Shown here: positions 1-57,028 of the stretch, in pieces
Layout: each line of letters starts with the position of its first letter
Numbering within the stretch: the stretch's first letter is position 1
Assembly (NCBI GenBank): GCA_903881505.1
Contig: CAIRTM010000126.1
Coordinates: 1-57,028, forward strand
Source: an uncultured delta proteobacterium
GTDB lineage: Bacteria > Desulfobacterota > WTBG01 > CAIYCZ01 > CAIRTM01
Reading direction: 5' to 3'
Length of the DNA stretch: 57,028 nucleotides
Program-made: the position numbers and the translations under genes
Notes under the pieces: generated by a model
Told to the model about the DNA's origin: nothing
The model's database searches: none
The model's input: the letters and a program-made list of their open reading frames with translations, nothing else

Positions 1-254
1 TCAATCTCTTGATCATTGTACCGAGGCAGTGTAATGGAATCACGGGAATCAAAGAAAAAAGGGGGACGTTCTTTGTTCCACCTTGCGTAAGAAATACATC
101 GGGGCATTTGTATATGTCGAGGATACCGAAGTTTCTGAAGCCCACTTTTTTGCAGAATGATGTAGCCAACCCTGAAAAGCACGTATCGCAACCCCATATT
201 TCTGAGAATGGCAAAGAAATTGGCAAGAGTGGTTTTGTTAATTCTTGGAGACAT
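1..254 (-). CDS. Heparinase II/III-like protein, N-terminal fragment (cut by window edge)
   Basis: On the minus strand an open frame starts at ATG 254-252, directly after an in-frame TGA, and stays open to base 1, giving about 84 residues. The fragment has a basic, hydrophobic N-terminus followed by a short helix-rich stretch (GLRYVLFRVGYIILQKSGL) and a P-PFFFDSRDS segment. This matches the N-terminal pattern of heparinase II/III / alginate-lyase-family proteins in polysaccharide clusters (pattern memory, not a search). These are usually uronate-containing polysaccharide lyases or related enzymes. The gene follows the two-domain oxidoreductase in the same direction, a pairing commonly seen in exopolysaccharide and O-antigen loci. 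The catalytic domain lies outside the window, so the family call is tentative. No strong ribosome binding site is seen. Confidence 0.6.
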   Translation of the reverse strand, partial: MSPRINKTTLANFFAILRNMGLRYVLFRVGYIILQKSGLQKLRYPRHIQMPRCISYARWNKERPPFFFDSRDSITLPRYNDQEI

Positions 255-514
255 TCAACCCGCCCCGTCATCCTGCTCCCCAAAGAGGGTTCAGTTCGGC
301 AGTTTGTAATACGATAGTTCGTGACAACAATTTACGGCATGCAGATCTTTCTCTTGCGTGCCCTTTCGGTGCGGGAAAAGGAAAGTTCTGCAGCTAATGA
401 TTCTCGCTCGAATATTCATTTTTATAAGCCTATATTCCAATAAAAATGAGTTTGGCGAAGGATTCACAACTTCAATCATAGAAAAAAATGTATATGATTC
501 TTCAAGAGTCTCCA

Positions 515-2638
515 TCAACCGACTCTCACCCACTCCCCGGACCTCAATGATTCAAGCACCGCAAAAGATGCCTTTGTCGTATTAACAATATCAGCAAAGG
601 ATATCGGTATCTCCTGCTTACCACAGAGATACGCATAATACTGTCGAAACTGTTCTGCATGCCCCTTGTCCTGTCGTCTTAATTTCATGTTCTTAAATCC
701 TGATACTCCGGAGGCGAAAAGGGTTCTGAAATTGTCTATCTTCATGACTTTCCCGTCTGTGTATACTTCAACAGTTTCTTTTGGCCAGGCCTTATTGCCA
801 TTTGCAAAGTAATTAAGCGTTGCCTGGGAGCCATTTTTGCATTTCAAAATTATCACAACATTGTCACTATAGACATCCGTATCTTTACCGAGAGAAGAAG
901 CGCAGACCGAGCATAGAGGGCTGCCTGCAAGAAATAAAAACAGATCAATAAAATGACATGCTTCACCTAAAATCCGGCCCCCGCCAACTTCAGGATTTTG
1001 GGTCCAGTGATTTTTTGGAATCATACCCGCATTAAAAGTCATTGAAACATTTATCAATGAAGTTTGGCCTATGCATGATTTCAGCTTTACCGACAAAGGC
1101 GAGAAACGCCGATTAAAACCTACCATAATACTATTAGTATCGGTTAAGACAGATTCAATTTTTGACAAATCATCCTGGTTGATTGTTAATGGTTTCTCAA
1201 CAAATACCTGTTTCCCTGCCGTAAGCCCATCAACAACCATCTTACCATGCATATTGTGGCGCGTAGTAATTATTACAGATTTGATATCAGGATCGGAAAG
1301 AACATCCTTGTAGCTTGTCGAACTTTTTGGTATGCCAAATTTTTTTGCAAGATGCGTTGAAGATGCACCGTTTTGACTAACAATACAGTTTACTAAAATT
1401 GATTCCTTTTTCAATATAGGCAACAATGTTGCTTTGGTAAATAAACCCGCTCCTATTATTCCAATGCCACCTTGTAAGCAAACTAATGGCCGCCTATTTT
1501 CTGTTGTAGTTATAACAAAGGTTTTATCTGAAAATCTGTCAGCATACTGTATTAAAGTTGCAATGTTTTCGGTTTTTGAAAGATCGGCATACAGCTCCGG
1601 GGTGCTTTCAAAATTAACGCGCTCTGATATCAAACCCTTGACATTTAGAGAGTTATTGCGGATGCACTCAAGTATTGTTTTAAAATTTCTATTTTCAGTC
1701 CATCGTACAAAAGGGAGTGGATACTCGGTCCCTTTTTGTTCATAACCATTTTCATATCTGCCCGGACCATACGAGCATGAAACCTGAAAGGATATTTCTT
1801 TTTCATAAAAGTCAGATCGATCAATATTAAGACCAACAACGCCGACCAGCACAATACGACCCTTTTTCCGGCACATTCCCGCAGCCTGCTTAATAATTTC
1901 ATTACTCTTTGAACTTGCCGTAATAATGACGGCATCGGCGCCATAGCCATCACTCTTCATCTTTACATGCGCGATTGCATCTTCCGAAAGTGAGTTTACC
2001 GCATCTATGCCAAAGCTTTTTGCGATCTCAATTTTTTTGTTATCAACATCAAGCCCAATAACTCTGCACCCATTTGCTTTAGCAAGCTGTGCTGTAAGTT
2101 GCCCTATAAGGCCAAGCCCGACAATTATGACAAACTCGTCAAGCGCTGGATCAGCAAGGCGTAGTCCCTGCAATCCAATTGCTCCAATTACCGTAAAAGC
2201 CGCGCTTTCAAAATCTACCCCTGCGGGAATTTTGGCCACAAGATTTCGCGGTATAGTCACCACTTCTGCATGGGGGCCATTACTTGCAACTCTATCTCCA
2301 ACTTTAATGTCATCAACGTCCCTACCAACCCCAATCACAACCCCGGCATTGCAATAACCAAGGGGTAACGGCTCATCAAGCCTCGAAAACACGGCCTCAA
2401 GTGTCGGGAAAAGACCATCGGTTCGTATTTTGTCAAGAACCATTTTTACCTTTTCAGGCTGCTGTCGTGCTTTGTCGATAAGTCCAGCTTGCGAGAATGA
2501 CACCAACATCCGCTCAGTGCCAAGGCTTACAAGCGAATTAACCGTCTGAATCTGTACATGCCCCGAATGAATTAACGGCATGGGAAGTTCTTCAAGGGTA
2601 GTTTTACCGGTTTTGAGGTTTTGGAATAGTTGTTTCAT
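515..2638 (-). CDS. Two-domain sugar oxidoreductase: MDR alcohol-dehydrogenase-like + Gfo/Idh/MocA
   Basis: This 707-residue protein fuses two dehydrogenases. Residues 1 to about 375 resemble medium-chain (zinc-type) alcohol dehydrogenases, with a nucleotide-binding GLGLIG at 174-179; the usual catalytic-zinc CG(S/T)D motif is replaced by SLGTE around residue 39, so this half may lack catalytic zinc. Residues about 385-707 are a Gfo/Idh/MocA oxidoreductase, with a Rossmann GAGLF near 396 and the family EKPL signature at 481-484. Such bi-domain proteins occur in exopolysaccharide/LPS clusters, typically beside a heparinase-like gene, as here. The substrate is probably a nucleotide- or polymer-linked sugar (inference). 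An AAGG lies about 7 bases before the ATG. The gene is AT-rich like its cluster neighbours. Confidence 0.88.
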   Translation of the reverse strand: MKQLFQNLKTGKTTLEELPMPLIHSGHVQIQTVNSLVSLGTERMLVSFSQAGLIDKARQQPEKVKMVLDKIRTDGLFPTLEAVFSRLDEPLPLGYCNAGVVIGVGRDVDDIKVGDRVASNGPHAEVVTIPRNLVAKIPAGVDFESAAFTVIGAIGLQGLRLADPALDEFVIIVGLGLIGQLTAQLAKANGCRVIGLDVDNKKIEIAKSFGIDAVNSLSEDAIAHVKMKSDGYGADAVIITASSKSNEIIKQAAGMCRKKGRIVLVGVVGLNIDRSDFYEKEISFQVSCSYGPGRYENGYEQKGTEYPLPFVRWTENRNFKTILECIRNNSLNVKGLISERVNFESTPELYADLSKTENIATLIQYADRFSDKTFVITTTENRRPLVCLQGGIGIIGAGLFTKATLLPILKKESILVNCIVSQNGASSTHLAKKFGIPKSSTSYKDVLSDPDIKSVIITTRHNMHGKMVVDGLTAGKQVFVEKPLTINQDDLSKIESVLTDTNSIMVGFNRRFSPLSVKLKSCIGQTSLINVSMTFNAGMIPKNHWTQNPEVGGGRILGEACHFIDLFLFLAGSPLCSVCASSLGKDTDVYSDNVVIILKCKNGSQATLNYFANGNKAWPKETVEVYTDGKVMKIDNFRTLFASGVSGFKNMKLRRQDKGHAEQFRQYYAYLCGKQEIPISFADIVNTTKASFAVLESLRSGEWVRVG

Positions 2639-3362
2639 GTAGTTGCCTTATTAGTTAATTTGATTATCAACAAATTGACGACACCAAAATTCAATGCGCA
2701 TTAAAGTAAATATCTGATATTTAATGAGTGGTACAGAAGAACCGGATATTAAAATGGCTCGTAGGTCTTTAGATAAACACATTGAAACCTAAGATGGTCG
2801 CAGCAATGAAAAAATGATGCAGGCCGCTTATCAGTACTTTACCTTGAATAGATAAAAGCTTTTCGATTGATAAGAACCTGCTTTGAGATGGGCAAACTAT
2901 AAAACAGGGGGGGGGGAGTGTCAAGAGTAATGTCGGGCATGATGCGGGCAGGCATGGCCGGACAACAAATAAACAGCGCGGTTAGAACATTTTTATATAA
3001 TTTGTTGATTTTTTATTCTTTTGCGGGTAAAAATTTCGAAGTTTGTATCGTTAAATTCAGTATGGTTTATTTGCCATTCGCGCTAATATATTTCAAGGTG
3101 CACTGGCTTTGGGCACTTATCAAGCTGAGACAGTTAAGGCTCATCAATAAATCTCCTGAGATTTAAAATAAAGTAATAGAATAAAGGGGGTGGCATATAG
3201 TCACATTTATAATTGTGGATCTATTTGAGCCAATACAGGTACTCGTATATGGGGAATTAACATTGAAGTAATTCTGTGATAAAATCAAAGTCATTAAGGT
3301 GGAGGATAATTTTTATAAATCTGCATGTAATCAAGAAATTATATAAATGGCAGGGAAGCTAC
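2639..3362. other. AT-rich intergenic region between divergent polysaccharide genes
   Basis: This 724-base gap separates the minus-strand oxidoreductase from the plus-strand acetyltransferase and should hold promoters for both. It is very AT-rich and carries a run of ten G bases at 2907-2916. A weak 82-codon frame at 2918-3166 has no recognisable domain and poor support as a gene. I see no RNA gene or clear inverted repeat. Confidence 0.5.
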
Positions 3363-3971
3363 ATGACACCAGCATATCTATGGGCTAAGTTGTGCAAGAA
3401 GATCAGGGGCAGCGCGGTAATAAATAGTCGGATAGATAAAACCTCTAAGATTGAAGCAGGCAGCACAATCGTAAATACCACTTTTGACAGGCATTCCTTC
3501 TGCGGCTATGACTGCATTATATTAAACTGTGACGTTGGCGGTTTTTGCTCTATAGCAAATAATGTTATGATCGGAGGCGCACGTCATCCCATGGAGTGGG
3601 TATCTATGTCGCCGGTTTTTTCATCGAGGAAAGACAGTGTAAAAAAGAAATTTTCTATGCATAAAAAAAGTGGTGACCTAAGAACAATTATCGGCAACGA
3701 TGTCTGGATCGGGGAAAAAGCCTTAATAAAAGCAGGGGTTCGGATCGGCGATGGATCAGTTATAGGTATGGGAAGCGTTGTAACTAGGGATGTACAGCCT
3801 TATGCAATAGTCGCAGGAAGCCCAGCAAAAGAAATACGCAAACGATTCGATAATACAATCATTGCCGCCTTGCTAGAGATAAAGTGGTGGACTTTGCCGG
3901 ACAATATGCTGGAGAAATATGCTCCATATTTTACCAACCCTGAAGAATTCATAAGGCAATACCATTCATGA
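3363..3971 (+). CDS. Hexapeptide-repeat O-/N-acetyltransferase
   Basis: A 202-residue left-handed beta-helix acyltransferase. Hexapeptide repeats are clear in the second half (IIGNDVWIGEKALIKAGV, IGDGSVIGMGSVV), followed by the family's PYAIVAGSPAKEIRKRF tail. The HPMEW segment earlier holds a likely catalytic His. It resembles CatB/Vat-type sugar acetyltransferases, so it probably adds an acetyl (or other acyl) group from acyl-CoA to a sugar of the surface polymer. I chose ATG 3363 because AGGGA lies 7-9 bases upstream; the frame is open to 3276 but the extra residues look unlike the family. It overlaps the next gene by four bases (ATGA), which indicates translational coupling. Confidence 0.85.
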   Translation: MTPAYLWAKLCKKIRGSAVINSRIDKTSKIEAGSTIVNTTFDRHSFCGYDCIILNCDVGGFCSIANNVMIGGARHPMEWVSMSPVFSSRKDSVKKKFSMHKKSGDLRTIIGNDVWIGEKALIKAGVRIGDGSVIGMGSVVTRDVQPYAIVAGSPAKEIRKRFDNTIIAALLEIKWWTLPDNMLEKYAPYFTNPEEFIRQYHS

Positions 3972-5128
3972 AAATCCTGCATTGCTGCTTGGCTGCTTTC
4001 TATATCGATGATTTCAGTTACCAGGAGAATATTCTCCCTAAAATGCATAAAAAACAGGGGCATGATGTGATAATTTTAGCCTCAACGGAAACATATGTAT
4101 CTAATACAAAAATAGGATATCAGGAGCCTGCTGAATATAAAACCAGGGAAGGCATTCCGATAAAAAGAATTCCTTATGTGAAATGGATACCCCATAGATT
4201 AGCTCGGAAATTGAGGCTGTATAAAGGCGTATATAAATTTTTGATTTCCTGCAGGCCCGACATAATTTTTCTGCATGATTTTTCATTTCTGAGTATTGCC
4301 AGTATTGTAAAGTATGCCAAACAAAATAAGGATTTGCGGATTTATGTTGACGGCCATACTGATTTTACAAACTCAGCGAGAAATTGGGTTTCATATCATA
4401 TTTTACACAAAGTTATTTATAGATATTGTGCGAAATTAATAGAGCCATACGCGAAGAAATTTTATGGAACTTTGCCAACCAGGGTTGATTTCATTGTCGA
4501 TGTATACGGAGTAGCTGCCAATAAAGTTGAATTATTAGAAATGGGCGTTGATGATAGCGTTATTGCCGGCATTAACAAAGATGAAGCTCGACGGATAGTA
4601 AGAAAGCAATATCATTTGAGAGAAAGTGATTTTGTAATCGTTTCAGGGGGGAAGATCAATAAATTAAAAAACATTCACAAATTGGTTCAGGCTGTTGCTG
4701 AGTTGGGACGTAATGATATTAAGTTGTTGCTGTTTGGTAGTTTTGATGAATATGCTCAAAAGGAAATAGGCAAATTTGAAAAAAACGCTTCGGTAATAAA
4801 TATCGGCTGGGTTCAGTCCGAAGAAGTGTATAAATATTTTTTTGCTTCAGATTTAGCATTTTTCCCGGGAACGCATTCGGTGTTATGGGAGCAAGCTGTA
4901 GGAGCAGGCCTGCCTGCGGTATTTAAAAAAAATAAGGGTCAAGATCATGTTGATGTGGGGGGTAATTGTAAATTTATAGACAACACTGATGTGGAAGACA
5001 TCAAACGAGTTATCTTAGAAATATGTGACGATAAAGAGGTATTGAGCGCACTCAAACGAAATGCTGAAGGAAAGGGAGCTAAAAAATTTTCGTACTTTGA
5101 GATTGCAAAAAAAGCAATAGAAATGTAA
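3968..5128 (+). CDS. Glycosyltransferase family 4 (GT-B fold)
   Basis: A 386-residue retaining glycosyltransferase of the GT-B type. The N-terminal half has the acceptor-side Rossmann pattern (DIIFLHDFSFLSIA near residues 98-111). The C-terminal donor-binding half has VSGGKINKLKNIHKLVQA near 225-242 and a PGTHSVLWEQAVGAGLP segment near 300 that corresponds to the EX7E sugar-nucleotide site. It presumably adds one sugar to the lipid-linked repeat unit of the polysaccharide on the cytoplasmic face of the membrane. Donor and acceptor cannot be read from sequence. It is coupled to the acetyltransferase by a four-base overlap, and 240 bases separate it from the next gene. Codons are AT-rich as in the rest of this cluster. 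Confidence 0.85.
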   Translation: MKILHCCLAAFYIDDFSYQENILPKMHKKQGHDVIILASTETYVSNTKIGYQEPAEYKTREGIPIKRIPYVKWIPHRLARKLRLYKGVYKFLISCRPDIIFLHDFSFLSIASIVKYAKQNKDLRIYVDGHTDFTNSARNWVSYHILHKVIYRYCAKLIEPYAKKFYGTLPTRVDFIVDVYGVAANKVELLEMGVDDSVIAGINKDEARRIVRKQYHLRESDFVIVSGGKINKLKNIHKLVQAVAELGRNDIKLLLFGSFDEYAQKEIGKFEKNASVINIGWVQSEEVYKYFFASDLAFFPGTHSVLWEQAVGAGLPAVFKKNKGQDHVDVGGNCKFIDNTDVEDIKRVILEICDDKEVLSALKRNAEGKGAKKFSYFEIAKKAIEM

Positions 5129-5368
5129 TGCTTGTATTTAAGCAGACAGGAAATCATTCCGGTCAGTTAATATCGTGTAAGCATGCTAATGCGGACAGCA
5201 TTGTTTTGAATCCGCCACCCTTAGTTACACTTCTCGGCTATTAAGATTTTGGCATTGCGGGTATCTTAATATTTCTTTACCGGTATCGGCGCTGTAATTT
5301 ACAAGGTTAACAAGTTTCGCCTTACTGGGTTTTTTGAAACAACCAGATTAATTACAACCCTAAAAATA

Positions 5369-6511
5369 ATGGATACTATGAGACACTATCAAATTTGCAC
5401 TAATTGTGTAATGGATACTTCGGATTCGAGAATCGTGTTCGATGATAGGGGGGTCTGCGACCACTGCATCGATTTTTATCAAAATGTTTTACCGAATTGG
5501 CATACTGACGAACGCGGCCGGCAAGCATTGGAGAACACAGTTGTAAAAATAAAGGAGTCCGGCAAAAAGAATGACTTTGACTGTCTCTTGGGGCTTAGCG
5601 GCGGTGTTGACAGTTCCTATATGCTGCATTTGGCTGTAAAGGAATTCGGCCTCAGGCCTCTTGTTTTTCATGTGGATGGAGGATGGAACTCCGAGTTGGC
5701 TGTCCATAATATACAGGTTCTTATTGAAAAACTTGGCCTTGATTTATATACGGAGGTCATTAACTGGGAGGAAATGAAGGACTTTCAGCTGGCTTTTTTT
5801 AAGTCAGGGGTCCCCCATATCGACATCCCACAGGACCATGCCTTTGTTGCGACTCTTTATAATTTTGCTGATAAATATAATATCAAATATATTCTCAATG
5901 GGGGCAACATTGCAACCGAATGTGTCCGCAACCCGATGGAGTGGTTGTATTACGGAACCGATATGGCGCAGTTGCATGATATCATGAAACGTTACTCTAC
6001 GGTGGAGATGAAAACCTATCCATTTAGTTCTATTTATAGGCACAAGATCTATCTGCGCTACATCCGGGGGGTCAGAGTTGTTAAAATGCTAAATTACCGT
6101 CCCTATGTTAAAAAGGAAGCTTTAAATTTTTTAGAAAAAGAATATGGCTGGAAACCTTATCCGCAAAAACATTTTGAATCACGATTTACTAAGTTCTTCG
6201 AAGGATATTGGTTACCCGAACGCTTTGGCTTTGATACACGCCGGGTTCAATATTCAAGCTTGATACTGACCGGACAGATGGCTCGAGAAGATGCGATTGA
6301 AAAATTGAAAAAGCTCGCTTATGGCCCGGAAACGATTGAAGATGAGTTTAATTATATTGCTACGAAATTAGGCATCACTTCCGATGAACTAAAGCATTAC
6401 TTTACGATGCCAAAAAAATTCTATTGGGACTACAAGAATCGTGTAACTTTTTTTGTTGTTGGCGCAAAAGTGCTGAAAGCTTTTGGCGTTGAGAGATCAA
6501 TTAAAAGATGA
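5369..6511 (+). CDS. N-acetyl sugar amidotransferase (WbpG/PseA-like, PP-loop ATPase)
   Basis: A 380-residue PP-loop enzyme. The ATP-pyrophosphatase signature SGGVDS lies at residues 77-82. Before it, C10-x2-C13 and C30-x2-C33 form a likely zinc-binding site typical of this family. The family converts an acetamido group of a UDP- or CMP-sugar to an acetamidino group, using ammonia supplied by a HisH/HisF-type pair; WbpG in Pseudomonas O-antigen and PseA in flagellar pseudaminic acid synthesis are the known relatives. The next gene, with a four-base overlap, is HisH, which fits this role exactly. The start could be ATG 5369 or 5378; no clear ribosome binding site decides. The product sugar (2,3-diacetamido uronate or nonulosonate) is inferred. 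Confidence 0.88.
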   Translation: MDTMRHYQICTNCVMDTSDSRIVFDDRGVCDHCIDFYQNVLPNWHTDERGRQALENTVVKIKESGKKNDFDCLLGLSGGVDSSYMLHLAVKEFGLRPLVFHVDGGWNSELAVHNIQVLIEKLGLDLYTEVINWEEMKDFQLAFFKSGVPHIDIPQDHAFVATLYNFADKYNIKYILNGGNIATECVRNPMEWLYYGTDMAQLHDIMKRYSTVEMKTYPFSSIYRHKIYLRYIRGVRVVKMLNYRPYVKKEALNFLEKEYGWKPYPQKHFESRFTKFFEGYWLPERFGFDTRRVQYSSLILTGQMAREDAIEKLKKLAYGPETIEDEFNYIATKLGITSDELKHYFTMPKKFYWDYKNRVTFFVVGAKVLKAFGVERSIKR

Positions 6512-7122
6512 TTACTATTATTGATTACGGTCTTGGCAATATCCGTGCTTTTGTTAATGTCTATGAACGGTTAAATGTAGAGACGAAAATTGCCCGCAAT
6601 TCCGGAGATCTACGCGGAGCGTCAAAAATTATTTTACCGGGCGTAGGGGCTTTTGATCATGCCATGACTCAACTTAACCGGTCTGGCATGCGGGATGAGC
6701 TTGAAAAGCTGATCTTCGTAAAAAAAATTCCTGTTATTGGTATTTGCGTGGGCATGCAAATGCTTGCCAAATCAAGTGATGAAGGCGTCATTCCCGGTCT
6801 GGGATGGATTGATGGTGTGGTAAAAAAATTTGATGCTTCTTTATTGAAATCTAAAACTCGTTTGCCCCATATGGGATGGAATACAATAAATCCAATGAGC
6901 GGCAATAAACTGCTGTCGCAATTCAGTAATGAAGCCAGATTTTATTTCCTGCATTCTTACTATTTTCATTGCAACAACTCAGGAGATAGTATTGCAATTA
7001 CTGAATATGGCGTCAGGTTCTCCAGCGCAGTAAATTACGACAATATTTACGGTGTACAGTTTCACCCGGAGAAAAGCCATGCAAACGGTATTCAGCTTTT
7101 GAAAAATTTTGCGGAAATTTGA
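6508..7122 (+). CDS. hisH: HisH-type glutamine amidotransferase serving the sugar amidotransferase
   Basis: A 204-residue class I glutaminase closely following the imidazole-glycerol-phosphate synthase subunit HisH. The nucleophile is Cys80 in GICVGMQ, and His186 and Glu188 in VQFHPEKS complete the triad. It releases ammonia from glutamine. It starts inside the stop of the amidotransferase (ATGA overlap) and is AT-rich, so it is probably the polysaccharide-dedicated paralog (as hisH2 in Pseudomonas O-antigen loci) rather than the histidine-pathway gene. The expected HisF partner is not downstream: the next features are a terminator and a convergent operon. Confidence 0.88.
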   Translation: MITIIDYGLGNIRAFVNVYERLNVETKIARNSGDLRGASKIILPGVGAFDHAMTQLNRSGMRDELEKLIFVKKIPVIGICVGMQMLAKSSDEGVIPGLGWIDGVVKKFDASLLKSKTRLPHMGWNTINPMSGNKLLSQFSNEARFYFLHSYYFHCNNSGDSIAITEYGVRFSSAVNYDNIYGVQFHPEKSHANGIQLLKNFAEI

Positions 7123-7325
7123 GGAAGTGCGGGGTTGGAAACGAGGTGCTCTGTATCATAGGTTCGTTGACGTATTCCCTTCGACCCGTTTTTGCTGATT
7201 GTAGGCCGGGGTGCCTTTGCTGAGTGCGTTTTTAAAGTCATCTCATGACTGGTTCCACTGAAACGGTTTGGCTGTCTCTGCATAATCGTTTTGAAAATCG
7301 AGGATTGTTTTCTCGTTATTAAAAA

Positions 7326-7358
7326 AACAGCGGATCAGGGTAAACCTGGCCCGCTGTT
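7326..7358. terminator. Bidirectional hairpin terminator between hisH and hdrA
   Basis: AACAGCGG at 7326-7333 pairs perfectly with CCGCTGTT at 7351-7358, with a further CAGG/CCTG pairing inside. A run of A residues precedes the stem (a U run for minus-strand transcripts) and CTTTT follows it, so it can end both the plus-strand sugar operon and the minus-strand Hdr operon. Confidence 0.75.
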
Positions 7359-7386
7359 GTGCTTTTAAAAATTTTTCAGCAGCCAA

Positions 7387-9861
7387 TCAGGTGGGTTGGC
7401 CCGCCGGTTTTGCTTCTTTTTTGCGGGCGGTACGCTTTGCCGGCTTACCGGCCTGCTGCGCCAGCGCCTTCCTGGTCTCCGCCACCTCTTTTGGGGTGAC
7501 GGTTTTCCTGAGCTGCTCCATCTGCTCCATCACATCGCGCCAGCGGGTGGCCTCGGCCGCGCTGACCCATTCGAGCTGCAGCCGCTCTTTGCGCAGCCCC
7601 AGGGTCTCCATTTTCTTCCACATGCGCTGCAGGCGCTTCTCGGTCCAGTGGTTGGCGTCGATATAGTGGCAGTCGCCGATATGGCAGCCCGAGACCAGCA
7701 CCACGGGCGCGCCCTTCTCGAACGCATGCCACACGAAATCCTCCCGCACGCGGCCCGAGCACATGGTGCGGATCAGCCGCGCGTTGGGCGGATACTGCAG
7801 GCGCGAAACGCCCGCGAAATCGGCGCCCGCGTAGGAGCACCAGTTGCAGGCGAACACGACGATGCGGTTCATGGCGTCTTCGGACAGGACCGCGTCGACC
7901 TGGGCCGTTATCTGTGCGTCGGTGAAATGGTGCATCTCGATCGCGTTCGAGGGGCATTCGGCCGCGCAGGTTCCGCATCCGGCGCAGGCGGCCGTGGTGA
8001 CACGCGCGGGCTGGCCCGAGCGCTTGTCGAACTGAATGGCATGGTAGGGGCACACGCGCGCGCAGATGCCGCAGGCCGTGCAGGCCTCGGGGTTGATCTC
8101 GGCCGTGATGGATTCGACCGTCAGCTCGCCCGGGGTCATCAGGCGCATGGCGCGCGCCGCGGCGGCCGAGGCCTGCGTGACCGATTCCTTGACGTCCTTG
8201 GGCCCCTCGGCGCATCCGCAGAAAAAGATGCCCCGCGTCGCGGCGTCGACCGGCTGCAGCTTGGGATGGGCCTCGAGGTAGAAGCCGTCGGCGGTTTTCT
8301 GCAGGGCCATCATTTCCTGCAGCACGTGCATGTCCTCCGGCGCGTGCACGCCGGTGGCCAGCACAACCATGCCCGCGCGGTGCTTCTCCAGCTGGTTGGT
8401 GGCGGTGTTCTCAACGGTCAGGACAAGGTCGCCTGTCGCGGCGTCCTCCTTCACCGATCCCGGCAGGCCGCGGATAAAACGCACGCCCAGCTGCTTGCTG
8501 CGCTGGAACAGGTCCTCGAAACCCTTGCCGAAGGCGCGGATATCGATGTAGAACACCTTGACCTCCGTCTCGGGGTAGTGTTCCTTGAGCATGATGGTGC
8601 TCTTGATCGTGTTCATGCAGCAGATGTTGGAGCAGTAGCGGTGCCCGGTCTTGAACGAGCGCGAGCCCACGCACTGGATGAAGGACACCGCGTCCGGCAC
8701 GCGCTTATCCGTCAGCCGCTGGACTTCGCCTCCGGTCGGGCCGCCCGCGTTAATCAGGCGCTCAAGTTCCATGCTGGTGAGCACGTTGGGGAATTTCGTG
8801 TAGCTGTACTCGTCCAGCTCCGTGGGGTCGTAGACCTCCATGCCGGTCGCCACGATGATGGTGCCGACATCGAATTCGAGGATCTCGTCGCTCATGTTGA
8901 AGTCGATGCAGTTCTTCTCGCACTTCTCGCGGCACTTGCCGCAGATGATCGGGTTGTGGCCCAGGCAGCTTTCAATATCGACCACGTAGGAGGACGGGAT
9001 GGCCTGCGGGAAGGGCGAATATATCGCCCGGCGCGACGACAGCCCCATGTTGAATTCATCCGGAACCACCACGGGGCAGACCGCGACGCAGTCGCCGCAG
9101 GAGGTGCACTCGGATTCGCGCACGTAGCGGGTGCGCTTCAGAACGCGCACATGGAAGTTGCCGACATGGCCGGTAACCTCTTTGACTTCACTCAAGGTCA
9201 GGAGCTCGATGTTTGGATGCCGACCGGCATCGGACATTTTCGGCCCCAGTATTCATATGGAGCAGTCCATGGTTGGAAACGTCTTGTCCAACCTGGCCAT
9301 GATCCCTCCTATGCTGGGCTGTTTCTCGACAAGTACCACCTTGCAGCCCGAATCCGCAAGGTCGAGCGCTGCCTGTATGCCGGCCACGCCGCCGCCGATC
9401 ACAAGGGCCCTGTTCGTAACGGGCACGCTCAGTTCCCGGCGCGGCTGCAGCAGGCGGGCGCGCGCCACACCGGCGCGGATCAGGTCGCGCGCCTTGGCGG
9501 TGGCGGCCTGCGGATCGCCGGCGTGCACCCAGGAGCACTGCTCGCGCAGGTTGGCCATGTCGAGCAGGTAGGGGTTCAGGCCGGCATCAGCGAGGCATTT
9601 GCGGAACGTGGGCTCGTGCAGGCGCGGCGTGCACGAGCCGATCACCACGCGGTTGACGCCCTTTTCGGCAATGTCGTTCTTGATCAGCTGCTGGCCCGGC
9701 TCCGAGCACAGGTAGGCGCTGGTGCGCGCAACCGCCACGCCGTCCAGGCCCCCGGCATAGGCCGCGACCGCCGCGCAATCGACCGTGGCGGCGATATTCA
9801 GGCCGCACTGGCAGACATACACGCCGATCCGGATTTCTTCCTGCTTGCTTGTGCGATTCAT
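7387..9861 (-). CDS. hdrA: HdrA-MvhD fusion, probable selenoprotein (UGA at 9255-9253 read as Sec203)
   Basis: Read through one in-frame UGA this is an 824-residue flavoprotein. An N-terminal HdrA domain is followed by a FAD-binding GGGVAGIQ near 156-163, then DCSI-Sec-ILGPKM, where HdrA proteins have Cys or Sec. Ferredoxin-type [4Fe-4S] sites follow at about 252 (CTSCGDCVAVCP), 594 (CTACGICARVCP) and 626 (CAGCGTCAAECP). The C-terminal MvhD domain starts near 672 with CNWCSY. HdrA is the flavin-based electron-bifurcating subunit of heterodisulfide reductases. A GAGAGGG lies 7 bases before ATG 9861. It is the last gene of the kor-hdr operon. Taken as two proteins, the upstream part would end inside a conserved motif and the downstream part would lack the FAD domain, so read-through is much more likely than a pseudogene. 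Confidence 0.9.
9209..9237 (-). promoter_or_regulatory. SECIS-like hairpin directing Sec insertion at UGA 9255-9253
   Basis: Downstream of the UGA the transcript can form an upper stem GATGCC/GGCATC (positions 9231-9226 and 9221-9216) closed by a GGUC loop, and a lower stem ATGT/ACAT (9237-9234 and 9212-9209) across a small internal loop. The apical GGU lies 27 bases after the UGA. Bacterial SECIS elements are short hairpins just 3' of the UGA with exposed guanines in the loop, and this fits that description. Confidence 0.75.
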
Positions 9862-9913
9862 CTGTTTTCCCTCTCGCAAGTGTGTATATATATAACCGGC
9901 ACGTGTGTGCGGT

Positions 9914-11074
9914 CTACCCGGTCCATTCAATGCCCCGGGCAAGGATGCTTGTCAGGTCGCGGATGTTCACCTCGACCTTTTCGTTGCGCGCGGGGTCGCG
10001 CATGGCGCAGCTCAGGTGGATCATGCATTTCGGGCAGGCGGTCACCAGCAGCTGCGCGCCCGTGGCGCTCACCTCCCGCAGGCGCTGCACCTGGATGTTT
10101 TTCGAATAGGCGTCGCAGTTGATAAAGCCGCTGTTGCCGCAGCAGATCGCGCCGCGCCCCGAGTTCTCCATTTCACGCAGGACAAGGCCCGGGATCTGGC
10201 CCAGCAGAAAGCGCGGGGCCTCATAGCAGCCGCTCATGCGCCCCAGGCGGCAGGGGTCCTGAAAGGTGGCGGTCGTTTCAAGCGGCCGGAACGCCTTGCC
10301 GCCCTTGCGGACCTCTTTCTGCAGCAGATCGAGCAGCAGCGTCACCTTGATATCAAAGCCCGGTATCACCTCGGGCATGTGCGTGCCCAGCATGGTGTAG
10401 CATTCCGGGCACGACACGATGATCTCCTCGATGCCGGCGCTTTTAAATTCCTCATAGTTCAGCCGGCACAGGGTTTCGAAGTTCTCGCGGTCCCCGGCCC
10501 ACAGCAGGTCATGGCCGCAGCAGCGCTCGTTTTTCAGCAGCACCGGCTCGATGTCGAGAAAATTGAGCAGCCGCACGCTGTCGCGCGCAATCGTGAGGGT
10601 GTCGACCTGCAGGTGCGCGAAAAACACGTCGAAGTAGGGCGCGCACCCGCTGAAATAGGCCACCCTGCCTTTCTGCGCGGTTTTCAGGTCGGGGCTCACC
10701 CATCCCAGGCGGTTCTGCTTCAGGTCCGGCGAGGTCATCATGCGCATCCAGGAGTGCAGGGCGCCGTCATGGGCGCGGTAGCCCTTGAGTCCTTTTTCAG
10801 CGGCCAGCAGCGCACGCATTTCGAGGATCACGCGGCTGATGTCCACGCCCGAGGGGCAGCGCTCCTGGCACAGCGAACAGGTCAGGCACTCCCAGACCGA
10901 AGATTCGATAAAGGCCTCGTCGTCGCGCTCCGAGATCAGCTTCTGCGCCAGCAGGCGCGGAGAGTACTCCTTGCCGGCCAGCATGCGCGGGCAGGCGGCC
11001 GAGCACTTGCCGCATTCCAAACACTGGTACAGCGCGTTGTCGCGGATGATTTTTGTTATGCGCACACTGTCCAT
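9914..11074 (-). CDS. HdrC-HdrB fused subunit (HdrD-like iron-sulfur protein)
   Basis: A 386-residue protein with an HdrC-like ferredoxin half and an HdrB-like half, the arrangement of HdrD. Two [4Fe-4S] motifs lie near residues 18-29 (CLECGKCSAACP) and 62-73 (CLTCSLCQERCP). Two CCG domains follow, with RCCGHD and SCPEC in the first, and ICCGNSG and ACPKC in the second. In HdrB/HdrD these Cys sets bind noncubane [4Fe-4S] clusters that reduce a disulfide. It presumably takes electrons from HdrA and reduces a heterodisulfide or another thiol/disulfide acceptor; the acceptor in a non-methanogen is unknown. The start at 11074 leaves 4 bases after the mvhD stop. Confidence 0.88.
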   Translation of the reverse strand: MDSVRITKIIRDNALYQCLECGKCSAACPRMLAGKEYSPRLLAQKLISERDDEAFIESSVWECLTCSLCQERCPSGVDISRVILEMRALLAAEKGLKGYRAHDGALHSWMRMMTSPDLKQNRLGWVSPDLKTAQKGRVAYFSGCAPYFDVFFAHLQVDTLTIARDSVRLLNFLDIEPVLLKNERCCGHDLLWAGDRENFETLCRLNYEEFKSAGIEEIIVSCPECYTMLGTHMPEVIPGFDIKVTLLLDLLQKEVRKGGKAFRPLETTATFQDPCRLGRMSGCYEAPRFLLGQIPGLVLREMENSGRGAICCGNSGFINCDAYSKNIQVQRLREVSATGAQLLVTACPKCMIHLSCAMRDPARNEKVEVNIRDLTSILARGIEWTG

Positions 11075-11078
11075 GCTT

Positions 11079-11504
11079 TCAGACGGCCTCCCGTTCCTGG
11101 CGCGGCTTGGCCGGGTTGGCGCCCATGGCCTCGATGCGTCCGGCAAACGCCCACAATTCGGCCGCCATGCGGTCCTTCTCGTGCGCCTCGAACCTGCATT
11201 CGACCAGGCGCTGCTGGTCGATGCCGAGCAGATCGAGCAGCGATCTCACCAGCTGCACGTTTGAATGCCCGACCGCGGGACCGGGCCCGTAGCGGCAGTC
11301 CTCATCGCGGCACTCGAGCAGGATCACGCCGTCGGCCCCGTACTCGAAGGCCTTCAGGATCAGGGCCTGGTTGATGCGGCCGATGCACATGACCCGGATA
11401 ATGCGCAGGTTCGGGGGCAGCTGGGTGTTCGTGCGGCCGGCCGCGTTCAGGCAGGTCCACGGGCTCCAGTTGCAGCAGATCGCGAGCAGGTTAGGACGCT
11501 TCAT
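11079..11504 (-). CDS. MvhD-like hydrogenase iron-sulfur (electron transfer) subunit
   Basis: A 141-residue protein of the MvhD/FlpD family, which carries electrons between a donor oxidoreductase and HdrA through a [2Fe-2S] cluster. Visible Cys groups are CCNWSPWTC near the N-terminus, VMCIGR in the middle and ECRDEDC after it; the usual CNWCSYAGAD is altered here. A second MvhD domain is fused to HdrA in this same operon, so the complex has two. The start ATG 11504 overlaps the end of the upstream 1119-residue gene by 14 bases. No MvhA/MvhG hydrogenase subunits occur in the window, so the electron donor is likely KOR or the flavoprotein next to it (inference). Confidence 0.85.
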   Translation of the reverse strand: MKRPNLLAICCNWSPWTCLNAAGRTNTQLPPNLRIIRVMCIGRINQALILKAFEYGADGVILLECRDEDCRYGPGPAVGHSNVQLVRSLLDLLGIDQQRLVECRFEAHEKDRMAAELWAFAGRIEAMGANPAKPRQEREAV

Positions 11505-14500
11505 CGAATGGTTTCCCCCCCAGGGCGTCGGCCACGAGCGCTTCGAGCAGCTGGTTTGAAAAATAGGGCATGTCAAGCGCCGTTACCGGGCAGCGGCCCA
11601 CGCATCCGCCGCAGCCCACGCAGTTGTGGCGCGCCACCTCGGCCGTGTACATGCCGTCCAGCCCCGGCACCAGGTGAATGGCGTTGAAGGGGCAGATCTC
11701 AACGCAGCGGCCGCAGCCCCGGCAGCGCTGCGGGTCAACGCGGGGGCTGATCAGGTGGTCCTTGAGAAACGCCTCGGCCGCGCTGCGGGCGACCTGGGCG
11801 GCCAGGGCCGCGCCGGCCTCGAACTGCTGCACCCGCTCGAGCGTATGCGGCAGCACCCGGAAAAGGCCCGCCTGCGGCGTATGGAAAAAAGCGAAATCAT
11901 AGCGGTAGAGGTTTTTTAGGCCCGGCGTGTCCTCCTGCAGGGCCAGGGGCAGCACGGCCTCATCGACCAGGCAGACGATATCGGAGCGCCAGCGCCGGGA
12001 GGCGCCGTCCTGGCGGGCATGGATGGTAAAGTCGCCCATCCGGCCGCGCAGCTCTTTGACGGTCGCGCTGTCGACATGCGTAATGCCGCGGCCGCCGGAT
12101 GTGTCAACCGGGTGGTGCTGCGTCCGGGGCGGCCCCGCTTCAAGCTGCGGGTTGTGCACCAGCCTGACGCGGAAGCCCTGCAGGTCGAGATTGAGCGCGC
12201 AGCTGCGGCCGATGTCTCCGCCGCCCAGCACGATCACATGCTTGCCGATCTGCGTGCGGCCCTGCATGAGCGGGGCCATGTAGCGCGCGCGGATAAAGGA
12301 CGCGCGCAGCAGATCGCGCGCCTTTTCCACCACCTCGTCATCGCTCAGGTTCTCGGCCAGAAGCGAGTCCCTGAGATTGATCGTCTCAAAGCGGCTGCGC
12401 GGCAGGCCCAGGCGCTCGAACAGGTGCAGCCGCGCGCGGGTGCGCTGGTCATTGCAGGAAATGCACTGAAACTCAAGCGGGCAGCACACGCACGAGGCCA
12501 GCACGACCCGGGTGATGCCGTGGCGGCGCATGGCGTCCGCGACCGCGTCGGAGCCTTTCGGGTTGCAGGCCGAGATCAGCAGCTCGCTGTGCACGACGCC
12601 GCTTACCCGCCCGGCCAGGTCGCGCACCCGTTCGAGCGCGGCGCGCGGGGCCAGGGTATCGTTGCAGGTGCACAGGAAAAACCCGATGCGGACCTCGTCG
12701 CTGAGGTCTTCCACGTCGGTTTCACGGGGAACGGCCGGCCGGCGCAGGTTCGCGGCCGCGACCATGGCCCTGCCCGCAGCGGCGCTGCCCGAGAGCATGA
12801 CATCCATGAGATCGTGCTGCAGGTCTGCGACCCGGAACACCCGCTCGGCCTCGAGCAGGCCGGCGTCCGGCAGCTCGTGCGCGTCGGCGACGATAATGGC
12901 CGGGGCTTCGACCGTAAAGCGCCTGGCGGTGCTGAAATGGCTGATGGCGCTGATCTGTCCGCAGGCCTGTTCGCAGATGCGGCACTCGCAGCACACACTG
13001 CACTGCAGGCATCGCTTGGCCTCGGCCACGGCCTCGTCCACGCCGAGCCCCATGTCGACCTCGTCAAAATCGCGGCAGCGCACGCGCGGCAGGCGCTGCG
13101 GCACACCGGGGCGGCCCCGGCGCAGGAGCGATTCCGGGATGTCAGGATACTCGCCCACGCCGCGGTTTTTCGGGGGTATCGTTTCAAACGAACAGGCCTG
13201 GCCGGTCAGGTACTCGATGATGCCGGCCGCGGCGGCCCGGCCCGCGGCCATGGCCTCGACCACGGTCGAGGGCCCGGACGCGACGTCGCCGGCCGCGAAC
13301 ACGCCCGCAACCGGGGTTGCATAACGCTCATCGACAACCGCGCGGCCGCCCGCACCGGTTGCGATTTCACTCGCCAGGCCGCACTCTTTCAGCTGCGGAC
13401 GCTGGCCGATGGCCACGATCACGCAGTCGGCATCAAGCGAGAAACTGTCACCGCTGTCATAGACGATCTTTTGTGAGCCGTCATCCTGCAGCTGCCAGCG
13501 TCCCGCCCGGCACACCACCCGCTCAAGGGCCCCGGCTCCTTCAAAGGCGACCGGCACGGTCCCCAGCACGAACGACACGCCCTCTTCGCGGGCCTCGCGC
13601 ACTTCGCGCGGATGGGCCGGCATCTCCTGCTCCTGCTCGATGCCGACAACGGTCACGTGTGCGGCCCCGAGGCGCAGGGCCGTGCGCGCGGCGTCCATGG
13701 CGGAATTGCCCGCGCCGATGACAATGGTCTTCTTCCCGACCGGGGCCGATCCTTTCAGGTTGACCGCGCGCAGAAAGGACACGCACGCATTGACGCCCGG
13801 GAGATCCTCGCCGGGAATGCCGAGCCGGAGGTCGGCCTGGGTTCCCGCGGCAAGCAGCACCGCGCTGAAGCCGTCGGCCAGCAGCTGCGCGGCGCTTGCG
13901 ACGGTTGTTCCGGTTTTGATGCTGACACCGGTGTTTTCGATCGCCCGGATTTCGACATCGAGCACCCTGCGCGGCAGCCGGAAGGAATTGATGCCGGCTC
14001 TGAGCATGCCGCCGGCCTGCGGCAGGGCTTCAAACACGGTAACCCGGAAGCCCTCGCGGTTGAGATAGTGAGCGGCAGTGAGTCCGGCCGGGCCTGAGCC
14101 GATGACGGCAACGCGCTCGGCCCGGCGCTGCGCAGGCGGCGCAAAGGCGGGCGCAGCGCCCGAGGATGCTTCACAATCGGCCAGGAAGCGTTTGATATCG
14201 CGGATGGCCACGGCCTCTTCAACCTCGGCGCGGCGGCACTCGGCCTCGCAGGGATGGTGGCACACCCGGCCGCAGATGCCGGGCAGGGGGTTGGCCTCGC
14301 GGATGACGGCAAGGGCCTCCTCAAAGCGGCCGGCGGCCGTGAGCGCGAGATAGGCCTGAGCGTTCACGCCCAGCGGGCAGGCGATGCGGCAGGCGCTCAT
14401 GGTGCGTTTGTCAAGCACAAGGGCGCGCGTGGGGCACTGGGCCGGACGGCGCGTGATCGGCGGGCGGGCCGAATCATTCAGGGGGCAGAGCTGCGTGCAC

Positions 14501-14850
14501 TTGCCGCAGCCCGTGCACAGGTCATAGTCGATGTAGCGCGGGTCCTGCTCGCCTTCGACAATGAAATTCTTCCCGCCTTCATCGACCGACACGATGCGCG
14601 ACTGGGGCAGGGCCGTCAGCAGCGGATGGCGCGTCACGCGCAGGTACAGGGGCCGGAACTGGTAATCAAGATCGGCGGGCCAGTCCGCGAACGCTTCGGC
14701 GCCCTCGGGCAGCTCGAGGTAATGCGGGCTCCGGGTGACCCAGGCCACGGGAATGCCGGACTGCACCATATCCTCGGCGACCTTCAGGGCGCCGTAGCCC
14801 GAGCCGACCAGCAGCACGGCCTCTATAGTGTCGCGCGCGCGCGTGTCCAC
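11491..14850 (-). CDS. Giant flavin/iron-sulfur hybrid: NfnB/GltD-like oxidoreductase + HdrA-like N-domain + two ferredoxin sites
   Basis: A 1119-residue multidomain protein. Residues 1-60 hold a nucleotide-binding start (VLLVGSGYGALK) and 112-122 a ferredoxin motif (CTGCGKCTQLC). From about 155 it follows the NfnB/GltD pattern: Cys-rich linker (CRIACPLGVNAQ; CGRVCHHPCEAEC), FAD site VAVIGSGPAGLTAA near 245, NAD(P) site VIGAGNSAMDAA, and GVFAAGDV. After a Cys-rich linker (CLQCSVCCECRICEQAC), an HdrA-like N-terminal domain begins at IGFFLCTCNDTL, followed by another GGGDIG nucleotide motif. The C-terminus has two more [4Fe-4S] sites (CRGCGRCVEICP, CVGCGGCVGRCP). It could connect NAD(P)H, ferredoxin and the Hdr modules. 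It starts 5 bases after korC. The fused architecture is unusual and its exact partners are unknown. Confidence 0.82.
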   Translation of the reverse strand: MDTRARDTIEAVLLVGSGYGALKVAEDMVQSGIPVAWVTRSPHYLELPEGAEAFADWPADLDYQFRPLYLRVTRHPLLTALPQSRIVSVDEGGKNFIVEGEQDPRYIDYDLCTGCGKCTQLCPLNDSARPPITRRPAQCPTRALVLDKRTMSACRIACPLGVNAQAYLALTAAGRFEEALAVIREANPLPGICGRVCHHPCEAECRRAEVEEAVAIRDIKRFLADCEASSGAAPAFAPPAQRRAERVAVIGSGPAGLTAAHYLNREGFRVTVFEALPQAGGMLRAGINSFRLPRRVLDVEIRAIENTGVSIKTGTTVASAAQLLADGFSAVLLAAGTQADLRLGIPGEDLPGVNACVSFLRAVNLKGSAPVGKKTIVIGAGNSAMDAARTALRLGAAHVTVVGIEQEQEMPAHPREVREAREEGVSFVLGTVPVAFEGAGALERVVCRAGRWQLQDDGSQKIVYDSGDSFSLDADCVIVAIGQRPQLKECGLASEIATGAGGRAVVDERYATPVAGVFAAGDVASGPSTVVEAMAAGRAAAAGIIEYLTGQACSFETIPPKNRGVGEYPDIPESLLRRGRPGVPQRLPRVRCRDFDEVDMGLGVDEAVAEAKRCLQCSVCCECRICEQACGQISAISHFSTARRFTVEAPAIIVADAHELPDAGLLEAERVFRVADLQHDLMDVMLSGSAAAGRAMVAAANLRRPAVPRETDVEDLSDEVRIGFFLCTCNDTLAPRAALERVRDLAGRVSGVVHSELLISACNPKGSDAVADAMRRHGITRVVLASCVCCPLEFQCISCNDQRTRARLHLFERLGLPRSRFETINLRDSLLAENLSDDEVVEKARDLLRASFIRARYMAPLMQGRTQIGKHVIVLGGGDIGRSCALNLDLQGFRVRLVHNPQLEAGPPRTQHHPVDTSGGRGITHVDSATVKELRGRMGDFTIHARQDGASRRWRSDIVCLVDEAVLPLALQEDTPGLKNLYRYDFAFFHTPQAGLFRVLPHTLERVQQFEAGAALAAQVARSAAEAFLKDHLISPRVDPQRCRGCGRCVEICPFNAIHLVPGLDGMYTAEVARHNCVGCGGCVGRCPVTALDMPYFSNQLLEALVADALGGKPFDEAS

Positions 14851-14855
14851 GGTTC

Positions 14856-15419
14856 TCAGTGCTCCTGCCGGGCCCGGCCCTTTAAAATTTCCCCGCCGTA
14901 TTCGCGGCCGCGGTCAAAAGCGGCCGCGTTCTTGTCGCGCGTCTTGGGCGGAACGCTTTCCAGGACCGCCTGCCTGAGGGACTCGGGATCGACCAGCGCG
15001 CACACCGCGGCCACAAAACCCAGCATCACGATATTGGCCATCATCTTGTTGCCCATCTCCTCGGCAAAGCGCGTGGCCGGGATATTGTAGCAGCGCCATT
15101 GATCGCTCAGTTCTGCGGGCTTTACCAGGTCGCTGTCCCATAGCATGGCGCCGCCCTCCTGCAGCATGGCGCAGTTTTTCTGAAACCCGGCCTGGCTCAT
15201 GCAGATCATCACCTGCGGATTTTCAACATAGGGGAACAAAATGGGCTCGTCGCTGATCACGACCTGCGAGGAGCACGATCCGCCGCGGGCCTCGGGCCCG
15301 TAGGACTGGGTCATGGTCGCATGCCGGTTGTCGTACAGGGTCGCGGCCATGCCGAGGATGTTGCCGGTGAGCACAATGCCCTGGCCGCCGAATCCGGTGA
15401 TCAGTATTTCCGTTTCCAT
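14856..15419 (-). CDS. korC: 2-oxoacid:ferredoxin oxidoreductase, gamma subunit
   Basis: A 187-residue gamma (catalytic domain III) subunit of 2-oxoacid:acceptor oxidoreductases. The N-terminal ITGFGGQGIVLTGNIL and the TQSYGPEARGG segment are family signatures that contact CoA and the other subunits. I start it at ATG 15419, where METEILITGFGGQG begins; AGGAG lies about 9 bases upstream, and the longer open frame upstream overlaps korB in a shadow frame. It lies 22 bases after the korB stop. Together with KorABD it should form the four-subunit enzyme that interconverts a 2-oxoacid plus CoA with acyl-CoA, CO2 and reduced ferredoxin. Confidence 0.9.
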   Translation of the reverse strand: METEILITGFGGQGIVLTGNILGMAATLYDNRHATMTQSYGPEARGGSCSSQVVISDEPILFPYVENPQVMICMSQAGFQKNCAMLQEGGAMLWDSDLVKPAELSDQWRCYNIPATRFAEEMGNKMMANIVMLGFVAAVCALVDPESLRQAVLESVPPKTRDKNAAAFDRGREYGGEILKGRARQEH

Positions 15420-15441
15420 GCTCCGGTGCTCCTGTGCCGGC

Positions 15442-16326
15442 CTACTGGCCGGAGGTGTGTTTCTGGCGCTCGAGATCGGGCCATTCGCCGAGCTGGCCGC
15501 TGTGGACCAGCGCGTAATTGTCGCTGAACGTCGGCCGATCGCGGTCGATGAAATCGCCGACCAGAAGCGGCCCCTCAAAATCGAGCGGGGCTTCCCGCGG
15601 GTCGATGTTGTTCTTGATGACCGAGCGCTCGTGGAAGAATTTGATCATGTCGAGCGCGGCGCGCATCCGGTTGCGCCGCCCGAACGCGGTCGGGCAGGCG
15701 GCCAGCACCTCAACGAAGCTGAAGCCCGGCTTCAGGATGGCCCGGGTGAGCGACTCGGTCAGGCGCCGGATATGGATGCTGGTCCAGCGCGACACGTAGA
15801 CCGCGCCGCAGGCCGCGGCCAGCTGGCAGAAATCAAAGGGCTCCTCCGGGCTGCCCGTGGGGCTGGTGGTGGTTTTCGCCCCGAACGGGGTGCTCGGGGC
15901 CTGCTGCCCTCCGGTCATGCCGTAATTGAGGTTATTGACGCAGATAACCGTCATGTCGATATTGCGGCGCGCGGCGTGGATGAAGTGGTTGCCGCCGATG
16001 GCGATCAGATCGCCGTCGCCGGAGGCCACCAGCACCGCGCCCTGCGGCCGGGCAAGCTTCAGGCCGGTCGCGAACGGGATCGCGCGTCCGTGCGTGGTGT
16101 GATAGGAGTCGACCTTGATGTAGCCCGCCATGCGGCCCGTGCAGCCGATGCCCGATACCATGGCAACATCGTCAAGCGGCAGTCCGGTTTTGCGGATGGC
16201 GGCCAGCACGCAGCTGAACACCGTGCCGATGCCGCAGCCCGAGCACCAGATGTGCGGTATGCGTTCGCTGCGCAGCAGTTCTTCCTGCGGATGCTGCATG
16301 CAGGGCGCCGTGGATGGTTGATTCAT
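15442..16326 (-). CDS. korB: 2-oxoacid:ferredoxin oxidoreductase, beta (TPP-binding) subunit
   Basis: A 294-residue beta subunit. It holds the thiamine-diphosphate motif GDGDLIAIGGNHFIHA, closed by NNLNYGMTGGQ. Cluster-binding cysteines are WCSGCG near the N-terminus and a third, GIGCTG. The sequence SPTGSPEEPFDFCQLA is typical of 2-oxoglutarate (Kor) and branched-chain (Vor) type enzymes. It overlaps korA by four bases. Which 2-oxoacid is used cannot be settled from sequence alone; 2-oxoglutarate is the most common for this subunit arrangement. Confidence 0.9.
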   Translation of the reverse strand: MNQPSTAPCMQHPQEELLRSERIPHIWCSGCGIGTVFSCVLAAIRKTGLPLDDVAMVSGIGCTGRMAGYIKVDSYHTTHGRAIPFATGLKLARPQGAVLVASGDGDLIAIGGNHFIHAARRNIDMTVICVNNLNYGMTGGQQAPSTPFGAKTTTSPTGSPEEPFDFCQLAAACGAVYVSRWTSIHIRRLTESLTRAILKPGFSFVEVLAACPTAFGRRNRMRAALDMIKFFHERSVIKNNIDPREAPLDFEGPLLVGDFIDRDRPTFSDNYALVHSGQLGEWPDLERQKHTSGQ

Positions 16327-17483
16327 ACCGCCTCCTTGCGTATGTCTTCAACGGCGCTGAGAATGACGCCGGGCCGGATAATGGAGCCTCCGGCATGGCC
16401 CACCAGGCGCACCGGGCAGCGCCCGCCCGCGCAGCGCTCAAGCTCGAGCACCATCTGCCCAAGGTTGATCTCCGGCATGATCAGGGCCCGCACGCGGCCC
16501 GCAAGGCCGCGGATAAACTCCTCGGGAAAAGGCCAGACCGTGTTGAGCTTGACCAGGCCGAGCCGCAGGCCCCGATCGCGGCCCATGCGCAGGGCGCGCC
16601 GGGCCGAGCGCACGCTGATGCCATAGGCCACCAGCACGACCTCGGCGTCGTCGAGGTACTCGGTCTCGTAGCTGATGATCGCGTCGCGGTTCATTTTTAT
16701 TTTATTGACCAGGCTGTTGACCATCCGCTCCTGGGCGCGGTCCTCCATGGCCGGGTAGCCGTTCTCGCCGTGGGTCAGGCCCGTGACATGGATGCGGTAG
16801 CCGTCGCCGAAGCAGGCCATGGGCGCAACACCGTCGGCCTCGGGCCTGTAAGGCAGAAACTGCCCGGGCGCACAGGTCGGGCGCTTGCGCTCAACGACCT
16901 CGATCGCGCCCTCTTCCGGGATCAGCACCCGCTCGTTCATGTGCCCGACGACCTCGTCGGCCATGACGAGCACGGGCAGGCGGAAGCGCTCGCTCAGGTT
17001 GAAGGCCCGGATCGTGAAATCGAACATCTCCTGCGGGGAGGACGGGCACAGGGCGATGATCTCGTAGTGCCCGTGCGAGCCCCAGCGCGCCTGCATCATG
17101 TCGGCCTGGCCCACAAGCGTCGGCAGCCCGGTGCTGGGGCCGCCGCGCTGCACATTGCAGACCACGCACGGAGTTTCGGTAATGATGCCCAGGCCGAGGT
17201 TTTCCATCATGAGCGAAAAACCCGGACCCGACGTGCTGGTCATGGCCTTTTTCCCGCCCCAGCTCGCGCCCAGCAGCGCCGCCATGGAGGCGATTTCGTC
17301 CTCCATCTGGATGTACATGCCGCCCACCTGCGGCAGGCGGCGCGACATGCGCTCGGCCACCTCGGTCGCCGGGGTTATCGGATAGCCGGCAAAGAAGCGG
17401 CAACCCGCGGCAAGGGCGCCCTCGGCGCAGGCCTCATCGCCGTTCATGAAATGTGTTCCGGTTAAAACCGCCTTGGATGCCAT
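16323..17483 (-). CDS. korA: 2-oxoacid:ferredoxin oxidoreductase, alpha subunit
   Basis: A 386-residue alpha subunit (pyrimidine-binding and transketolase C-terminal-like domains). The family markers are FFAGYPITPATEV near residue 30, the MEDEIASMAALLGASWGG segment carrying the Glu that activates TPP, TSTSGPGFSLM, and GPSTGLPT. It carries GNPxPxxT-like features of Kor rather than the fused pyruvate enzyme. It sits between korD (63 bases upstream) and korB (four-base overlap). Product of the complex: acyl-CoA, CO2 and reduced ferredoxin, or the reverse carboxylation in autotrophs. Confidence 0.92.
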   Translation of the reverse strand: MASKAVLTGTHFMNGDEACAEGALAAGCRFFAGYPITPATEVAERMSRRLPQVGGMYIQMEDEIASMAALLGASWGGKKAMTSTSGPGFSLMMENLGLGIITETPCVVCNVQRGGPSTGLPTLVGQADMMQARWGSHGHYEIIALCPSSPQEMFDFTIRAFNLSERFRLPVLVMADEVVGHMNERVLIPEEGAIEVVERKRPTCAPGQFLPYRPEADGVAPMACFGDGYRIHVTGLTHGENGYPAMEDRAQERMVNSLVNKIKMNRDAIISYETEYLDDAEVVLVAYGISVRSARRALRMGRDRGLRLGLVKLNTVWPFPEEFIRGLAGRVRALIMPEINLGQMVLELERCAGGRCPVRLVGHAGGSIIRPGVILSAVEDIRKEAV

Positions 17484-17546
17484 GGGTAAACCTCTATGGA
17501 AATACGGTGCTTGGTGCGCGCTTTTGGAGCCGCTGCGGCAGTGCGG

Positions 17547-17813
17547 CTATGCCTCATCAGGGGATTCGATGACATAAATGGCAAATTCAGGGCACAGCGC
17601 CTCGCAGAAATGACAGCTCACGCAGCGCTCGGCCGCCTCTGCCAGCGGATAATGGTAGCCTTTGACGTTAAAGGCGCTCGACATTTTCAGCACATCGCGC
17701 GGGCAGTACTCGATGCAGAATTCGCAGCCCTTGCAGCGCTCTTCAATAATAGTCACGGTGCCCCTGCGGATGTGTATTTTTTCAGCATCAAGGGGGGTGC
17801 GCCAGAATTTCAT
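17547..17813 (-). CDS. korD: 2-oxoacid:ferredoxin oxidoreductase, delta (2x[4Fe-4S] ferredoxin) subunit
   Basis: An 88-residue ferredoxin-like subunit with two [4Fe-4S] motifs, [12 protein letters not shown] and [12 protein letters not shown]. It is the first gene of the operon and should pass electrons from the TPP/KorB site to ferredoxin or to the Hdr-like modules encoded downstream. I start at ATG 17813, with AGGAAA about 9 bases upstream; the frame is open further upstream but that part is not ferredoxin-like. Confidence 0.9.
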
Positions 17814-17893
17814 ACGGTTTGCTTTCCTGGTGAGGCCATCAGGGCCGGTTATGTACAACCGCTGCAGGCAACAAAAATCAAAAAAAGGGATAT

Positions 17894-17922
17894 TTTATAC
17901 TATGCGGGTGCGATTTTTGCAA
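17894..17922 (-). promoter_or_regulatory. Candidate sigma-70 promoter of the kor-hdr operon
   Basis: On the minus strand TTGCAA (17922-17917) and TATAAA (17899-17894) are separated by 17 bases, about 80 bases before the korD start. This matches 4 of 6 and 5 of 6 consensus bases. It is the best-placed promoter I see for the nine-domain, eight-gene operon. Confidence 0.45.
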
Positions 17923-18292
17923 CCAGAAAGATAAAATTAAATGCTTTTTCGGGAGGTTAGAATGTTGAAGACGCTGTGTCCGGCAGGCGGTTCAAACATA
18001 TCCGGACCGGCTGCCGAGCGAAACCGGGGGAACGCACGAAGGGGTTGGAAATGTTATGGCGCACATGGGCACTCCGTGGCCTACAGCGGCAATATGTACG
18101 TGCGGCGCAATGTGCATGCACAAAAGTATGTGCCCCCGAACGAGCGCTTCGCACCCCTTGAAACCTGCAGGGCAGGCGGCTATATACATAAGTACGACAA
18201 CCCGTAAACAGTCAAACGCGGCAATGGTACGGCCATGGCGGGCCGGGCCTCATCCGCACAACGTCAAGTTTTTCCCCACGGGAGGACATGAC
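17923..18292. other. Intergenic region between the divergent korD and a small protein gene
   Basis: About 370 bases with no convincing gene. It includes short self-complementary stretches such as TGCATGCA at 18113-18120 but no hairpin with a U run. Several short overlapping frames are present on both strands and none resembles a known protein. Confidence 0.4.
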
Positions 18293-18565
18293 ATGGCACA
18301 CAACTACACGGCATCCCTGCGGCACGCATGGCAGTATTCATGTGGTGACCTGAAAAAATTTTTCTCCGGCCAGGCACCGCTCCTTGAAACTGTGGTTGAA
18401 AAAACCATAGAAGCCGGGGTCATCGTCACTGCGGCGGGCCTGCTCTACAAAGTCATACAGATATTCTCCGCGTCAAATAGCGCTTATCAGGTGTATGCCG
18501 CGGGACTGCGGGGCCTCAATGTCGCGCATCAGGTTTACACAAGTGCGCTGCAGTGGCTGTTGTAA
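18293..18565 (+). CDS. Small orphan protein with one hydrophobic segment
   Basis: A 90-residue protein that I do not recognise. The start ATG 18293 has a strong GGGAGG (18280-18285) 7 bases upstream, which is the main evidence that it is real. It has a polar N-terminal third, an amphipathic stretch, a hydrophobic segment near residues 38-52 (AGVIVTAAGLLYKVI), and a C-terminal half rich in Ala, Tyr and Val with a loose repeat (NSAYQVYAAGLRGL / NVAHQVYTSALQWL). It is transcribed away from the kor-hdr operon and lies alone between that operon and thiC. It could be a small membrane-associated protein; no function can be assigned. Confidence 0.55.
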   Translation: MAHNYTASLRHAWQYSCGDLKKFFSGQAPLLETVVEKTIEAGVIVTAAGLLYKVIQIFSASNSAYQVYAAGLRGLNVAHQVYTSALQWLL

Positions 18566-18914
18566 CAGCATGGACAGGCTGCACGCCAAGCCGGAAAGCG
18601 CCTGTTGTAAAACCAAAACCGCCCTCTGCCGCTTCCCTGACAATCCGCAGTGTACTTAAGGGTAAAACTCCGTCGCGGCCGCGCCATGTCATGCCGGAGC
18701 CTGGTGCGGCATCAGCCGTGCTCACGCTGCCACCCCCGATTTTCGCGCCAGAGGGTTCTCGTGCGCCCTCCTGCCGCGCGGCCGTGGCCTGTTCTGCTGG
18801 CATTAGCTGCACATGTCCGGCGTTAGTTTTCCGAAACTGATACACGCGCCGGTGGGCTCGTTTAGCGAGCGCACGTTTTCGAGGTCGGCAGCGGCAGGTT
18901 TTTTGAGCGGCTGT
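18566..18914. other. Intergenic region downstream of thiC, no gene seen
   Basis: This 349-base gap lies between two converging genes. The only structure noticed is a short hairpin, GCTCG at 18856-18860 pairing with CGAGC at 18866-18870 around a TTTAG loop, without a clear U run. Overlapping frames on both strands look like composition-driven shadows. Confidence 0.4.
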
Positions 18915-20207
18915 CTATTCGTAGAAGTTCCAGGACTGCTCCTGGTTGAGCACCTTGATCGCGCAGAACTCGCCGCACATGGTGCAGACTTCACTGTCTT
19001 CAGGCTTGCGGCTGTCGCGCATGGAGCGCGCGCGTTCAGGGTCCAGCGAGGCGGCGATCTGGCCTTCCCAGTCAAGCTTTTTGCGGCAGCCCGCCATACG
19101 CTTGTCGCGATCAATGGCTCCGGGGACGCCTTTGGCGATATCGGCCGCGTGCGCGGCGATACGCGAGGCGATGACGCCTTCGCGCACGTCCTCTACCGTG
19201 GGCAGGCGCAGATGCTCGGCCGGGGTGACGTAGCACAGAAAGTCCGCGCCGTACATGGCTGCCATGGCGCCGCCTATGGCGGAAGTAATATGGTCATAGC
19301 CCGGAGCGCAGTCGGTCACGAGCGGGCCCAGCACATAAAAAGGAGAGCCGTTGCAGAGTTGTTTCTGTATCTGGATATTGGTTTTGATCTGGTCGATGGG
19401 CACATGGCCGGGCCCTTCGATCATAACCTGCACGCCGGCCTCAAGCGCACGTTTTGCCAGTTCGCCCAGCGTGATCAGCTCCTGAATCTGGCCGCGGTCG
19501 GTGGCATCGGCCAGGCATCCCGGGCGCAGCCCGTCGCCCAGGCTCAAGGTCATGTCATAGGAAGCCGCGATGCGGAGCAGACGATCGTAGTGCTCGTAGA
19601 GGGGATTTTCTTTTTTATTATGGGCCATCCACGCAACCGTGAATGAGCCGCCGCGGCTGACAACATCCATCATGCGGCCCTGGTTGCGGATGCGGGTGGC
19701 GGCCTCGCGTGTCAGTCCGCAGTGAACGGTGATAAAATCGACACCTTCCTCGGCCTGCTGCTCAATGACACTGAACAGGTGCTCGACGTCCATCTCTACG
19801 ATGGGCTTTTTTTTACGCGTTGTTTCAATGGCGGCCTGGTACAGCGGTACCGTGCCGATCGGCACGCTTGAGTTTTTGATGATTTCACGGCGTATGGCTG
19901 AAATATCGCCGCCCGTACTCAGGTCCATGACCGTGTCGGCACCTGCCGCGATCGACACCTTGAGTTTTTTGAGCTCCTCATCCGGGTCGGTGCAGTCTTT
20001 GGATGTGCCGATATTGGCATTGATCTTGGTGCGCAGGCCCTTGCCGATGCCGAGCGGTATAGCGTTCGTGTGTTTGATGTTGCGGGAGATGATGCAGTGG
20101 CCCGCGGCGATACGCTCGCGCAGGACCTCGGCGCTGATCCGCTCGTCTGCGGCAACATGCTGCATTTCAGGAGTGATGAGTCCGGCGCGGGCTTGCTGTA
20201 TCTGCAT
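18915..20207 (-). CDS. thiC: Phosphomethylpyrimidine synthase ThiC
   Basis: A 430-residue radical SAM enzyme that rearranges aminoimidazole ribotide into hydroxymethylpyrimidine phosphate, the pyrimidine half of thiamine. The length fits the shorter (archaeal/anaerobe type) ThiC class. The C-terminal CTMCGEFC provides the CX2CX4C cluster site of this family. Other conserved parts are ADTVMDLSTGGD, EGPGHVP and PLVTDCAPGYDHI. The gene lies one base after the stop of thiD-thiN, forming a two-gene thiamine operon on the minus strand. I found no TPP riboswitch in front of this pair. Confidence 0.95.
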   Translation of the reverse strand: MQIQQARAGLITPEMQHVAADERISAEVLRERIAAGHCIISRNIKHTNAIPLGIGKGLRTKINANIGTSKDCTDPDEELKKLKVSIAAGADTVMDLSTGGDISAIRREIIKNSSVPIGTVPLYQAAIETTRKKKPIVEMDVEHLFSVIEQQAEEGVDFITVHCGLTREAATRIRNQGRMMDVVSRGGSFTVAWMAHNKKENPLYEHYDRLLRIAASYDMTLSLGDGLRPGCLADATDRGQIQELITLGELAKRALEAGVQVMIEGPGHVPIDQIKTNIQIQKQLCNGSPFYVLGPLVTDCAPGYDHITSAIGGAMAAMYGADFLCYVTPAEHLRLPTVEDVREGVIASRIAAHAADIAKGVPGAIDRDKRMAGCRKKLDWEGQIAASLDPERARSMRDSRKPEDSEVCTMCGEFCAIKVLNQEQSWNFYE

Positions 20208-20208
20208 G

Positions 20209-21546
20209 CTATGACCTCTCTTCAGCTATTTTGAGAATTTTGTCCGCAACATCGGCCGGGTCGCAGCCCAGCACGCGGCAGACCGGCTCCTTGCCGGTGT
20301 CGCCACGGTCGAATATAATGTCGGGCACGCGGCCCATGCGCTCAATCACATCTCCGGTGCCCCACTCAAGGGTTGAGCCTTCACGCTGTTTCACATCAGC
20401 CGGCTCGCTGTTGCGGTCGAACTCGCCTACGCTGAAGCCGAGCCCGCGGCAGCGCTCAACGATCGCGGGCGAGTAGGCTATGTTCATGGCCGAACGGCAG
20501 GATCCGTCAGCGCGCATGGCCGTAAGGATTATTTTTGCTATATGCCGCGATGCGCCTGCAGCAGGCGATGCCACACGGACAATGCCGCCGTGCAGGCGGA
20601 TAATGCGGCCCGGGAAGGCGACTACGTCCTCAACGGCTCGCGCACCGCTTACGGCATAGCCCATGTTTGACTGTATCTCGGGTATGAGCCGGCCGATGCC
20701 GGCCTGCTGCAGGACGCTGAAGGCGGCCTCGAGCGCGGTTGCGCACAGATAGATCTGAGCGTTTCTCTCAAGCCCGGCCGCATGGTTGACCGGGCCCCGG
20801 CCTGATCCAAGCCGGCAGGCGCTGCGCAGAGCACCGGTCAGGTACTGCTTGGCGCCTTCAATTGCCTCCTGCGGTCCCAGCCCCCGGCCGAGCAGCGTGG
20901 CGATCGCGGCCGAGAGCGTACAGCCCGTTCCGTGCGTGTGCGGCGTATCGACGCGCGCTGCGCTGAAATGCCTGTGGGTGCGGCCGTCAAACAAAACGTC
21001 AACGCAGTCGCCCGGAAGGTGCCCGCCTTTGACCAGCACAGCGGCCGGGCCAAACGCATGAATCGCTTCAGCGGCCCGCTGCATGTCGGCAACGTTTTTT
21101 ACCGGCAGCCCCGCCAGCTGCGCTGCTTCCTCCATGTTGGGGGTCACGAGCGCTGCCATGGGCAGCAGGCGCTCGCACAGCGCGTCCATGGCGTCCGGCT
21201 CGATCAGACTATGGCCCGAGGTGGACACCATGACCGGATCGACCACCAGGCGCGAAACGCCAAAACGCCGAAGCTCATCGGCAACGGCCGCAATGATTTC
21301 AGCGCTCAGCAGCATCCCGGTTTTAACGGCGTTTGCGCCGATATCGTTCATCACCGCATCAATCTGAGCGCGCACGGTTGCAGGCGGCAGGCCGTATACA
21401 GCGCTTACGCCGAGCGTGTTCTGGGCGGTCACTGCAGTGAGCGCGCTCATGGCGCAGCCGCCCAGCACGGTTATGGTTTTAATATCTGCCTGAATGCCGG
21501 CGCCGCCTCCGGAATCGGATGCCGCGATGGTCAGAACTCTGTTCAT
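20209..21546 (-). CDS. thiDN: Fused ThiD-ThiN: HMP-P kinase and thiamine-phosphate synthase
   Basis: A 445-residue bifunctional thiamine enzyme. Residues 1 to about 260 are ThiD, with ASDSGGGAGIQADIKT at the N-terminus and the ATP-site DTPHTHGTGCTLSAAIA near 210. The remainder, from about 270, is a ThiN-type domain (SNMGYAVSGARAVEDVVAFPGRI, RHIAKIILTAM, DIIFDRG), which replaces ThiE for joining HMP-PP and thiazole phosphate. ThiDN fusions occur in archaea and several anaerobic bacteria. I start at ATG 21546; the frame is open further upstream but upstream residues do not look like ThiD. It is the first gene of the thiC operon. A ThiE homologue is not seen in the window. Confidence 0.92.
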   Translation of the reverse strand: MNRVLTIAASDSGGGAGIQADIKTITVLGGCAMSALTAVTAQNTLGVSAVYGLPPATVRAQIDAVMNDIGANAVKTGMLLSAEIIAAVADELRRFGVSRLVVDPVMVSTSGHSLIEPDAMDALCERLLPMAALVTPNMEEAAQLAGLPVKNVADMQRAAEAIHAFGPAAVLVKGGHLPGDCVDVLFDGRTHRHFSAARVDTPHTHGTGCTLSAAIATLLGRGLGPQEAIEGAKQYLTGALRSACRLGSGRGPVNHAAGLERNAQIYLCATALEAAFSVLQQAGIGRLIPEIQSNMGYAVSGARAVEDVVAFPGRIIRLHGGIVRVASPAAGASRHIAKIILTAMRADGSCRSAMNIAYSPAIVERCRGLGFSVGEFDRNSEPADVKQREGSTLEWGTGDVIERMGRVPDIIFDRGDTGKEPVCRVLGCDPADVADKILKIAEERS

Positions 21547-21823
21547 GAATACATCCTGGTCCGGCGTGCGCCGGGCAATGAAAAACGACGCTGCAGTGTA
21601 CGGGAAGGTTGTACGTACAGGTCCTCGGAAATGTAAGTAATAACAGAAACATGCATGCACATCAAGGCTTTTAATTTTTCCGCTTGTAACGCGTGGGCAT
21701 TCGTGCTATCCATCGCAGATTGCGGTTCGCGGCACGCTCCAGGACCTGCATCCGGAGGCATTTCCTGAAAGCCGGCTGACCCGCTGAACCGTTTAACCCG
21801 ACCATTTGCATCCGGGAATACGT

Positions 21824-22690
21824 ATGGATACGCTTGGCAGTTATTTGCGCGAAGAACGTGAAAAACAGGGCAAAACCCTGGTTGATATCGTCCGCACAAC
21901 CCGTATCAGCCGTACCATGCTGGAGGCGATCGAGTCCGGCCAGGACACGCAGCTTCCTCCCCCCTTATACCTGCGCGGCCTTTTGAAAATCTATGCGCGG
22001 GCGCTGGAACTGAACCCGGAAGACGTACTTGCCCGCATGCCGCACCATGCCGTTCCTACCCGTGTGGCGCTGCCGCGCACCGTTAATCTTGAAACGCCGA
22101 AACGACCCTGGCTGAAAATCAGCCTTGCCGGCGCGGCTGTCTGTATTGCGGGCCTCTGGGGGTGGCAGGCGTTTTTCGGCTTTGCGCCCTTTGTTCACGA
22201 TGAACCGGTTATGATGGTCACGCCGAGGACCATCCAGCCCGGCACGCCCGCCGCGCCGACGGTAAACCCGGAGGCGGCTGCAAGCCCCGAACGGGCCGCC
22301 GGGGCGCCGGACACTGAATCCGCAAGCGCAGCGCTGCCGGTCGTGCTTCCGCAAGTGAATCCTGCTCCTGCTCCAGCATCCCCGGCCGTACCCGTTGCGG
22401 CTGACAATGCGCCACAGTCTGTGCCGGAGTCTTTCAGCGTACGGTTTGCGGCCCGCGGCGTTGTCTGGATGAGACTGCGGGCCGATGACGCAGCCCCGGT
22501 TGATATTACGCTGAAAAAAGGGGAGATATATCGCATATCAGCCGGGAGGTCTGTAAAAGCGCGGATCGGCAATCCGGCTCTTCTTGATGTCTGGTATAAT
22601 GACCAGCCGGTGCTGCTGCCCGGTACGCCGGGCCTGCCCCTGGATGCGACATTTCCGGACATCGCGCAGCCGGAGCAGCCTGCACGATAG
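21824..22690 (+). CDS. rodZ: RodZ-like cytoskeletal membrane protein (HTH_25 + TM + DUF4115)
   Basis: A 288-residue bitopic protein. The N-terminus is a helix-turn-helix domain of the RodZ type (LGSYLREEREKQGKTLVDIV) that in known RodZ binds MreB. A single membrane segment follows near residues 95-117 (ISLAGAAVCIAGLWGWQAFF). A Pro/Ala-rich linker leads to a C-terminal DUF4115 beta domain (VWMRLRADDAAPVDITLKKG). It should help MreB set rod shape and sidewall synthesis. ATG 21824 is preferred over 21806 because family members begin with a short residue run before LG.YL. No clear ribosome binding site decides. Confidence 0.88.
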   Translation: MDTLGSYLREEREKQGKTLVDIVRTTRISRTMLEAIESGQDTQLPPPLYLRGLLKIYARALELNPEDVLARMPHHAVPTRVALPRTVNLETPKRPWLKISLAGAAVCIAGLWGWQAFFGFAPFVHDEPVMMVTPRTIQPGTPAAPTVNPEAAASPERAAGAPDTESASAALPVVLPQVNPAPAPASPAVPVAADNAPQSVPESFSVRFAARGVVWMRLRADDAAPVDITLKKGEIYRISAGRSVKARIGNPALLDVWYNDQPVLLPGTPGLPLDATFPDIAQPEQPAR

Positions 22691-22767
22691 GCAGTCCGCC
22701 TGGGCGGTGCGCAGGACCGGCCAGCCCGGTTTCGGGATCGCCGGGTGTTAGTACAGGAAACCCCTCC

Positions 22768-23922
22768 ATGATAATCGGCGTTCTCAGGGAAATCAAAGCG
22801 CAGGAAAACCGGGTAAGCATGACGCCATCCGGTGTTGAGGCCATGAAGCAGCACGGGCACACGGTGCTTGTGGAACAGTCAGCGGGCAGGGGCAGTGACT
22901 TTACCGATGAGGACTACGCCGCCGCCGGCGCGACCGTGACGGCCACAGCGGCTGAGATTTATGCCCGGGCCGGGCTGATTATGCATGTGAAGGAGCCCCA
23001 GCCACCGGAGTACGGCCTGATCCGCCCCGGCCAGATCGTGCTTGCTTATTTTCATTTCGCATCCGATGAGCAGCTTACCCGCGGCTGCATGCAAACCGGC
23101 GCTGTCGCCATCGCCTATGAAACCGTTGCGGGGCTCCGGGGCGGTTTGCCGCTGCTGAATCCCATGAGCGAGGTTGCCGGCCGCATGGCTGTTCAAAAAG
23201 CCGCCCAGTACTGCGAGCGCGTCCACGGAGGTCGCGGCATTCTGCTGGGCGGGGTTGCCGGGGTGCTGCCGGCAACGGTATTGATCCTCGGCGGCGGCAT
23301 CGTGGGAACCAGCGCTGCCCTGGTTGCCGCCGGCATGGGCGCACGCGTCTACATTCTTGACATAAACCTTGAACGGCTGCGCCACCTGTCTGAAATCATG
23401 CCTAAAAATTGCACGCCCCTCATGAGTTCCGCGGCCGCCATCCGCAGCCTGGCCGCGCAGGCTGATATCATTATAGGGGCCGTGCTCATCGCCGGCGCGC
23501 GGGCACCCCGGCTCATCACCCGTGATATGCTGAAGGACATGAAGCGCGGCTGTGTCATGGTCGATGTCTCTATCGACCAGGGCGGCTGTTTTGAAACCTC
23601 GCACCCGACCTCGCATGACCGGCCTGTCTACGAAACTGACGGCATCATACATTACTGTGTGACCAACATGCCCGGTTCGGTTCCGATCACCTCGACCACG
23701 GCTCTGACCAATGCCACGCTGCCCTATGCCCTGCAGATCGCGGACACGGGCTGGAAGCAGGCCTGCCGCGAGGACGAAGGCCTGAAAAAAGGCGTCAATA
23801 TGGTGGACGGTCACATTACCTGCGAGGCTCTGGCCAGGTCCTTTGGTCTGCCCTGCAGGCCGGTGGATGAGTTTTTGCAGGCCAATGCCGGCGCAGCGTC
23901 AGCACAACCCCGGTCGATCTGA
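22768..23922 (+). CDS. ald: Alanine dehydrogenase
   Basis: A 384-residue NAD-dependent L-alanine dehydrogenase, which converts alanine to pyruvate and ammonia or the reverse. The N-terminal MIIGVLREIKAQENRVSMTP, MHVKEPQP near residue 75, and the NAD-binding ILGGGIVGTSAALVAAGMGA are family hallmarks; the catalytic Lys and His lie in these parts. VDVSIDQGGCFETSHPT follows. It has its own upstream gap from rodZ and precedes a lipoprotein gene. Possible roles are nitrogen assimilation or pyruvate supply, which would fit the cyanophycin genes further on (inference). Confidence 0.95.
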   Translation: MIIGVLREIKAQENRVSMTPSGVEAMKQHGHTVLVEQSAGRGSDFTDEDYAAAGATVTATAAEIYARAGLIMHVKEPQPPEYGLIRPGQIVLAYFHFASDEQLTRGCMQTGAVAIAYETVAGLRGGLPLLNPMSEVAGRMAVQKAAQYCERVHGGRGILLGGVAGVLPATVLILGGGIVGTSAALVAAGMGARVYILDINLERLRHLSEIMPKNCTPLMSSAAAIRSLAAQADIIIGAVLIAGARAPRLITRDMLKDMKRGCVMVDVSIDQGGCFETSHPTSHDRPVYETDGIIHYCVTNMPGSVPITSTTALTNATLPYALQIADTGWKQACREDEGLKKGVNMVDGHITCEALARSFGLPCRPVDEFLQANAGAASAQPRSI

Positions 23923-24010
23923 CGGCTGTTTGCGATCAGCTGTGTCCGTATATATGGAATTGCCATCCCAGAGGCGCTGCCCGCTCAATGATTCAGGCAT
24001 GAGGACTTGC

Positions 24011-24685
24011 ATGGATACGATAAAAATTATTTGCCTGGCAGTGTGCATAGCGCTGGCCGGCTGTGCTTCAAGCGCCGTGACCGAGCTGCGCGACACCGCA
24101 TTCACTTCTTCCGCGGTTTCCACGCTTGCCTGCATGCCGTTTGTACGGGGCCGGCAGTGCCTGGACCCGCAAACCGGTGAGGATGCGCTGCTTGACTGCC
24201 GGTTTTCATCGCTGAGCTATTCGCCCGAATTTTATTCTCCCGGAGCATTGCAGGATATCTCTTCCATCCTGCACGGAGAGCTCAGAAACACGTACGGCCG
24301 GATTGTCAAGGATTACAGCGCGGGTGTATCGGTTTTTGAAACGCTTGCCCTGAGAACGCCGGACAAAACGCTGCGCTCCCTGGCATCCGCCTTTGCCCGT
24401 GAACTCGGCGCGGAGTACGTCGCGGCCGGCGTGCTTGACAGCTATAAGGAACGCAAAGGCACCGCGCGCGCCATTTACAGTCCGGCCTCTGTCTCCTTCA
24501 GGGTATATATTATTCATGCCCCCACGGAATCCATCGTTTTTGAAGGCGTTTTCAGCGAGACCCAGCAGGCCCTGTCCGAGAACATTCTTCAGGCGCCGTC
24601 ATTTTTTAAAAGGGGCGCCCGCTGGCTCACGGCGGCCGAACTCTCCCGCGAAGGCATCAGGCGCGTTCTTGCGGATATACCGTAA
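24011..24685 (+). CDS. Predicted lipoprotein, unknown family
   Basis: A 224-residue protein with a clear lipoprotein signal (ICLAVCIALAGC, lipid Cys at residue 17). The mature part has a DxxxSLGE-free, mixed alpha/beta look, with a LASAFARELGAEYVAAGVLDSY segment that resembles the small periplasmic lipoprotein folds (similar to CsgG/DUF799-like proteins) but I cannot name the family. GAGG lies 6 bases before ATG 24011; an in-frame ATG at 23999 would add four residues. It is probably anchored in the outer or inner membrane on the periplasmic side. Confidence 0.75.
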   Translation: MDTIKIICLAVCIALAGCASSAVTELRDTAFTSSAVSTLACMPFVRGRQCLDPQTGEDALLDCRFSSLSYSPEFYSPGALQDISSILHGELRNTYGRIVKDYSAGVSVFETLALRTPDKTLRSLASAFARELGAEYVAAGVLDSYKERKGTARAIYSPASVSFRVYIIHAPTESIVFEGVFSETQQALSENILQAPSFFKRGARWLTAAELSREGIRRVLADIP

Positions 24686-25031
24686 ATATGGTATCAACAA
24701 ACCCGTAGGCATACGCATGTTTCTTTGTTAACACATGAAAGGTTTTTTGCAGGCAGAAACGTACAGGTTCAACGTGACTTCTGTACGCATACCCCCGGAC
24801 AGCACCCGGGGATACCATGCTCGTTTCATTTTCCCAGACACTACCGGCGCGGCCCTGTTGCCGATGGCGAGGAGAAGCCGCATGATGACCGGCGGACAGG
24901 CGTCCGGCAGCATGTTGCCGCTGTTGTAGCATGCCGTTCCCGCCCGGTTCAATACCGCCGGCAGCCTTACATGACACAACCCGTCCCCGGCTGCGGTGCG
25001 CCCAGCAGGGCTGATAGAAGGTAACGGTTAT
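24686..25031. other. Intergenic region before the glucan synthase gene
   Basis: This 346-base region should contain the promoter of the glucan synthase gene. No gene, riboswitch or terminator is recognised; short frames on both strands show no family resemblance. Confidence 0.35.
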
Positions 25032-27686
25032 ATGAGAAAAGCAGCAAACATCATTATCATCCTGGCGGTCGGCGTGATAGCCTTTAATTTCTGGTACCTG
25101 ATGAACAGGCCCGAGGTGGCCCCTTCGTGGCCGGGCCGCATCCAGGGATTTTCCTTCTCCCCCATGCGGGCATGGAACAACCCCATGAAGAAAAATTTCC
25201 CCTCGGAAGCGGAAATCGAAAGCGACCTGCAGCTGCTGGCGAAGAAAAGCAATGCGGTGCGGACCTATTCGGTTGAAGCCACCCTGGCCAGCATCCCGTC
25301 ACTGGCAAAAAAACACGGCCTGAACGTCGCCCTGGGTGCGTGGCTGAGCACCGACCCCGAGAAAAACGAGGCGGAAATCACCACGGCCATCCGGCTGGCC
25401 CGGGAAAACTACCGCAATGTCGTCCGGGTGTTCGTCGGCAGCGAGTCGCTGTACCGGCAGGACATCACTGTCAAGGAGCTTATCGAATATATCGACCGCG
25501 TCCAGGCCGAGCTGAAGGTGCCCGTCGGCACGGCTGAGCCCTGGCACATCTGGATGAAGTATCCCGAACTGGCCGAGCACGTCGATTTCATCGGCACCCA
25601 CATGCTTCCCTACTGGGAAGGCGTCAATATGGAAACGGCCCAGGACTACATAGTCGACAAGATGGAGCTGCTCAGAAAGACCTTTCCCGGCAAGCCGGTG
25701 ATCATCGGCGAAGTCGGCTGGCCGAGCAACGGCCGCACGCGCGGCGAGGCGGTCGCATCCGTTGCCAACCAGGCCCTGTTCCTGCGCAAATTCCTGACCC
25801 GGGCCGAGGCGCTCGACTACGTCTACTACGTCATGGAGGCGTTCGACCAGCCCTGGAAGCGCAAAAACGAAGGTGCGGTCGGCTGCTACTGGGGGGTCTA
25901 CGACCTGTACCGTCAGCCCAAATTCCCCTTCCGGGCGCCCATCGTGGGCATCCCCGAATGGCGCGTCCTTGCCGGCGTCTCGATCGTCATCGCCGTGATA
26001 ACGCTTTCCCTGCTGCTCATCGACAGCATCTCCCTGGGCCACTACGGCCGCGGCTTCCTTGCGGGCATCGCCTTCGTGGCGGCCAGCGGCGCGGTCTGGA
26101 TCGTCTATAACTATTCACAGCAGTACCTGACCCTCTCCATCATCATCGTCGGCTGCCTGATGCTGCTGGGGATCACCGGCGTGGCCATCGTGCTGATGAC
26201 GGAGGCCCATGAATGGGCCGAAGCCGTGTGGTCGATCCGCATGCGGCGCCCCCTCACCCCGGTAGAGGCCCCCGACGACGCGCTTCCCATGGTATCCGTC
26301 CATGTGCCGGCCTATAATGAACCGCCGGACATGATGATCGATACATTGAACGCCCTTGCCGCGCTGGACTACCCCCGCTTTGAGGTCATCGTGATGGACA
26401 ACAACACCCGCGACCCGGCCGTCTGGCGGCCCGTGGAAGAGCACTGCCGGAAGCTCGGGCCGGTGTTCCGCTTCTATCACGAGGACCAGCTCAAGGGCTT
26501 CAAGGCGGGCGCGCTGAACTACTGTCTGCGGCAGACAGCCCCCGGGGCGGAGGTCATTGCCGTTATCGACAGCGACTACATGGTCGAGCGCACGTGGCTC
26601 CGCGACCTGGTGCCCCAATTTCTGAACCGCTCCGTGGCCATTGTCCAGGCCCCCCAGGACTACCGGGACGACAGGGAAAACCTCTTTAAGGCCATGTGCT
26701 ACGCCGAGTACCGCGGATTTTTCTACATCGGCATGGTCACCCGCAATGAGCGCAATGCCATCATTCAGCACGGCACCATGACCATGGTAAGGAAATCCGT
26801 GCTGGAAGAGGTCGGCGGGTGGGCCGAGTGGTGCATTACCGAAGACGCCGAGCTGGGGCTGAGGATATTCGAGAAGGGCTACGAGGCCCTCTACACCTCC
26901 ACAAGTTACGGCCGCGGCGTCATGCCGGACGTGTTTACCGACTTCAAGAAGCAGCGCTACCGCTGGGCCTACGGTGCGGTCCAGATCATGCGGCACCACG
27001 CCGGCGAGCTGATACGAAAAGGCTCAAGCAGCCTGACCTATGGCCAGCGTTATCATTTCATAGCGGGCTGGCTTCCCTGGATTGCCGACAGCATCAACCT
27101 GATCTTCACCTTCGCTGCCCTGTTCTGGTCTATCGGGATGATTTGCCTGCCCAGAGAGTTCGACCCGCCCATGGTCATTCTTTCATCCGTGCCGCTGGCC
27201 TTCTTCGTATTCAAGGTCGCCAAGATGTTTTACCTGTACCGCAACCGGGTCGGCGCCACTCTTACCCAGACTCTTGCCTCGGCGCTGGCCGGGCTGTCCC
27301 TGTCCCACACAATCGCCAAGGCCATCATGTATGGCTTTGTAACCCGGAATCTGCCGTTTTTCAGGACCCCGAAAATGGTGGTGGGCAGGGTGTTCTGGAA
27401 CGCCCTGCAGTCTGCCCGCGAAGAGGGCCTGATGTTCCTGGCGCTCATGCTTGCCGCCGCCACCGTCATCAAGGTCCAGGGAACGGAAACGACCGACGTG
27501 CTCGTGTGGGCTGCGGTGCTGCTGATTCTGGCGATTCCGTATTGCGCCTCGGTCTGCATGTCCTGGATCAGCGCGTTTTCCCGGCTGTCGACCGGAAAGC
27601 TCATCAGCACCATCACCGCAGCTCCGGCGGTTCCTGTTCCTCCAGAGGTCCACGCCGGGCAGGACTGCGCTGAGCGTACAGGCTGA
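25032..27686 (+). CDS. GH17-GT2 beta-glucan synthase, NdvB-like
   Basis: An 884-residue membrane enzyme. After an N-terminal membrane anchor (about residues 5-22), residues ~35-320 form a GH17-type beta-1,3-glucanosyl domain with likely catalytic glutamates in GTAEPWH (about 167) and IIGEVGWPSNG (about 227). Membrane helices follow, then a processive GT2 domain with DNNTRD, DSDYM near 512, TEDAELG near 602 and QRYRW near 640, then more helices. Proteobacterial NdvB proteins of this build make cyclic or linear beta-1,3-glucans, with the GH17 part remodelling the chain outside. AAGG lies 8 bases before ATG 25032. It appears to be a single-gene unit. Confidence 0.88.
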   Translation: MRKAANIIIILAVGVIAFNFWYLMNRPEVAPSWPGRIQGFSFSPMRAWNNPMKKNFPSEAEIESDLQLLAKKSNAVRTYSVEATLASIPSLAKKHGLNVALGAWLSTDPEKNEAEITTAIRLARENYRNVVRVFVGSESLYRQDITVKELIEYIDRVQAELKVPVGTAEPWHIWMKYPELAEHVDFIGTHMLPYWEGVNMETAQDYIVDKMELLRKTFPGKPVIIGEVGWPSNGRTRGEAVASVANQALFLRKFLTRAEALDYVYYVMEAFDQPWKRKNEGAVGCYWGVYDLYRQPKFPFRAPIVGIPEWRVLAGVSIVIAVITLSLLLIDSISLGHYGRGFLAGIAFVAASGAVWIVYNYSQQYLTLSIIIVGCLMLLGITGVAIVLMTEAHEWAEAVWSIRMRRPLTPVEAPDDALPMVSVHVPAYNEPPDMMIDTLNALAALDYPRFEVIVMDNNTRDPAVWRPVEEHCRKLGPVFRFYHEDQLKGFKAGALNYCLRQTAPGAEVIAVIDSDYMVERTWLRDLVPQFLNRSVAIVQAPQDYRDDRENLFKAMCYAEYRGFFYIGMVTRNERNAIIQHGTMTMVRKSVLEEVGGWAEWCITEDAELGLRIFEKGYEALYTSTSYGRGVMPDVFTDFKKQRYRWAYGAVQIMRHHAGELIRKGSSSLTYGQRYHFIAGWLPWIADSINLIFTFAALFWSIGMICLPREFDPPMVILSSVPLAFFVFKVAKMFYLYRNRVGATLTQTLASALAGLSLSHTIAKAIMYGFVTRNLPFFRTPKMVVGRVFWNALQSAREEGLMFLALMLAAATVIKVQGTETTDVLVWAAVLLILAIPYCASVCMSWISAFSRLSTGKLISTITAAPAVPVPPEVHAGQDCAERTG

Positions 27687-27809
27687 AGCAGCGGTTCTGA
27701 CGCGGCAGGCAATGCCGGCCAGCATTCAGTGTGTCAGCGGTGTTATTGAAAGCTGCGTGCTGCTTGTCTGCCCCGGAAAGAAGTTAAAAGAGTGCTCGAG
27801 AAATAGTTC

Positions 27810-27837
27810 TTGTCAAGTACTGAAATAGGTTTAAAAT
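27810..27837 (+). promoter_or_regulatory. Candidate sigma-70 promoter of cphA
   Basis: TTGTCA (27810-27815) and TAAAAT (27832-27837) are separated by 16 bases and lie about 85 bases before the cphA start. Both hexamers match five of six consensus positions. Confidence 0.5.
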
Positions 27838-27922
27838 ATCACGATTTAACGGCTTGCAGCATTCCGTGTGCGTTTCGGGACGGAACTATTTCCTTAACCA
27901 ATCAGGCAAGAGAGTACTTAGT

Positions 27923-30550
27923 ATGAACATACGTTCGGTGCGTGCTCTGCGGGGGCCGAATATCTGGGCAAACTTCACCGTTTTAGAGGTGCTCGTCGAT
28001 CTTGAAGAATTTCAAGACCGGCACTCGGCCGATATACCCGGTTTTGCCCGGCGGGTTCAGGAGCGCCTTCCCTCAATGATAGAGCACCGCTGCGGCCTGG
28101 GCGTGCGCGGCGGCTTTTTCAAGCGCCTTGACGAGGGGACATATCTGGGCCATGTGCTGGAGCATGTGACCCTTGAGCTGCAGACCCTTGCCGGCACGGA
28201 TGTGGGCTACGGCAAAGCGCGAGAGACCGATGAGCCCGGCGTGTACAAGGTCGTTATCGAGTATGAAAATGAACGGCTCGCGCGCGCAAGCCTTGCCGCA
28301 GCCTGGGATTTCTGCCTGGCGGCCATCAGCGGGGATGAATTTGACACCGAGGGCTGTATTGCCGGGCTGAAGGATCTTGCCGGCGATGTGTGCCTCGGGC
28401 CCAGCACGCGCTCGATTGTGGATGCTGCGATTAAGCGCGGCATACCCGTGCGCCGTTTGAATGACGCAAGCCTTGTGCAGCTCGGCTACGGTGTTAAGCA
28501 GCGCCGCATCATGGCCGCAGAGACCGACCGCACCGGCGCGATCGCGGAGAGCATCGCCCAGGACAAAGAGCTTACAAAAACGATCCTGCGTTCGGCCGGT
28601 GTGCCCGTACCCGAAGGCAGGATCGTGCGCAGCCGCGATGAGGCCTGGCAGGAGGCGCAGGACATCGGGCTGCCGGTGACCGTAAAGCCAGCTGACGGCA
28701 ACCAGGGAAGGGGTGTTGCCGTCAACCTTGCCACGCAGGAGCAGGTGAAAAACGCCTATGATGCCGCCCGGCAGGAGAGCCGCGAGGTGATGGTCGAGGA
28801 AAACATCCAGGGCCGGGATTTTCGCTTCCTGGTTGTGGGCAGCCACCTTGTGGCTGCGGCCTGCAGGGTACCGGCCCATGTCGTCGGGGACGGCACGCAC
28901 ACGGTTGCCGAGCTGGTGGCCCGGGAAAACGCCGACCCCCGGCGGGGCGACAATCATGCCCTGAACCTGAGCAAAATACCCCTTGATGCGGTTTCGCTGG
29001 GCGTTTTGCGCGATCAGGGGCTGACGCCCGAGTCGGTTCCCCCCGAGGGCGCCTTTATTCTGATCCGCCGCAACGCCAATTTGAGCACCGGCGGCACCGC
29101 CATCGACGTGACCGACAAAGTACACCCCCTGAACGCATCTTTTGCCGTCGGGGCCGCAAAATGCATCGGGCTTGATATCGCCGGCATCGACATTGTCGCG
29201 CAGGACGTTAGCGTTCCGCTTGAGGAACAGGGCGGCAAGCTGATTGAGGTCAATGCAGCGCCGGGACTGCGCATGCATCTGGCGCCTTCCGAGGGGCAGG
29301 CCCAGCCCGTGGGGCAGGCGATCGTCAACATGCTGTTTCCCGAAGGGGAGAACGGCCGCATACCCGTGGTGGCCGTTACCGGCGTTAACGGCAAGACCAC
29401 TACGACGCGCTTCATAGCCCACATGCTCAAAAGCGCCGGTTACCAGACCGGCATGGTCTGCAGCGACGGCATCTATGTCGACGGCCGGCGTATAGAGAAG
29501 GGCGACTGCAGCGGCCCGCAGAGCGCCCGCAGCCTGCTGCTGAACCCGTTCGTTGATGCGGCCGTGCTTGAAACAGCCCGCGGCGGCATTATCCGCGAAG
29601 GTTTGGGATTCGACCTGTGTGATGTCGCGGTGGTCACCAACATCGAGGGCGGCGACCACCTTGATCTGCACGACATTAATACCCTTGACAAGCTCGCCGT
29701 GGTCAAGCGCACAATCGTGGAAGCGGTCGCCAAAAGCGGCACGGCCGTGCTTAACGCCCAGGACCCCCTTGTTGCCGAGATGGCCGCGCACTGCCCGGGA
29801 GCCGTGTGTTTCTTCAGCCTGGCCGACGGCAACCCGATTATCAGGGAGCACTGTGCAAAAGGCGGAAGGGCCGTGTTTTTACGAGACCAGACGATCGTAC
29901 TTGCCGACGGGGCCCAGGAAATCAATTTCACCGTGCTGGAGACGATACCCCTGACGCATCGCGGCACTATCCGCTTCCAGGCGGAAAACACCCTTGCCTC
30001 CATCGGGGCGGCCTGGGCGCTGGGCCTGCCGTTTGAGAAAATTCTTACGGCGACCGAAACCTTCGTTCCCAACTTCATCAATCTGCCCGGCAGATTCAAT
30101 GTCGTGAGCCACGACGGCGCGACCATCATTGTTGACTACGGGCATAATCCCTCGTCGCTGGAGGCGATCATAACGGCGCTGGACAATTACGACCACAAGC
30201 ACCGCGTGGCCATCTACTCGACAGCGGGCGACCGCCGCGACTGTGACATCATCCTGCAGGGCAGGCTGCTGGGCGAGGCCTTTGATTCGGTCATCCTCTA
30301 CGAGGATCACTATCTGCGCGGCAGGCAGAAAGGCGAAATCATCAGTCTGTTCAGGCAGGGCCTTGCCGATGCCGCCCGCGCACGGGATGTATTGGAAATT
30401 TACGGCTCGCTCAATGCCATCGACGTTGCGATGGGCAGCCTGAGTGCCGGAAGCCTGCTGCTCATCCAGGCCGACAAGGTTGACGAAACAGTGGAATACA
30501 TGCGCAAGTATTTCCCCTCCGACATACCGCTGCCTCCCGCGACGCTGTAG
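27923..30550 (+). CDS. cphA: Cyanophycin synthetase
   Basis: An 875-residue enzyme that polymerises aspartate and arginine into cyanophycin using ATP. The N-terminus (IRSVRALRGPNIWANF) is characteristic of CphA1. An ATP-grasp module occupies roughly 215-480, and a Mur-ligase-like module starts near 485 with the P-loop VTGVNGKTTTTR, followed by the DHLDLHDI segment and the MurE-like GRFNVV/DYGHNPSS region. Both ATP sites appear intact. I start at ATG 27923 because the conserved domain begins right there. The downstream ABC transporter and DUF1854 protein appear to form its operon. No cyanophycinase (CphB) or isoaspartyl peptidase is in the window. Confidence 0.95.
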   Translation: MNIRSVRALRGPNIWANFTVLEVLVDLEEFQDRHSADIPGFARRVQERLPSMIEHRCGLGVRGGFFKRLDEGTYLGHVLEHVTLELQTLAGTDVGYGKARETDEPGVYKVVIEYENERLARASLAAAWDFCLAAISGDEFDTEGCIAGLKDLAGDVCLGPSTRSIVDAAIKRGIPVRRLNDASLVQLGYGVKQRRIMAAETDRTGAIAESIAQDKELTKTILRSAGVPVPEGRIVRSRDEAWQEAQDIGLPVTVKPADGNQGRGVAVNLATQEQVKNAYDAARQESREVMVEENIQGRDFRFLVVGSHLVAAACRVPAHVVGDGTHTVAELVARENADPRRGDNHALNLSKIPLDAVSLGVLRDQGLTPESVPPEGAFILIRRNANLSTGGTAIDVTDKVHPLNASFAVGAAKCIGLDIAGIDIVAQDVSVPLEEQGGKLIEVNAAPGLRMHLAPSEGQAQPVGQAIVNMLFPEGENGRIPVVAVTGVNGKTTTTRFIAHMLKSAGYQTGMVCSDGIYVDGRRIEKGDCSGPQSARSLLLNPFVDAAVLETARGGIIREGLGFDLCDVAVVTNIEGGDHLDLHDINTLDKLAVVKRTIVEAVAKSGTAVLNAQDPLVAEMAAHCPGAVCFFSLADGNPIIREHCAKGGRAVFLRDQTIVLADGAQEINFTVLETIPLTHRGTIRFQAENTLASIGAAWALGLPFEKILTATETFVPNFINLPGRFNVVSHDGATIIVDYGHNPSSLEAIITALDNYDHKHRVAIYSTAGDRRDCDIILQGRLLGEAFDSVILYEDHYLRGRQKGEIISLFRQGLADAARARDVLEIYGSLNAIDVAMGSLSAGSLLLIQADKVDETVEYMRKYFPSDIPLPPATL

Positions 30551-30590
30551 TCCTGATGTCGCCGCATGCGCCAAACGGAAGCGCTCTGCT

Positions 30591-32843
30591 ATGAATGGCA
30601 ATCACACACTGAACAGCCGCGCCTCTGCGCGCGAACCCAGCGGGCAGGTCTGCTTCGAACATGACCTGGACGCACGGCTCTGTTTTCGCAGGGGGGCGCT
30701 TATCCTGAACGGCACGCTCCTGACACATGCTGACCCGGAAAACGGCAGCGCGGCGGATGCGGATGCCTCCTGGGATCTGAGTGCCGACATGACCGCCACC
30801 GCCAGCGCCTACACCGGCATCGGCGAAATAGAGCTGCGTGACAGCCGGAGCCTGCTGGGCCGCTGGCATTACACTATCGGCCTGCATCCTGAGGCCTGCG
30901 CCTTCGTGAAGACGATCAACCAGCGCGCCTTGCGGCATGGAGGCCCCTCCGGAAGCGAATCAGAGCCGGCGCAGGAGAGCGCTCCCGAAACGTCCCTTGA
31001 TACCCCGGATGAAATCACATCGAAAACCACCATGAAGTCGCTCGGGCGTCTTGCAGGCTTTTGCCGCCCCTGGACACGCTTTTTCCTGCTGAGCTTCGTG
31101 CTGAGCGCCGCCTGCACGGGCGCGGGGATGATTCCCCCGTACATTACCATGCCCCTGATCGACAAGGTGCTCATTCCGTTCCAGAACGGCCATCCCGTTG
31201 ACGAGGGCCGGGTTGTGCTGTACCTGTCGGCGCTGTGCGGCGCGGCCTTCCTGGTATGGCTTCTGGGATGGGCACGCACCTACGTGCTTGCCTGGGTGAG
31301 CGAGCGGGTGAGCGCCGGGCTGCGCAATGCCCTCTACACGCACATGCACCGGCTCTCGCTTGACTACTTCAGCGAAAAGCGCACCGGCGACCTGATCGCC
31401 CGCGTGAGCACCGACTCGGAGCGCATCTGTTTTTTCCTGTCGGTATACGTGCTTGATCTGGCCGCAGACATTCTCATGATCGTCATGACGGCAGCCATCC
31501 TTTTCTACATCAATCCCCTGCTCGCCGCCGTTACCCTGCTGCCTTTTCCATTCATTTTCTGGCTCACACACCGGGTGCGAGAAACGCTGCGCCGTGGGTT
31601 TTCAAAGGGCAGCCGCGCATGGGCCGACATGACCAGCGTGCTGGCCGATGCGATACCCGGGGTGCGGGTGGTAAAGGCGTTCGCGCAGGAGAGGCGAGAA
31701 ACAGAGCGCTTCAGCGAAGCCAACCGGCTCGTGCTGCGGGCCAATGACCGCATCAACCGGGTCTGGTCGTTCTTCGGCCCCCTGGTCACGCTGCTGACCG
31801 ATCTGGGCGTGCTGATCATCTGGGCGTTCGCCGTGTGGATGATATTCAGGGGCCGTATAACGGTGGGCGTGCTTACCGCGTTTGTGGCCTATATCAGCAA
31901 ATTTTACGGCCGCCTTGAGGCCATGATACGCATGGTGTCGGCCTTTCAGCGAACGGCCGCGAGCGTCAAGCGCATATTCGATGTCATCGACATTGAGCCC
32001 CGCATCATCGAGGCGGCCGAACCCGTTGTGCCCGGCAGGATTACCGGCACAATCGAATTCCGCAATGTGGGCTTTTCCTACGGTACGCGCGAAGTTCTTA
32101 AAGACGTCAGCCTCACCATCGCGCCCGGCGAGATGATCGGCTTTGTCGGGCCCAGCGGTTCGGGCAAGACAACCCTGGTGAATTTGGTATGCCGCTTCTA
32201 CGACGTGTGCGCCGGCGCCGTCATGATCGACGGCATCGACGTGCGCGAGTTGAGCCTTGCCGCCTACCGCAAGAACATCGGCATCGTGCTGCAGGAGCCG
32301 TTCCTGTTCTACGGGACCATCGCGGAAAACATCGCCTACGGCAGGCCCGAAGCCTCGCGGGAGGAAATAATCGATGCCGCCCGCGCCGCCTGCGCGCATG
32401 ATTTCATCATACGGCTGCCGGACGGCTACGACACGCTCGTGGGCGAGCGGGGGCAGCTGCTCTCAGGCGGCGAGCGCCAGCGCATCAGCATCGCCCGCGC
32501 CATTCTCATCAATCCCGCAATCCTTATTCTTGACGAGGCGACCTCCTCGGTTGACGTGGAGACTGAAAAGGAGATCCAGCAGGCCGTTGAGAATCTTGTC
32601 CAGGGCCGCACCACCCTTGCCGTTGCCCACCGGCTCAGCACGCTCAAGCGCGCCGATCGCATCGTGGTCCTTGAGGAGGGCTCGATAACAGGGGTCGGCA
32701 GGCATGCAGAGCTGCTTTCAACCAGCGCAACCTATGCGCGGTTTCACCAGACCAATGCCGAGATGTATCTCGCGGCCGGACTTCCGGCCGGCGAAAGCCG
32801 GAGCGAAATCGCCGGCGACACAGAGAGGAAATATGCACAGTAG
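30591..32843 (+). CDS. ABC half-transporter (fused membrane and ATPase domains) associated with cyanophycin genes
   Basis: A 750-residue exporter-type ABC protein. Residues 1 to about 150 form an extra N-terminal domain not found in ordinary exporters. A six-helix membrane domain follows (~165-460), then the ATPase with Walker A GPSGSGKTTL (~519), signature LLSGGERQR (~623) and Walker B ILILDEATS (~645). It starts 40 bases after the cphA stop and overlaps the next gene. ABC proteins of this type next to cphA and a DUF1854 gene form a recurring neighbourhood in bacteria. The cargo is unknown; a role in cyanophycin metabolism is by association only. The start ATG 30591 has GGAAG upstream. Confidence 0.87.
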   Translation: MNGNHTLNSRASAREPSGQVCFEHDLDARLCFRRGALILNGTLLTHADPENGSAADADASWDLSADMTATASAYTGIGEIELRDSRSLLGRWHYTIGLHPEACAFVKTINQRALRHGGPSGSESEPAQESAPETSLDTPDEITSKTTMKSLGRLAGFCRPWTRFFLLSFVLSAACTGAGMIPPYITMPLIDKVLIPFQNGHPVDEGRVVLYLSALCGAAFLVWLLGWARTYVLAWVSERVSAGLRNALYTHMHRLSLDYFSEKRTGDLIARVSTDSERICFFLSVYVLDLAADILMIVMTAAILFYINPLLAAVTLLPFPFIFWLTHRVRETLRRGFSKGSRAWADMTSVLADAIPGVRVVKAFAQERRETERFSEANRLVLRANDRINRVWSFFGPLVTLLTDLGVLIIWAFAVWMIFRGRITVGVLTAFVAYISKFYGRLEAMIRMVSAFQRTAASVKRIFDVIDIEPRIIEAAEPVVPGRITGTIEFRNVGFSYGTREVLKDVSLTIAPGEMIGFVGPSGSGKTTLVNLVCRFYDVCAGAVMIDGIDVRELSLAAYRKNIGIVLQEPFLFYGTIAENIAYGRPEASREEIIDAARAACAHDFIIRLPDGYDTLVGERGQLLSGGERQRISIARAILINPAILILDEATSSVDVETEKEIQQAVENLVQGRTTLAVAHRLSTLKRADRIVVLEEGSITGVGRHAELLSTSATYARFHQTNAEMYLAAGLPAGESRSEIAGDTERKYAQ

Positions 32844-33309
32844 CCCTAAAACCATTACCGATGGTTTCCGCGACGGGCAGGGCCGTCTGATTGTTACCGA
32901 CGATCAGGGAATGCAATACCAGGACGTACTGCCGGCGCGCATGTTCCCGATTACGGATCCGGACGGCTTTCTGTCAGTCTGCGACCGGCAGGGCAGGGAG
33001 CTGTTCTGCATCCGGAGCATGGCGGACGTGCCCGCGCAGCTGCGCCCCATACTGCAGGAGGAGCTCAACCGCACCATGTTCACGCCCGTGATCAGGCGCA
33101 TCCTGCGCTCGGTGCCTTTCGGCGACCTCGTGCGCCTTTTTATCACCACCGACCGCGGGGATACCGACATCACCGTCGATACCGAGGAAATCTACCGCCT
33201 TACCGGAGACAGGATTCTGCTGAAAGACATACACGGCATCAGGTTTCTGATCCCCGACTGGCACGCCCTGAACAGCCAGAGCCGACGCATTCTGGATATA
33301 TACCTGTAG
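32833..33309 (+). CDS. DUF1854 protein of the cyanophycin-ABC operon
   Basis: A 158-residue soluble protein that looks like the DUF1854 family (DGFRDGQGRLIVTDDQG, YQDVLPARMFPITDP, FTPVIRRI, DIHGIRFLIPD). The C-terminal half, with TTDRGDTDITVDTEEIYRL, resembles the extra N-terminal region of the ABC protein, which may mean they are related or act together. It overlaps the ABC gene by 11 bases and has AGAGG 5-8 bases upstream of ATG 32833. Function is not established. Confidence 0.85.
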   Translation: MHSSPKTITDGFRDGQGRLIVTDDQGMQYQDVLPARMFPITDPDGFLSVCDRQGRELFCIRSMADVPAQLRPILQEELNRTMFTPVIRRILRSVPFGDLVRLFITTDRGDTDITVDTEEIYRLTGDRILLKDIHGIRFLIPDWHALNSQSRRILDIYL

Positions 33310-33339
33310 GGCTCCGGCTGCGGGCCCGGCGTGTGCCTG

Positions 33340-34500
33340 TCAGCAATGCCCTCCGGGGAGCTCGTGCCCCGCGCCGGCTGCCGCCTTGCGCTCCAGCTTA
33401 TCCAGCACCATGAGACAGCTCCTGATATACCAGCCCGGGCAATCGCTCCCGCGTCTGCCGTTGCGCCCGACGAGCCGTTCGAGCGTGAAGCGTGCGTGGC
33501 TGAAGCCTGCTTCAAGGTCATATGCGCACGCGTTGAAATCGCGCTCAAAAAGCTCGAAGCGCAGCTTCATGACCAGGTACTCCGCGGTGAGCACGCCCGC
33601 CGAAGGGTTACGCAGCAGCGCGGCAAGCCGTTCCTCGTGCCGGGATGCACGCCGCAGCCTCTGCGCCGGGCGTCCGCGGCGGTTCCCGGCGGCAGCGGCA
33701 AAATGCGCCGCCATGCGCGCATGATAGTCTGCACGGCAGCCAAGATAGGTCCGTGCAAACGCCAGCACATCGCCTGCGGGCGCAGTGGAGCGCAGGGCCG
33801 CCAGGTAGCGGAAAAGCGTGCGGAACTCGAAATTGCAGACGCAGGAGCGCAGCGGAATAGCGGGGTTTGAGCAGATATTGTAATCGCACAGGTAGGCATC
33901 ATCCTGTTCGGCCAGCGGGCTGGCCTGGCCGGCAAACTCAAAATCAATCAGTCCCGCGCGGTCCTGTGAGAGCACGATGTTGCTTGCCTGCAGGTCGTAA
34001 TGGATAAAGCCTGAACGGTCCATCAGGAAAAATGTATCGAAAAGCTGTCGCAGCAGTGTTTTTTTAAGCGGGAGATTACACGGGTGGGGGTGCTCCCCCG
34101 GAACGAACGTCAGCAGGAGATAGTATGTGCCGCGTGAGCGAAAGCGGGCGAGCAGCACAGGACAGCCGGGAATCTCAAGGCCTGCAAGCCGCATGAGGTT
34201 ATCGGCCTCATGTTTGAATGTATGGTCAGGATTGGTGCGGCCTGCCGCCAGCCCGGCCTGCTTGAGAACCGCGCATGCGCTGCCGTGCATGCCGGCGCTG
34301 ATTTTGTAACAGATAGAATTGCGGCTGGCGCCGCAGATTGCGTGCCTGCCGGCCATGGCCCCGTCCGCAATGCGCTGCAGTTCGCAGTCCGTGAAAGCAT
34401 GCACGCCTTCCTCAAACACGGCGATCTCGTCGGCGTGACCGGCTCGCAGCATGTCCATGCGCAGCGGTGCGCACAGGTTTTCGGTGGCGAGGTCTTTCAT
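33340..34500 (-). CDS. APH/choline-kinase-like small-molecule kinase
   Basis: A 386-residue protein of the aminoglycoside-phosphotransferase/choline-kinase fold. The catalytic HYDLQASN loop (HxDxxxxN) and IDFEFAG metal-binding motif lie near residues 165-190. Kinase candidates of this shape in envelope loci (LicA-like) phosphorylate choline or related alcohols. It overlaps the nucleotidyltransferase gene by four bases, so the pair is probably kinase plus nucleotide activation of the same small molecule. The C-terminal third is Arg/Ala rich with no recognised domain. The substrate is unknown. Confidence 0.75.
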   Translation of the reverse strand: MKDLATENLCAPLRMDMLRAGHADEIAVFEEGVHAFTDCELQRIADGAMAGRHAICGASRNSICYKISAGMHGSACAVLKQAGLAAGRTNPDHTFKHEADNLMRLAGLEIPGCPVLLARFRSRGTYYLLLTFVPGEHPHPCNLPLKKTLLRQLFDTFFLMDRSGFIHYDLQASNIVLSQDRAGLIDFEFAGQASPLAEQDDAYLCDYNICSNPAIPLRSCVCNFEFRTLFRYLAALRSTAPAGDVLAFARTYLGCRADYHARMAAHFAAAAGNRRGRPAQRLRRASRHEERLAALLRNPSAGVLTAEYLVMKLRFELFERDFNACAYDLEAGFSHARFTLERLVGRNGRRGSDCPGWYIRSCLMVLDKLERKAAAGAGHELPGGHC

Positions 34501-35201
34501 GGCTGTCCCGCCAGTCGGCGCGCGCGGTCGATATCCTGCAGGTAGTCAATCTCGGCCCAGCCGTACCCCGCGAAATCAAATGCCCGTATATCGGCGCCAT
34601 GATCGTTGAGCATCGCGCGGATGAACTGGAAATAGTAGGTGCGCTTTTCATTAAAGCCGCGCTGCATCCGTTTATCAAGCAGTCCGGCGAACAGGCGGGC
34701 ATGTTCGCGCTTGAAACGGATCACCCCGGTGTAGGCGCCGCTGTAACCTGCAAACTTGACCCCAAAGCGTTCAATCCGGCCGTCGGCCACCCGGACATTC
34801 AGCTCTTTGGGGTCAAGGATCGAGCTGTCATATCCCATGTAGGAGGCATGCCCGCAGGCCAGCATATCCCGGATCAATATGTCGGAAAAAACAATATCGC
34901 CGTGAATGACCGTTACGGCATCGGTAAAGCCCTCCCGCGCGAACCATAACGAGGCATTGATGCCTGTAATGTCAAAAAAGGGGTTCACGATAATCTGGCA
35001 GCCCCGGGCATGCCCTGCGACCGCCTCATTTTTAAATCCGGCGACGATATATATGGCGGCATTGTTATCAAAAGTCCTGATCTGCCGGATCAGCCGCTCA
35101 AGCAGCGTCTCGGCGCCTATACGGATAAGGCATTTCGGCAGAGGGTTTTCGCGCGCGCCCATGCGCGTGCCCATGCCGGCTGCGGGGATCACATAGTTCA
35201 T
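34497..35201 (-). CDS. LicC-like nucleotidyltransferase
   Basis: A 234-residue sugar-1-phosphate/phosphocholine-type nucleotidyltransferase. The N-terminal IPAAGMGTRMGARENPLPKCL has the Gly-rich NTP-binding loop and catalytic Lys, and HGDIVFSD carries a metal-binding Asp. Related LicC enzymes make CDP-choline; related RmlA-type enzymes make NDP-sugars. Size and partners (kinase downstream, phosphatase-superfamily enzyme upstream) favour activation of a phosphorylated alcohol or sugar, possibly CDP-linked (inference). It overlaps both neighbours by four bases. Confidence 0.78.
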   Translation of the reverse strand: MNYVIPAAGMGTRMGARENPLPKCLIRIGAETLLERLIRQIRTFDNNAAIYIVAGFKNEAVAGHARGCQIIVNPFFDITGINASLWFAREGFTDAVTVIHGDIVFSDILIRDMLACGHASYMGYDSSILDPKELNVRVADGRIERFGVKFAGYSGAYTGVIRFKREHARLFAGLLDKRMQRGFNEKRTYYFQFIRAMLNDHGADIRAFDFAGYGWAEIDYLQDIDRARRLAGQP

Positions 35202-36538
35202 CGTTCCAGCACCCGTTTTCCTATCCTGCGCGCAGCCCGCAGCGCCCGTGCAGTCAGGGACCTTTTCGGCACAGCGCAGGCAAAGGAAAAATCCTGAGAG
35301 CCGCTCCTGTTAAACGCCGCAAGGCAGGAAAGCGGAAAGCGGTTGGGCGCTTCAGCGTAGGAGTTCTTTTTTTCAACAAAGGACGCCAGGCCGCTGCGCA
35401 ACGCAATGAATGCATCGTTCATATGCCGGGCATGGACGGGAAAGCGCCGGAATATTTCGTTGAAATGCGGCACGCCGAAGCCGTCAGGCGGGATAAAGCG
35501 CAGAGCGCCTCCCTCGCCGGGCGCGAAAAAATTCAGCAGGTTGCAGCTGTTGGACGGATCAAGGCGGTGGTCATAGAATTCCAGCCCCTGCCTGCCGGCC
35601 AGCAGCAGGTAGTCTTCGTTCATGGCAGCGTAGGCCTTGCTGATCGAGGAACTCGGTGATCCCGCCTGATTGGCAAGTAGGTTCTGGGAAAACACCATGC
35701 GGTTTTTTTGGATCAGCAGGTTGATGCCCGCGTCAGGGAAGGGCTCGTCATCCCTGCAGTCAAGCAGGCCCAGAACCGTGTTCCTGATGTCAACGGTGCC
35801 GGCAGGCCCGGCGTACACATACGGCTGTGTGCCGGGAAGGTATATGCTCATCGGCACTGCCGTAACCGTGGCATACGGTTCAATGGCGTGCAGAAAGCCG
35901 CCCTTCAGGCCGTGGGTCCACAAATCATCGCCATGATCGCCCATCAGAACCACAACCGTGTTGTCCAGCAGGCCTTTTGTCTCAAGAAGGCTGACGATTT
36001 CGCCGACCAGCCAATCGGCCTGGCGGTATTTGCTTTCGAACCGGTCCGCGAGCGTAGCAGCTGCATCGGATTCCGCGTCATGCTGCTCCACATGGCTCAC
36101 CAGGTTCCAGACGTATACGGCAAAGGGCCCTGCGCCGGTAATTGAATCAAGGCGGGCGAGAAGGTCAGCGGGCGCATCGGTTCCATACACCGGTTCGAGA
36201 TTTTCAGGCCAGATGCAGATCCGGGTTCCTTCTGCGGGATGGTTCATGTTCAGGCATGCAACGCTGCTGTGATATCCGCAATCGCTCAGCATTGAGAAAA
36301 TATTGCGGCACAGGCCCGCAGGCATAACCCTGTCAAGCGCTGTGGCGTGATCCAGTTCGAAGCTGTTGCCGTGCCACACGGATGCAATCGCCATGAGCGA
36401 TGAAGTTGCCGAGGCAAAGAAATTGCGAAAGACCACGGAGCGGGCACGCAACGCCCGCACGCACGGAAACGCGTCGGGAAAAAGGCGCAGCGTCTGGTTC
36501 GAGATACTCTCAAGATGAAGAAAGAGGATGTTTTTCAT
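35198..36538 (-). CDS. Alkaline-phosphatase-superfamily enzyme (sulfatase/phosphotransferase-like), apparently cytoplasmic
   Basis: A 446-residue protein of the sulfatase / LtaS-EptA superfamily. The first metal-binding element is LHLESIS, with Glu as in LtaS/EptA enzymes rather than the Asp of sulfatases. The expected nucleophile region is SATSSLMAIA, so Thr or Ser rather than formylglycine-forming Cys. VLMGDHGDDLW holds metal-binding Asp/His. No signal peptide or membrane segment is visible, unusual for a phosphoalcohol transferase acting outside the cell. It could transfer or remove a phosphoalcohol group in the cytoplasm. It overlaps the nucleotidyltransferase by four bases. The start at 36538 has only a weak ribosome binding site. 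Confidence 0.75.
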   Translation of the reverse strand: MKNILFLHLESISNQTLRLFPDAFPCVRALRARSVVFRNFFASATSSLMAIASVWHGNSFELDHATALDRVMPAGLCRNIFSMLSDCGYHSSVACLNMNHPAEGTRICIWPENLEPVYGTDAPADLLARLDSITGAGPFAVYVWNLVSHVEQHDAESDAAATLADRFESKYRQADWLVGEIVSLLETKGLLDNTVVVLMGDHGDDLWTHGLKGGFLHAIEPYATVTAVPMSIYLPGTQPYVYAGPAGTVDIRNTVLGLLDCRDDEPFPDAGINLLIQKNRMVFSQNLLANQAGSPSSSISKAYAAMNEDYLLLAGRQGLEFYDHRLDPSNSCNLLNFFAPGEGGALRFIPPDGFGVPHFNEIFRRFPVHARHMNDAFIALRSGLASFVEKKNSYAEAPNRFPLSCLAAFNRSGSQDFSFACAVPKRSLTARALRAARRIGKRVLER

Positions 36539-36646
36539 ACTTGGCGTGTTTCTGCATTGACCGGCCGCCGGCGCTCTTGCAGCGCACCGCTTCCGTGATA
36601 TGCCGCAATTGCCGCGCACGGTGTCGTGCGCCCGAGCACCGGAAGG

Positions 36647-37114
36647 CTAGCGTGCAAGCTCAGCGACCTGCTCGAAAGTCAGCTCTTTGCGGCCGAGAAA
36701 ATAGCGGCGGCCCTCAACAGACACGGCATGCACCCGGGCGAGGGGCGCAAGCGCTCCCTGAATCTGATCGACCACCCGGGCTTTCATCAGGTAGCCGTCA
36801 ACCACGGAACGGTCGTTTTCAGTTGCGTGGTTCTGAATGCGCCTGACAAGGTGTGCGCGCCATTCGGCATCGAAATAGCGCCCATATTTCGAGAATGAAT
36901 AGGCATCCAAACCTTCAATCATACTGTCGTAATGCGGGCCCACGTAGTCAGGCAGATTTTCAAAATACATTGCAGGGCACTGTGTTTTGATGAAATCGCA
37001 GTACACTGCGTCAACGCGCAGGCCCGTGCACACTGCCTCCCGCTCCAGCCTTGTCATCAGGTGGGTCTTGCCCTGGCGCGGAAGACCGGTCAGCAAAATC
37101 AAGCGTTTCTTCAT
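36647..37114 (-). CDS. P-loop kinase-like protein
   Basis: A 155-residue P-loop NTPase. Walker A is GLPRQGKTHL at residues ~10-19; no second clear motif other than DRSVVDGY (possible Walker B) is visible. Size and shape resemble small-molecule kinases such as adenylylsulfate or cytidylate kinase-like enzymes; the substrate is not known. It overlaps the upstream small gene by four bases and lies 108 bases before the sulfatase-like gene, probably in the same operon. Confidence 0.7.
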   Translation of the reverse strand: MKKRLILLTGLPRQGKTHLMTRLEREAVCTGLRVDAVYCDFIKTQCPAMYFENLPDYVGPHYDSMIEGLDAYSFSKYGRYFDAEWRAHLVRRIQNHATENDRSVVDGYLMKARVVDQIQGALAPLARVHAVSVEGRRYFLGRKELTFEQVAELAR

Positions 37115-37530
37115 GACCCGCCTTCCTTGTGCGCGCAGTGTGCATTGCCGGTCGCCTGTACCTGTGGCGTCGCGGGGCTTCCGTGAGACCCGGCCCGGGC
37201 ATCGCAGCCGTTCACATGGCTGATAACGCCGCTGCCGCAGGCGTCGGCCCCGTTTGCAATTTCTGCCCTGCGGTAATCGGCCGCGGCTGAAATGATGCTG
37301 TGCTGCTGCAGCAGCTCAGGCCCCCTGATACCGGTGCTGTTTTTGCCGCAGCCGGTATCGTTGAAAACAACATCGGCCGCAGCAGCATCCATCGCGTACC
37401 TTGCTGAAGACGCGCCGCCGTGAGAGCCGCTGATGATAATATCGCCGTGATTGTCGCAGGTGGCGCAGGATACGCTGTCCATAATAACCTTTGTGACCGG
37501 GCCGTCGCTGAACATAATGTGCTGCTGCAT
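37111..37530 (-). CDS. Unknown conserved-looking protein of the kinase cassette
   Basis: A 139-residue protein. Conserved-looking elements are DIIISGSHGGASSARYA, VVFNDTGCGKNSTGI and GSGVISHVNGCDA, which I associate with a small family of unknown function in which a His/Gly-rich SHGG motif and an ND.G.GK motif recur. I cannot name it. The C-terminal 30 residues look unstructured. It starts 54 bases after the neighbouring membrane-protein gene, overlaps the P-loop gene by four bases and has GC-rich codons like its neighbours. Confidence 0.6.
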   Translation of the reverse strand: MQQHIMFSDGPVTKVIMDSVSCATCDNHGDIIISGSHGGASSARYAMDAAAADVVFNDTGCGKNSTGIRGPELLQQHSIISAAADYRRAEIANGADACGSGVISHVNGCDARAGSHGSPATPQVQATGNAHCAHKEGGS

Positions 37531-37584
37531 GGGCTGTCATCCGGACAGGATCAGGCGGAATGCCTGCCTGAAAAGCGCAGGAGC

Positions 37585-38766
37585 TTATTTTTCAAACCGG
37601 TACAGAAATTCATTGCGCAGGCCGCAGGCAATTGCGGCAAGCGCACCGTAATAGAGCAGTCCGGTTTTCAGCACGGCCGCGATAAGCGCAGCAACGCTGT
37701 CAGGCGCCTGCGGCGGCAGATGAGCCAGAAAAACAGCGCACGGAGCCCAGCACACAAGCAGCATGCACACAAGCCTGACCTGGCGCACAAGGGTTTCGGG
37801 GACAGCGGGCAGAAAGGCGCACACAAGCGCAAGTACGGCATACAGAAGAAGCATCAGCAGAAGCAGTATCAGGGGCCAGCGGCCCCAGAGCGGTCCGCCC
37901 CTGAACAGGGCCGCGCACACGGGAACGATAACCGCAAGGCCGCCGCAGGCGGCAAGCAGTCGCAGCATAACAAGCTCGCCCAGTTCTTCCATGGCGCCGC
38001 AGGCCGCGCTGCACACGGCTGCACCCAGGAGCGGCAGGGCAAATGCCAGGGCCGCCGCGCTGTCAGCCGGCAGGATGCGCAGGGGTACAATCAGGGCTGC
38101 CTCCCACAGCACAACCGTTCCGCCCAGCAGGGCAGCGGCGCCGGCGCACAGCACGATCAGGCTGCATGCCGGGCCGCGCAGCAGCGCAATCACCGCTGCG
38201 GCCGCGGCCGGCAGCAGCACCCACCACAGCAGGCCCGGCGGCTGGGGCTCAAAGGCAAACCGCCAGGGCCAGTAAAGCCTGGCGCCGCCGGAAACAACCG
38301 GTGCGAGGGCGCCTGCCAGCAGCAGCAGCGAAGCAAAACCGGGCGCGCGAACAATACTGTGCCGCCCGGCGGCAGCATCGCCTGAAGCGACTTCCACTCG
38401 AAATGCGGGTTCGGGCTGCCGGATCGGCTCGTCGGATGCGCACAATGGGCTTGCTTCATCCGGGTCCTGTTTTTCTGCTGCCTCAACATCCTGTCCGGAT
38501 GCATACATGCGGGCCGTCCCGCTGCCCGCATTCGCCGGCATGGGCTCGATAACGCATATGGCCCCTGCAGCCAGGATGATCTGCACGTACTGTTCAGCCG
38601 CCTCGCGGTCAAGGTCCCGTTTGACGACAGCTCCCTGGCAGGCGAAAATCCGCTGCACAAGCTCCGGATCGATTTTGAAGAGATCGGCCAGGTCATGATA
38701 GACCTGCTCGGGATTGCGGCCCTCGATCAGCGTGGAGAAAATAATATGATAGCGGGGCTCGGGCAT
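37585..38766 (-). CDS. Membrane protein with an N-terminal ~75-residue cytosolic domain
   Basis: A 393-residue protein. The N-terminal YHIIFSTLIEGRNPEQVYHD and LVQRIFACQGAVVKRDLD region matches a small cytosolic domain seen at the start of various proteobacterial membrane proteins; its role is unknown. A linker of about 60 residues is followed by about eight hydrophobic segments spread over residues ~145-385, very rich in Ala and Leu. No catalytic motif is visible. It lies between the FmdB-like gene (18 bases) and the kinase cassette (54 bases) and is probably co-transcribed with them. Confidence 0.65.
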   Translation of the reverse strand: MPEPRYHIIFSTLIEGRNPEQVYHDLADLFKIDPELVQRIFACQGAVVKRDLDREAAEQYVQIILAAGAICVIEPMPANAGSGTARMYASGQDVEAAEKQDPDEASPLCASDEPIRQPEPAFRVEVASGDAAAGRHSIVRAPGFASLLLLAGALAPVVSGGARLYWPWRFAFEPQPPGLLWWVLLPAAAAAVIALLRGPACSLIVLCAGAAALLGGTVVLWEAALIVPLRILPADSAAALAFALPLLGAAVCSAACGAMEELGELVMLRLLAACGGLAVIVPVCAALFRGGPLWGRWPLILLLLMLLLYAVLALVCAFLPAVPETLVRQVRLVCMLLVCWAPCAVFLAHLPPQAPDSVAALIAAVLKTGLLYYGALAAIACGLRNEFLYRFEK

Positions 38767-38784
38767 GGCACGGACGCCTTGTCT

Positions 38785-39099
38785 TCAGTCTGATATGGTT
38801 TTTTTCAGATCGGGCAGCGTCTCGGGCCGATCGCGGTGCACATAGCGGCTGTCCGTGCCGCGCGCGGTGACATTTTCATATACGCCGTTGTCGCGTTTCA
38901 CAAGCTTGGTAAATCCAAGATCCTTGAGCGCGCCGTTTGATTTCGGCACGGAAAAGCTGCTGCGCGAAATCAGCTTGCGCACGGGACGGCCGCACGCTGG
39001 GCAGGCCCGCAGGCGTTCCTCGCGGACAGTCTGCTCAACCTCGAACACCGGCCCCAGGCTGCAGGCCGCTTCGATATGCTCGTATTCATAAATAGGCAT
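38785..39099 (-). CDS. FmdB-like zinc ribbon protein
   Basis: A 104-residue small protein that starts MPIYEYEH, the hallmark of FmdB-family putative regulatory proteins. The normal first zinc pair (CxxCG after YEY) is degenerate here, reading AACSLGPVFE, and only the second pair CPACGRPV is intact. The rest is a polar tail. The start ATG 39099 has GGGA about 8 bases upstream. It probably heads the transcription unit running towards 33340. Function of the family is poorly known. Confidence 0.75.
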   Translation of the reverse strand: MPIYEYEHIEAACSLGPVFEVEQTVREERLRACPACGRPVRKLISRSSFSVPKSNGALKDLGFTKLVKRDNGVYENVTARGTDSRYVHRDRPETLPDLKKTISD

Positions 39100-39162
39100 G
39101 CACAATTCCCGTTGTATATATACTGGCCGCAGCGCAGGGCCGCGGCCTGCGCGTTTTTTGAA

Positions 39163-40971
39163 TTACGCTCTGCGGGCAGCGTGCCCGCTGCGCCGAACAC
39201 GGCGGGGCAGGCGGCGCCGCTTCGGCATAGGGTTGCGGCTGCTGAAGGCGCCAGAAAGCCATGCGCCCGACGCCTGCAGGCCGCGGCCTTCGCCGCCGCC
39301 CTGGTCAGGCACGGTCCGGGTCCGCAGCAGCAGCGCGAAAATACAGGTGAGTGCTGCGGTGATAAGCACTCCAAGCACGGCGGCATAGGCGCTTTCGCGG
39401 GCGGGATGCAGGCGCAGAAACGCATCGCTCGCATCGGCATTCAGCGCAAAGGTTTTGTCAAAGGCCAGTACCGGGCGCACCATGGAAAGCGTGCCGTTTG
39501 AGTTCCTGTCGGCGCTGCCGAAGCTTGCCAGGGCTTCGCTGCTGCCGTTGGGCCGCAGCAGCGTAATGGCAAGCCGGGTGGTCGACCTGTTGGGGCCGGC
39601 GCTTTCCAGAAGCTTTTCAACCCTCAGAAACGCGAAGGCAAATCCCCGGAGATGTCCGGGGTTTTTATGTTCATAAACGGGCCGCAGAACCAGGATCCCC
39701 CGGTAGCCTGCGTTATCCTGTATCAGTGTTATGGGGTCGGAACCGGTTGTCAGGCCTGAGCGCAGGGCCTCGTCGAGTGCCGCGCGCCGCACCGGCTCGG
39801 AGCCGAGGTCAAAGCCCACGGCATAGCCGTTGAGTTCAAGCGGCGTTATCAGCTCAACGGGATAGTAGGCCTCACGGCCGGATGCAGGGGCACGGCTGCC
39901 GTCGCCGGCCTGCTGCCAGATAGAAAAATGCACATCGCCCTTAGCATTCGCGGCATGCTCGAAGAGGGCTTTTTCCGCTGCGGGCACGGCCGGCGCCCAG
40001 CCCCAGCCCTGCACAACCCTGCTTTGTGTGAGAAAGCCGGCGAAGCGGTAAAATTCATCCGGCGTGACCCGGGAACTGCACTCGAAGAACCGTCCCAGGG
40101 ACTCGAGCTCCGTGTCGCGCAGCGAGCGCATTGTCTGTGAGATCGCCAGCGTGCGGCTTGCGGCCAGCTGGGCGAAAATCCCCTGCCGGCGGTGCTGCTC
40201 ATGCAGGTGCGCGGTCCAGGCCGCGAATACGGTCAGCGTCAGGCCGACCTCCGCCACCAGCACCAGTTCGAGGTAGCGCATCCAGCGGGGAATGCCTCCG
40301 GGTATCCTGTGGCGGTAATACGACAGAACGGCCCCGATAGACAGAATAGCGAACAGCAGCAGCGTGAGCACCGCCAGGGGCTTAACAGCCGGGGCAAGCC
40401 CGAACTTCCATTCCCAGGCATCAAAATCCATTACCAAAAGCGCGACCACTGTGCCTGCCGGGTCCTTGACGGGCACGCATCCGCTGATGAATTTGCCCCA
40501 GCGGTCTGTAAAAGGCCCTTCCACGACTTCGTCACCGGTTTCCATCGCACGCAGAAAACCCTTCGGGGCTTCCGCATAGACCTCGCCCGGCTGGCGGGCC
40601 TGCGGAGAACCGTCCGGAAGGCTGTCGACAAGGATGCAGAGCTGTCCCGTGTCGCTGCGACCCAGCAGATAAATAAAACGGCAGGTTTCATTGAGCCGGG
40701 CGACGGAGGCGAACTGGTGCTTCAGCCGCCGGTACTCGGGCCTGGCCAGATCGGAGTCGCTGCCGGACAGCTGCCTGAGGCGGTCAGGGTTGACGGTTTC
40801 GGCCAGCAGCCGGGTCTGCCGCAGCAGGTCGATGCGCATCTCCGTATCGACCCAGCGCGCTATCCACCAGGAAAGAATAATGCCGAGGACAATATGCGCA
40901 CATATCACCGCCATCATCAGGCGGCGGTTTCGCTTGAGCTTTTGCGGGGCAGCAGGTGTCTGTGTAGTCAT
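39163..40971 (-). CDS. Membrane sensor with two extracytoplasmic domains, no output domain
   Basis: A 602-residue protein. A first membrane segment lies near residues 19-37, a periplasmic Cache/PAS-like domain at ~40-195 (FIYLLGRSDTGQLCILVDS), then two membrane segments around 200-260. A CHASE-type domain fills about 265-530 (FFECSSRVTPDEFYRFA, YPVELITPLELNGYAVGFD). A last membrane segment lies near 535-555, after which only an Arg/Gly-rich tail of about 45 residues remains. Sensors of this kind usually continue into histidine-kinase, GGDEF or chemotaxis domains, which are missing. It may be truncated or work through another protein. Its own candidate promoter lies at 41061-41089. Confidence 0.75.
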   Translation of the reverse strand: MTTQTPAAPQKLKRNRRLMMAVICAHIVLGIILSWWIARWVDTEMRIDLLRQTRLLAETVNPDRLRQLSGSDSDLARPEYRRLKHQFASVARLNETCRFIYLLGRSDTGQLCILVDSLPDGSPQARQPGEVYAEAPKGFLRAMETGDEVVEGPFTDRWGKFISGCVPVKDPAGTVVALLVMDFDAWEWKFGLAPAVKPLAVLTLLLFAILSIGAVLSYYRHRIPGGIPRWMRYLELVLVAEVGLTLTVFAAWTAHLHEQHRRQGIFAQLAASRTLAISQTMRSLRDTELESLGRFFECSSRVTPDEFYRFAGFLTQSRVVQGWGWAPAVPAAEKALFEHAANAKGDVHFSIWQQAGDGSRAPASGREAYYPVELITPLELNGYAVGFDLGSEPVRRAALDEALRSGLTTGSDPITLIQDNAGYRGILVLRPVYEHKNPGHLRGFAFAFLRVEKLLESAGPNRSTTRLAITLLRPNGSSEALASFGSADRNSNGTLSMVRPVLAFDKTFALNADASDAFLRLHPARESAYAAVLGVLITAALTCIFALLLRTRTVPDQGGGEGRGLQASGAWLSGAFSSRNPMPKRRRLPRRVRRSGHAARRA

Positions 40972-41060
40972 GGGTAACCTTCAGCGTTTAAGCGGGCCTG
41001 AATTATTACACGGAATCGATCTGTCCAATGCCAGGGGGAAAACTCCATGGACAGGCTTTT

Positions 41061-41089
41061 ATTATATACACAGCCGGATATTTTTACAA
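41061..41089 (-). promoter_or_regulatory. Candidate sigma-70 promoter of the sensor gene
   Basis: On the minus strand TTGTAA (41089-41084) and a perfect TATAAT (41066-41061) are separated by 17 bases, about 95 bases before the sensor start. A hairpin between the promoter and the start (CTGTCC at 41019-41024 with GGACAG at 41049-41054) could be part of the leader. Confidence 0.55.
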
Positions 41090-41235
41090 CAGCCTCGTAT
41101 GCCTGTCACCATTTATAGCGGGCCCGTAATTCAATGCCCGTCCGGCGCCGGGGGACGGCGTGGATTTTTCAGCCTGTTTATGGTAGTTTGTAGTACATTC
41201 TTCTGCGGCCCGCGGCCATAACAAAAGAGGAGCCC

Positions 41236-42345
41236 GTGAGCAAAACCGCCCAGTACATCATTTTTTACAGCGTGTTCCAGCTTGTTTTTTTCGGGATGCA
41301 CCTCTACGTGTACCTGCGCCTGCGAAAAATGTTCCCCCCGTGCGCGTCCGGCTGGTGGTGGTTTGCTGTTATAGCGCTTTCGCTGTCGTTTCCGGCCTGT
41401 ACCCTGCTGGAGAAGTTTTTCCCGAACACCGCTACCATGCTGCTCTATACCCTGGCCTCAACCTGGCTGGGCATTTTGTTCCTGCTGCTCAGCACGCTTG
41501 TGCTGCTGGAGCCGGTTCGGCCGTTTGCCAATATCAACACCCCTTTTTTTGGCAAAGCACTTATCGTTTTCGTGGCCGCCCTGAGCATATATGGTGTCGT
41601 CAACGCCCTGTTCATCAGGGTCTCCGAGGTGCGCATTCCGCTTGCCGGCATAGAAAGGCCCGTGCGGGCAGCGCTGCTGTCCGACCTGCATGTCGGCACC
41701 ATACACAACAGCGGATATTTGAAGCGCGTCGTGGCAAAAACCAATGCCCTGCAGCCCGATGCCATCTTCATTACCGGCGATTTTTTTGACGGCACCGGCC
41801 CGATCTCCGAACACACGGTGCGTCCCCTTGCCGGCCTGCGGGCGCCCTGCTTTTTCGTCATGGGCAACCATGAGAAGTTCTTCGGCATGGACCGGGTGCA
41901 GAAGCTGATCGAGCCCACCGGTGTGCGGGTTTTGCGCAACGAGGTGAAAGAATTCAGCGGCCTTCAGATAATCGGCATCGACAACCCGGAACGCGAAAAC
42001 AGCAAGGCCAACGAACGCGTTCACAGCATTCCCTTTGACCGCGCGCGGCCCTCGGTGCTGCTCTTCCACGCGCCGGTCGGCATTGACGACGCCCGCCGGG
42101 CAGGCGTCATGGTGCAGCTTTCGGGGCATACGCACAACGGGCAGCTCTACCCCTTCAACTTTTTGGCGAAACTGTTTTACCGCTACACGCGCGGCCTGTT
42201 TGACCTTGACGGGCTGCTGCTGTATGTGACGCCGGGCACCGGCACCTGGGGTCCGCCCATGCGGCTGGGATCGAGCAACGAGATAACGCTGATAACATTC
42301 GAGGCGGCAGGGCAGAGGCCGGTCAGCCATAAACCGGCTTTGTAA
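41236..42345 (+). CDS. Membrane-anchored metallophosphoesterase (YkuE/YaeI-like)
   Basis: A 369-residue protein starting at GTG with AGAGGAG about 6 bases upstream. The N-terminal ~120 residues contain about four hydrophobic segments. From residue ~145 it has the calcineurin-like metallophosphoesterase motifs in order: LLSDLHVG (D, H), FITGDFFDG (GD), VMGNHEKF (GNH), LFHAP, LSGHTHNGQ (GHxH). Family members hydrolyse UDP-diacylglucosamine-type lipids or other phosphodiesters at the membrane. It is followed by an inverted repeat of 9-base units (see 42341-42454) and then by a phosphatase gene. Confidence 0.85.
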   Translation: MSKTAQYIIFYSVFQLVFFGMHLYVYLRLRKMFPPCASGWWWFAVIALSLSFPACTLLEKFFPNTATMLLYTLASTWLGILFLLLSTLVLLEPVRPFANINTPFFGKALIVFVAALSIYGVVNALFIRVSEVRIPLAGIERPVRAALLSDLHVGTIHNSGYLKRVVAKTNALQPDAIFITGDFFDGTGPISEHTVRPLAGLRAPCFFVMGNHEKFFGMDRVQKLIEPTGVRVLRNEVKEFSGLQIIGIDNPERENSKANERVHSIPFDRARPSVLLFHAPVGIDDARRAGVMVQLSGHTHNGQLYPFNFLAKLFYRYTRGLFDLDGLLLYVTPGTGTWGPPMRLGSSNEITLITFEAAGQRPVSHKPAL

Positions 42346-42454
42346 AGACTTCAGGGACGGAAGGGACAGCAAAGACGAAGGGTGAAAAACCGGGGCAAAA
42401 ACCAGGCAGCATCTCCCGGTCCCTGGAGTCTTTGCTGTCCCTGCGGTCTTTGAA
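42341..42454. repeat. Inverted repeat built from 9-base tandem units
   Basis: Left arm: four 9-base units ending GAC (42341-42349, 42350-42358, 42359-42367, 42368-42376) of the type xxxAAAGAC or xxxAGGGAC. Right arm: four units starting GTC (42419-42427, 42428-42436, 42437-42445, 42446-42454) of the type GTCCCTGxx or GTCTTTGxx. The arms pair, with a perfect 15-base match (42362-42376 with 42428-42442), and are followed by GCCTTTTTAT. This could serve as a terminator after the metallophosphoesterase gene, but the regular 9-base ladder is unusual. Confidence 0.7.
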
Positions 42455-42480
42455 GCCTTTTTATCTTTTTGGAACACACC

Positions 42481-43227
42481 ATGCTTCACCTTGACACAGC
42501 CGGTCTGAGCGATATCGGCAAAAGGCGAGCCAATCAGGAAGACGCCTTGCTGGTTGACGATGAGCACGGCCTGTATGTAGTGGCTGACGGCATGGGCGGC
42601 CATTTGGCCGGCGAGATCGCCAGCGCGATGGTTGCGGACACCCTGCGGGCGGCAGCATGCGAACCGGAATGCTATCCGCCGGAAGTTACAGATGGCTCAT
42701 CCGCGCCTGAAGCCTGCAGGCTGCTGGCCTGGATCCGGGCAGCCAACCGGAACGTGCGCGAGCGCTCGCAGCGCGATGAGCACTGCCGGGGCATGGGCTC
42801 CACCGCGGCCGCGCTGCTTTTTGCAAACGGCCGCGCCGTGGCCGCCAACGTCGGCGACAGCCCCGTGTACCGCGCGCGCGGCGGCCGCATTGAAATGCTT
42901 TCGGCAATGCATACCGTGGCTGCCGACCGGGCCGCGCTTGACCTGCAGGGCCTGGACCTGCCCGTTCATTTTTACCACATGCTCACGCGGGCGGTCGGCA
43001 TTGATGCTGAGGTGGAGCCGTCCATACTGGAAACAGACGTTTGCGCAGGCGACATCTTCATCATCTGTTCCGACGGGCTCAGCAACGCCCTGCAGCCCGC
43101 AGAGATGCTTGCCGTGGTGCAGCAGGCAGGCGCACAAAAGGCCTGCGAAGATATGATTGCGCTTGCCAACGCACGCGGCGGAGACGACAATATAACCGCT
43201 ATCGTAATCAGGGTGCTCAGGGTATGA
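42481..43227 (+). CDS. PP2C-type Ser/Thr protein phosphatase
   Basis: A 248-residue PP2C/Stp1-like phosphatase. The metal-binding motifs are RRANQEDALLV near residue 15, VVADGMGGHLAG near 34, GSTAAALL near 105, NVGDSPVYR near 121, and ICSDGLSN and GGDDNITAIVI further on; the full set is present. A TTG start at 42469 would add four residues, but ATG 42481 with GGAA upstream fits the family better. It is translationally coupled (four-base overlap) to the following lipoprotein. No Ser/Thr kinase lies in the window, so its substrate is unknown. Confidence 0.92.
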   Translation: MLHLDTAGLSDIGKRRANQEDALLVDDEHGLYVVADGMGGHLAGEIASAMVADTLRAAACEPECYPPEVTDGSSAPEACRLLAWIRAANRNVRERSQRDEHCRGMGSTAAALLFANGRAVAANVGDSPVYRARGGRIEMLSAMHTVAADRAALDLQGLDLPVHFYHMLTRAVGIDAEVEPSILETDVCAGDIFIICSDGLSNALQPAEMLAVVQQAGAQKACEDMIALANARGGDDNITAIVIRVLRV

Positions 43228-44009
43228 CAATGCGCATGCAACGATATGTACCGATATGCATCCTTGCAGCCTTCATGCTGCTCGCAGGATGCCTTCCTTC
43301 CGGAGACGTACCTGAGCCCCGCCTGTCGGATGATGCCTTGATTTTTTCACAGGCGCAAAAGGCGCTCGATGCACATGATTATCCGGATGCCGCGCGGCTG
43401 CTGCAGATTTTTTTGCGGGAGTTCCCGCGCTCCAAGCGCTATACCTGGGCTCTGCAGCGCATGGGCGAAGCCATGCAGGGCCTCCTGGCCAGTTATTACC
43501 TGCGTCCGATCGAGCGCGGGCAGGATGAGCCGGGCGCACGAGCGGCATTCCTGGCCTCCTACGGCAGCTACGGCTGCTGGACGGCCGCCGGCGGACGCCT
43601 GAACTACGACGGCAGCCATTACCACAGGCTGCTGGCCGACTACCCCGACTGCAACATAGCCGATGAGGCCGCCTACCGGCTGGTGCTTTTGAGCGCAGAT
43701 CCGGAGGGCCGTCCTGAAAACATCAAGCAGGAACTGGGCTATTTTGAGGAGGTGCTCGAGCGCTACCCGACGAGCTCTTTCCGCTATGAAATTTTTTATG
43801 ACATGGCATATCGCTGCCACCGGCTCTATGAACTGTATTCGTATTCAAACCGGCCGGGCGAGTCCGACCCGAAGCAGGCGCAACTCTACAGGGAAAAGGC
43901 CGTCTACCTTTACTCATTGGCGCTCAAAAGCCCGCGTCACGGATTGTTTGCCGAGAAGGCCTGGAAGAACCTGCGGGACCTTGAGGATGGACGCAGGGTG
44001 TTCCCATGA
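43224..44009 (+). CDS. TPR-like lipoprotein (BamD-related shape)
   Basis: A 261-residue lipoprotein with signal ICILAAFMLLAGC (lipid Cys at about residue 20). The mature part contains helical repeats, with the pattern AQKALDAHDYPDAARLLQIFLREFPRSKRY being typical of TPR/BamD-type outer-membrane lipoproteins. It lacks the full BamD length and specific motifs, so it may be a relative rather than BamD. It starts inside the PP2C stop (ATGA), so the two are probably made together. A perfect 8-base hairpin follows its stop at 44008-44028. Confidence 0.75.
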   Translation: MTMRMQRYVPICILAAFMLLAGCLPSGDVPEPRLSDDALIFSQAQKALDAHDYPDAARLLQIFLREFPRSKRYTWALQRMGEAMQGLLASYYLRPIERGQDEPGARAAFLASYGSYGCWTAAGGRLNYDGSHYHRLLADYPDCNIADEAAYRLVLLSADPEGRPENIKQELGYFEEVLERYPTSSFRYEIFYDMAYRCHRLYELYSYSNRPGESDPKQAQLYREKAVYLYSLALKSPRHGLFAEKAWKNLRDLEDGRRVFP

Positions 44010-44028
44010 GCCGATGTGCAATCGGCTC
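44008..44028. terminator. Perfect hairpin at the end of the lipoprotein gene
   Basis: GAGCCGAT (44008-44015) and ATCGGCTC (44021-44028) form a perfect 8-base stem around a GTGCA loop, starting within the stop codon. No U run follows directly, so it may be a weak terminator or an RNA-stabilising hairpin. Confidence 0.45.
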
Positions 44029-44097
44029 GCGTCGCGTTTATAATGGTCCACCCGAGGGAACGCTCCGGGGAGGTCCTCAGCCTGAAAGGGGATGGCT

Positions 44098-44781
44098 ATG
44101 AAACTAACAATGGTTGCCGGCAGCCCGCACGGACTGTCCGGCTTCGGCGGCAAAATGGCAGCTATCATTGAAGATCGGCTGCGCCGCCAGGGGATTGCCC
44201 TGGAAACCTTTGCGCTGGCCGACATGAGCATCCGCACCTGTGCAGGCTGCTATGTCTGCTGCAAAAAAGGCGCCTGCATCTTTGATGATGACTGGCAGGC
44301 GGTCTATGACGCCATGCTCGGCGCGGACGGCTTTATCTGGATGGCGCCGAATTACACCTTCAATGTGCCTGCGGAAATGAAAGCCTTTATCGACCGGGGC
44401 TTCAGCAATATGCATCTGCAGCTCCTGAAGGGGAAATATGCATTGCCCGTTATTACCTCGGGCAGCTGGGTGCTTGAGGATGCGCTGGACTACCTCTCAA
44501 AAACCTTGCACAGAAACGGCTGCTGGGTGGTTGACCGGATCGGGATCAGCATGGCCGAATGGGCCATGGTTCAGGAGGAGAAACGAGCTCAGCTGCTGGC
44601 GGGTGTCGACAGACTGGTGGCTGCTATCGCCGGGCAGCGTATTTTCGAGGACCAGGTCGAATCGCTGAAGGAAATGTTTGAAATGTGGCGCGCTTACCTT
44701 TCCCATTTCAAGGACGAATACCCTCATGAATGTCAAAGCTGGATCCGCCGCTGGCCCGATGCCCCATTGGATGAGGGGTGA
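44098..44781 (+). CDS. Iron-sulfur-flavoprotein-like NADPH-dependent FMN reductase
   Basis: A 227-residue flavodoxin-like protein. The FMN phosphate loop is AGSPHGLSGFGGKM near the start and the family's PNYTFNVPAEMKAFIDR follows. Between them is CAGCYVCCKKGACIFDDD, a C-x2-C-x2-C-x5-C set that resembles the compact cluster motif of iron-sulfur flavoproteins. It could pass electrons one at a time between ferredoxin and a two-electron acceptor. AAAGGGG lies 6 bases before ATG 44098; the ATG at 44092 sits too close to it. It is followed by a second related gene. Confidence 0.8.
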   Translation: MKLTMVAGSPHGLSGFGGKMAAIIEDRLRRQGIALETFALADMSIRTCAGCYVCCKKGACIFDDDWQAVYDAMLGADGFIWMAPNYTFNVPAEMKAFIDRGFSNMHLQLLKGKYALPVITSGSWVLEDALDYLSKTLHRNGCWVVDRIGISMAEWAMVQEEKRAQLLAGVDRLVAAIAGQRIFEDQVESLKEMFEMWRAYLSHFKDEYPHECQSWIRRWPDAPLDEG

Positions 44782-44957
44782 ACAGTCCCCCCTGTTGCCA
44801 TGCCAGCCGGGGGCACCCATAAGCTGGCTGCCGTGCGCCTGGTTTTTTGCATGCGTCCCGGGCTGTTCTATGCTAAAAATGTAACATTCGGCTTTTCATG
44901 CCATATGAGAGGCAACCTAACCAAGGGTCTATAAGCGCTTAGCAAAGGAGCAGTGAC

Positions 44958-45536
44958 GTGCACATTGTAGCTGTTTGCGGAAGTTCCCGCGAGGAAAGCA
45001 ATACCAATAAACTGATACGTGCCGCGGCTGAAGCCTCCGGCATTGGATGCGAGTTCATAGAACTGGGCGCCATTGATATAAAGCCCTGCAGCGGATGCAG
45101 TATGTGCATGATGAACGAAGGCGTTTGTCCGATCGACGATGATATGCATGGCGTATGCGAGAAGCTGCTTGCCGCGGACGGTTTTATTATCGGCGGGCCC
45201 ACATATTTCATGGACATCTCCGGGGCTGTCAAAAGTTTTATCGACCGCACCATGGCGGTGAAATACCGGGAGATCGGGCCGCCTCATTCGGATATGCCCT
45301 GGCATGGCACGGATCCCTTTTACGGCAAGCCGGCCGTCCTGGTGACGACGGTAGCAGGGCGCGGCCATGAGCGTGCCATTGAAACCCTCAAGGTCGCCTT
45401 TGACGACTGCCACCGCATGCGAATCGTTGAAAAGCTGGCGGAGATCGTCGGCATGAACGATGTCGACGAGATGCCCGAGACGCTGGCGCGCGCCCGCGCA
45501 GCCGGAAAGAAGCTTGCCGCCGCGTTGAAAGCATAA
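44958..45536 (+). CDS. Second iron-sulfur-flavoprotein-like FMN reductase
   Basis: A 192-residue protein of the same family. CGSSREESNTNKLI forms the FMN loop, CSGCSMCMMNEGVCPIDDDM gives C-x2-C-x2-C-x6-C, and GGPTYFMDISGAVKSFIDR is the matching flavin contact. It starts at GTG with AAAGGAG 8 bases upstream. It is not an obvious copy of the upstream gene at the C-terminus but has the same layout, so both probably diverged after an old duplication. Role likely electron transfer or detoxification in an anaerobe. Confidence 0.82.
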   Translation: MHIVAVCGSSREESNTNKLIRAAAEASGIGCEFIELGAIDIKPCSGCSMCMMNEGVCPIDDDMHGVCEKLLAADGFIIGGPTYFMDISGAVKSFIDRTMAVKYREIGPPHSDMPWHGTDPFYGKPAVLVTTVAGRGHERAIETLKVAFDDCHRMRIVEKLAEIVGMNDVDEMPETLARARAAGKKLAAALKA

Positions 45537-45565
45537 GCAGGTGCCGCAGTGCGGCAGGGGTAGCC

Positions 45566-46246
45566 ATGGCTGACATGCCTGCAGAATGTGCTGAGCTTGC
45601 TTTCCTGTTTCCGGACGGTGTCCGGATGGCCTGCATACGCGTGCAGGATGCGCCGCGCCGGCTCCATGATGCCGAGCGTGTGTATGTGAAAAAGGCAGTC
45701 GAAAAACGCCGCCGCGAATTCAGCGCCGGCCGTTTCTGCGCGCGCGAGGCCCTCAGGCAGCTGGGCTGTAATGCGGGGCCGATTGCACAGGATGCCGGAG
45801 GCGCGCCCCTGTGGCCCGAGGATATCGTCGGCGCAATCACCCACAGCAGCACCTACGCTGCGGCGGCGGTTGCCGGGAAATCTCATCTGCGCGGCATCGG
45901 CATCGATCTTGAAGCCGTGTCGCGCGTATCGGAAATGATTGCCGGGAAAATCCTGACCGGCCCCGAGAAAGCCCGGCTGCAGAATGAGCCTGATCCGCAG
46001 GAGCGCCAGCGCCTGCTCGCGCTGATTTTCAGCGCCAAGGAGGCTGTGTACAAATGCCTGCACCCGATCACGCAAGGCCGGATCGGCTTTGAGGATGCCT
46101 GCATCGAATGCGAGCCGTCGCGGTCTGTGTTACGGATACAGCTCAGTGCGCGCATAAGGCCTTTTTTCCCGGGGATTCAGGGCCTTCCCGGCCGCTATTG
46201 TTTTTTTTATGACACGGTGTGCGCGGCGGTATGGCTTGCGGCCTGA
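45566..46246 (+). CDS. 4'-phosphopantetheinyl transferase (EntD/Sfp-like)
   Basis: A 226-residue enzyme that attaches phosphopantetheine from CoA to carrier proteins. RRREFSAGRFCAREAL near residue 50, GAITHSSTYAAAAV near 90, GIDLEAV near 111 and FSAKEAVYK near 154 are the family motifs, with the magnesium-binding Asp/Glu present. EntD-type proteins serve siderophore or secondary-metabolite carriers, but a single enzyme may also serve fatty acid carriers. No carrier protein or synthase gene is near it in the window. Confidence 0.9.
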   Translation: MADMPAECAELAFLFPDGVRMACIRVQDAPRRLHDAERVYVKKAVEKRRREFSAGRFCAREALRQLGCNAGPIAQDAGGAPLWPEDIVGAITHSSTYAAAAVAGKSHLRGIGIDLEAVSRVSEMIAGKILTGPEKARLQNEPDPQERQRLLALIFSAKEAVYKCLHPITQGRIGFEDACIECEPSRSVLRIQLSARIRPFFPGIQGLPGRYCFFYDTVCAAVWLAA

Positions 46247-46416
46247 TGCAATCGCGTGCTGCACGGCCGGCGGGCCAGCCTGCCGCAGGCGATCAGGTTA
46301 TAAGGCCTGCAGCCGGGAACAGATAAAGGCTTTACCGGCACGCACGGCTGTGTTACAAACGAGGGAACGGCGCCGGGCACAGGCGCAGAGACACGCTCAG
46401 GGGGGCGCACGGGCAC

Positions 46417-48600
46417 ATGGCAGACCTTGATCATGGGAAATTGGCCGATAAAACCCTTCAGAATCTGATAACCGGCCTGACCGTTCTGAAAAAGAACATC
46501 GGCATTTATCCTCCCGGCCATACGACCATCAACCGCACAAGCTCACAGTTGCTTGAGGCCTTGTACGACGTTTTTGCGGGCGATTCGCGCATTACGATCG
46601 CCGCCACCAAAAAGGCCCTCGCGATCAACGGCACACCCTTTGAATCCAAAAGCCCGCATATTCAGGAACTCGCCCTGTTTCTCAACCAGCGGGGCATAGC
46701 CTCGCTGAGCATTGAAAAGGGCGTAGAAGCCGAAGAACTGCAGCAGTTCTTCCGCCTGGCGCTTGCCATGCCGCCGGGGTCCCTGCTCTACCAGACCCCC
46801 GATATTCAGGAGCAGATCAGGTCGCTGCCCAACATGCGGGCTGCCGAGCTTGACTTCAGCGGCGTACTGCTTACCGAGGACGGCGCGTCAGCGGACGAGG
46901 TCCGCAAAGGCAGGCAGACCACATTCTGGCAGGACTTTATGCTGAATTGCCTGCCGGACGAGGATCCTGAACTCCGGGCGGCGGCGCTCGCTGACACGAC
47001 CGCGGGCTATGACCGTGAAAGCTTCAGGCAGTTCTGCATGAAGCATAACGTCACCCCGAGCCTTCTGCTTAACAGCTATAAAGAGATGCTGAAAAAAATT
47101 TTTTCATCTTCCGACGAACACAGCAGCGCACTGGTCGGCAAGCAGGCTTTCCTCGAATCTCTCCAGAATGCGCTGGTTGATCTGGCTGAAGAACTGAAAA
47201 ACCAGCTGATGGAAATAACCGCCAGGCACTTGAGCGAAGTTGAAGACGAAGCCCTGATCCGTGACATGCTGTTCAGCATGCCGGGCGAAATGCTGCTTGC
47301 CGCGCTGGAGCGCATCTCCGGAGAGGGGCAGCAGATATCGCCGTCGCTGACAAAGCTGATGGCCAACATAGCCCGGGCTCAGGACCAGTCCGGCGCGCCG
47401 GACACAACCGGACAATTCGATACAGCCACCCGGGACAAGATTCAAAAGCTGCTCAGCAAGGAGCGCTATGATGAATACGTGCCGGAGGACTATTCCGATA
47501 TTCTTCAGAAAATTTCAGCCGGCCTTGTCGGCACCGATAAAAAAGTCGACTTTGACGTGGAAGCGCACCTGCCGGGACTGCAGGATGAACGGCTCAATCG
47601 TGATATTACAATCGCGCTGATGACCCTGATGAGCGGCGACTTGGATGAGCAGGTCTATGCCGATTTTTGCGCGCGGGTCGCCCGGGGTATCGCTGACCTG
47701 ATCCATGCGCGTGAATATACCCTGCTTGTCAATGTATATAAGGCGCTGGTACATCACGTGTCCTATAAGGCGGGCCTGGCGGCGCGCGCTGCCGCATCCG
47801 CTGCGGTGCAGGCCTTTTCGGAGGAGCGCTGCATAAAACTGCTGGCCGACGCATTTTCTGCGCGAACGGACGCCAAAGACAGCGCGCTTGAAGAGCTGGT
47901 CATGCTCACCGGCGCCCGCAACCTCGGCTGGCTGATGCGGCAGTACCTGCAGCTCTACAGCAGCGAGCGCGGGCAGCAGCTGTTCGCCCTGCTGGGCCGT
48001 TTCGGGGCGCGCGCTGCCGAGGAGGCGGTTGCGCTTCTGTCCAGCTGCACTGACGCGCAGGCCATGGCCCTGCTCAAACTGATACGGGCCAACGGCGACA
48101 ATGCCTGCATACAGGCGGTGCGCCGGCTGCTTGACAGCGACAGTGCCGACCTGCGGCTCGAGGCCCTGCGCACGCTTTTGAAAATCAAGGATGCTTCGGT
48201 GCTGCCGGTGCTGAAAAAAATGCTCTATGCCAGGGACCGGCGCACGGTTGAAAAGGCCCTGCTCTTTATACAGGAAAACGACGTTGCGGAGGTGGCTGCC
48301 GATCTGGCGTCCATGCTTAAAATCCGCTTTATCTCCCGCGACAGTCTGGCCCGCAACAAAGCCTTTTTGGCCGTGCTGGGCGCTCTCGGCAATCCGGCGG
48401 TGCTGCCGGCGCTGAAGCAAAAAGCCCAGGCGCGGTTTTCATTCACTCCACTGGCCCTGAGCCAGACGCAGGTCTTTTTGTACAAAAGTCTTGCGGGATA
48501 TCCACGCGATTCTATTGCGGGCATTATTCAGCAGGGCTTGAGCTCCGGCAATCTCGGCGTGCGCCGGGCATGCCAGGAAATAATCAACGCGCGCCGCTAG
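46417..48600 (+). CDS. HEAT-repeat protein with a YPPGH-type N-terminal module
   Basis: A 727-residue soluble protein. Residues ~10-115 (NIGIYPPGHTTINRTSSQ, AINGTPFESKSPHIQEL, QRGIASLSIEKGVEAEELQQFF) match the N-terminus of the next gene's HD-GYP protein. The last third contains HEAT-like repeats, such as VRRLLDSDSADLRLEALRTL followed by KIKDASVLPVLKKMLYARD. It appears to be a scaffold. Such proteins occur beside HD-GYP genes in deltaproteobacteria (pattern memory). Its function is unknown; it probably works with the HD-GYP protein. Confidence 0.75.
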   Translation: MADLDHGKLADKTLQNLITGLTVLKKNIGIYPPGHTTINRTSSQLLEALYDVFAGDSRITIAATKKALAINGTPFESKSPHIQELALFLNQRGIASLSIEKGVEAEELQQFFRLALAMPPGSLLYQTPDIQEQIRSLPNMRAAELDFSGVLLTEDGASADEVRKGRQTTFWQDFMLNCLPDEDPELRAAALADTTAGYDRESFRQFCMKHNVTPSLLLNSYKEMLKKIFSSSDEHSSALVGKQAFLESLQNALVDLAEELKNQLMEITARHLSEVEDEALIRDMLFSMPGEMLLAALERISGEGQQISPSLTKLMANIARAQDQSGAPDTTGQFDTATRDKIQKLLSKERYDEYVPEDYSDILQKISAGLVGTDKKVDFDVEAHLPGLQDERLNRDITIALMTLMSGDLDEQVYADFCARVARGIADLIHAREYTLLVNVYKALVHHVSYKAGLAARAAASAAVQAFSEERCIKLLADAFSARTDAKDSALEELVMLTGARNLGWLMRQYLQLYSSERGQQLFALLGRFGARAAEEAVALLSSCTDAQAMALLKLIRANGDNACIQAVRRLLDSDSADLRLEALRTLLKIKDASVLPVLKKMLYARDRRTVEKALLFIQENDVAEVAADLASMLKIRFISRDSLARNKAFLAVLGALGNPAVLPALKQKAQARFSFTPLALSQTQVFLYKSLAGYPRDSIAGIIQQGLSSGNLGVRRACQEIINARR

Positions 48601-48649
48601 ACAGCGCCCGGGCCGGCGGCGGCCCCGCAGCAGCGAACAGGTGAACATC

Positions 48650-49750
48650 ATGGCAGAAACAGGACGGCAGGAAGTTGTAAAAATAATTACGGAGATCGTG
48701 GCAACGGTCACCAACATGCACCTCTATCCGCCGACGCATCCGCAGGTTGCCCCGCTTGTCGACCGTGTCTACCAGAGTATCACCGCGCTGCTCGAGGCCT
48801 CACCCGAGCTGACGCTCATCATTGTCGATGAGGATATTGTATTCTACGGCAAACCTTTGCCCGGTGTCGGCCCCGCGGGGAAAGCGCTCATAAAACTTCT
48901 TGCGAAAAAAGGTATTGAGCGCATTACGCTGCTGAAAGGCCTGCCCAAAGAGCAGCTGTTCGGCTTTTTGAATGATCTGGCCTCCGGTGATGTAAAAACC
49001 GTGGCGTCCAGAAGCTGCATCAAAGTCGGCAAGGTTTCCTTTGACGGGGAGCTTGACGGTGAAGCGGACGATTTCACGGAGTTCAGGAATACGATCATAG
49101 CGGATTTAAAGGCGCTCTATTACGGGATCCGCAGCGGCAAGAAATTCGCGATCGATGAGGTCAAGCACATCGTTTCGCAGTTTATCGAAAACTTCACCCG
49201 GTCCATGAATCCCCTGAGCCTGCTCGCGTCCCTGAAATCAGAGGATGAATATACGTACGTGCATGCGACAAATGTGGCCCTGCTTGCCATGAGCCTTGCC
49301 GAATATCTGGGATTTTCCGGCAAACCGCTTGAAAACATCGGTGTGGCGGCGCTGCTGCATGATGTCGGCAAAATGGTCATTCCCGATGAAATTCTCAATA
49401 AGCCCGGAGCGCTTGATGCTGAAGAGCGCACGGTCATGGAAACCCATCCGCTCATGGGCCTTCAATATCTGACACAGCAGGCCGATGTTCCGTCGCTGGC
49501 CCTGATTGCCGCCATGGAGCACCACTTGAAATACGACGGCAGCGGATATCCGCATATCAGCGACAGCTGGCGGCCCAACATCGTCAGCCAGATGGTCAGC
49601 GTTGCCGATGTTTTCGACGCGCTGCGCAGCAAGCGTCCCTACCGCGGGCCCGTTGAACAGGATAAAATCATCAGTATCCTCCGCCATGAAAGCGGCAAGG
49701 CACTGAACCCCGAGCTTGTCGAGCACTTCATCACCATGATCGAGCAGTAG
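48650..49750 (+). CDS. HD-GYP domain phosphodiesterase with the same N-terminal module
   Basis: A 366-residue protein. Residues ~10-115 (NMHLYPPTHPQVAPLVDRVY, VFYGKPLPGVGPAGKAL, KGIERITLLKGLPKEQLFGF) are the module shared with the upstream HEAT protein. The HD-GYP domain follows, with ALLHDVGKMVIPDEIL near 236, ETHPLMGLQYL and EHHLKYDGSGYP near 290. HD-GYP enzymes usually degrade cyclic di-GMP. The signature HHxxxxGxGYP is intact, so it is probably active. ATG 48650 has AGGTGA just upstream; a GTG at 48641 would add three residues. It ends the two-gene unit. Confidence 0.88.
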   Translation: MAETGRQEVVKIITEIVATVTNMHLYPPTHPQVAPLVDRVYQSITALLEASPELTLIIVDEDIVFYGKPLPGVGPAGKALIKLLAKKGIERITLLKGLPKEQLFGFLNDLASGDVKTVASRSCIKVGKVSFDGELDGEADDFTEFRNTIIADLKALYYGIRSGKKFAIDEVKHIVSQFIENFTRSMNPLSLLASLKSEDEYTYVHATNVALLAMSLAEYLGFSGKPLENIGVAALLHDVGKMVIPDEILNKPGALDAEERTVMETHPLMGLQYLTQQADVPSLALIAAMEHHLKYDGSGYPHISDSWRPNIVSQMVSVADVFDALRSKRPYRGPVEQDKIISILRHESGKALNPELVEHFITMIEQ

Positions 49751-49953
49751 CCCTGCCGGCGATGTTTTGGCACTACACCCGCCCGCACACAAAGGCTGTT
49801 GCGCCGGATACAGGTGCGGATTTCCGGCATTTCCCTCATTATCCAAATCGCTATCGTGGCCGGATTTGCACAACCATCGATCCCGATTTCGATACACCGG
49901 AAGAAGATCAAAGCTCCTTTCGCGGCGGCGCGGTTTGTCGCCGAGCTTTTCAT
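49751..49953. other. Intergenic region ahead of the cooT promoter
   Basis: About 200 bases with no gene recognised, lying between the HD-GYP stop and a perfect promoter. Short frames here have no recognisable domain. Confidence 0.4.
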
Positions 49954-49983
49954 TTGACACTGCTGACAGCGGCTGTCTATAAT
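49954..49983 (+). promoter_or_regulatory. Strong sigma-70 promoter of the cooT operon
   Basis: A perfect TTGACA (49954-49959) and a perfect TATAAT (49978-49983) are separated by 18 bases and lie about 30 bases before the cooT start codon, giving a short leader. This is the best consensus promoter in the window. Confidence 0.8.
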
Positions 49984-50013
49984 CAAAACCGACCATTCTC
50001 GGGAGATCAGGCC

Positions 50014-50223
50014 ATGTGTCAAATGCGCGTAATGATGGAACATACGAGCGGCTGCGACCGGATCATGGAGGACGTGACCGCTCTTGAGGTAACCCCCGAA
50101 GGCGTCGTCCTTTCGAGCCTGTTTGAAGAGCCGCGCCTGGTTGACGGAGCAGCGGTCAAAAAAATCGATTTTATGGCAACCGTTGTTACATTATGCCCGC
50201 AGGGAGCCGAACAGCATGGGTGA
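50014..50223 (+). CDS. CooT-family nickel-binding protein
   Basis: A 69-residue protein that starts MCQMRVMME, with the conserved Cys2 of CooT, and contains MEDVTALEVTPEGVVL and LVDGAAVKKIDFMAT, the usual shape of CooT (a small dimeric Ni(II)-binding protein). CooT serves nickel insertion into CO dehydrogenase in Rhodospirillum, but homologues occur in many anaerobes without adjacent CODH. GGGAGATCAGG upstream provides the ribosome binding site. It overlaps the next gene by eight bases. No nickel enzyme is present in the window. Confidence 0.85.
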   Translation: MCQMRVMMEHTSGCDRIMEDVTALEVTPEGVVLSSLFEEPRLVDGAAVKKIDFMATVVTLCPQGAEQHG

Positions 50224-50497
50224 GCTCTGCAGCCTCGAAAAGCTCCAGCGTCTGATCCCGCACTGGATCGAGCACAACCGCAGCCATGCAGCCGAATTCA
50301 TTCGCTGGGCTGACCAGGCAGCTGCCGACGGTCAGGAGCAGGCAGCCGCGCTGATTAAAAACGCAGCCGCACTTCTGCAGAAGGCCGGGGCAGAGCTCGC
50401 AGCCGCGCTTGAGCAGGCGGGCGGGGCTGCCGCCGGACATGAACACGCGGACGGTCATTATCACCGCGATCACCGCCATCATAACCACCGCGAATAA
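50216..50497 (+). CDS. Small helical protein with a His-rich, probably metal-binding tail
   Basis: A 93-residue protein that overlaps the cooT stop and so is translationally coupled to it. The N-terminal LQRLIPHWIEHNRSHAAEF segment and following Ala-rich helices are a recurring small unit beside cooT in anaerobes (pattern memory). The C-terminal 20 residues contain nine His among Asp and Gly (HEHADGHYHRDHRHHNHRE), typical of nickel or zinc storage tails. I infer that it holds metal for, or passes it to, CooT. There is no named function I can support. Confidence 0.75.
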   Translation: MGELCSLEKLQRLIPHWIEHNRSHAAEFIRWADQAAADGQEQAAALIKNAAALLQKAGAELAAALEQAGGAAAGHEHADGHYHRDHRHHNHRE

Positions 50498-50544
50498 GCG
50501 GCCCCTGTCCGCAGCCATAGCTTCTTGAAAAGGATTACCGGATT

Positions 50545-51618
50545 ATGAAAGCCTTTCGACCTGAATGCCGCGCCCTTCTTATCGGCAGCATACCCTTGCG
50601 CGACCATCTTGAGGCGACCCGCCTGATGCTTGAGTACACGCCCGATATTCCGCTGTGGGTGCAGCTGCCGGGATTGCCGCAGGAGGGGATGATCGAACAG
50701 TTCGCGCCGGGCATGCCCGGCCTTGTGAGCGATGACGGCCGCATCCATATCGACAGCCGCGCGGATGACTTCCATGCGGAGCTGGCCGCGTTTTACGAAG
50801 ACTATATCGAAGCGTTTGAACACCCCGAGCGGCTGCTTGCGTCGCGCTTTGCGCTCAGCGACGAAACCGCGCGGGGTTTTTCCGTGCTGTGCGACATCGT
50901 CGCCGGCCGCTCGCCGGCCCCCCGCGCGCTTAAAGGCCAGATCGCCGGTCCGGTGACCATGGGCATCGGCCTGAAGGACCAGGACGGCCGTTTTGTGTTT
51001 TACGATGACACGCTGCGCGACATGCTGACCAAGCATCTGGCCATGAAGGCCGCCTGGCAGATTCACCGGCTCAAAGCCCTGGGCGCACCGGCGATCATGT
51101 TCTTTGATGACCCGGGATTGGTCAGCGTCGGATCATCGGCCTACATCAGCATATCGCGCGACATGGTCACGGGCGCGCTTGCGGAGGTGATTTCCACCGC
51201 GCAGGCGGCCGGCGGGCTTGCGGGCGTTCATGTGTGCGCCAATGCGGACTGGTCGCTGCTGCTTGAATCTCAGGCCGATATCATCAGCTTTGACGCCTAT
51301 TCATATTTCGACCGATTCATTCTGTTTGACGCGCAGGTAAAAGCGTATTTGGACGGCGGCGGCATGCTGGCCTGGGGCATTGTGCCGACCGGCAACGCGG
51401 AAGATATTGAGCGCGAAACGACTGATTCCCTGTATGGGCGCTGGCTTGCGCAGGCGCGAGCTGTTGAGCGTCTGGGCGTTGCCTGGGAGGCGCTGCTTGC
51501 GCAGAGCCTGATAACACCCAGCTGCGGAACCGGCACCCTGACCCTGGCACACGCGACCAGGGTGCTGGAGCTGACGCGGGAGTTGTCCGCGAAAATACGA
51601 CGCGAACACGGTTTATAA
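50545..51618 (+). CDS. MetE-core-like (cobalamin-independent methionine synthase-type) methyltransferase
   Basis: A 357-residue protein of the UROD/MetE-like TIM-barrel superfamily. It has the catalytic half-layout of core MetE: GVHVCANADW (His-x-Cys of a zinc site), SFDAYSYF, and SLITPSCGTGTLT with the last Cys. This suggests zinc-activated thiol methylation, for example homocysteine with a methyl donor. Short core-MetE proteins in anaerobes often take the methyl group from a corrinoid protein rather than folate. It follows the cooT pair by 47 bases, but a functional link is not shown. Exact substrate not known. Confidence 0.8.
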   Translation: MKAFRPECRALLIGSIPLRDHLEATRLMLEYTPDIPLWVQLPGLPQEGMIEQFAPGMPGLVSDDGRIHIDSRADDFHAELAAFYEDYIEAFEHPERLLASRFALSDETARGFSVLCDIVAGRSPAPRALKGQIAGPVTMGIGLKDQDGRFVFYDDTLRDMLTKHLAMKAAWQIHRLKALGAPAIMFFDDPGLVSVGSSAYISISRDMVTGALAEVISTAQAAGGLAGVHVCANADWSLLLESQADIISFDAYSYFDRFILFDAQVKAYLDGGGMLAWGIVPTGNAEDIERETTDSLYGRWLAQARAVERLGVAWEALLAQSLITPSCGTGTLTLAHATRVLELTRELSAKIRREHGL

Positions 51619-51669
51619 GCAGCCGTTGCCGCACGCCGGACTGACTCGACCGGCACCGTTCGGGACTTT

Positions 51670-53688
51670 ATGAACGCATTCCCCCAGCCTGCCAGAGGGT
51701 TCCCGCTGCGAGCCGCGCTGTGCGCATGCCTGCTCTTCTGCGGCTGCGCGCATCCGCGTCTTCCGCAGATGCCGGACATGTCCCTTGCCGGCGTTGAAAC
51801 CGCTTCGATTAAAGACAGAAGTATCGTCATTGACCCGGGCCATGGGGGCCCGGAACGCGGCGCCACGGGCGTTCGCGGCCTGACCGAGGCCGAGGTCAAT
51901 TTGACGGTCGCGCTGCACCTGTGGGGCCTGCTCAAACAGGCCGGGGCGCGGCCGGTGCTGACGCGCAGCGCGGATCAGGCCCTGCACGCAGGCGCGGAGT
52001 TTGACATCCGCACTGATCTCGAGCTGCGCGCGCGCCAGGCCATGGACACCGGGGCCGACCTGTTTGTCAGCATTCACCACAATGCCGCGCCTGACCGCTC
52101 GGTCAATACGCTCATTGTTTTTTATGCCATGGCCGATCCGTACTGCTCCCGCGATGCGGCCCTTGCGGTCGGTGAAGCCCTGCAGCACAGGCTCGGCCGC
52201 AAAAGTCACAGCATACGGCCGGGCAATTACACGGTGCTGCGCTCAAACCGTTCTCCGGCGATTCTGGGCGAGGCCTCGTTTATCTCCAGCCCGGCCAATG
52301 AAATGGACCTTGCCTTTGCCCGGACCCTGGCGGCCGAGGCCCGCGGCTATTTCGACGGTATCCTCGCCTATTTCAGCCGCGGTGTGCCGGCGCTGAGCGA
52401 ACTCGGGCCCGTCACCCCGGACGCCGACGATGGCCGGCCCGTTCTACGCGCCTGTCTAGATCCGGGGCATGCGGGGGCGCAGGTTGAGCCCGCCTCGATT
52501 ACCGCCACGATCAATGGCGCACCGGTCAGACAGTTTTCGCTCAATCACAACTGCCTTGAATTTACATCTCCGCAACTGCCCAACGGCAGCCACCGGGCCT
52601 GTGCGGCTTTTCGCAGCACCCGGGGAAACTCCGCACAGCGCTGCGTTGATTTCAGGGTTGATCTGCCGCCCCACAGCATGGCACTTTCCAGCAGCTTTGC
52701 GGTCCTCCCCCCCGACCCTGCCGCCTCTACCGGCATTGATGTCGTGGTGCTTGACCGGCTCGGCCGTCCGGTTGCCGACGGGACGCCGGTCGCTATTGCC
52801 GCCTCGGCAGGCAGACTCCTGCAGGCCGATACCGTTACTGCCGGCGGTCGCGCCCGCGCCGTGCTGGCGGCCGGCCCCCGGCCGGACACGGCAACCATCA
52901 GCGCCACGTCCGGCAGCGCCAGCGGCCGCATGCAGGTATCGTTTGCGGTCCCTGCGGCGGCACTGCTCTGCCTTTCGGTGCGCGCTGCCGGCGGCCAGCC
53001 CGTGGGCGGCGTCGTCCTGATGAGCGGCGGGCGCACACTTGGCAGCTCGGACAGCCAGGGCCATATCCGGGCTGAAACCGAGGCAGGCCGGAACCGTTTT
53101 CAACTCATCAAGGCCGGATATGAACCCTGTGAGCTTATGCTCAGCCCGGCTGCGGGCGCGATGACATATGGCGATGCCGTGCTGCAGCCGGTCGACGGCG
53201 GGGTGTTTATCAACCGAACGGTGATGCTCGACCCGGAGGGCGAAAGCCCTGCGGCCCTTCCGGTGCTGGATGCGCTGAAAAACAAAATTGAACATGCCGG
53301 CGGGCGTGCGCCGTTTACCTGGCGCAGTGACCCCGCGCCTTCGTACCAGGCGCGTGTCATGCTGGCCTCCCGTGAGAAGGCCGATGTTTTTCTGTGCGTG
53401 AGCGCCCAGGGGCGGCAATGCCGCGCGGGCCATTATCAACGCAGCGCGGCGGGCAGGGAACTGGCCCGTCACCTGCAGGATGCCCTGCCGGCAGGGGGCT
53501 TTTTCGGCCGCACAAAGTGCGCCGTCTACCACTCAACTCATGATGCTGTTATCCAGACCGCAATGCCCGCCATTGAGCTTCAGCTGCCCCGCAAGTTCGC
53601 GCAGGGCGGCGATTCGGAATCTGCCGCGCAGGCCATATATGCGGCCCTGCGCCAATGGCTGGCCGAGCGCAGCCCGCAGATGCCCTGA
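51670..53688 (+). CDS. Lipoprotein N-acetylmuramoyl-L-alanine amidase with a degenerate second amidase-like end
   Basis: A 672-residue lipoprotein (signal ALCACLLFCGC, Cys near residue 26). Residues ~50-235 are an Amidase_3 domain: IVIDPGHGGPERGATG, the EVNLTVAL helix, ADLFVSIHHNA and ILGEASFIS, so the zinc and catalytic residues are present. It should cut peptide stems from peptidoglycan. Residues ~270-525 hold two or more Ig-like beta domains. The last ~130 residues (KADVFLCVSAQGRQ, THDAVIQTAMPAIELQLP) resemble the second half of an amidase domain without its His/Glu set. ATG 51670 gives the signal peptide. It is convergent with a DUF1439 lipoprotein 7 bases away. Confidence 0.85.
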   Translation: MNAFPQPARGFPLRAALCACLLFCGCAHPRLPQMPDMSLAGVETASIKDRSIVIDPGHGGPERGATGVRGLTEAEVNLTVALHLWGLLKQAGARPVLTRSADQALHAGAEFDIRTDLELRARQAMDTGADLFVSIHHNAAPDRSVNTLIVFYAMADPYCSRDAALAVGEALQHRLGRKSHSIRPGNYTVLRSNRSPAILGEASFISSPANEMDLAFARTLAAEARGYFDGILAYFSRGVPALSELGPVTPDADDGRPVLRACLDPGHAGAQVEPASITATINGAPVRQFSLNHNCLEFTSPQLPNGSHRACAAFRSTRGNSAQRCVDFRVDLPPHSMALSSSFAVLPPDPAASTGIDVVVLDRLGRPVADGTPVAIAASAGRLLQADTVTAGGRARAVLAAGPRPDTATISATSGSASGRMQVSFAVPAAALLCLSVRAAGGQPVGGVVLMSGGRTLGSSDSQGHIRAETEAGRNRFQLIKAGYEPCELMLSPAAGAMTYGDAVLQPVDGGVFINRTVMLDPEGESPAALPVLDALKNKIEHAGGRAPFTWRSDPAPSYQARVMLASREKADVFLCVSAQGRQCRAGHYQRSAAGRELARHLQDALPAGGFFGRTKCAVYHSTHDAVIQTAMPAIELQLPRKFAQGGDSESAAQAIYAALRQWLAERSPQMP

Positions 53689-53695
53689 CAGCCCG

Positions 53696-54241
53696 CTAAA
53701 CCCCGTAGACGATTTCCAGACACCCTTCGCGCACGCGTATATCCTTTACCAGCATTGAGGCGATTTTTTTTGTGGCGCCTTTTGGCTTCAGCCGGTACAC
53801 GGGATTGCGCTCAAGCATTTTTTCAATGGCAGGCATGAATAATGCGCTGAGCAGCTGTATGTTCTGCTCGGGCATGCCGTTGACGGCAAACCGCTGCAGC
53901 TCGGGCCTGGCCAGATAGACGGCCTTTTTTTTCTGGTCGTACACCACGGAAACCAGCATGTCCGCAACGCCGCGGATACTGTCGCTGCGCCCGGCATCGC
54001 CCATGATAATATCGAGCCCCAGTTCTACCCGGTTGTCCTCGCGCCGAAGCGTGATGCGCGGGTTTGCATAGGTTACGGTGCCTATAAATTTATAGTCTTT
54101 TGTGACGGGGAATTTTTTGCCCAGGCGTTCGCGCAGGTCCTGTTCGGTTATGCGCACGGTGACCTCCCGCCAGGATGAGCACGCACCTGCCAGGCAGGCA
54201 ACAACGAGCAGGATAATGGCCGGTGTAATGATGCGTTTCAT
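53696..54241 (-). CDS. DUF1439-like lipoprotein
   Basis: A 181-residue protein with a lipoprotein signal ending LAGAC (lipid Cys near residue 21). The mature part (TVRITEQDLRERLGKKFPV, PRITLRREDNRVELGLDI, NPVYRLKP) looks like DUF1439, a lipocalin/TULIP-like family of unknown role in the envelope. GGAGA lies about 7 bases before ATG 54241. It follows the aldo/keto reductase by 16 bases, so the two are likely co-transcribed. Confidence 0.82.
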   Translation of the reverse strand: MKRIITPAIILLVVACLAGACSSWREVTVRITEQDLRERLGKKFPVTKDYKFIGTVTYANPRITLRREDNRVELGLDIIMGDAGRSDSIRGVADMLVSVVYDQKKKAVYLARPELQRFAVNGMPEQNIQLLSALFMPAIEKMLERNPVYRLKPKGATKKIASMLVKDIRVREGCLEIVYGV

Positions 54242-54257
54242 GGCAAATCTCCAGCAA

Positions 54258-55151
54258 TCAACAATCAGCCGGGTCGCGGGCGCCCCTGCAGTCAAGGGCC
54301 GCAATATTAGTTTCGACATGTGCGCGCTTTGTCATGCCGACCAGCACGCAGGTAACCCCGGGCTGATCAAGTAGAAAGCGCAGCGCTGCATGGGCAGCAG
54401 GCCGGGGCAGGCCGGCCGCATAGCGCACGGCCTGCTCATAGCGCTCCCGGTCCCGGTACAGCGGGTTGCGGCGGCGCACATCCCGCACACCGGGCCGCGC
54501 GGCCGCAGCCATTTCCCCTGCAAGCACCCCCTGCGCCAGCGGGCTGTAGGCAATAAAGCCGAGGGTGTGCTCCCGGCACAGGGGCAGCACCTCGCGGGCC
54601 TCATCCTGCTGCAGGAGGTTGTACGGCTGCTGTATCGAAACAACCGGGGCCAGCCCGCGCGCTTCCCTCAGCTGCTGCGCAGAGAAATTGCACACGCCGA
54701 TGCGGCGCACAGCGCCTGAGCGCTGGAAGCCGGCGAGCTCATCGAGTGTTTCCTCGAGCGGGTTGCGCCGGTCAGGCCAGTGAATCTGGTACAGGTCGAT
54801 GTAGTCGGTTTGCAGCCGGCGCAGGCTGGCGTCAAGATCGCGGCGCAGGCCCTCGCGCGACAGATCGTGATGTACCCGGCCGCTATCATTCCATGCAAGG
54901 CCGCACTTGGTCGCGATGATCACGCGGGATCTGACTGGCCTGAGGACCTCGCCCAGGACCTGTTCCGAGCGGCCGAATCCGTACACCGGCGCGGTGTCGA
55001 AAAAATTTATGCCGTGCTCAAGGCAGGCCTCAAGCGCTGCGCGCGCCTGGCGCTCATTATGAGCGCCCCAGCCACGGCCGCCCAGGGCCCAGGTCCCGCA
55101 GCCGATGCGCGAAACCGCAAGATTGCTTGCGCCCAGCTGCCGGTACTGCAT
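54258..55151 (-). CDS. Aldo/keto reductase
   Basis: A 297-residue NAD(P)H-dependent reductase of the AKR superfamily. The catalytic residues are in FFDTAPVYGFGRSE (Asp, Tyr), VIIATKCG (Lys) and DLYQIHWPD (His). The C-terminal VLVGMTKRAHVETNIA is the cofactor-binding loop. The start at 55151 is the first Met before the conserved YRQLGASNLAVSRIGCG; the frame is open further but the extra residues do not fit. The substrate, a sugar or keto compound, is unknown. Confidence 0.88.
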   Translation of the reverse strand: MQYRQLGASNLAVSRIGCGTWALGGRGWGAHNERQARAALEACLEHGINFFDTAPVYGFGRSEQVLGEVLRPVRSRVIIATKCGLAWNDSGRVHHDLSREGLRRDLDASLRRLQTDYIDLYQIHWPDRRNPLEETLDELAGFQRSGAVRRIGVCNFSAQQLREARGLAPVVSIQQPYNLLQQDEAREVLPLCREHTLGFIAYSPLAQGVLAGEMAAAARPGVRDVRRRNPLYRDRERYEQAVRYAAGLPRPAAHAALRFLLDQPGVTCVLVGMTKRAHVETNIAALDCRGARDPADC

Positions 55152-55379
55152 GGACGCGGAGGCCGTCCATGCAGGCCGCCCAACGCTATGCCTGCCATGC
55201 ATGTCCATCGCCCGCATATGGTAAATGAGTTGCCGCGCAAATGCATCAAAAAAAACGTTCCGGCGGTTTCGAGCCACACGGCCGGCATGCCGCACCGTAC
55301 CGGCCCATGAGCCCCGGGACGCAACGGGGGATGATGTAATAAAACCGGCTGGGGAAACCGGCAGCCGCAGGCCCCCCCG

Positions 55380-55985
55380 CTAGTGCGCCGCGGCGAATAC
55401 GTTGCGAATGCCCGTAAAAATCATCTGGGCCGCAAGGGACGCAAGCACCAGGCCCGTGACCTTGCTCAGAATATTGATGATTTTCTTGCCCAGCAGCCGC
55501 TCCACAAAACCGGCCGCAAGCAGCAGCGCCCCGACGCTCAGCGTGGCCAGCACCAGCGCCAGGCAGCCGAGCAGCTTCTGCGCTGCATTGGTTATTTCGG
55601 CCCCCAGCACCAGCAGCGTGCCGATGGTGGCCGGTCCGACGATAATGGGCATGGCAAGGGGCACAACGGCAATATCCTCGTCGGACCCTGACTCCGGGGC
55701 CCTTGACTGCACCAGGCCCAGGGCCGACGCGAACAGCAGCGCCCCGGCGCCGATGCGGAAGGAGTCAAGGGTGATGCCGAAAAGCCTGAAAACGACGGCT
55801 CCGTAAAAAAACAGCAGAAAGCAGAGCGCACCGACGGCAGCGGTGACCTGTACGGCCAGCGTGCGGCGCCGGGCCTCGGTATAATTTCCGGTCATGCTGA
55901 GAAAAATCGAGAGCGCGAAAAACGGGGTGAACAGAAAGAAAAACTTGATCCAGACGCTGATGAAAAAATCGAGCGAAGACTGCAT
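55380..55985 (-). CDS. MarC family integral membrane protein
   Basis: A 201-residue protein with about six membrane segments spread over its length. The PLAMPIIVGPATIGTLLVLG segment with the conserved Pro-Gly pattern, and the TPFFALSIFLSMT region, are typical of MarC/YchE proteins of unknown transport role. It starts at ATG 55985. Confidence 0.9.
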   Translation of the reverse strand: MQSSLDFFISVWIKFFFLFTPFFALSIFLSMTGNYTEARRRTLAVQVTAAVGALCFLLFFYGAVVFRLFGITLDSFRIGAGALLFASALGLVQSRAPESGSDEDIAVVPLAMPIIVGPATIGTLLVLGAEITNAAQKLLGCLALVLATLSVGALLLAAGFVERLLGKKIINILSKVTGLVLASLAAQMIFTGIRNVFAAAH

Positions 55986-56119
55986 GTCGGTGCCTGAGCT
56001 GAAGGATAAAAATTCTCGGCGCGAAGCCCTGCCGCCTGCGCCGTACTATAGACCCTGCAAGGACCGCTGTCAATGCAGCCCCGGCACATCAGCACCGATG
56101 CCGTTCCGCCAATTTTCAA

Positions 56120-56148
56120 TTGACACGCACGTACACCCGGCCTATAGT
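56120..56148 (+). promoter_or_regulatory. Sigma-70 promoter of the MFS gene
   Basis: A perfect TTGACA (56120-56125) and TATAGT (56143-56148) are separated by 17 bases, ahead of the MFS start at 56253 or 56304. This matches 11 of 12 consensus bases. Confidence 0.7.
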
Positions 56149-56252
56149 TTTCCGCATTTACGGGCACGCTTCCATCTGCGGCCCTTAATTTCAGCATCGA
56201 AAACAGGTTTTTACAAAAAAATACGGGGCCTGCAGCGGCCTCTCTTTTAAAA

Positions 56253-57028
56253 ATGAGCGACGGCTTACGAATACCTCCCGAAGACGGGAAACAAGACGGC
56301 AGTATGAAAAAAAAATCGAAAGAAAAGCTGTTCACCCCGGCGGAAAACAGCATACTCATAAGCTTGAGCGCAGCCCTGGGCCTGCGGCAGCTCGGGCTCC
56401 TGCTGGTTCTCCCGTTTCTCTCGACATGGGGAGTAGGCCTTGAAAAGGCGACGCCCGCGCTTATCGGGCTTGCCATGGGGATATTCGGCCTGACACAGGG
56501 GCTGCTGCTGATTCCCTACGGCCTGTGGAGCGACCGCATCGGCAGGAAAAAGCCCTTTATCGCGGGGATGCTTATTTTTACCTTCGGGCTCATTCTCGCC
56601 TCTTTTTCGACATCTATTTATATGCTGATAATCGCGCGGGCGCTGCAGGGCGGCGGGGCCGTGGCGGCGGTCATTTTTTCATGGATCGGAGACGTGATCC
56701 CCGCGGAAAAAAGAAACCGCGCAATGTCCCTGCCCGCGATAGCCGTCGGCATATCCTCGACCCTGGCCTTCATCGGCGGCCCTGTTTTGATCACGTTCAT
56801 CACGGTCGAACAGATGTTCCTGCTGTGCGCGATAATCAGCGCGCTGGCAATGACCTATATCATTTTCTTCATACCTCCCGGGCCCAGGCCTGAGCCCGTT
56901 GCTTTCAACGCCCGGGAATACCTCGCGGCGATGAAAACACCCGGGCTCCTGCCGCTGTATGCGTCCGGCATGATCATGAACTATATTCTCGTCGCCGTGT
57001 TTTATATATTGCCGCAATTGATATCAAA
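56253..57028 (+). CDS. MFS transporter, N-terminal part (runs off the window)
   Basis: An open frame from ATG 56253 (or ATG 56304, in the same frame) to the last base. From 56304 the protein reads MKKKSKEKLFTPAENS and then about seven membrane segments. The MFS signature DRIGRKKPFI after the second segment and the ARALQGGGAVAAV motif in the fourth are clear. It resembles the drug/sugar-exporter branch of MFS. The first 17 residues from 56253 are polar, so 56304 may be the true start; no ribosome binding site settles it. The C-terminal half is outside the window. Confidence 0.85.
   Translation, partial: MSDGLRIPPEDGKQDGSMKKKSKEKLFTPAENSILISLSAALGLRQLGLLLVLPFLSTWGVGLEKATPALIGLAMGIFGLTQGLLLIPYGLWSDRIGRKKPFIAGMLIFTFGLILASFSTSIYMLIIARALQGGGAVAAVIFSWIGDVIPAEKRNRAMSLPAIAVGISSTLAFIGGPVLITFITVEQMFLLCAIISALAMTYIIFFIPPGPRPEPVAFNAREYLAAMKTPGLLPLYASGMIMNYILVAVFYILPQLIS

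Follow-up and report, generated by a model that had tools for sequence, protein, structure and literature searches.

A short HdrL-like hybrid protein and its Kor-HdrABC operon in an uncultured delta proteobacterium

The window analysed here, 57,028 nucleotides of contig CAIRTM010000126.1 from an uncultured delta proteobacterium, encodes a 1119-residue hybrid protein which, judged by its sequence, belongs to the HdrL group in a pared-down form. Its gene lies only beside those for Kor and HdrABC, and it therefore probably feeds electrons of NAD(P)H to a bifurcating complex or withdraws them from it. Our reading, held with a probability of about 0.58, is that it serves a Kor-HdrABC bifurcating complex as pyridine-nucleotide module and electron relay.

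Architecture of the hybrid protein

The open reading frame of the hybrid is real over its 1119 codons. Over the whole length the product shares 84% identity with the gene of a sister species and 32-59% with other members of the family. The gene and its parts are:

11491..14850 (-), hybrid (short HdrL-like) protein, 1119 aa, GTG start at 14850, stop at 11491
14464..14826 (-), residues 9-129, first HdrA half: start of the FAD Rossmann fold and first ferredoxin cluster (Cys112-122)
12976..14409 (-), residues 148-625, GltD/NfnB/StnC-like module: FAD, pyridine-nucleotide fold and two Fe-S sites (Pfam PF14691/PF07992)
12961..13011 (-), residues 614-630, Cys-rich linker CxxCxxCxxCxxCxxxC, a signature common to long HdrL
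12751..12933 (-), residues 640-700, what is left of the collapsed first HdrA FAD domain, shorter than in HdrL by about 180-190 aa
12271..12720 (-), residues 711-860, HdrA N-terminal domain (E 3e-41; matches to HdrA in PDB)
12454..12492 (-), residues 787-799, extra CxCCx5CxxC cysteines
11755..12252 (-), residues 867-1032, FAD-domain fold of the second HdrA half, NAD(P)H subdomain absent
11563..11742 (-), residues 1037-1096, 2x[4Fe-4S] ferredoxin

Pfam, profile and fold matches agree with the initial annotation that NfnB/GltD-like, HdrA N-terminal and ferredoxin modules are joined in one chain. Similarity to HdrA extends to the first 129 residues as well (residues 9-129 match HdrA 176-296 with E 1.6e-20 in hhalign), so that the GltD module is inserted inside an HdrA module; a weak HdrA-like return follows the GltD module at about residues 623-655. 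In the second half, residues 711-946 match HdrA 28-267 with a profile E of 3e-41, far beyond chance, confirming the similarity to HdrA expected there. This half was folded separately for the fold search because the search with the whole model was dominated by GltD, and the predicted fold of residues 867-1032 matches the FAD domains of HdrA and TrxR with Z 13-16 (VIA-align). The HdrA-like half had seemed to be a diverged copy of the HdrA next to it. It is indeed related to HdrA and diverged from it, but a simple duplication is rejected: the hybrid aligns collinearly with long HdrL along its whole length (residues 5-1113, 1082 columns, E 3e-204, hhalign profile comparison), which explains it better.

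All the iron-sulfur sets predicted earlier were found: the N-terminal 4-Cys ferredoxin motif at residues 112-122, the GltD-type cysteines at residues 154-205, the Cys-rich middle, and two C-terminal ferredoxin motifs spanning residues 1043-1087. The cluster cysteines of these modules are invariant in 39 aligned family sequences, and their number predicts about seven to nine iron-sulfur clusters. The additional CxCCx5CxxC cysteines occur in all 39 short family members, but in none of 18 long HdrL and none of 35 HdrA.

Relative to HdrL, the same NAD(P)H-type subdomain of about 185 aa is absent from both HdrA halves. With it the segments of E356 and K409 are missing, the residues of HdrA singled out and tied to its bifurcation (PMC12054007). 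The absence of E356 was judged from the alignment gap, which covers its segment, with the K409 motif used alongside; a regular-expression count for E356 (21/39 in the short family) was disregarded because the pattern also matches a GltD segment of the type EKVAVIGSGP. The K409 motif is present in 35/35 operon HdrAs and 16/18 long HdrLs, but in 0/39 short family members, which also lack the HdrA motif DCS[IM]-Cys/Sec (0/39). In view of these absences the suggestion that the HdrA branch of bifurcation resides in the same chain is not supported, and 'at least four flavin/nucleotide sites' was an overstatement, as both HdrA-type halves lack the NAD(P)H subdomain. Only the FAD site of the GltD module and its pyridine-nucleotide fold look intact, while the two HdrA-type halves are at most putative FAD sites.

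An NAD(P)H branch in the hybrid is supported by the fold of the GltD module, which matches NfnB and StnC with Z 36-46 overall (VIA-align; 45.8 to 9bov_A, 36.7 to 5jfc_L). Glycine-rich motifs and most GltD fold residues are conserved across the family, and the FRLP arginine R291, aligned with the NfnB segment, is invariant. The Tyr-Arg-Arg that follows beta-2 in the aligned NfnB and StnC chains is Gly-Ile-Glu in the hybrid (VVGIEQEQEMPA); it is retained in three clade A members and lost in most of the family, with Ser-Trp-Phe in nearly all of clade B. Because of this replacement in the hybrid and in clade B, the specificity for NAD(P)H, or even its use, is uncertain. An acidic residue at the nucleotide site is frequent in NADH-binding folds, and the hybrid has one there.

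Operon, selenocysteine codon and distribution

The genes, all on the same strand, are ordered KorD-A-B-C - hybrid - MvhD - HdrCB - HdrA, and at most junctions they overlap or are separated by a short gap. The neighbours of the hybrid and the features of the HdrA gene are:

17547..17813 (-), KorD-like ferredoxin subunit (NF042987, 69.7 bits, below the family cut-off)
16323..17483 (-), KorA, 2-oxoacid:acceptor oxidoreductase alpha (NF006412, 569.9 bits, above the cut-off)
15442..16326 (-), KorB, TPP-binding beta subunit
14856..15419 (-), KorC, gamma subunit
11079..11504 (-), MvhD/FlpD electron-transfer protein (PF02662, E 1.1e-32)
9914..11074 (-), HdrC-HdrB fusion carrying two [4Fe-4S] motifs and a pair of complete CCG motifs
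7387..9861 (-), HdrA ending in an FlpD domain, its frame continuing through an in-frame TGA (NF040770, 1203 bits)
9253..9255 (-), in-frame TGA, probable selenocysteine, in DCSI-U-ILGPKM of HdrA
9215..9232 (-), SECIS-like hairpin GATGCC-GGTC-GGCATC, downstream of the TGA

All operon genes between 7387 and 17858 could be assigned, and none is Flx-like; the operon also holds no NfnA-like partner. No gltB adjoins the hybrid, the glutamate-synthase-like domain of the genome and a 480-aa GltD lying on other contigs. The HdrA of the operon retains the equivalents of E356 and K409.

The same TGA occurs in HdrA of the homologous operons, where no unsplit HdrA was seen, and selB is present in the host genome. 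Because the Rfam SECIS family, without a match in the window or the genome, gave none in control genomes either, the hairpin was assessed by direct pair count: 97.4% of cells are paired, with 13 compensatory cells, all at one pair. In minimum-energy folding a 78-nt stretch gives the conserved hairpin (z -1.9), whereas a 53-nt stretch gives a different one (z -0.9).

The architecture recurs at about 49 species loci, the majority of them in Desulfobacterota. Wherever a homologous locus leaves enough sequence upstream, KorB is the neighbour (31/31), and HdrA with the selenocysteine codon follows downstream in 35/36, while Kor was found near none of the 18 long HdrLs retrieved for comparison; together with the operon order these counts support a role of the hybrid as relay between Kor and HdrABC. 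Cultured hosts of family members include Desulforhabdus sp. TSK (L073) and Desulfoprunum benzoelyticum DSM 28570 (L095). No description of the Kor-short-HdrL operon was found in the open-licence literature.

Relation to known systems

HdrL of Desulfobacterium autotrophicum HRM2 is an hdr/glutamate synthase fusion for which use of NADH was proposed (PMC2702500). By its description it resembles the hybrid in the fusion of GltD with HdrA modules and the adjacent MvhD; the sequences aligned here are those of other long HdrL-type proteins. The open frames of these proteins span 1417-1737 aa and include complete HdrA FAD modules, whereas the hybrid lacks about 185 aa per half, has the CxCCx5CxxC cysteines in addition and is linked to Kor instead of Dsr/Fdh. 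A type III HdrA with inserted GltD domain occurs in ANME-1 and Bathyarchaeota, with NADH as proposed mid-potential partner (PMC12054007). The insertion of GltD in the HdrA ferredoxin region is common to both, but E356 and K409 are present in all type III sequences (PMC12054007), whereas the hybrid lacks the segment in both halves and lies in a Kor operon.

In tubeworm symbionts korABCD is interleaved with flxABCD-hdrABC, and direct electron flow from NADH to OGOR was proposed (PMC6315080, PMC11636981), a precedent for the relay suggested here. The FlxABCD-HdrABC-KorABCD clusters of Endoriftia/Escarpia symbionts and Thioflavicoccus resemble the present operon in joining Kor genes, there for a 2-oxoglutarate:ferredoxin oxidoreductase, with HdrABC; in those clusters, which belong to another phylum, NADH enters by FlxABCD, whereas the candidate entry here is the HdrL-like protein. 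The closest solved folds to the GltD module are StnC (PDB 8oh5) and the large subunits of NfnABC (9bov, 9n5u), in which this module takes in NAD(P)H electrons for a bifurcating partner; StnC has NuoG/FdhF-like domains where the hybrid has those of HdrA. Flx-Hdr-Kor clusters and GltD-inserted type III HdrA being already known, the hybrid and its operon vary a known theme.

Proposed electron path and alternatives

In a complex suggested by gene adjacency, NAD(P)H would exchange hydride with the FAD of the GltD module, and single electrons would pass through the iron-sulfur clusters of the hybrid to MvhD and the separate selenocysteine HdrA, the presumed site of bifurcation or confurcation. The high-potential branch would lead to the disulfide site of HdrC-HdrB, and the low-potential branch to KorD/KorABC (2-oxoacid <-> acyl-CoA + CO2, most likely 2-oxoglutarate). 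In one direction NAD(P)H would drive reductive carboxylation; in the other, electrons of the 2-oxoacid would be recovered as NAD(P)H. The E/K pair in the operon HdrA and not in the hybrid, and the completeness of both CCG motifs of HdrCB, point to such a path. So does, by analogy, the fold shared with StnC, whose GltD module is a non-bifurcating NADPH entry feeding a separate bifurcating module (PMC10482914). Against it, the replacement of Tyr-Arg-Arg leaves the nucleotide site in doubt, and the host genome (97% complete) has no dsrA over the cut-off and no DsrC. On these grounds DsrC was rejected as the partner that would supply HdrB with its disulfide substrate in this host. A soluble supercomplex is a tentative idea that we would sooner bet against: NAD(P)H would enter via the decommissioned HdrL, the selenocysteine HdrA would split the electrons, and the low-potential electron would pass directly to KorABCD, fixing CO2 onto succinyl-CoA without free ferredoxin. 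It would be a 2-oxoglutarate synthase analogue of the methanogen formate dehydrogenase-Hdr-formylmethanofuran dehydrogenase complex.

The doubt at the nucleotide site leads to an unlikely but serious alternative, that the site has lost its function, in clade B if not throughout, and that the hybrid is purely an iron-sulfur wire or scaffold from Kor to MvhD/HdrABC in a 2-oxoacid:disulfide oxidoreductase without NAD(P)H. The loss of Tyr-Arg-Arg in most members alongside wholly invariant cluster cysteines would fit this, and so would the collapse of both HdrA FAD halves, which makes the pruning of flavin chemistry a theme of the family. The conservation of the glycine-rich motifs and of most GltD fold residues, the three clade A members that keep Tyr-Arg-Arg, and the acidic residue of the protein in the window count against a dead site.

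Bifurcation by the hybrid alone at its GltD FAD in the manner of NfnB, the high-potential electron going to MvhD or some other subunit, is quite improbable. The fold is very near NfnB (Z 36-37) and R291 is invariant, but StnC has the equivalent arginine without bifurcating at that flavin (PMC10482914), no NfnA-like partner is encoded in the operon, and almost every locus has an HdrA next to the hybrid that possesses the bifurcation residues. We give almost no credence to an ordinary GltD, the small subunit of glutamate synthase, or a generic FAD oxidoreductase with meaningless extra domains. The best single-domain matches are indeed GltD-like, but this reading is refuted because each half matches HdrA in profile comparison, the HdrA halves with their invariant cluster cysteines are conserved over the roughly 49 loci, and a separate GltD exists elsewhere in the genome, with no gltB next to the hybrid.

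If the hybrid is the nucleotide module and relay of a Kor-HdrABC complex, many anaerobic Desulfobacterota would link a reversible carboxylase of the TCA cycle to flavin-based electron bifurcation via a dedicated NAD(P)H module, which would bear on how their TCA cycle is run near the energy limit. The cultured hosts of family members open this proposal to experiment. In this family two tandem HdrA halves lack the same subdomain, a clear case of an enzyme turned electron adaptor.

Architecture and distribution of the hybrid protein

The hybrid, encoded at 11491-14850 (-), is real and conserved. In its uninterrupted 1119-residue translation, Pfam and NCBIfam recognise a GltD-like module (about 150-620), similarity to the HdrA N-domain (721-900) and a 2x[4Fe-4S] ferredoxin (1037-1096). 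Sequence matches in the PDB are concordant, with StnC, NfnABC and NfnB for the middle and methanogen HdrA for residues 715-902, so that the NfnB/GltD-like, HdrA N-domain and ferredoxin modules named in the initial annotation are indeed found in one chain. The HdrA similarity it placed in the second half is also present: compared profile to profile with the 35-sequence family of the operon HdrA, residues 711-946 match HdrA 28-267 (E 3e-41). Because residues 9-129 match HdrA 176-296 separately (E 1.6e-20) and about 623-655 return weakly to HdrA 334-365, GltD is embedded in one HdrA half and is followed by another.

An AlphaFold2 model built with 38 homologues has a mean pLDDT of 79.6, and its middle resembles 9bov_A (Z 45.8, 468 aligned residues, 2.6 A) and 5jfc_L (Z 36.7). 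The C-terminal half, modelled separately (pLDDT 72, pTM 0.52), matches HdrA chains best (Z 14.7-16.2); within it, residues 867-1032 align with thioredoxin-reductase folds over the FAD part alone, the NAD(P)H part being skipped. Confidence is low for the loop at 794-798 and for the final 40 residues.

With the C-terminal half as query, a search of about 85,000 species genomes yielded at least 49 loci (L053-L101), whose named lineages, among the matches listed, are nearly all Deltaproteobacteria/Desulfobacterota, plus one Ca. Abyssobacteria contig. The gene occurs in about 40 of 395 sampled Desulfobacterota genomes. This short family comprises clade A, including the window (51-84% identity), and clade B (about 32-37%), in which MvhD and HdrCB are joined in one protein. 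Kor (2-oxoacid:ferredoxin oxidoreductase) genes adjoin the short-family gene in 31/31 loci with room, HdrA then follows in 35/36, and Kor was found near none of 18 long HdrL genes. The clades form one group in the GltD-domain tree, save for one clade B protein (L062:2267-5626), whose GltD domain clusters with long HdrLs and retains Tyr-Arg-Arg. This protein may be an intermediate, a product of recombination or the result of a chimeric assembly.

Relation to long HdrL and cofactor sites

In D. autotrophicum, where HdrL was defined, it is a fusion of heterodisulfide reductase and glutamate synthase adjoining MvhD (PMC2702500). The short family aligns end to end with 18 long homologues (open frames of 1417-1737 residues) over residues 5-1113 (E 3e-204, 33% identity), but, set against one long HdrL, the hybrid is missing blocks that fall within 711-901 and 1193-1377 of that protein. 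Each half is without the same subdomain, which in these unrooted comparisons is most simply read as loss from a longer ancestor. In the alignment to that long HdrL the first missing stretch is where the motifs of E356 and K409 sit, residues that set bifurcating HdrA apart (PMC12054007). The K409 motif occurs in 0/39 short-family proteins, 16/18 long HdrLs and 35/35 operon HdrAs, and the window HdrA retains both residues when aligned to 5odc_A. Of the two branches of a bifurcating system formerly proposed for this chain, the HdrA branch is therefore unsupported, whereas the NAD(P)H branch, a predicted function, is supported by the GltD fold and by context.

The residues after beta-2 are Tyr-Arg-Arg in NfnB, in StnC and in the majority of long HdrLs, Gly-Ile-Glu in the window protein, and Ser-Trp-Phe in clade B, except L062. 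Elsewhere in clade A, four members have Ala/Gly-Ile-Glu and three Tyr-Arg-Arg, a switch within the clade (window, L053-L059, L099) that suggests, from sequence, a change in NADPH/NADH preference. An acidic residue here often accompanies NADH. In contrast to this cue, the second nucleotide motif is GxGNxA, whose final Ala is associated with NADP (PMC12054007).

Thirty-two cluster-type cysteines are invariant in 39 sequences (groups 112-122, 154-205, 614-630, 727-799 and 1043-1087) and, judged by spacing, would allow about 7-9 clusters. CxCCx5CxxC (residues 787-799; 39/39 short family, 0/18 long HdrL, 0/35 HdrA) is unique among those compared and possibly an additional cluster.

12454-12492 (-), extra cysteines of CxCCx5CxxC, in the HdrA-like N-domain

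Probable selenocysteine in the operon HdrA

9253-9255 (-), in-frame TGA of the operon hdrA, through which HdrA is read
9215-9255 (-), TGA with downstream SECIS-like hairpin GATGCC-GGTC-GGCATC, unchanged or compensated across nearly all 38 homologues

The same TGA splits all full HdrA genes of homologous operons (33 pairs), none of which has an unsplit HdrA. Pairing in the hairpin is preserved by compensatory change in 13 cells, which all belong to one pair; Rfam made no call at 9215-9255. The host genome has selB, and selenocysteine in HdrA is already known (PMC1794560).

Proposed role in the Kor-Hdr operon

The specificity of Kor is predicted from its family names only, and KorB requires TPP. 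Thiamine biosynthesis-like genes (ThiC-like, then a ThiD-like fusion) were seen by eye just upstream of the operon at 18915-21660 (-); surface-sugar type genes (glycosyltransferase, N-acetyl sugar amidotransferase-like, HisH-like), likewise recognised by eye, adjoin its 3' end at 3968-7122 (+). The host genome has citrate synthase, with no dsrA over the cut-off and no DsrC.

The operon HdrC-HdrB has two complete CCG motifs. As proposed, the operon would join low-potential Kor, the hybrid as pyridine-nucleotide flavin module, MvhD, the HdrC-HdrB disulfide site and an HdrA with the bifurcation residues. In StnC a GltD module is the plain NADPH entry for a bifurcating partner (PMC10482914), and in tubeworm symbionts Kor is interleaved with Flx-HdrABC, with a direct electron route to Kor proposed (PMC6315080, PMC11636981). 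The evidence best supports a reading in which the hybrid replaces FlxABCD as the nucleotide module.

Follow-up and report, generated by a model that had tools for sequence, protein, structure and literature searches.

Four orphan genes sharing one insert with a cyanophycin module: a possible CDP-linked phospho-activation operon in an uncultured deltaproteobacterium

The locus studied here raises the question of whether a run of closely packed genes for a kinase, a nucleotidyltransferase, a phosphatase-superfamily protein and two small proteins belongs together and, if so, which chemistry its products could carry out. An earlier note had described the run as a five-gene cassette without a match to a named pathway. 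The window, i.e., the whole stretch of 57,028 nucleotides that was analysed, is contig C126 of a genome of 3.16 Mb in 149 contigs. The five open reading frames G1 to G5 claimed in that note were recovered at the same positions, all on the minus strand, and all five are coding-like according to a codon measure trained on the window (Table 1). The observation proved mostly right and is regarded as partly confirmed, but its frame was wrong, as the locus consists of four orphan genes in an insert and one truncated resident gene. This correction is useful whichever functional reading holds.

Table 1. Positions of the insert, its genes and the flanking genes in the window.
Feature	Position	Strand	Description
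Insert, ~9.57 kb	27620..37189		Absent from the same-genus genome G001, which has ~293 bases between the matching flanks
GT2	24996..27686	+	Cellulose-synthase-like, flanking backbone gene; last ~20 codons differ from those of G001 (left junction)
CphA	27920..30550	+	Cyanophycin synthetase; NCBIfam TIGR02068, 1096 bits (cut-off 850)
ABC	30594..32843 (start codon chosen by us)	+	Cyanophycin metabolism-associated ABC transporter; NF052233, 1032 bits (cut-off 880)
DUF1854	32704..33309 (possible start 32830)	+	Cyanophycin-associated protein; Pfam DUF1854, 118.8 bits (cut-off 26.8)
G1	33340..34500	-	APH/protein-kinase-like small-molecule kinase, 386 aa
G2	34497..35201	-	Divergent LicC-like nucleotidyltransferase, 234 aa
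G3	35198..36538	-	Soluble protein of the alkaline-phosphatase superfamily (Sulfatase Pfam), 446 aa from the likely ATG start; full open frame 35198..36619
G4	36647..37114	-	Small P-loop protein, 155 aa, orphan; GLPRQGKT
G5	37111..37530	-	Backbone SHGG-family gene outside the cassette; C-terminus lost at the junction

The 4-base overlaps reported for three joints (G5/G4, G3/G2 and G2/G1) are all present, and the G4/G3 joint has no overlap, its gap being 27 or 108 bases depending on the start codon. Whenever an ATG is followed by an A, the four letters include a TGA shifted by one base, so that any upstream frame has a one-in-three chance of ending in such an overlap; taken alone, the overlaps are weak evidence. 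In addition, the G5/G4 overlap coincides with an insertion junction.

This junction was revealed by a synteny test, in which 17 proteins of the window were compared with the G5-carrying contigs of six relatives, and by blastn. In G001, GT2, G5, a transmembrane protein and the next genes follow one another as in the window, with protein identities of 59-90%, and the blastn similarity of its flank to the window ends at 27619 and restarts at 37190. CphA, the ABC transporter, DUF1854 and G1 to G4 have no match on this collinear contig, where GT2 runs straight to G5 and the stretch from CphA to G4 is absent, leaving four of the five genes in the cassette. Both genes flanking the junctions are altered at their C-termini, whereas five relatives carry a conserved C-terminal tail of G5, in place of which the window copy has about 25 unrelated residues. 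Since the alterations affect both flanking genes and the five relatives keep this tail, the intact flanks most likely represent the older state. A check of the junctions for direct or inverted repeats of at least 10 bases found none. A signal of foreign origin was also sought in the codon usage of G1 to G4 and none was seen; their usage lies 0.36-1.27 standard deviations below the gene mean of the window and fits the host.

G5, which had been counted as a cassette member, is a resident backbone gene that was cut short by the insertion. Its homologues occur in 6 other genomes among 17 of the class, and unnamed relatives are carried by plasmids from haloarchaea, Rhodococcus, Aminobacter and other hosts; no Pfam domain was found in it. 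Of 64 columns without variation in four outgroup G5 proteins, the window copy departs from 20 and the G001 copy from 5, and dN/dS between the window and G001 is 0.31 for G5 as opposed to 0.10-0.25 for five neighbouring genes. Judged by these substitutions, G5 evolves faster than its relatives and looks relaxed, and this decay argues against a chimeric assembly.

The other half of the insert is concerned with cyanophycin, a nitrogen-storage polymer. Its module, consisting of CphA, the NF052233 transporter and DUF1854, is complete, and a shortened form of the DUF1854 protein (159 aa) reaches 126 bits against NCBIfam NF052234, under the cut-off of 150. The same-family genome G002 has a CphA with 83% identity and, at the point where its contig stops, the first part of the ABC gene, while DUF1854 was found in no other genome among 297 of the phylum and had no match in the plasmid search. 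The plus-strand module and the minus-strand genes G4-G3-G2-G1 converge, with 30 bases between the ends of DUF1854 and G1, and must accordingly be read as separate operons. A single insertion event for both halves is the simplest reading, and two steps are possible. We know of no link between the cyanophycin module and phospho-activation.

The proposed kinase adjoining a LicC-like nucleotidyltransferase is borne out at the level of families, as G1 matches Pfam APH (35 bits, cut-off 23.2) and G2 matches NTP_transf_3 (48.4 bits, cut-off 27). For G1, the designation “LicA-like” holds at the level of the APH fold, but not for the more specific family Choline_kinase PF01633, against which it scores 16.4 bits and remains under the cut-off of 29. 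The kinase motifs of G1 are kept (Lys80, Glu98, HYDLQASN at 167-174 and DFE at 186-188). In G2, the motifs AAGMGTRMG, HGD (Asp102) and WAEID (Asp219) are found, and both aspartates belong to the invariant columns of an alignment of 13 sequences, i.e., G2 and 12 enzymes, to each of which it is 23-30% identical. It matches the structure 1jyk at E 0.0032 and is the sole LicC-like protein of the genome at E<=1e-8. In the nucleotidyltransferase tree, in which the row L088fus (nucleotidyltransferase at residues 430-550) was cut at the wrong end and is to be disregarded, G2 sits on a long branch without a supported partner and falls into no substrate-specific grouping. Because of this position and the identity of 23-30%, the substrate is not readable from the sequence of G2.

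G3 was expected to belong to the phosphatase superfamily, to carry LtaS-type residues and to lack a membrane segment, and both the alignment and the hydropathy analysis agree with this. It scores 57.6 bits against Pfam Sulfatase (cut-off 25) and stays below the threshold for Phosphodiest PF01663 (19.6 bits, cut-off 23). Aligned with 22 relatives, it carries Glu10, Ser47, His149, Asp201-His202 and His217, the column of Glu10 holding Asp or Glu in the relatives and that of Ser47 mostly Thr. Relatives of G3 align with it along part of its length and not throughout, with 22-44% identity; among 395 genomes, 14 others contain a match at E<=1e-9, those listed having 27-37% identity, again in partial alignments. 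Membrane segments were not detected by hydropathy at a threshold of 1.6, and the missed N-terminal segment of a standard membrane LtaS, which the earlier note had considered, was not found even with the upstream extension included. At a laxer threshold of 1.2, the long form shows one internal stretch, which starts at residue 208 of that form. A formylglycine sulfatase was ruled out, since the CxPxR/SxPxR maturation motif is absent at the nucleophile, where the aligned region reads SATSSLMAI by eye; a pattern scan of the 22 relatives found this motif in one of them, L019. The single-sequence structure models of G3 and G4 were unusable (mean pLDDT 35.0 and 48.9, respectively).

The fourth protein, G4, had been called a small P-loop kinase. 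Its P-loop is present, but the P-loop family matches in Pfam, to AAA_18 and AAA_33, are sub-threshold only, and APS_kinase PF01583 gave no match. It was found in no other genome among 297 of the phylum, and there was no convincing match in eight other genomes of the family.

Beyond this genome, no orthologues of G1, G3 and G4 and no relatives of G2 above about 31% identity were found. Full-length relatives of G1 are missing from 395 phylum genomes, 8 others of which match it in part with E values no better than 6e-5, and relatives of G2 at E<=1e-8 occur in 30 other genomes out of 297 with 23-31% identity. The neighbourhoods of the G2 relatives were surveyed in 35 stretches of 3 to 20 kb each, which hold 36 other G2-related places. 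None of the 35 contains a G1-like or G4-like gene; a G3-superfamily gene is present in three, and a small P-loop kinase in two, both APS-kinase-looking by sequence. In the first of the three, L087 of genome G139, a stretch of 5 kb encodes a LicC-like enzyme along with a kinase of the Kdo/WaaP family, a DUF3413-Sulfatase protein and a protein resembling glycerophosphotransferases. In L077 of G033, a Thr-type G3 relative without transmembrane segments is accompanied by an APS kinase (121.8 bits against PF01583), a GATase, a LicC-like enzyme and an enzyme that utilises PEP, and L078 of G005 has a 725-aa Sulfatase-domain protein. L087 and L077 are looser parallels to the cassette. Scans of named genomes with G1 and G2, each as a single protein, revealed no relative, nor did scans of viral contigs with G4, G3 and G1. 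The plasmid search returned no match for G1 and G4, three distant ones for G3 and 57 records for G2, all below 60% identity; five of these 57 neighbourhoods were examined, and by annotation none holds a set like G1 to G4. Phage records gave one match for G2 and two for G3, all distant, and none for G4. The set G1 to G4 was thus found nowhere else in the genome and neighbourhood searches, and our literature searches brought up no description of the gene combination.

Taken together, we propose that G4-G3-G2-G1 form an operon which entered with the cyanophycin module in a segment of about 9.6 kb and which may serve the activation and transfer of a phospho-compound via a CDP-linked intermediate, a tentative reading to which we assign a probability of roughly 40%. 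The proposal starts from what can be read in the sequence itself, namely the insert, the domains (in G4 the P-loop only), the kept catalytic motifs and the anchor-free G3. In the proposed route, G1 would phosphorylate a small alcohol or a similar compound, and G2 would join the product to CMP from CTP, yielding CDP-X with the putative substrate X. G3, as a cytoplasmic relative of LtaS and EptA, would then attack the phosphate of X via Ser47 and hand on phospho-X, with either an acceptor or water as the recipient, and G4, at a guess, might phosphorylate a substrate or intermediate. The kept kinase motifs of G1, the kept aspartates of G2 and the active-site columns of G3, which align with Glu/Thr-type relatives, are consistent with these steps. 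The usual users of CDP-linked donors are LicD and CDP-glycerol glycerophosphotransferase. LicD (PF04991) has no match in this genome, with controls positive in 2 of 14, and CDP-glycerol glycerophosphotransferase is likewise absent from it (controls positive in 3 of 14). As both are missing and G2 is the only LicC-like protein, G3 is the best candidate among the known phosphoalcohol-transfer families; enzymes of the CDP-alcohol phosphatidyltransferase type could also use CDP-X. Several findings speak against the proposal: the set has no second copy in the 35 neighbourhoods, G3 resembles its relatives only in parts, and acceptor-making genes do not adjoin the cassette. If the reading is true, the cyanophycin and phospho-activation modules within one insert form a testable pair.

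Several other explanations must be weighed. The cassette could salvage or degrade a phospho-compound without attaching it to an acceptor, G3 being a soluble phosphodiesterase or nucleotide pyrophosphatase. The sub-threshold Phosphodiest score, the missing membrane segment and an operon without acceptor or polymer genes would fit this view, but a kinase paired with a LicC-like enzyme is a biosynthetic combination, and activation with CDP would presumably be needless for salvage; we regard it as rather unlikely. About as doubtful, in our opinion, is that the genes are a stranded piece of a donor locus for the decoration of surface polysaccharide or lipopolysaccharide, whose pathway is no longer complete. 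The insert extends only about 75 bases beyond the start of G4, the ATG of which overlaps a foreign stop, so that the segment may hold just part of the pathway of the donor. Furthermore, a search of the minus strand from 37190 to G4 gave no promoter-like site, and related enzymes occur in LPS- or capsule-like loci. However, the frames of G1 to G4 are open, with coding-like codons and kept catalytic motifs, while the truncated G5 decays. If the cassette is only such a fragment, it matters little.

A variant of the phosphoramidate (MeOPN) pathway, in which G2 would correspond to the nucleotidyltransferase Cj1416 and G4 to the P-loop protein Cj1415, appears very improbable. A G3 relative without transmembrane segments does adjoin such a cluster in G033, but G4 does not match APS_kinase, unlike the kinase of that cluster, G2 does not join the phosphoramidate pair in the tree, and neither a GATase nor a PEP-synthase-like gene belongs to the cassette, as PPDK_N/PEP-utilizers and GATase domains are both missing from G1 to G5. 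With the glutamine kinase and the amidohydrolase lacking in the cassette, this identity is largely refuted. We likewise give little credence to a defence or regulatory kinase island without phospho-alcohol chemistry, which is suggested by a weak PADLOC match of G1 to PD-T4-6 kinases (22.8 bits); this match spans the kinase core only, and G2, G3 and G4 have none.

Compared with known systems, the statement that the cassette matches no named pathway stands, as Lic-1 phosphocholine, phosphoramidate and LtaS/EptA each fail at least one tested feature. Lic-1 comprises the kinase LicA, the permease LicB, the cytidylyltransferase LicC and the transferase LicD. As in Lic-1, a kinase adjoins a LicC-like enzyme in the cassette and a CDP-X intermediate is presumed, but the operon has no LicB-like gene and the proposed transferase comes from another superfamily; identity with a Lic-1 operon was rejected, with Choline_kinase below the cut-off and LicD not in the genome. 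In the Campylobacter MeOPN system, Cj1415-Cj1418 are described as converting glutamine, ATP and CTP to CDP-phosphoramidate 3'-phosphate (PMC11800397). This system shares with the cassette a cytidylyltransferase-like protein and a small P-loop protein, and differs in that G4 is not of the APS-kinase type. The membrane phosphotransferases LtaS, EptA, PptA and PbgA (YejM) align with G3 in the columns of the metal site and the nucleophile (Glu, Ser for Thr, His, Asp-His, His), a likeness at the level of the alignment, whereas G3 has no membrane segments and would need a soluble donor. A hybrid of these systems is plausible, though unproven: the soluble CDP-linked donor would come from a LicA/LicC-like pair, and LicD would be replaced in the transfer of the phospho-group by an alkaline-phosphatase-superfamily enzyme that is cytoplasmic and free of a membrane anchor. 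In this exact form we consider the hybrid improbable; what the co-inserted cyanophycin module makes could serve as its acceptor. If true, it would be a second use of CDP-activated phospho-compounds, in which a soluble phosphatase-superfamily protein replaces LicD or the membrane-bound EptA/LtaS. According to a survey of 26 species, CDP-choline is made by LicA and LicC and phosphocholine is transferred by LicD, the donors of the LtaS/EptA/PptA/PbgA enzymes are thought to be phospholipids, and there is no evidence for the coexistence of Lic-1 and PptA (PMC10434233). The hybrid would join the logic of Lic-1, with its CDP donor, and that of PptA, with its presumed lipid donor, for whose joint occurrence that survey reports no evidence (PMC10434233).

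The cyanophycin module CphA-ABC-DUF1854 is rare in the phylum: DUF1854 was present in one of 297 sampled phylum genomes, the window's own, and the CphA counterpart in G002, a genome of the same family, is 83% identical to the window's CphA. The SHGG gene G5 and its homologues (L031-L036) form one conserved, unnamed family with the motifs SHGG and ND.G.GK, which ranges from the window's class through to haloarchaea and Rhodococcus, and Pfam and NCBIfam scans of this family returned no match. Three genomes from the same family as the window each encode a large LicC-like protein, and that of L080, the one among them scanned with Pfam, is a fusion with a CDP-glycerol glycerophosphotransferase-like domain.

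Coordinates of the features in the window and in loci (L) of other genomes and plasmids
Feature	Position	Source
CphA-ABC-DUF1854	27920-33309	window
G5	37111-37530 (-)	window
Large LicC-like protein	L080:7269-9962	window's family
Large LicC-like protein, 991 aa	L106:6198-9173	window's family
Large LicC-like protein, 937 aa	L107:8268-11081	window's family
Phosphonate-type set	L077:13510-16521	G033
Phosphoramidate-like cluster	L077:4117-10931	G033
Phosphoramidate-like cluster	L124:1916-9127	G003, window's family
Phosphoramidate-like cluster	L099:2379-6768	Vibrio alfacsensis plasmid

In L077, adjoining genes encode a TPP enzyme, presumably phosphonopyruvate decarboxylase, a class-V aminotransferase, which we take to be the matching transaminase, and a LicC-like enzyme; the trio appears to be a phosphonate-type set. 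It neighbours a phosphoramidate-like set on the same locus. The clusters of L077, L099 and L124 resemble the Campylobacter phosphoramidate pathway (MeOPN-type, Cj1415-Cj1418): each combines a LicC-like enzyme with a PEP-utilising enzyme of about 1000 aa and a protein of the GATase type, and those of L077 and L124 also have an APS-kinase-like gene. For L077 and L099 these assignments come from Pfam or annotation, for L124 from inspection of the sequence only.
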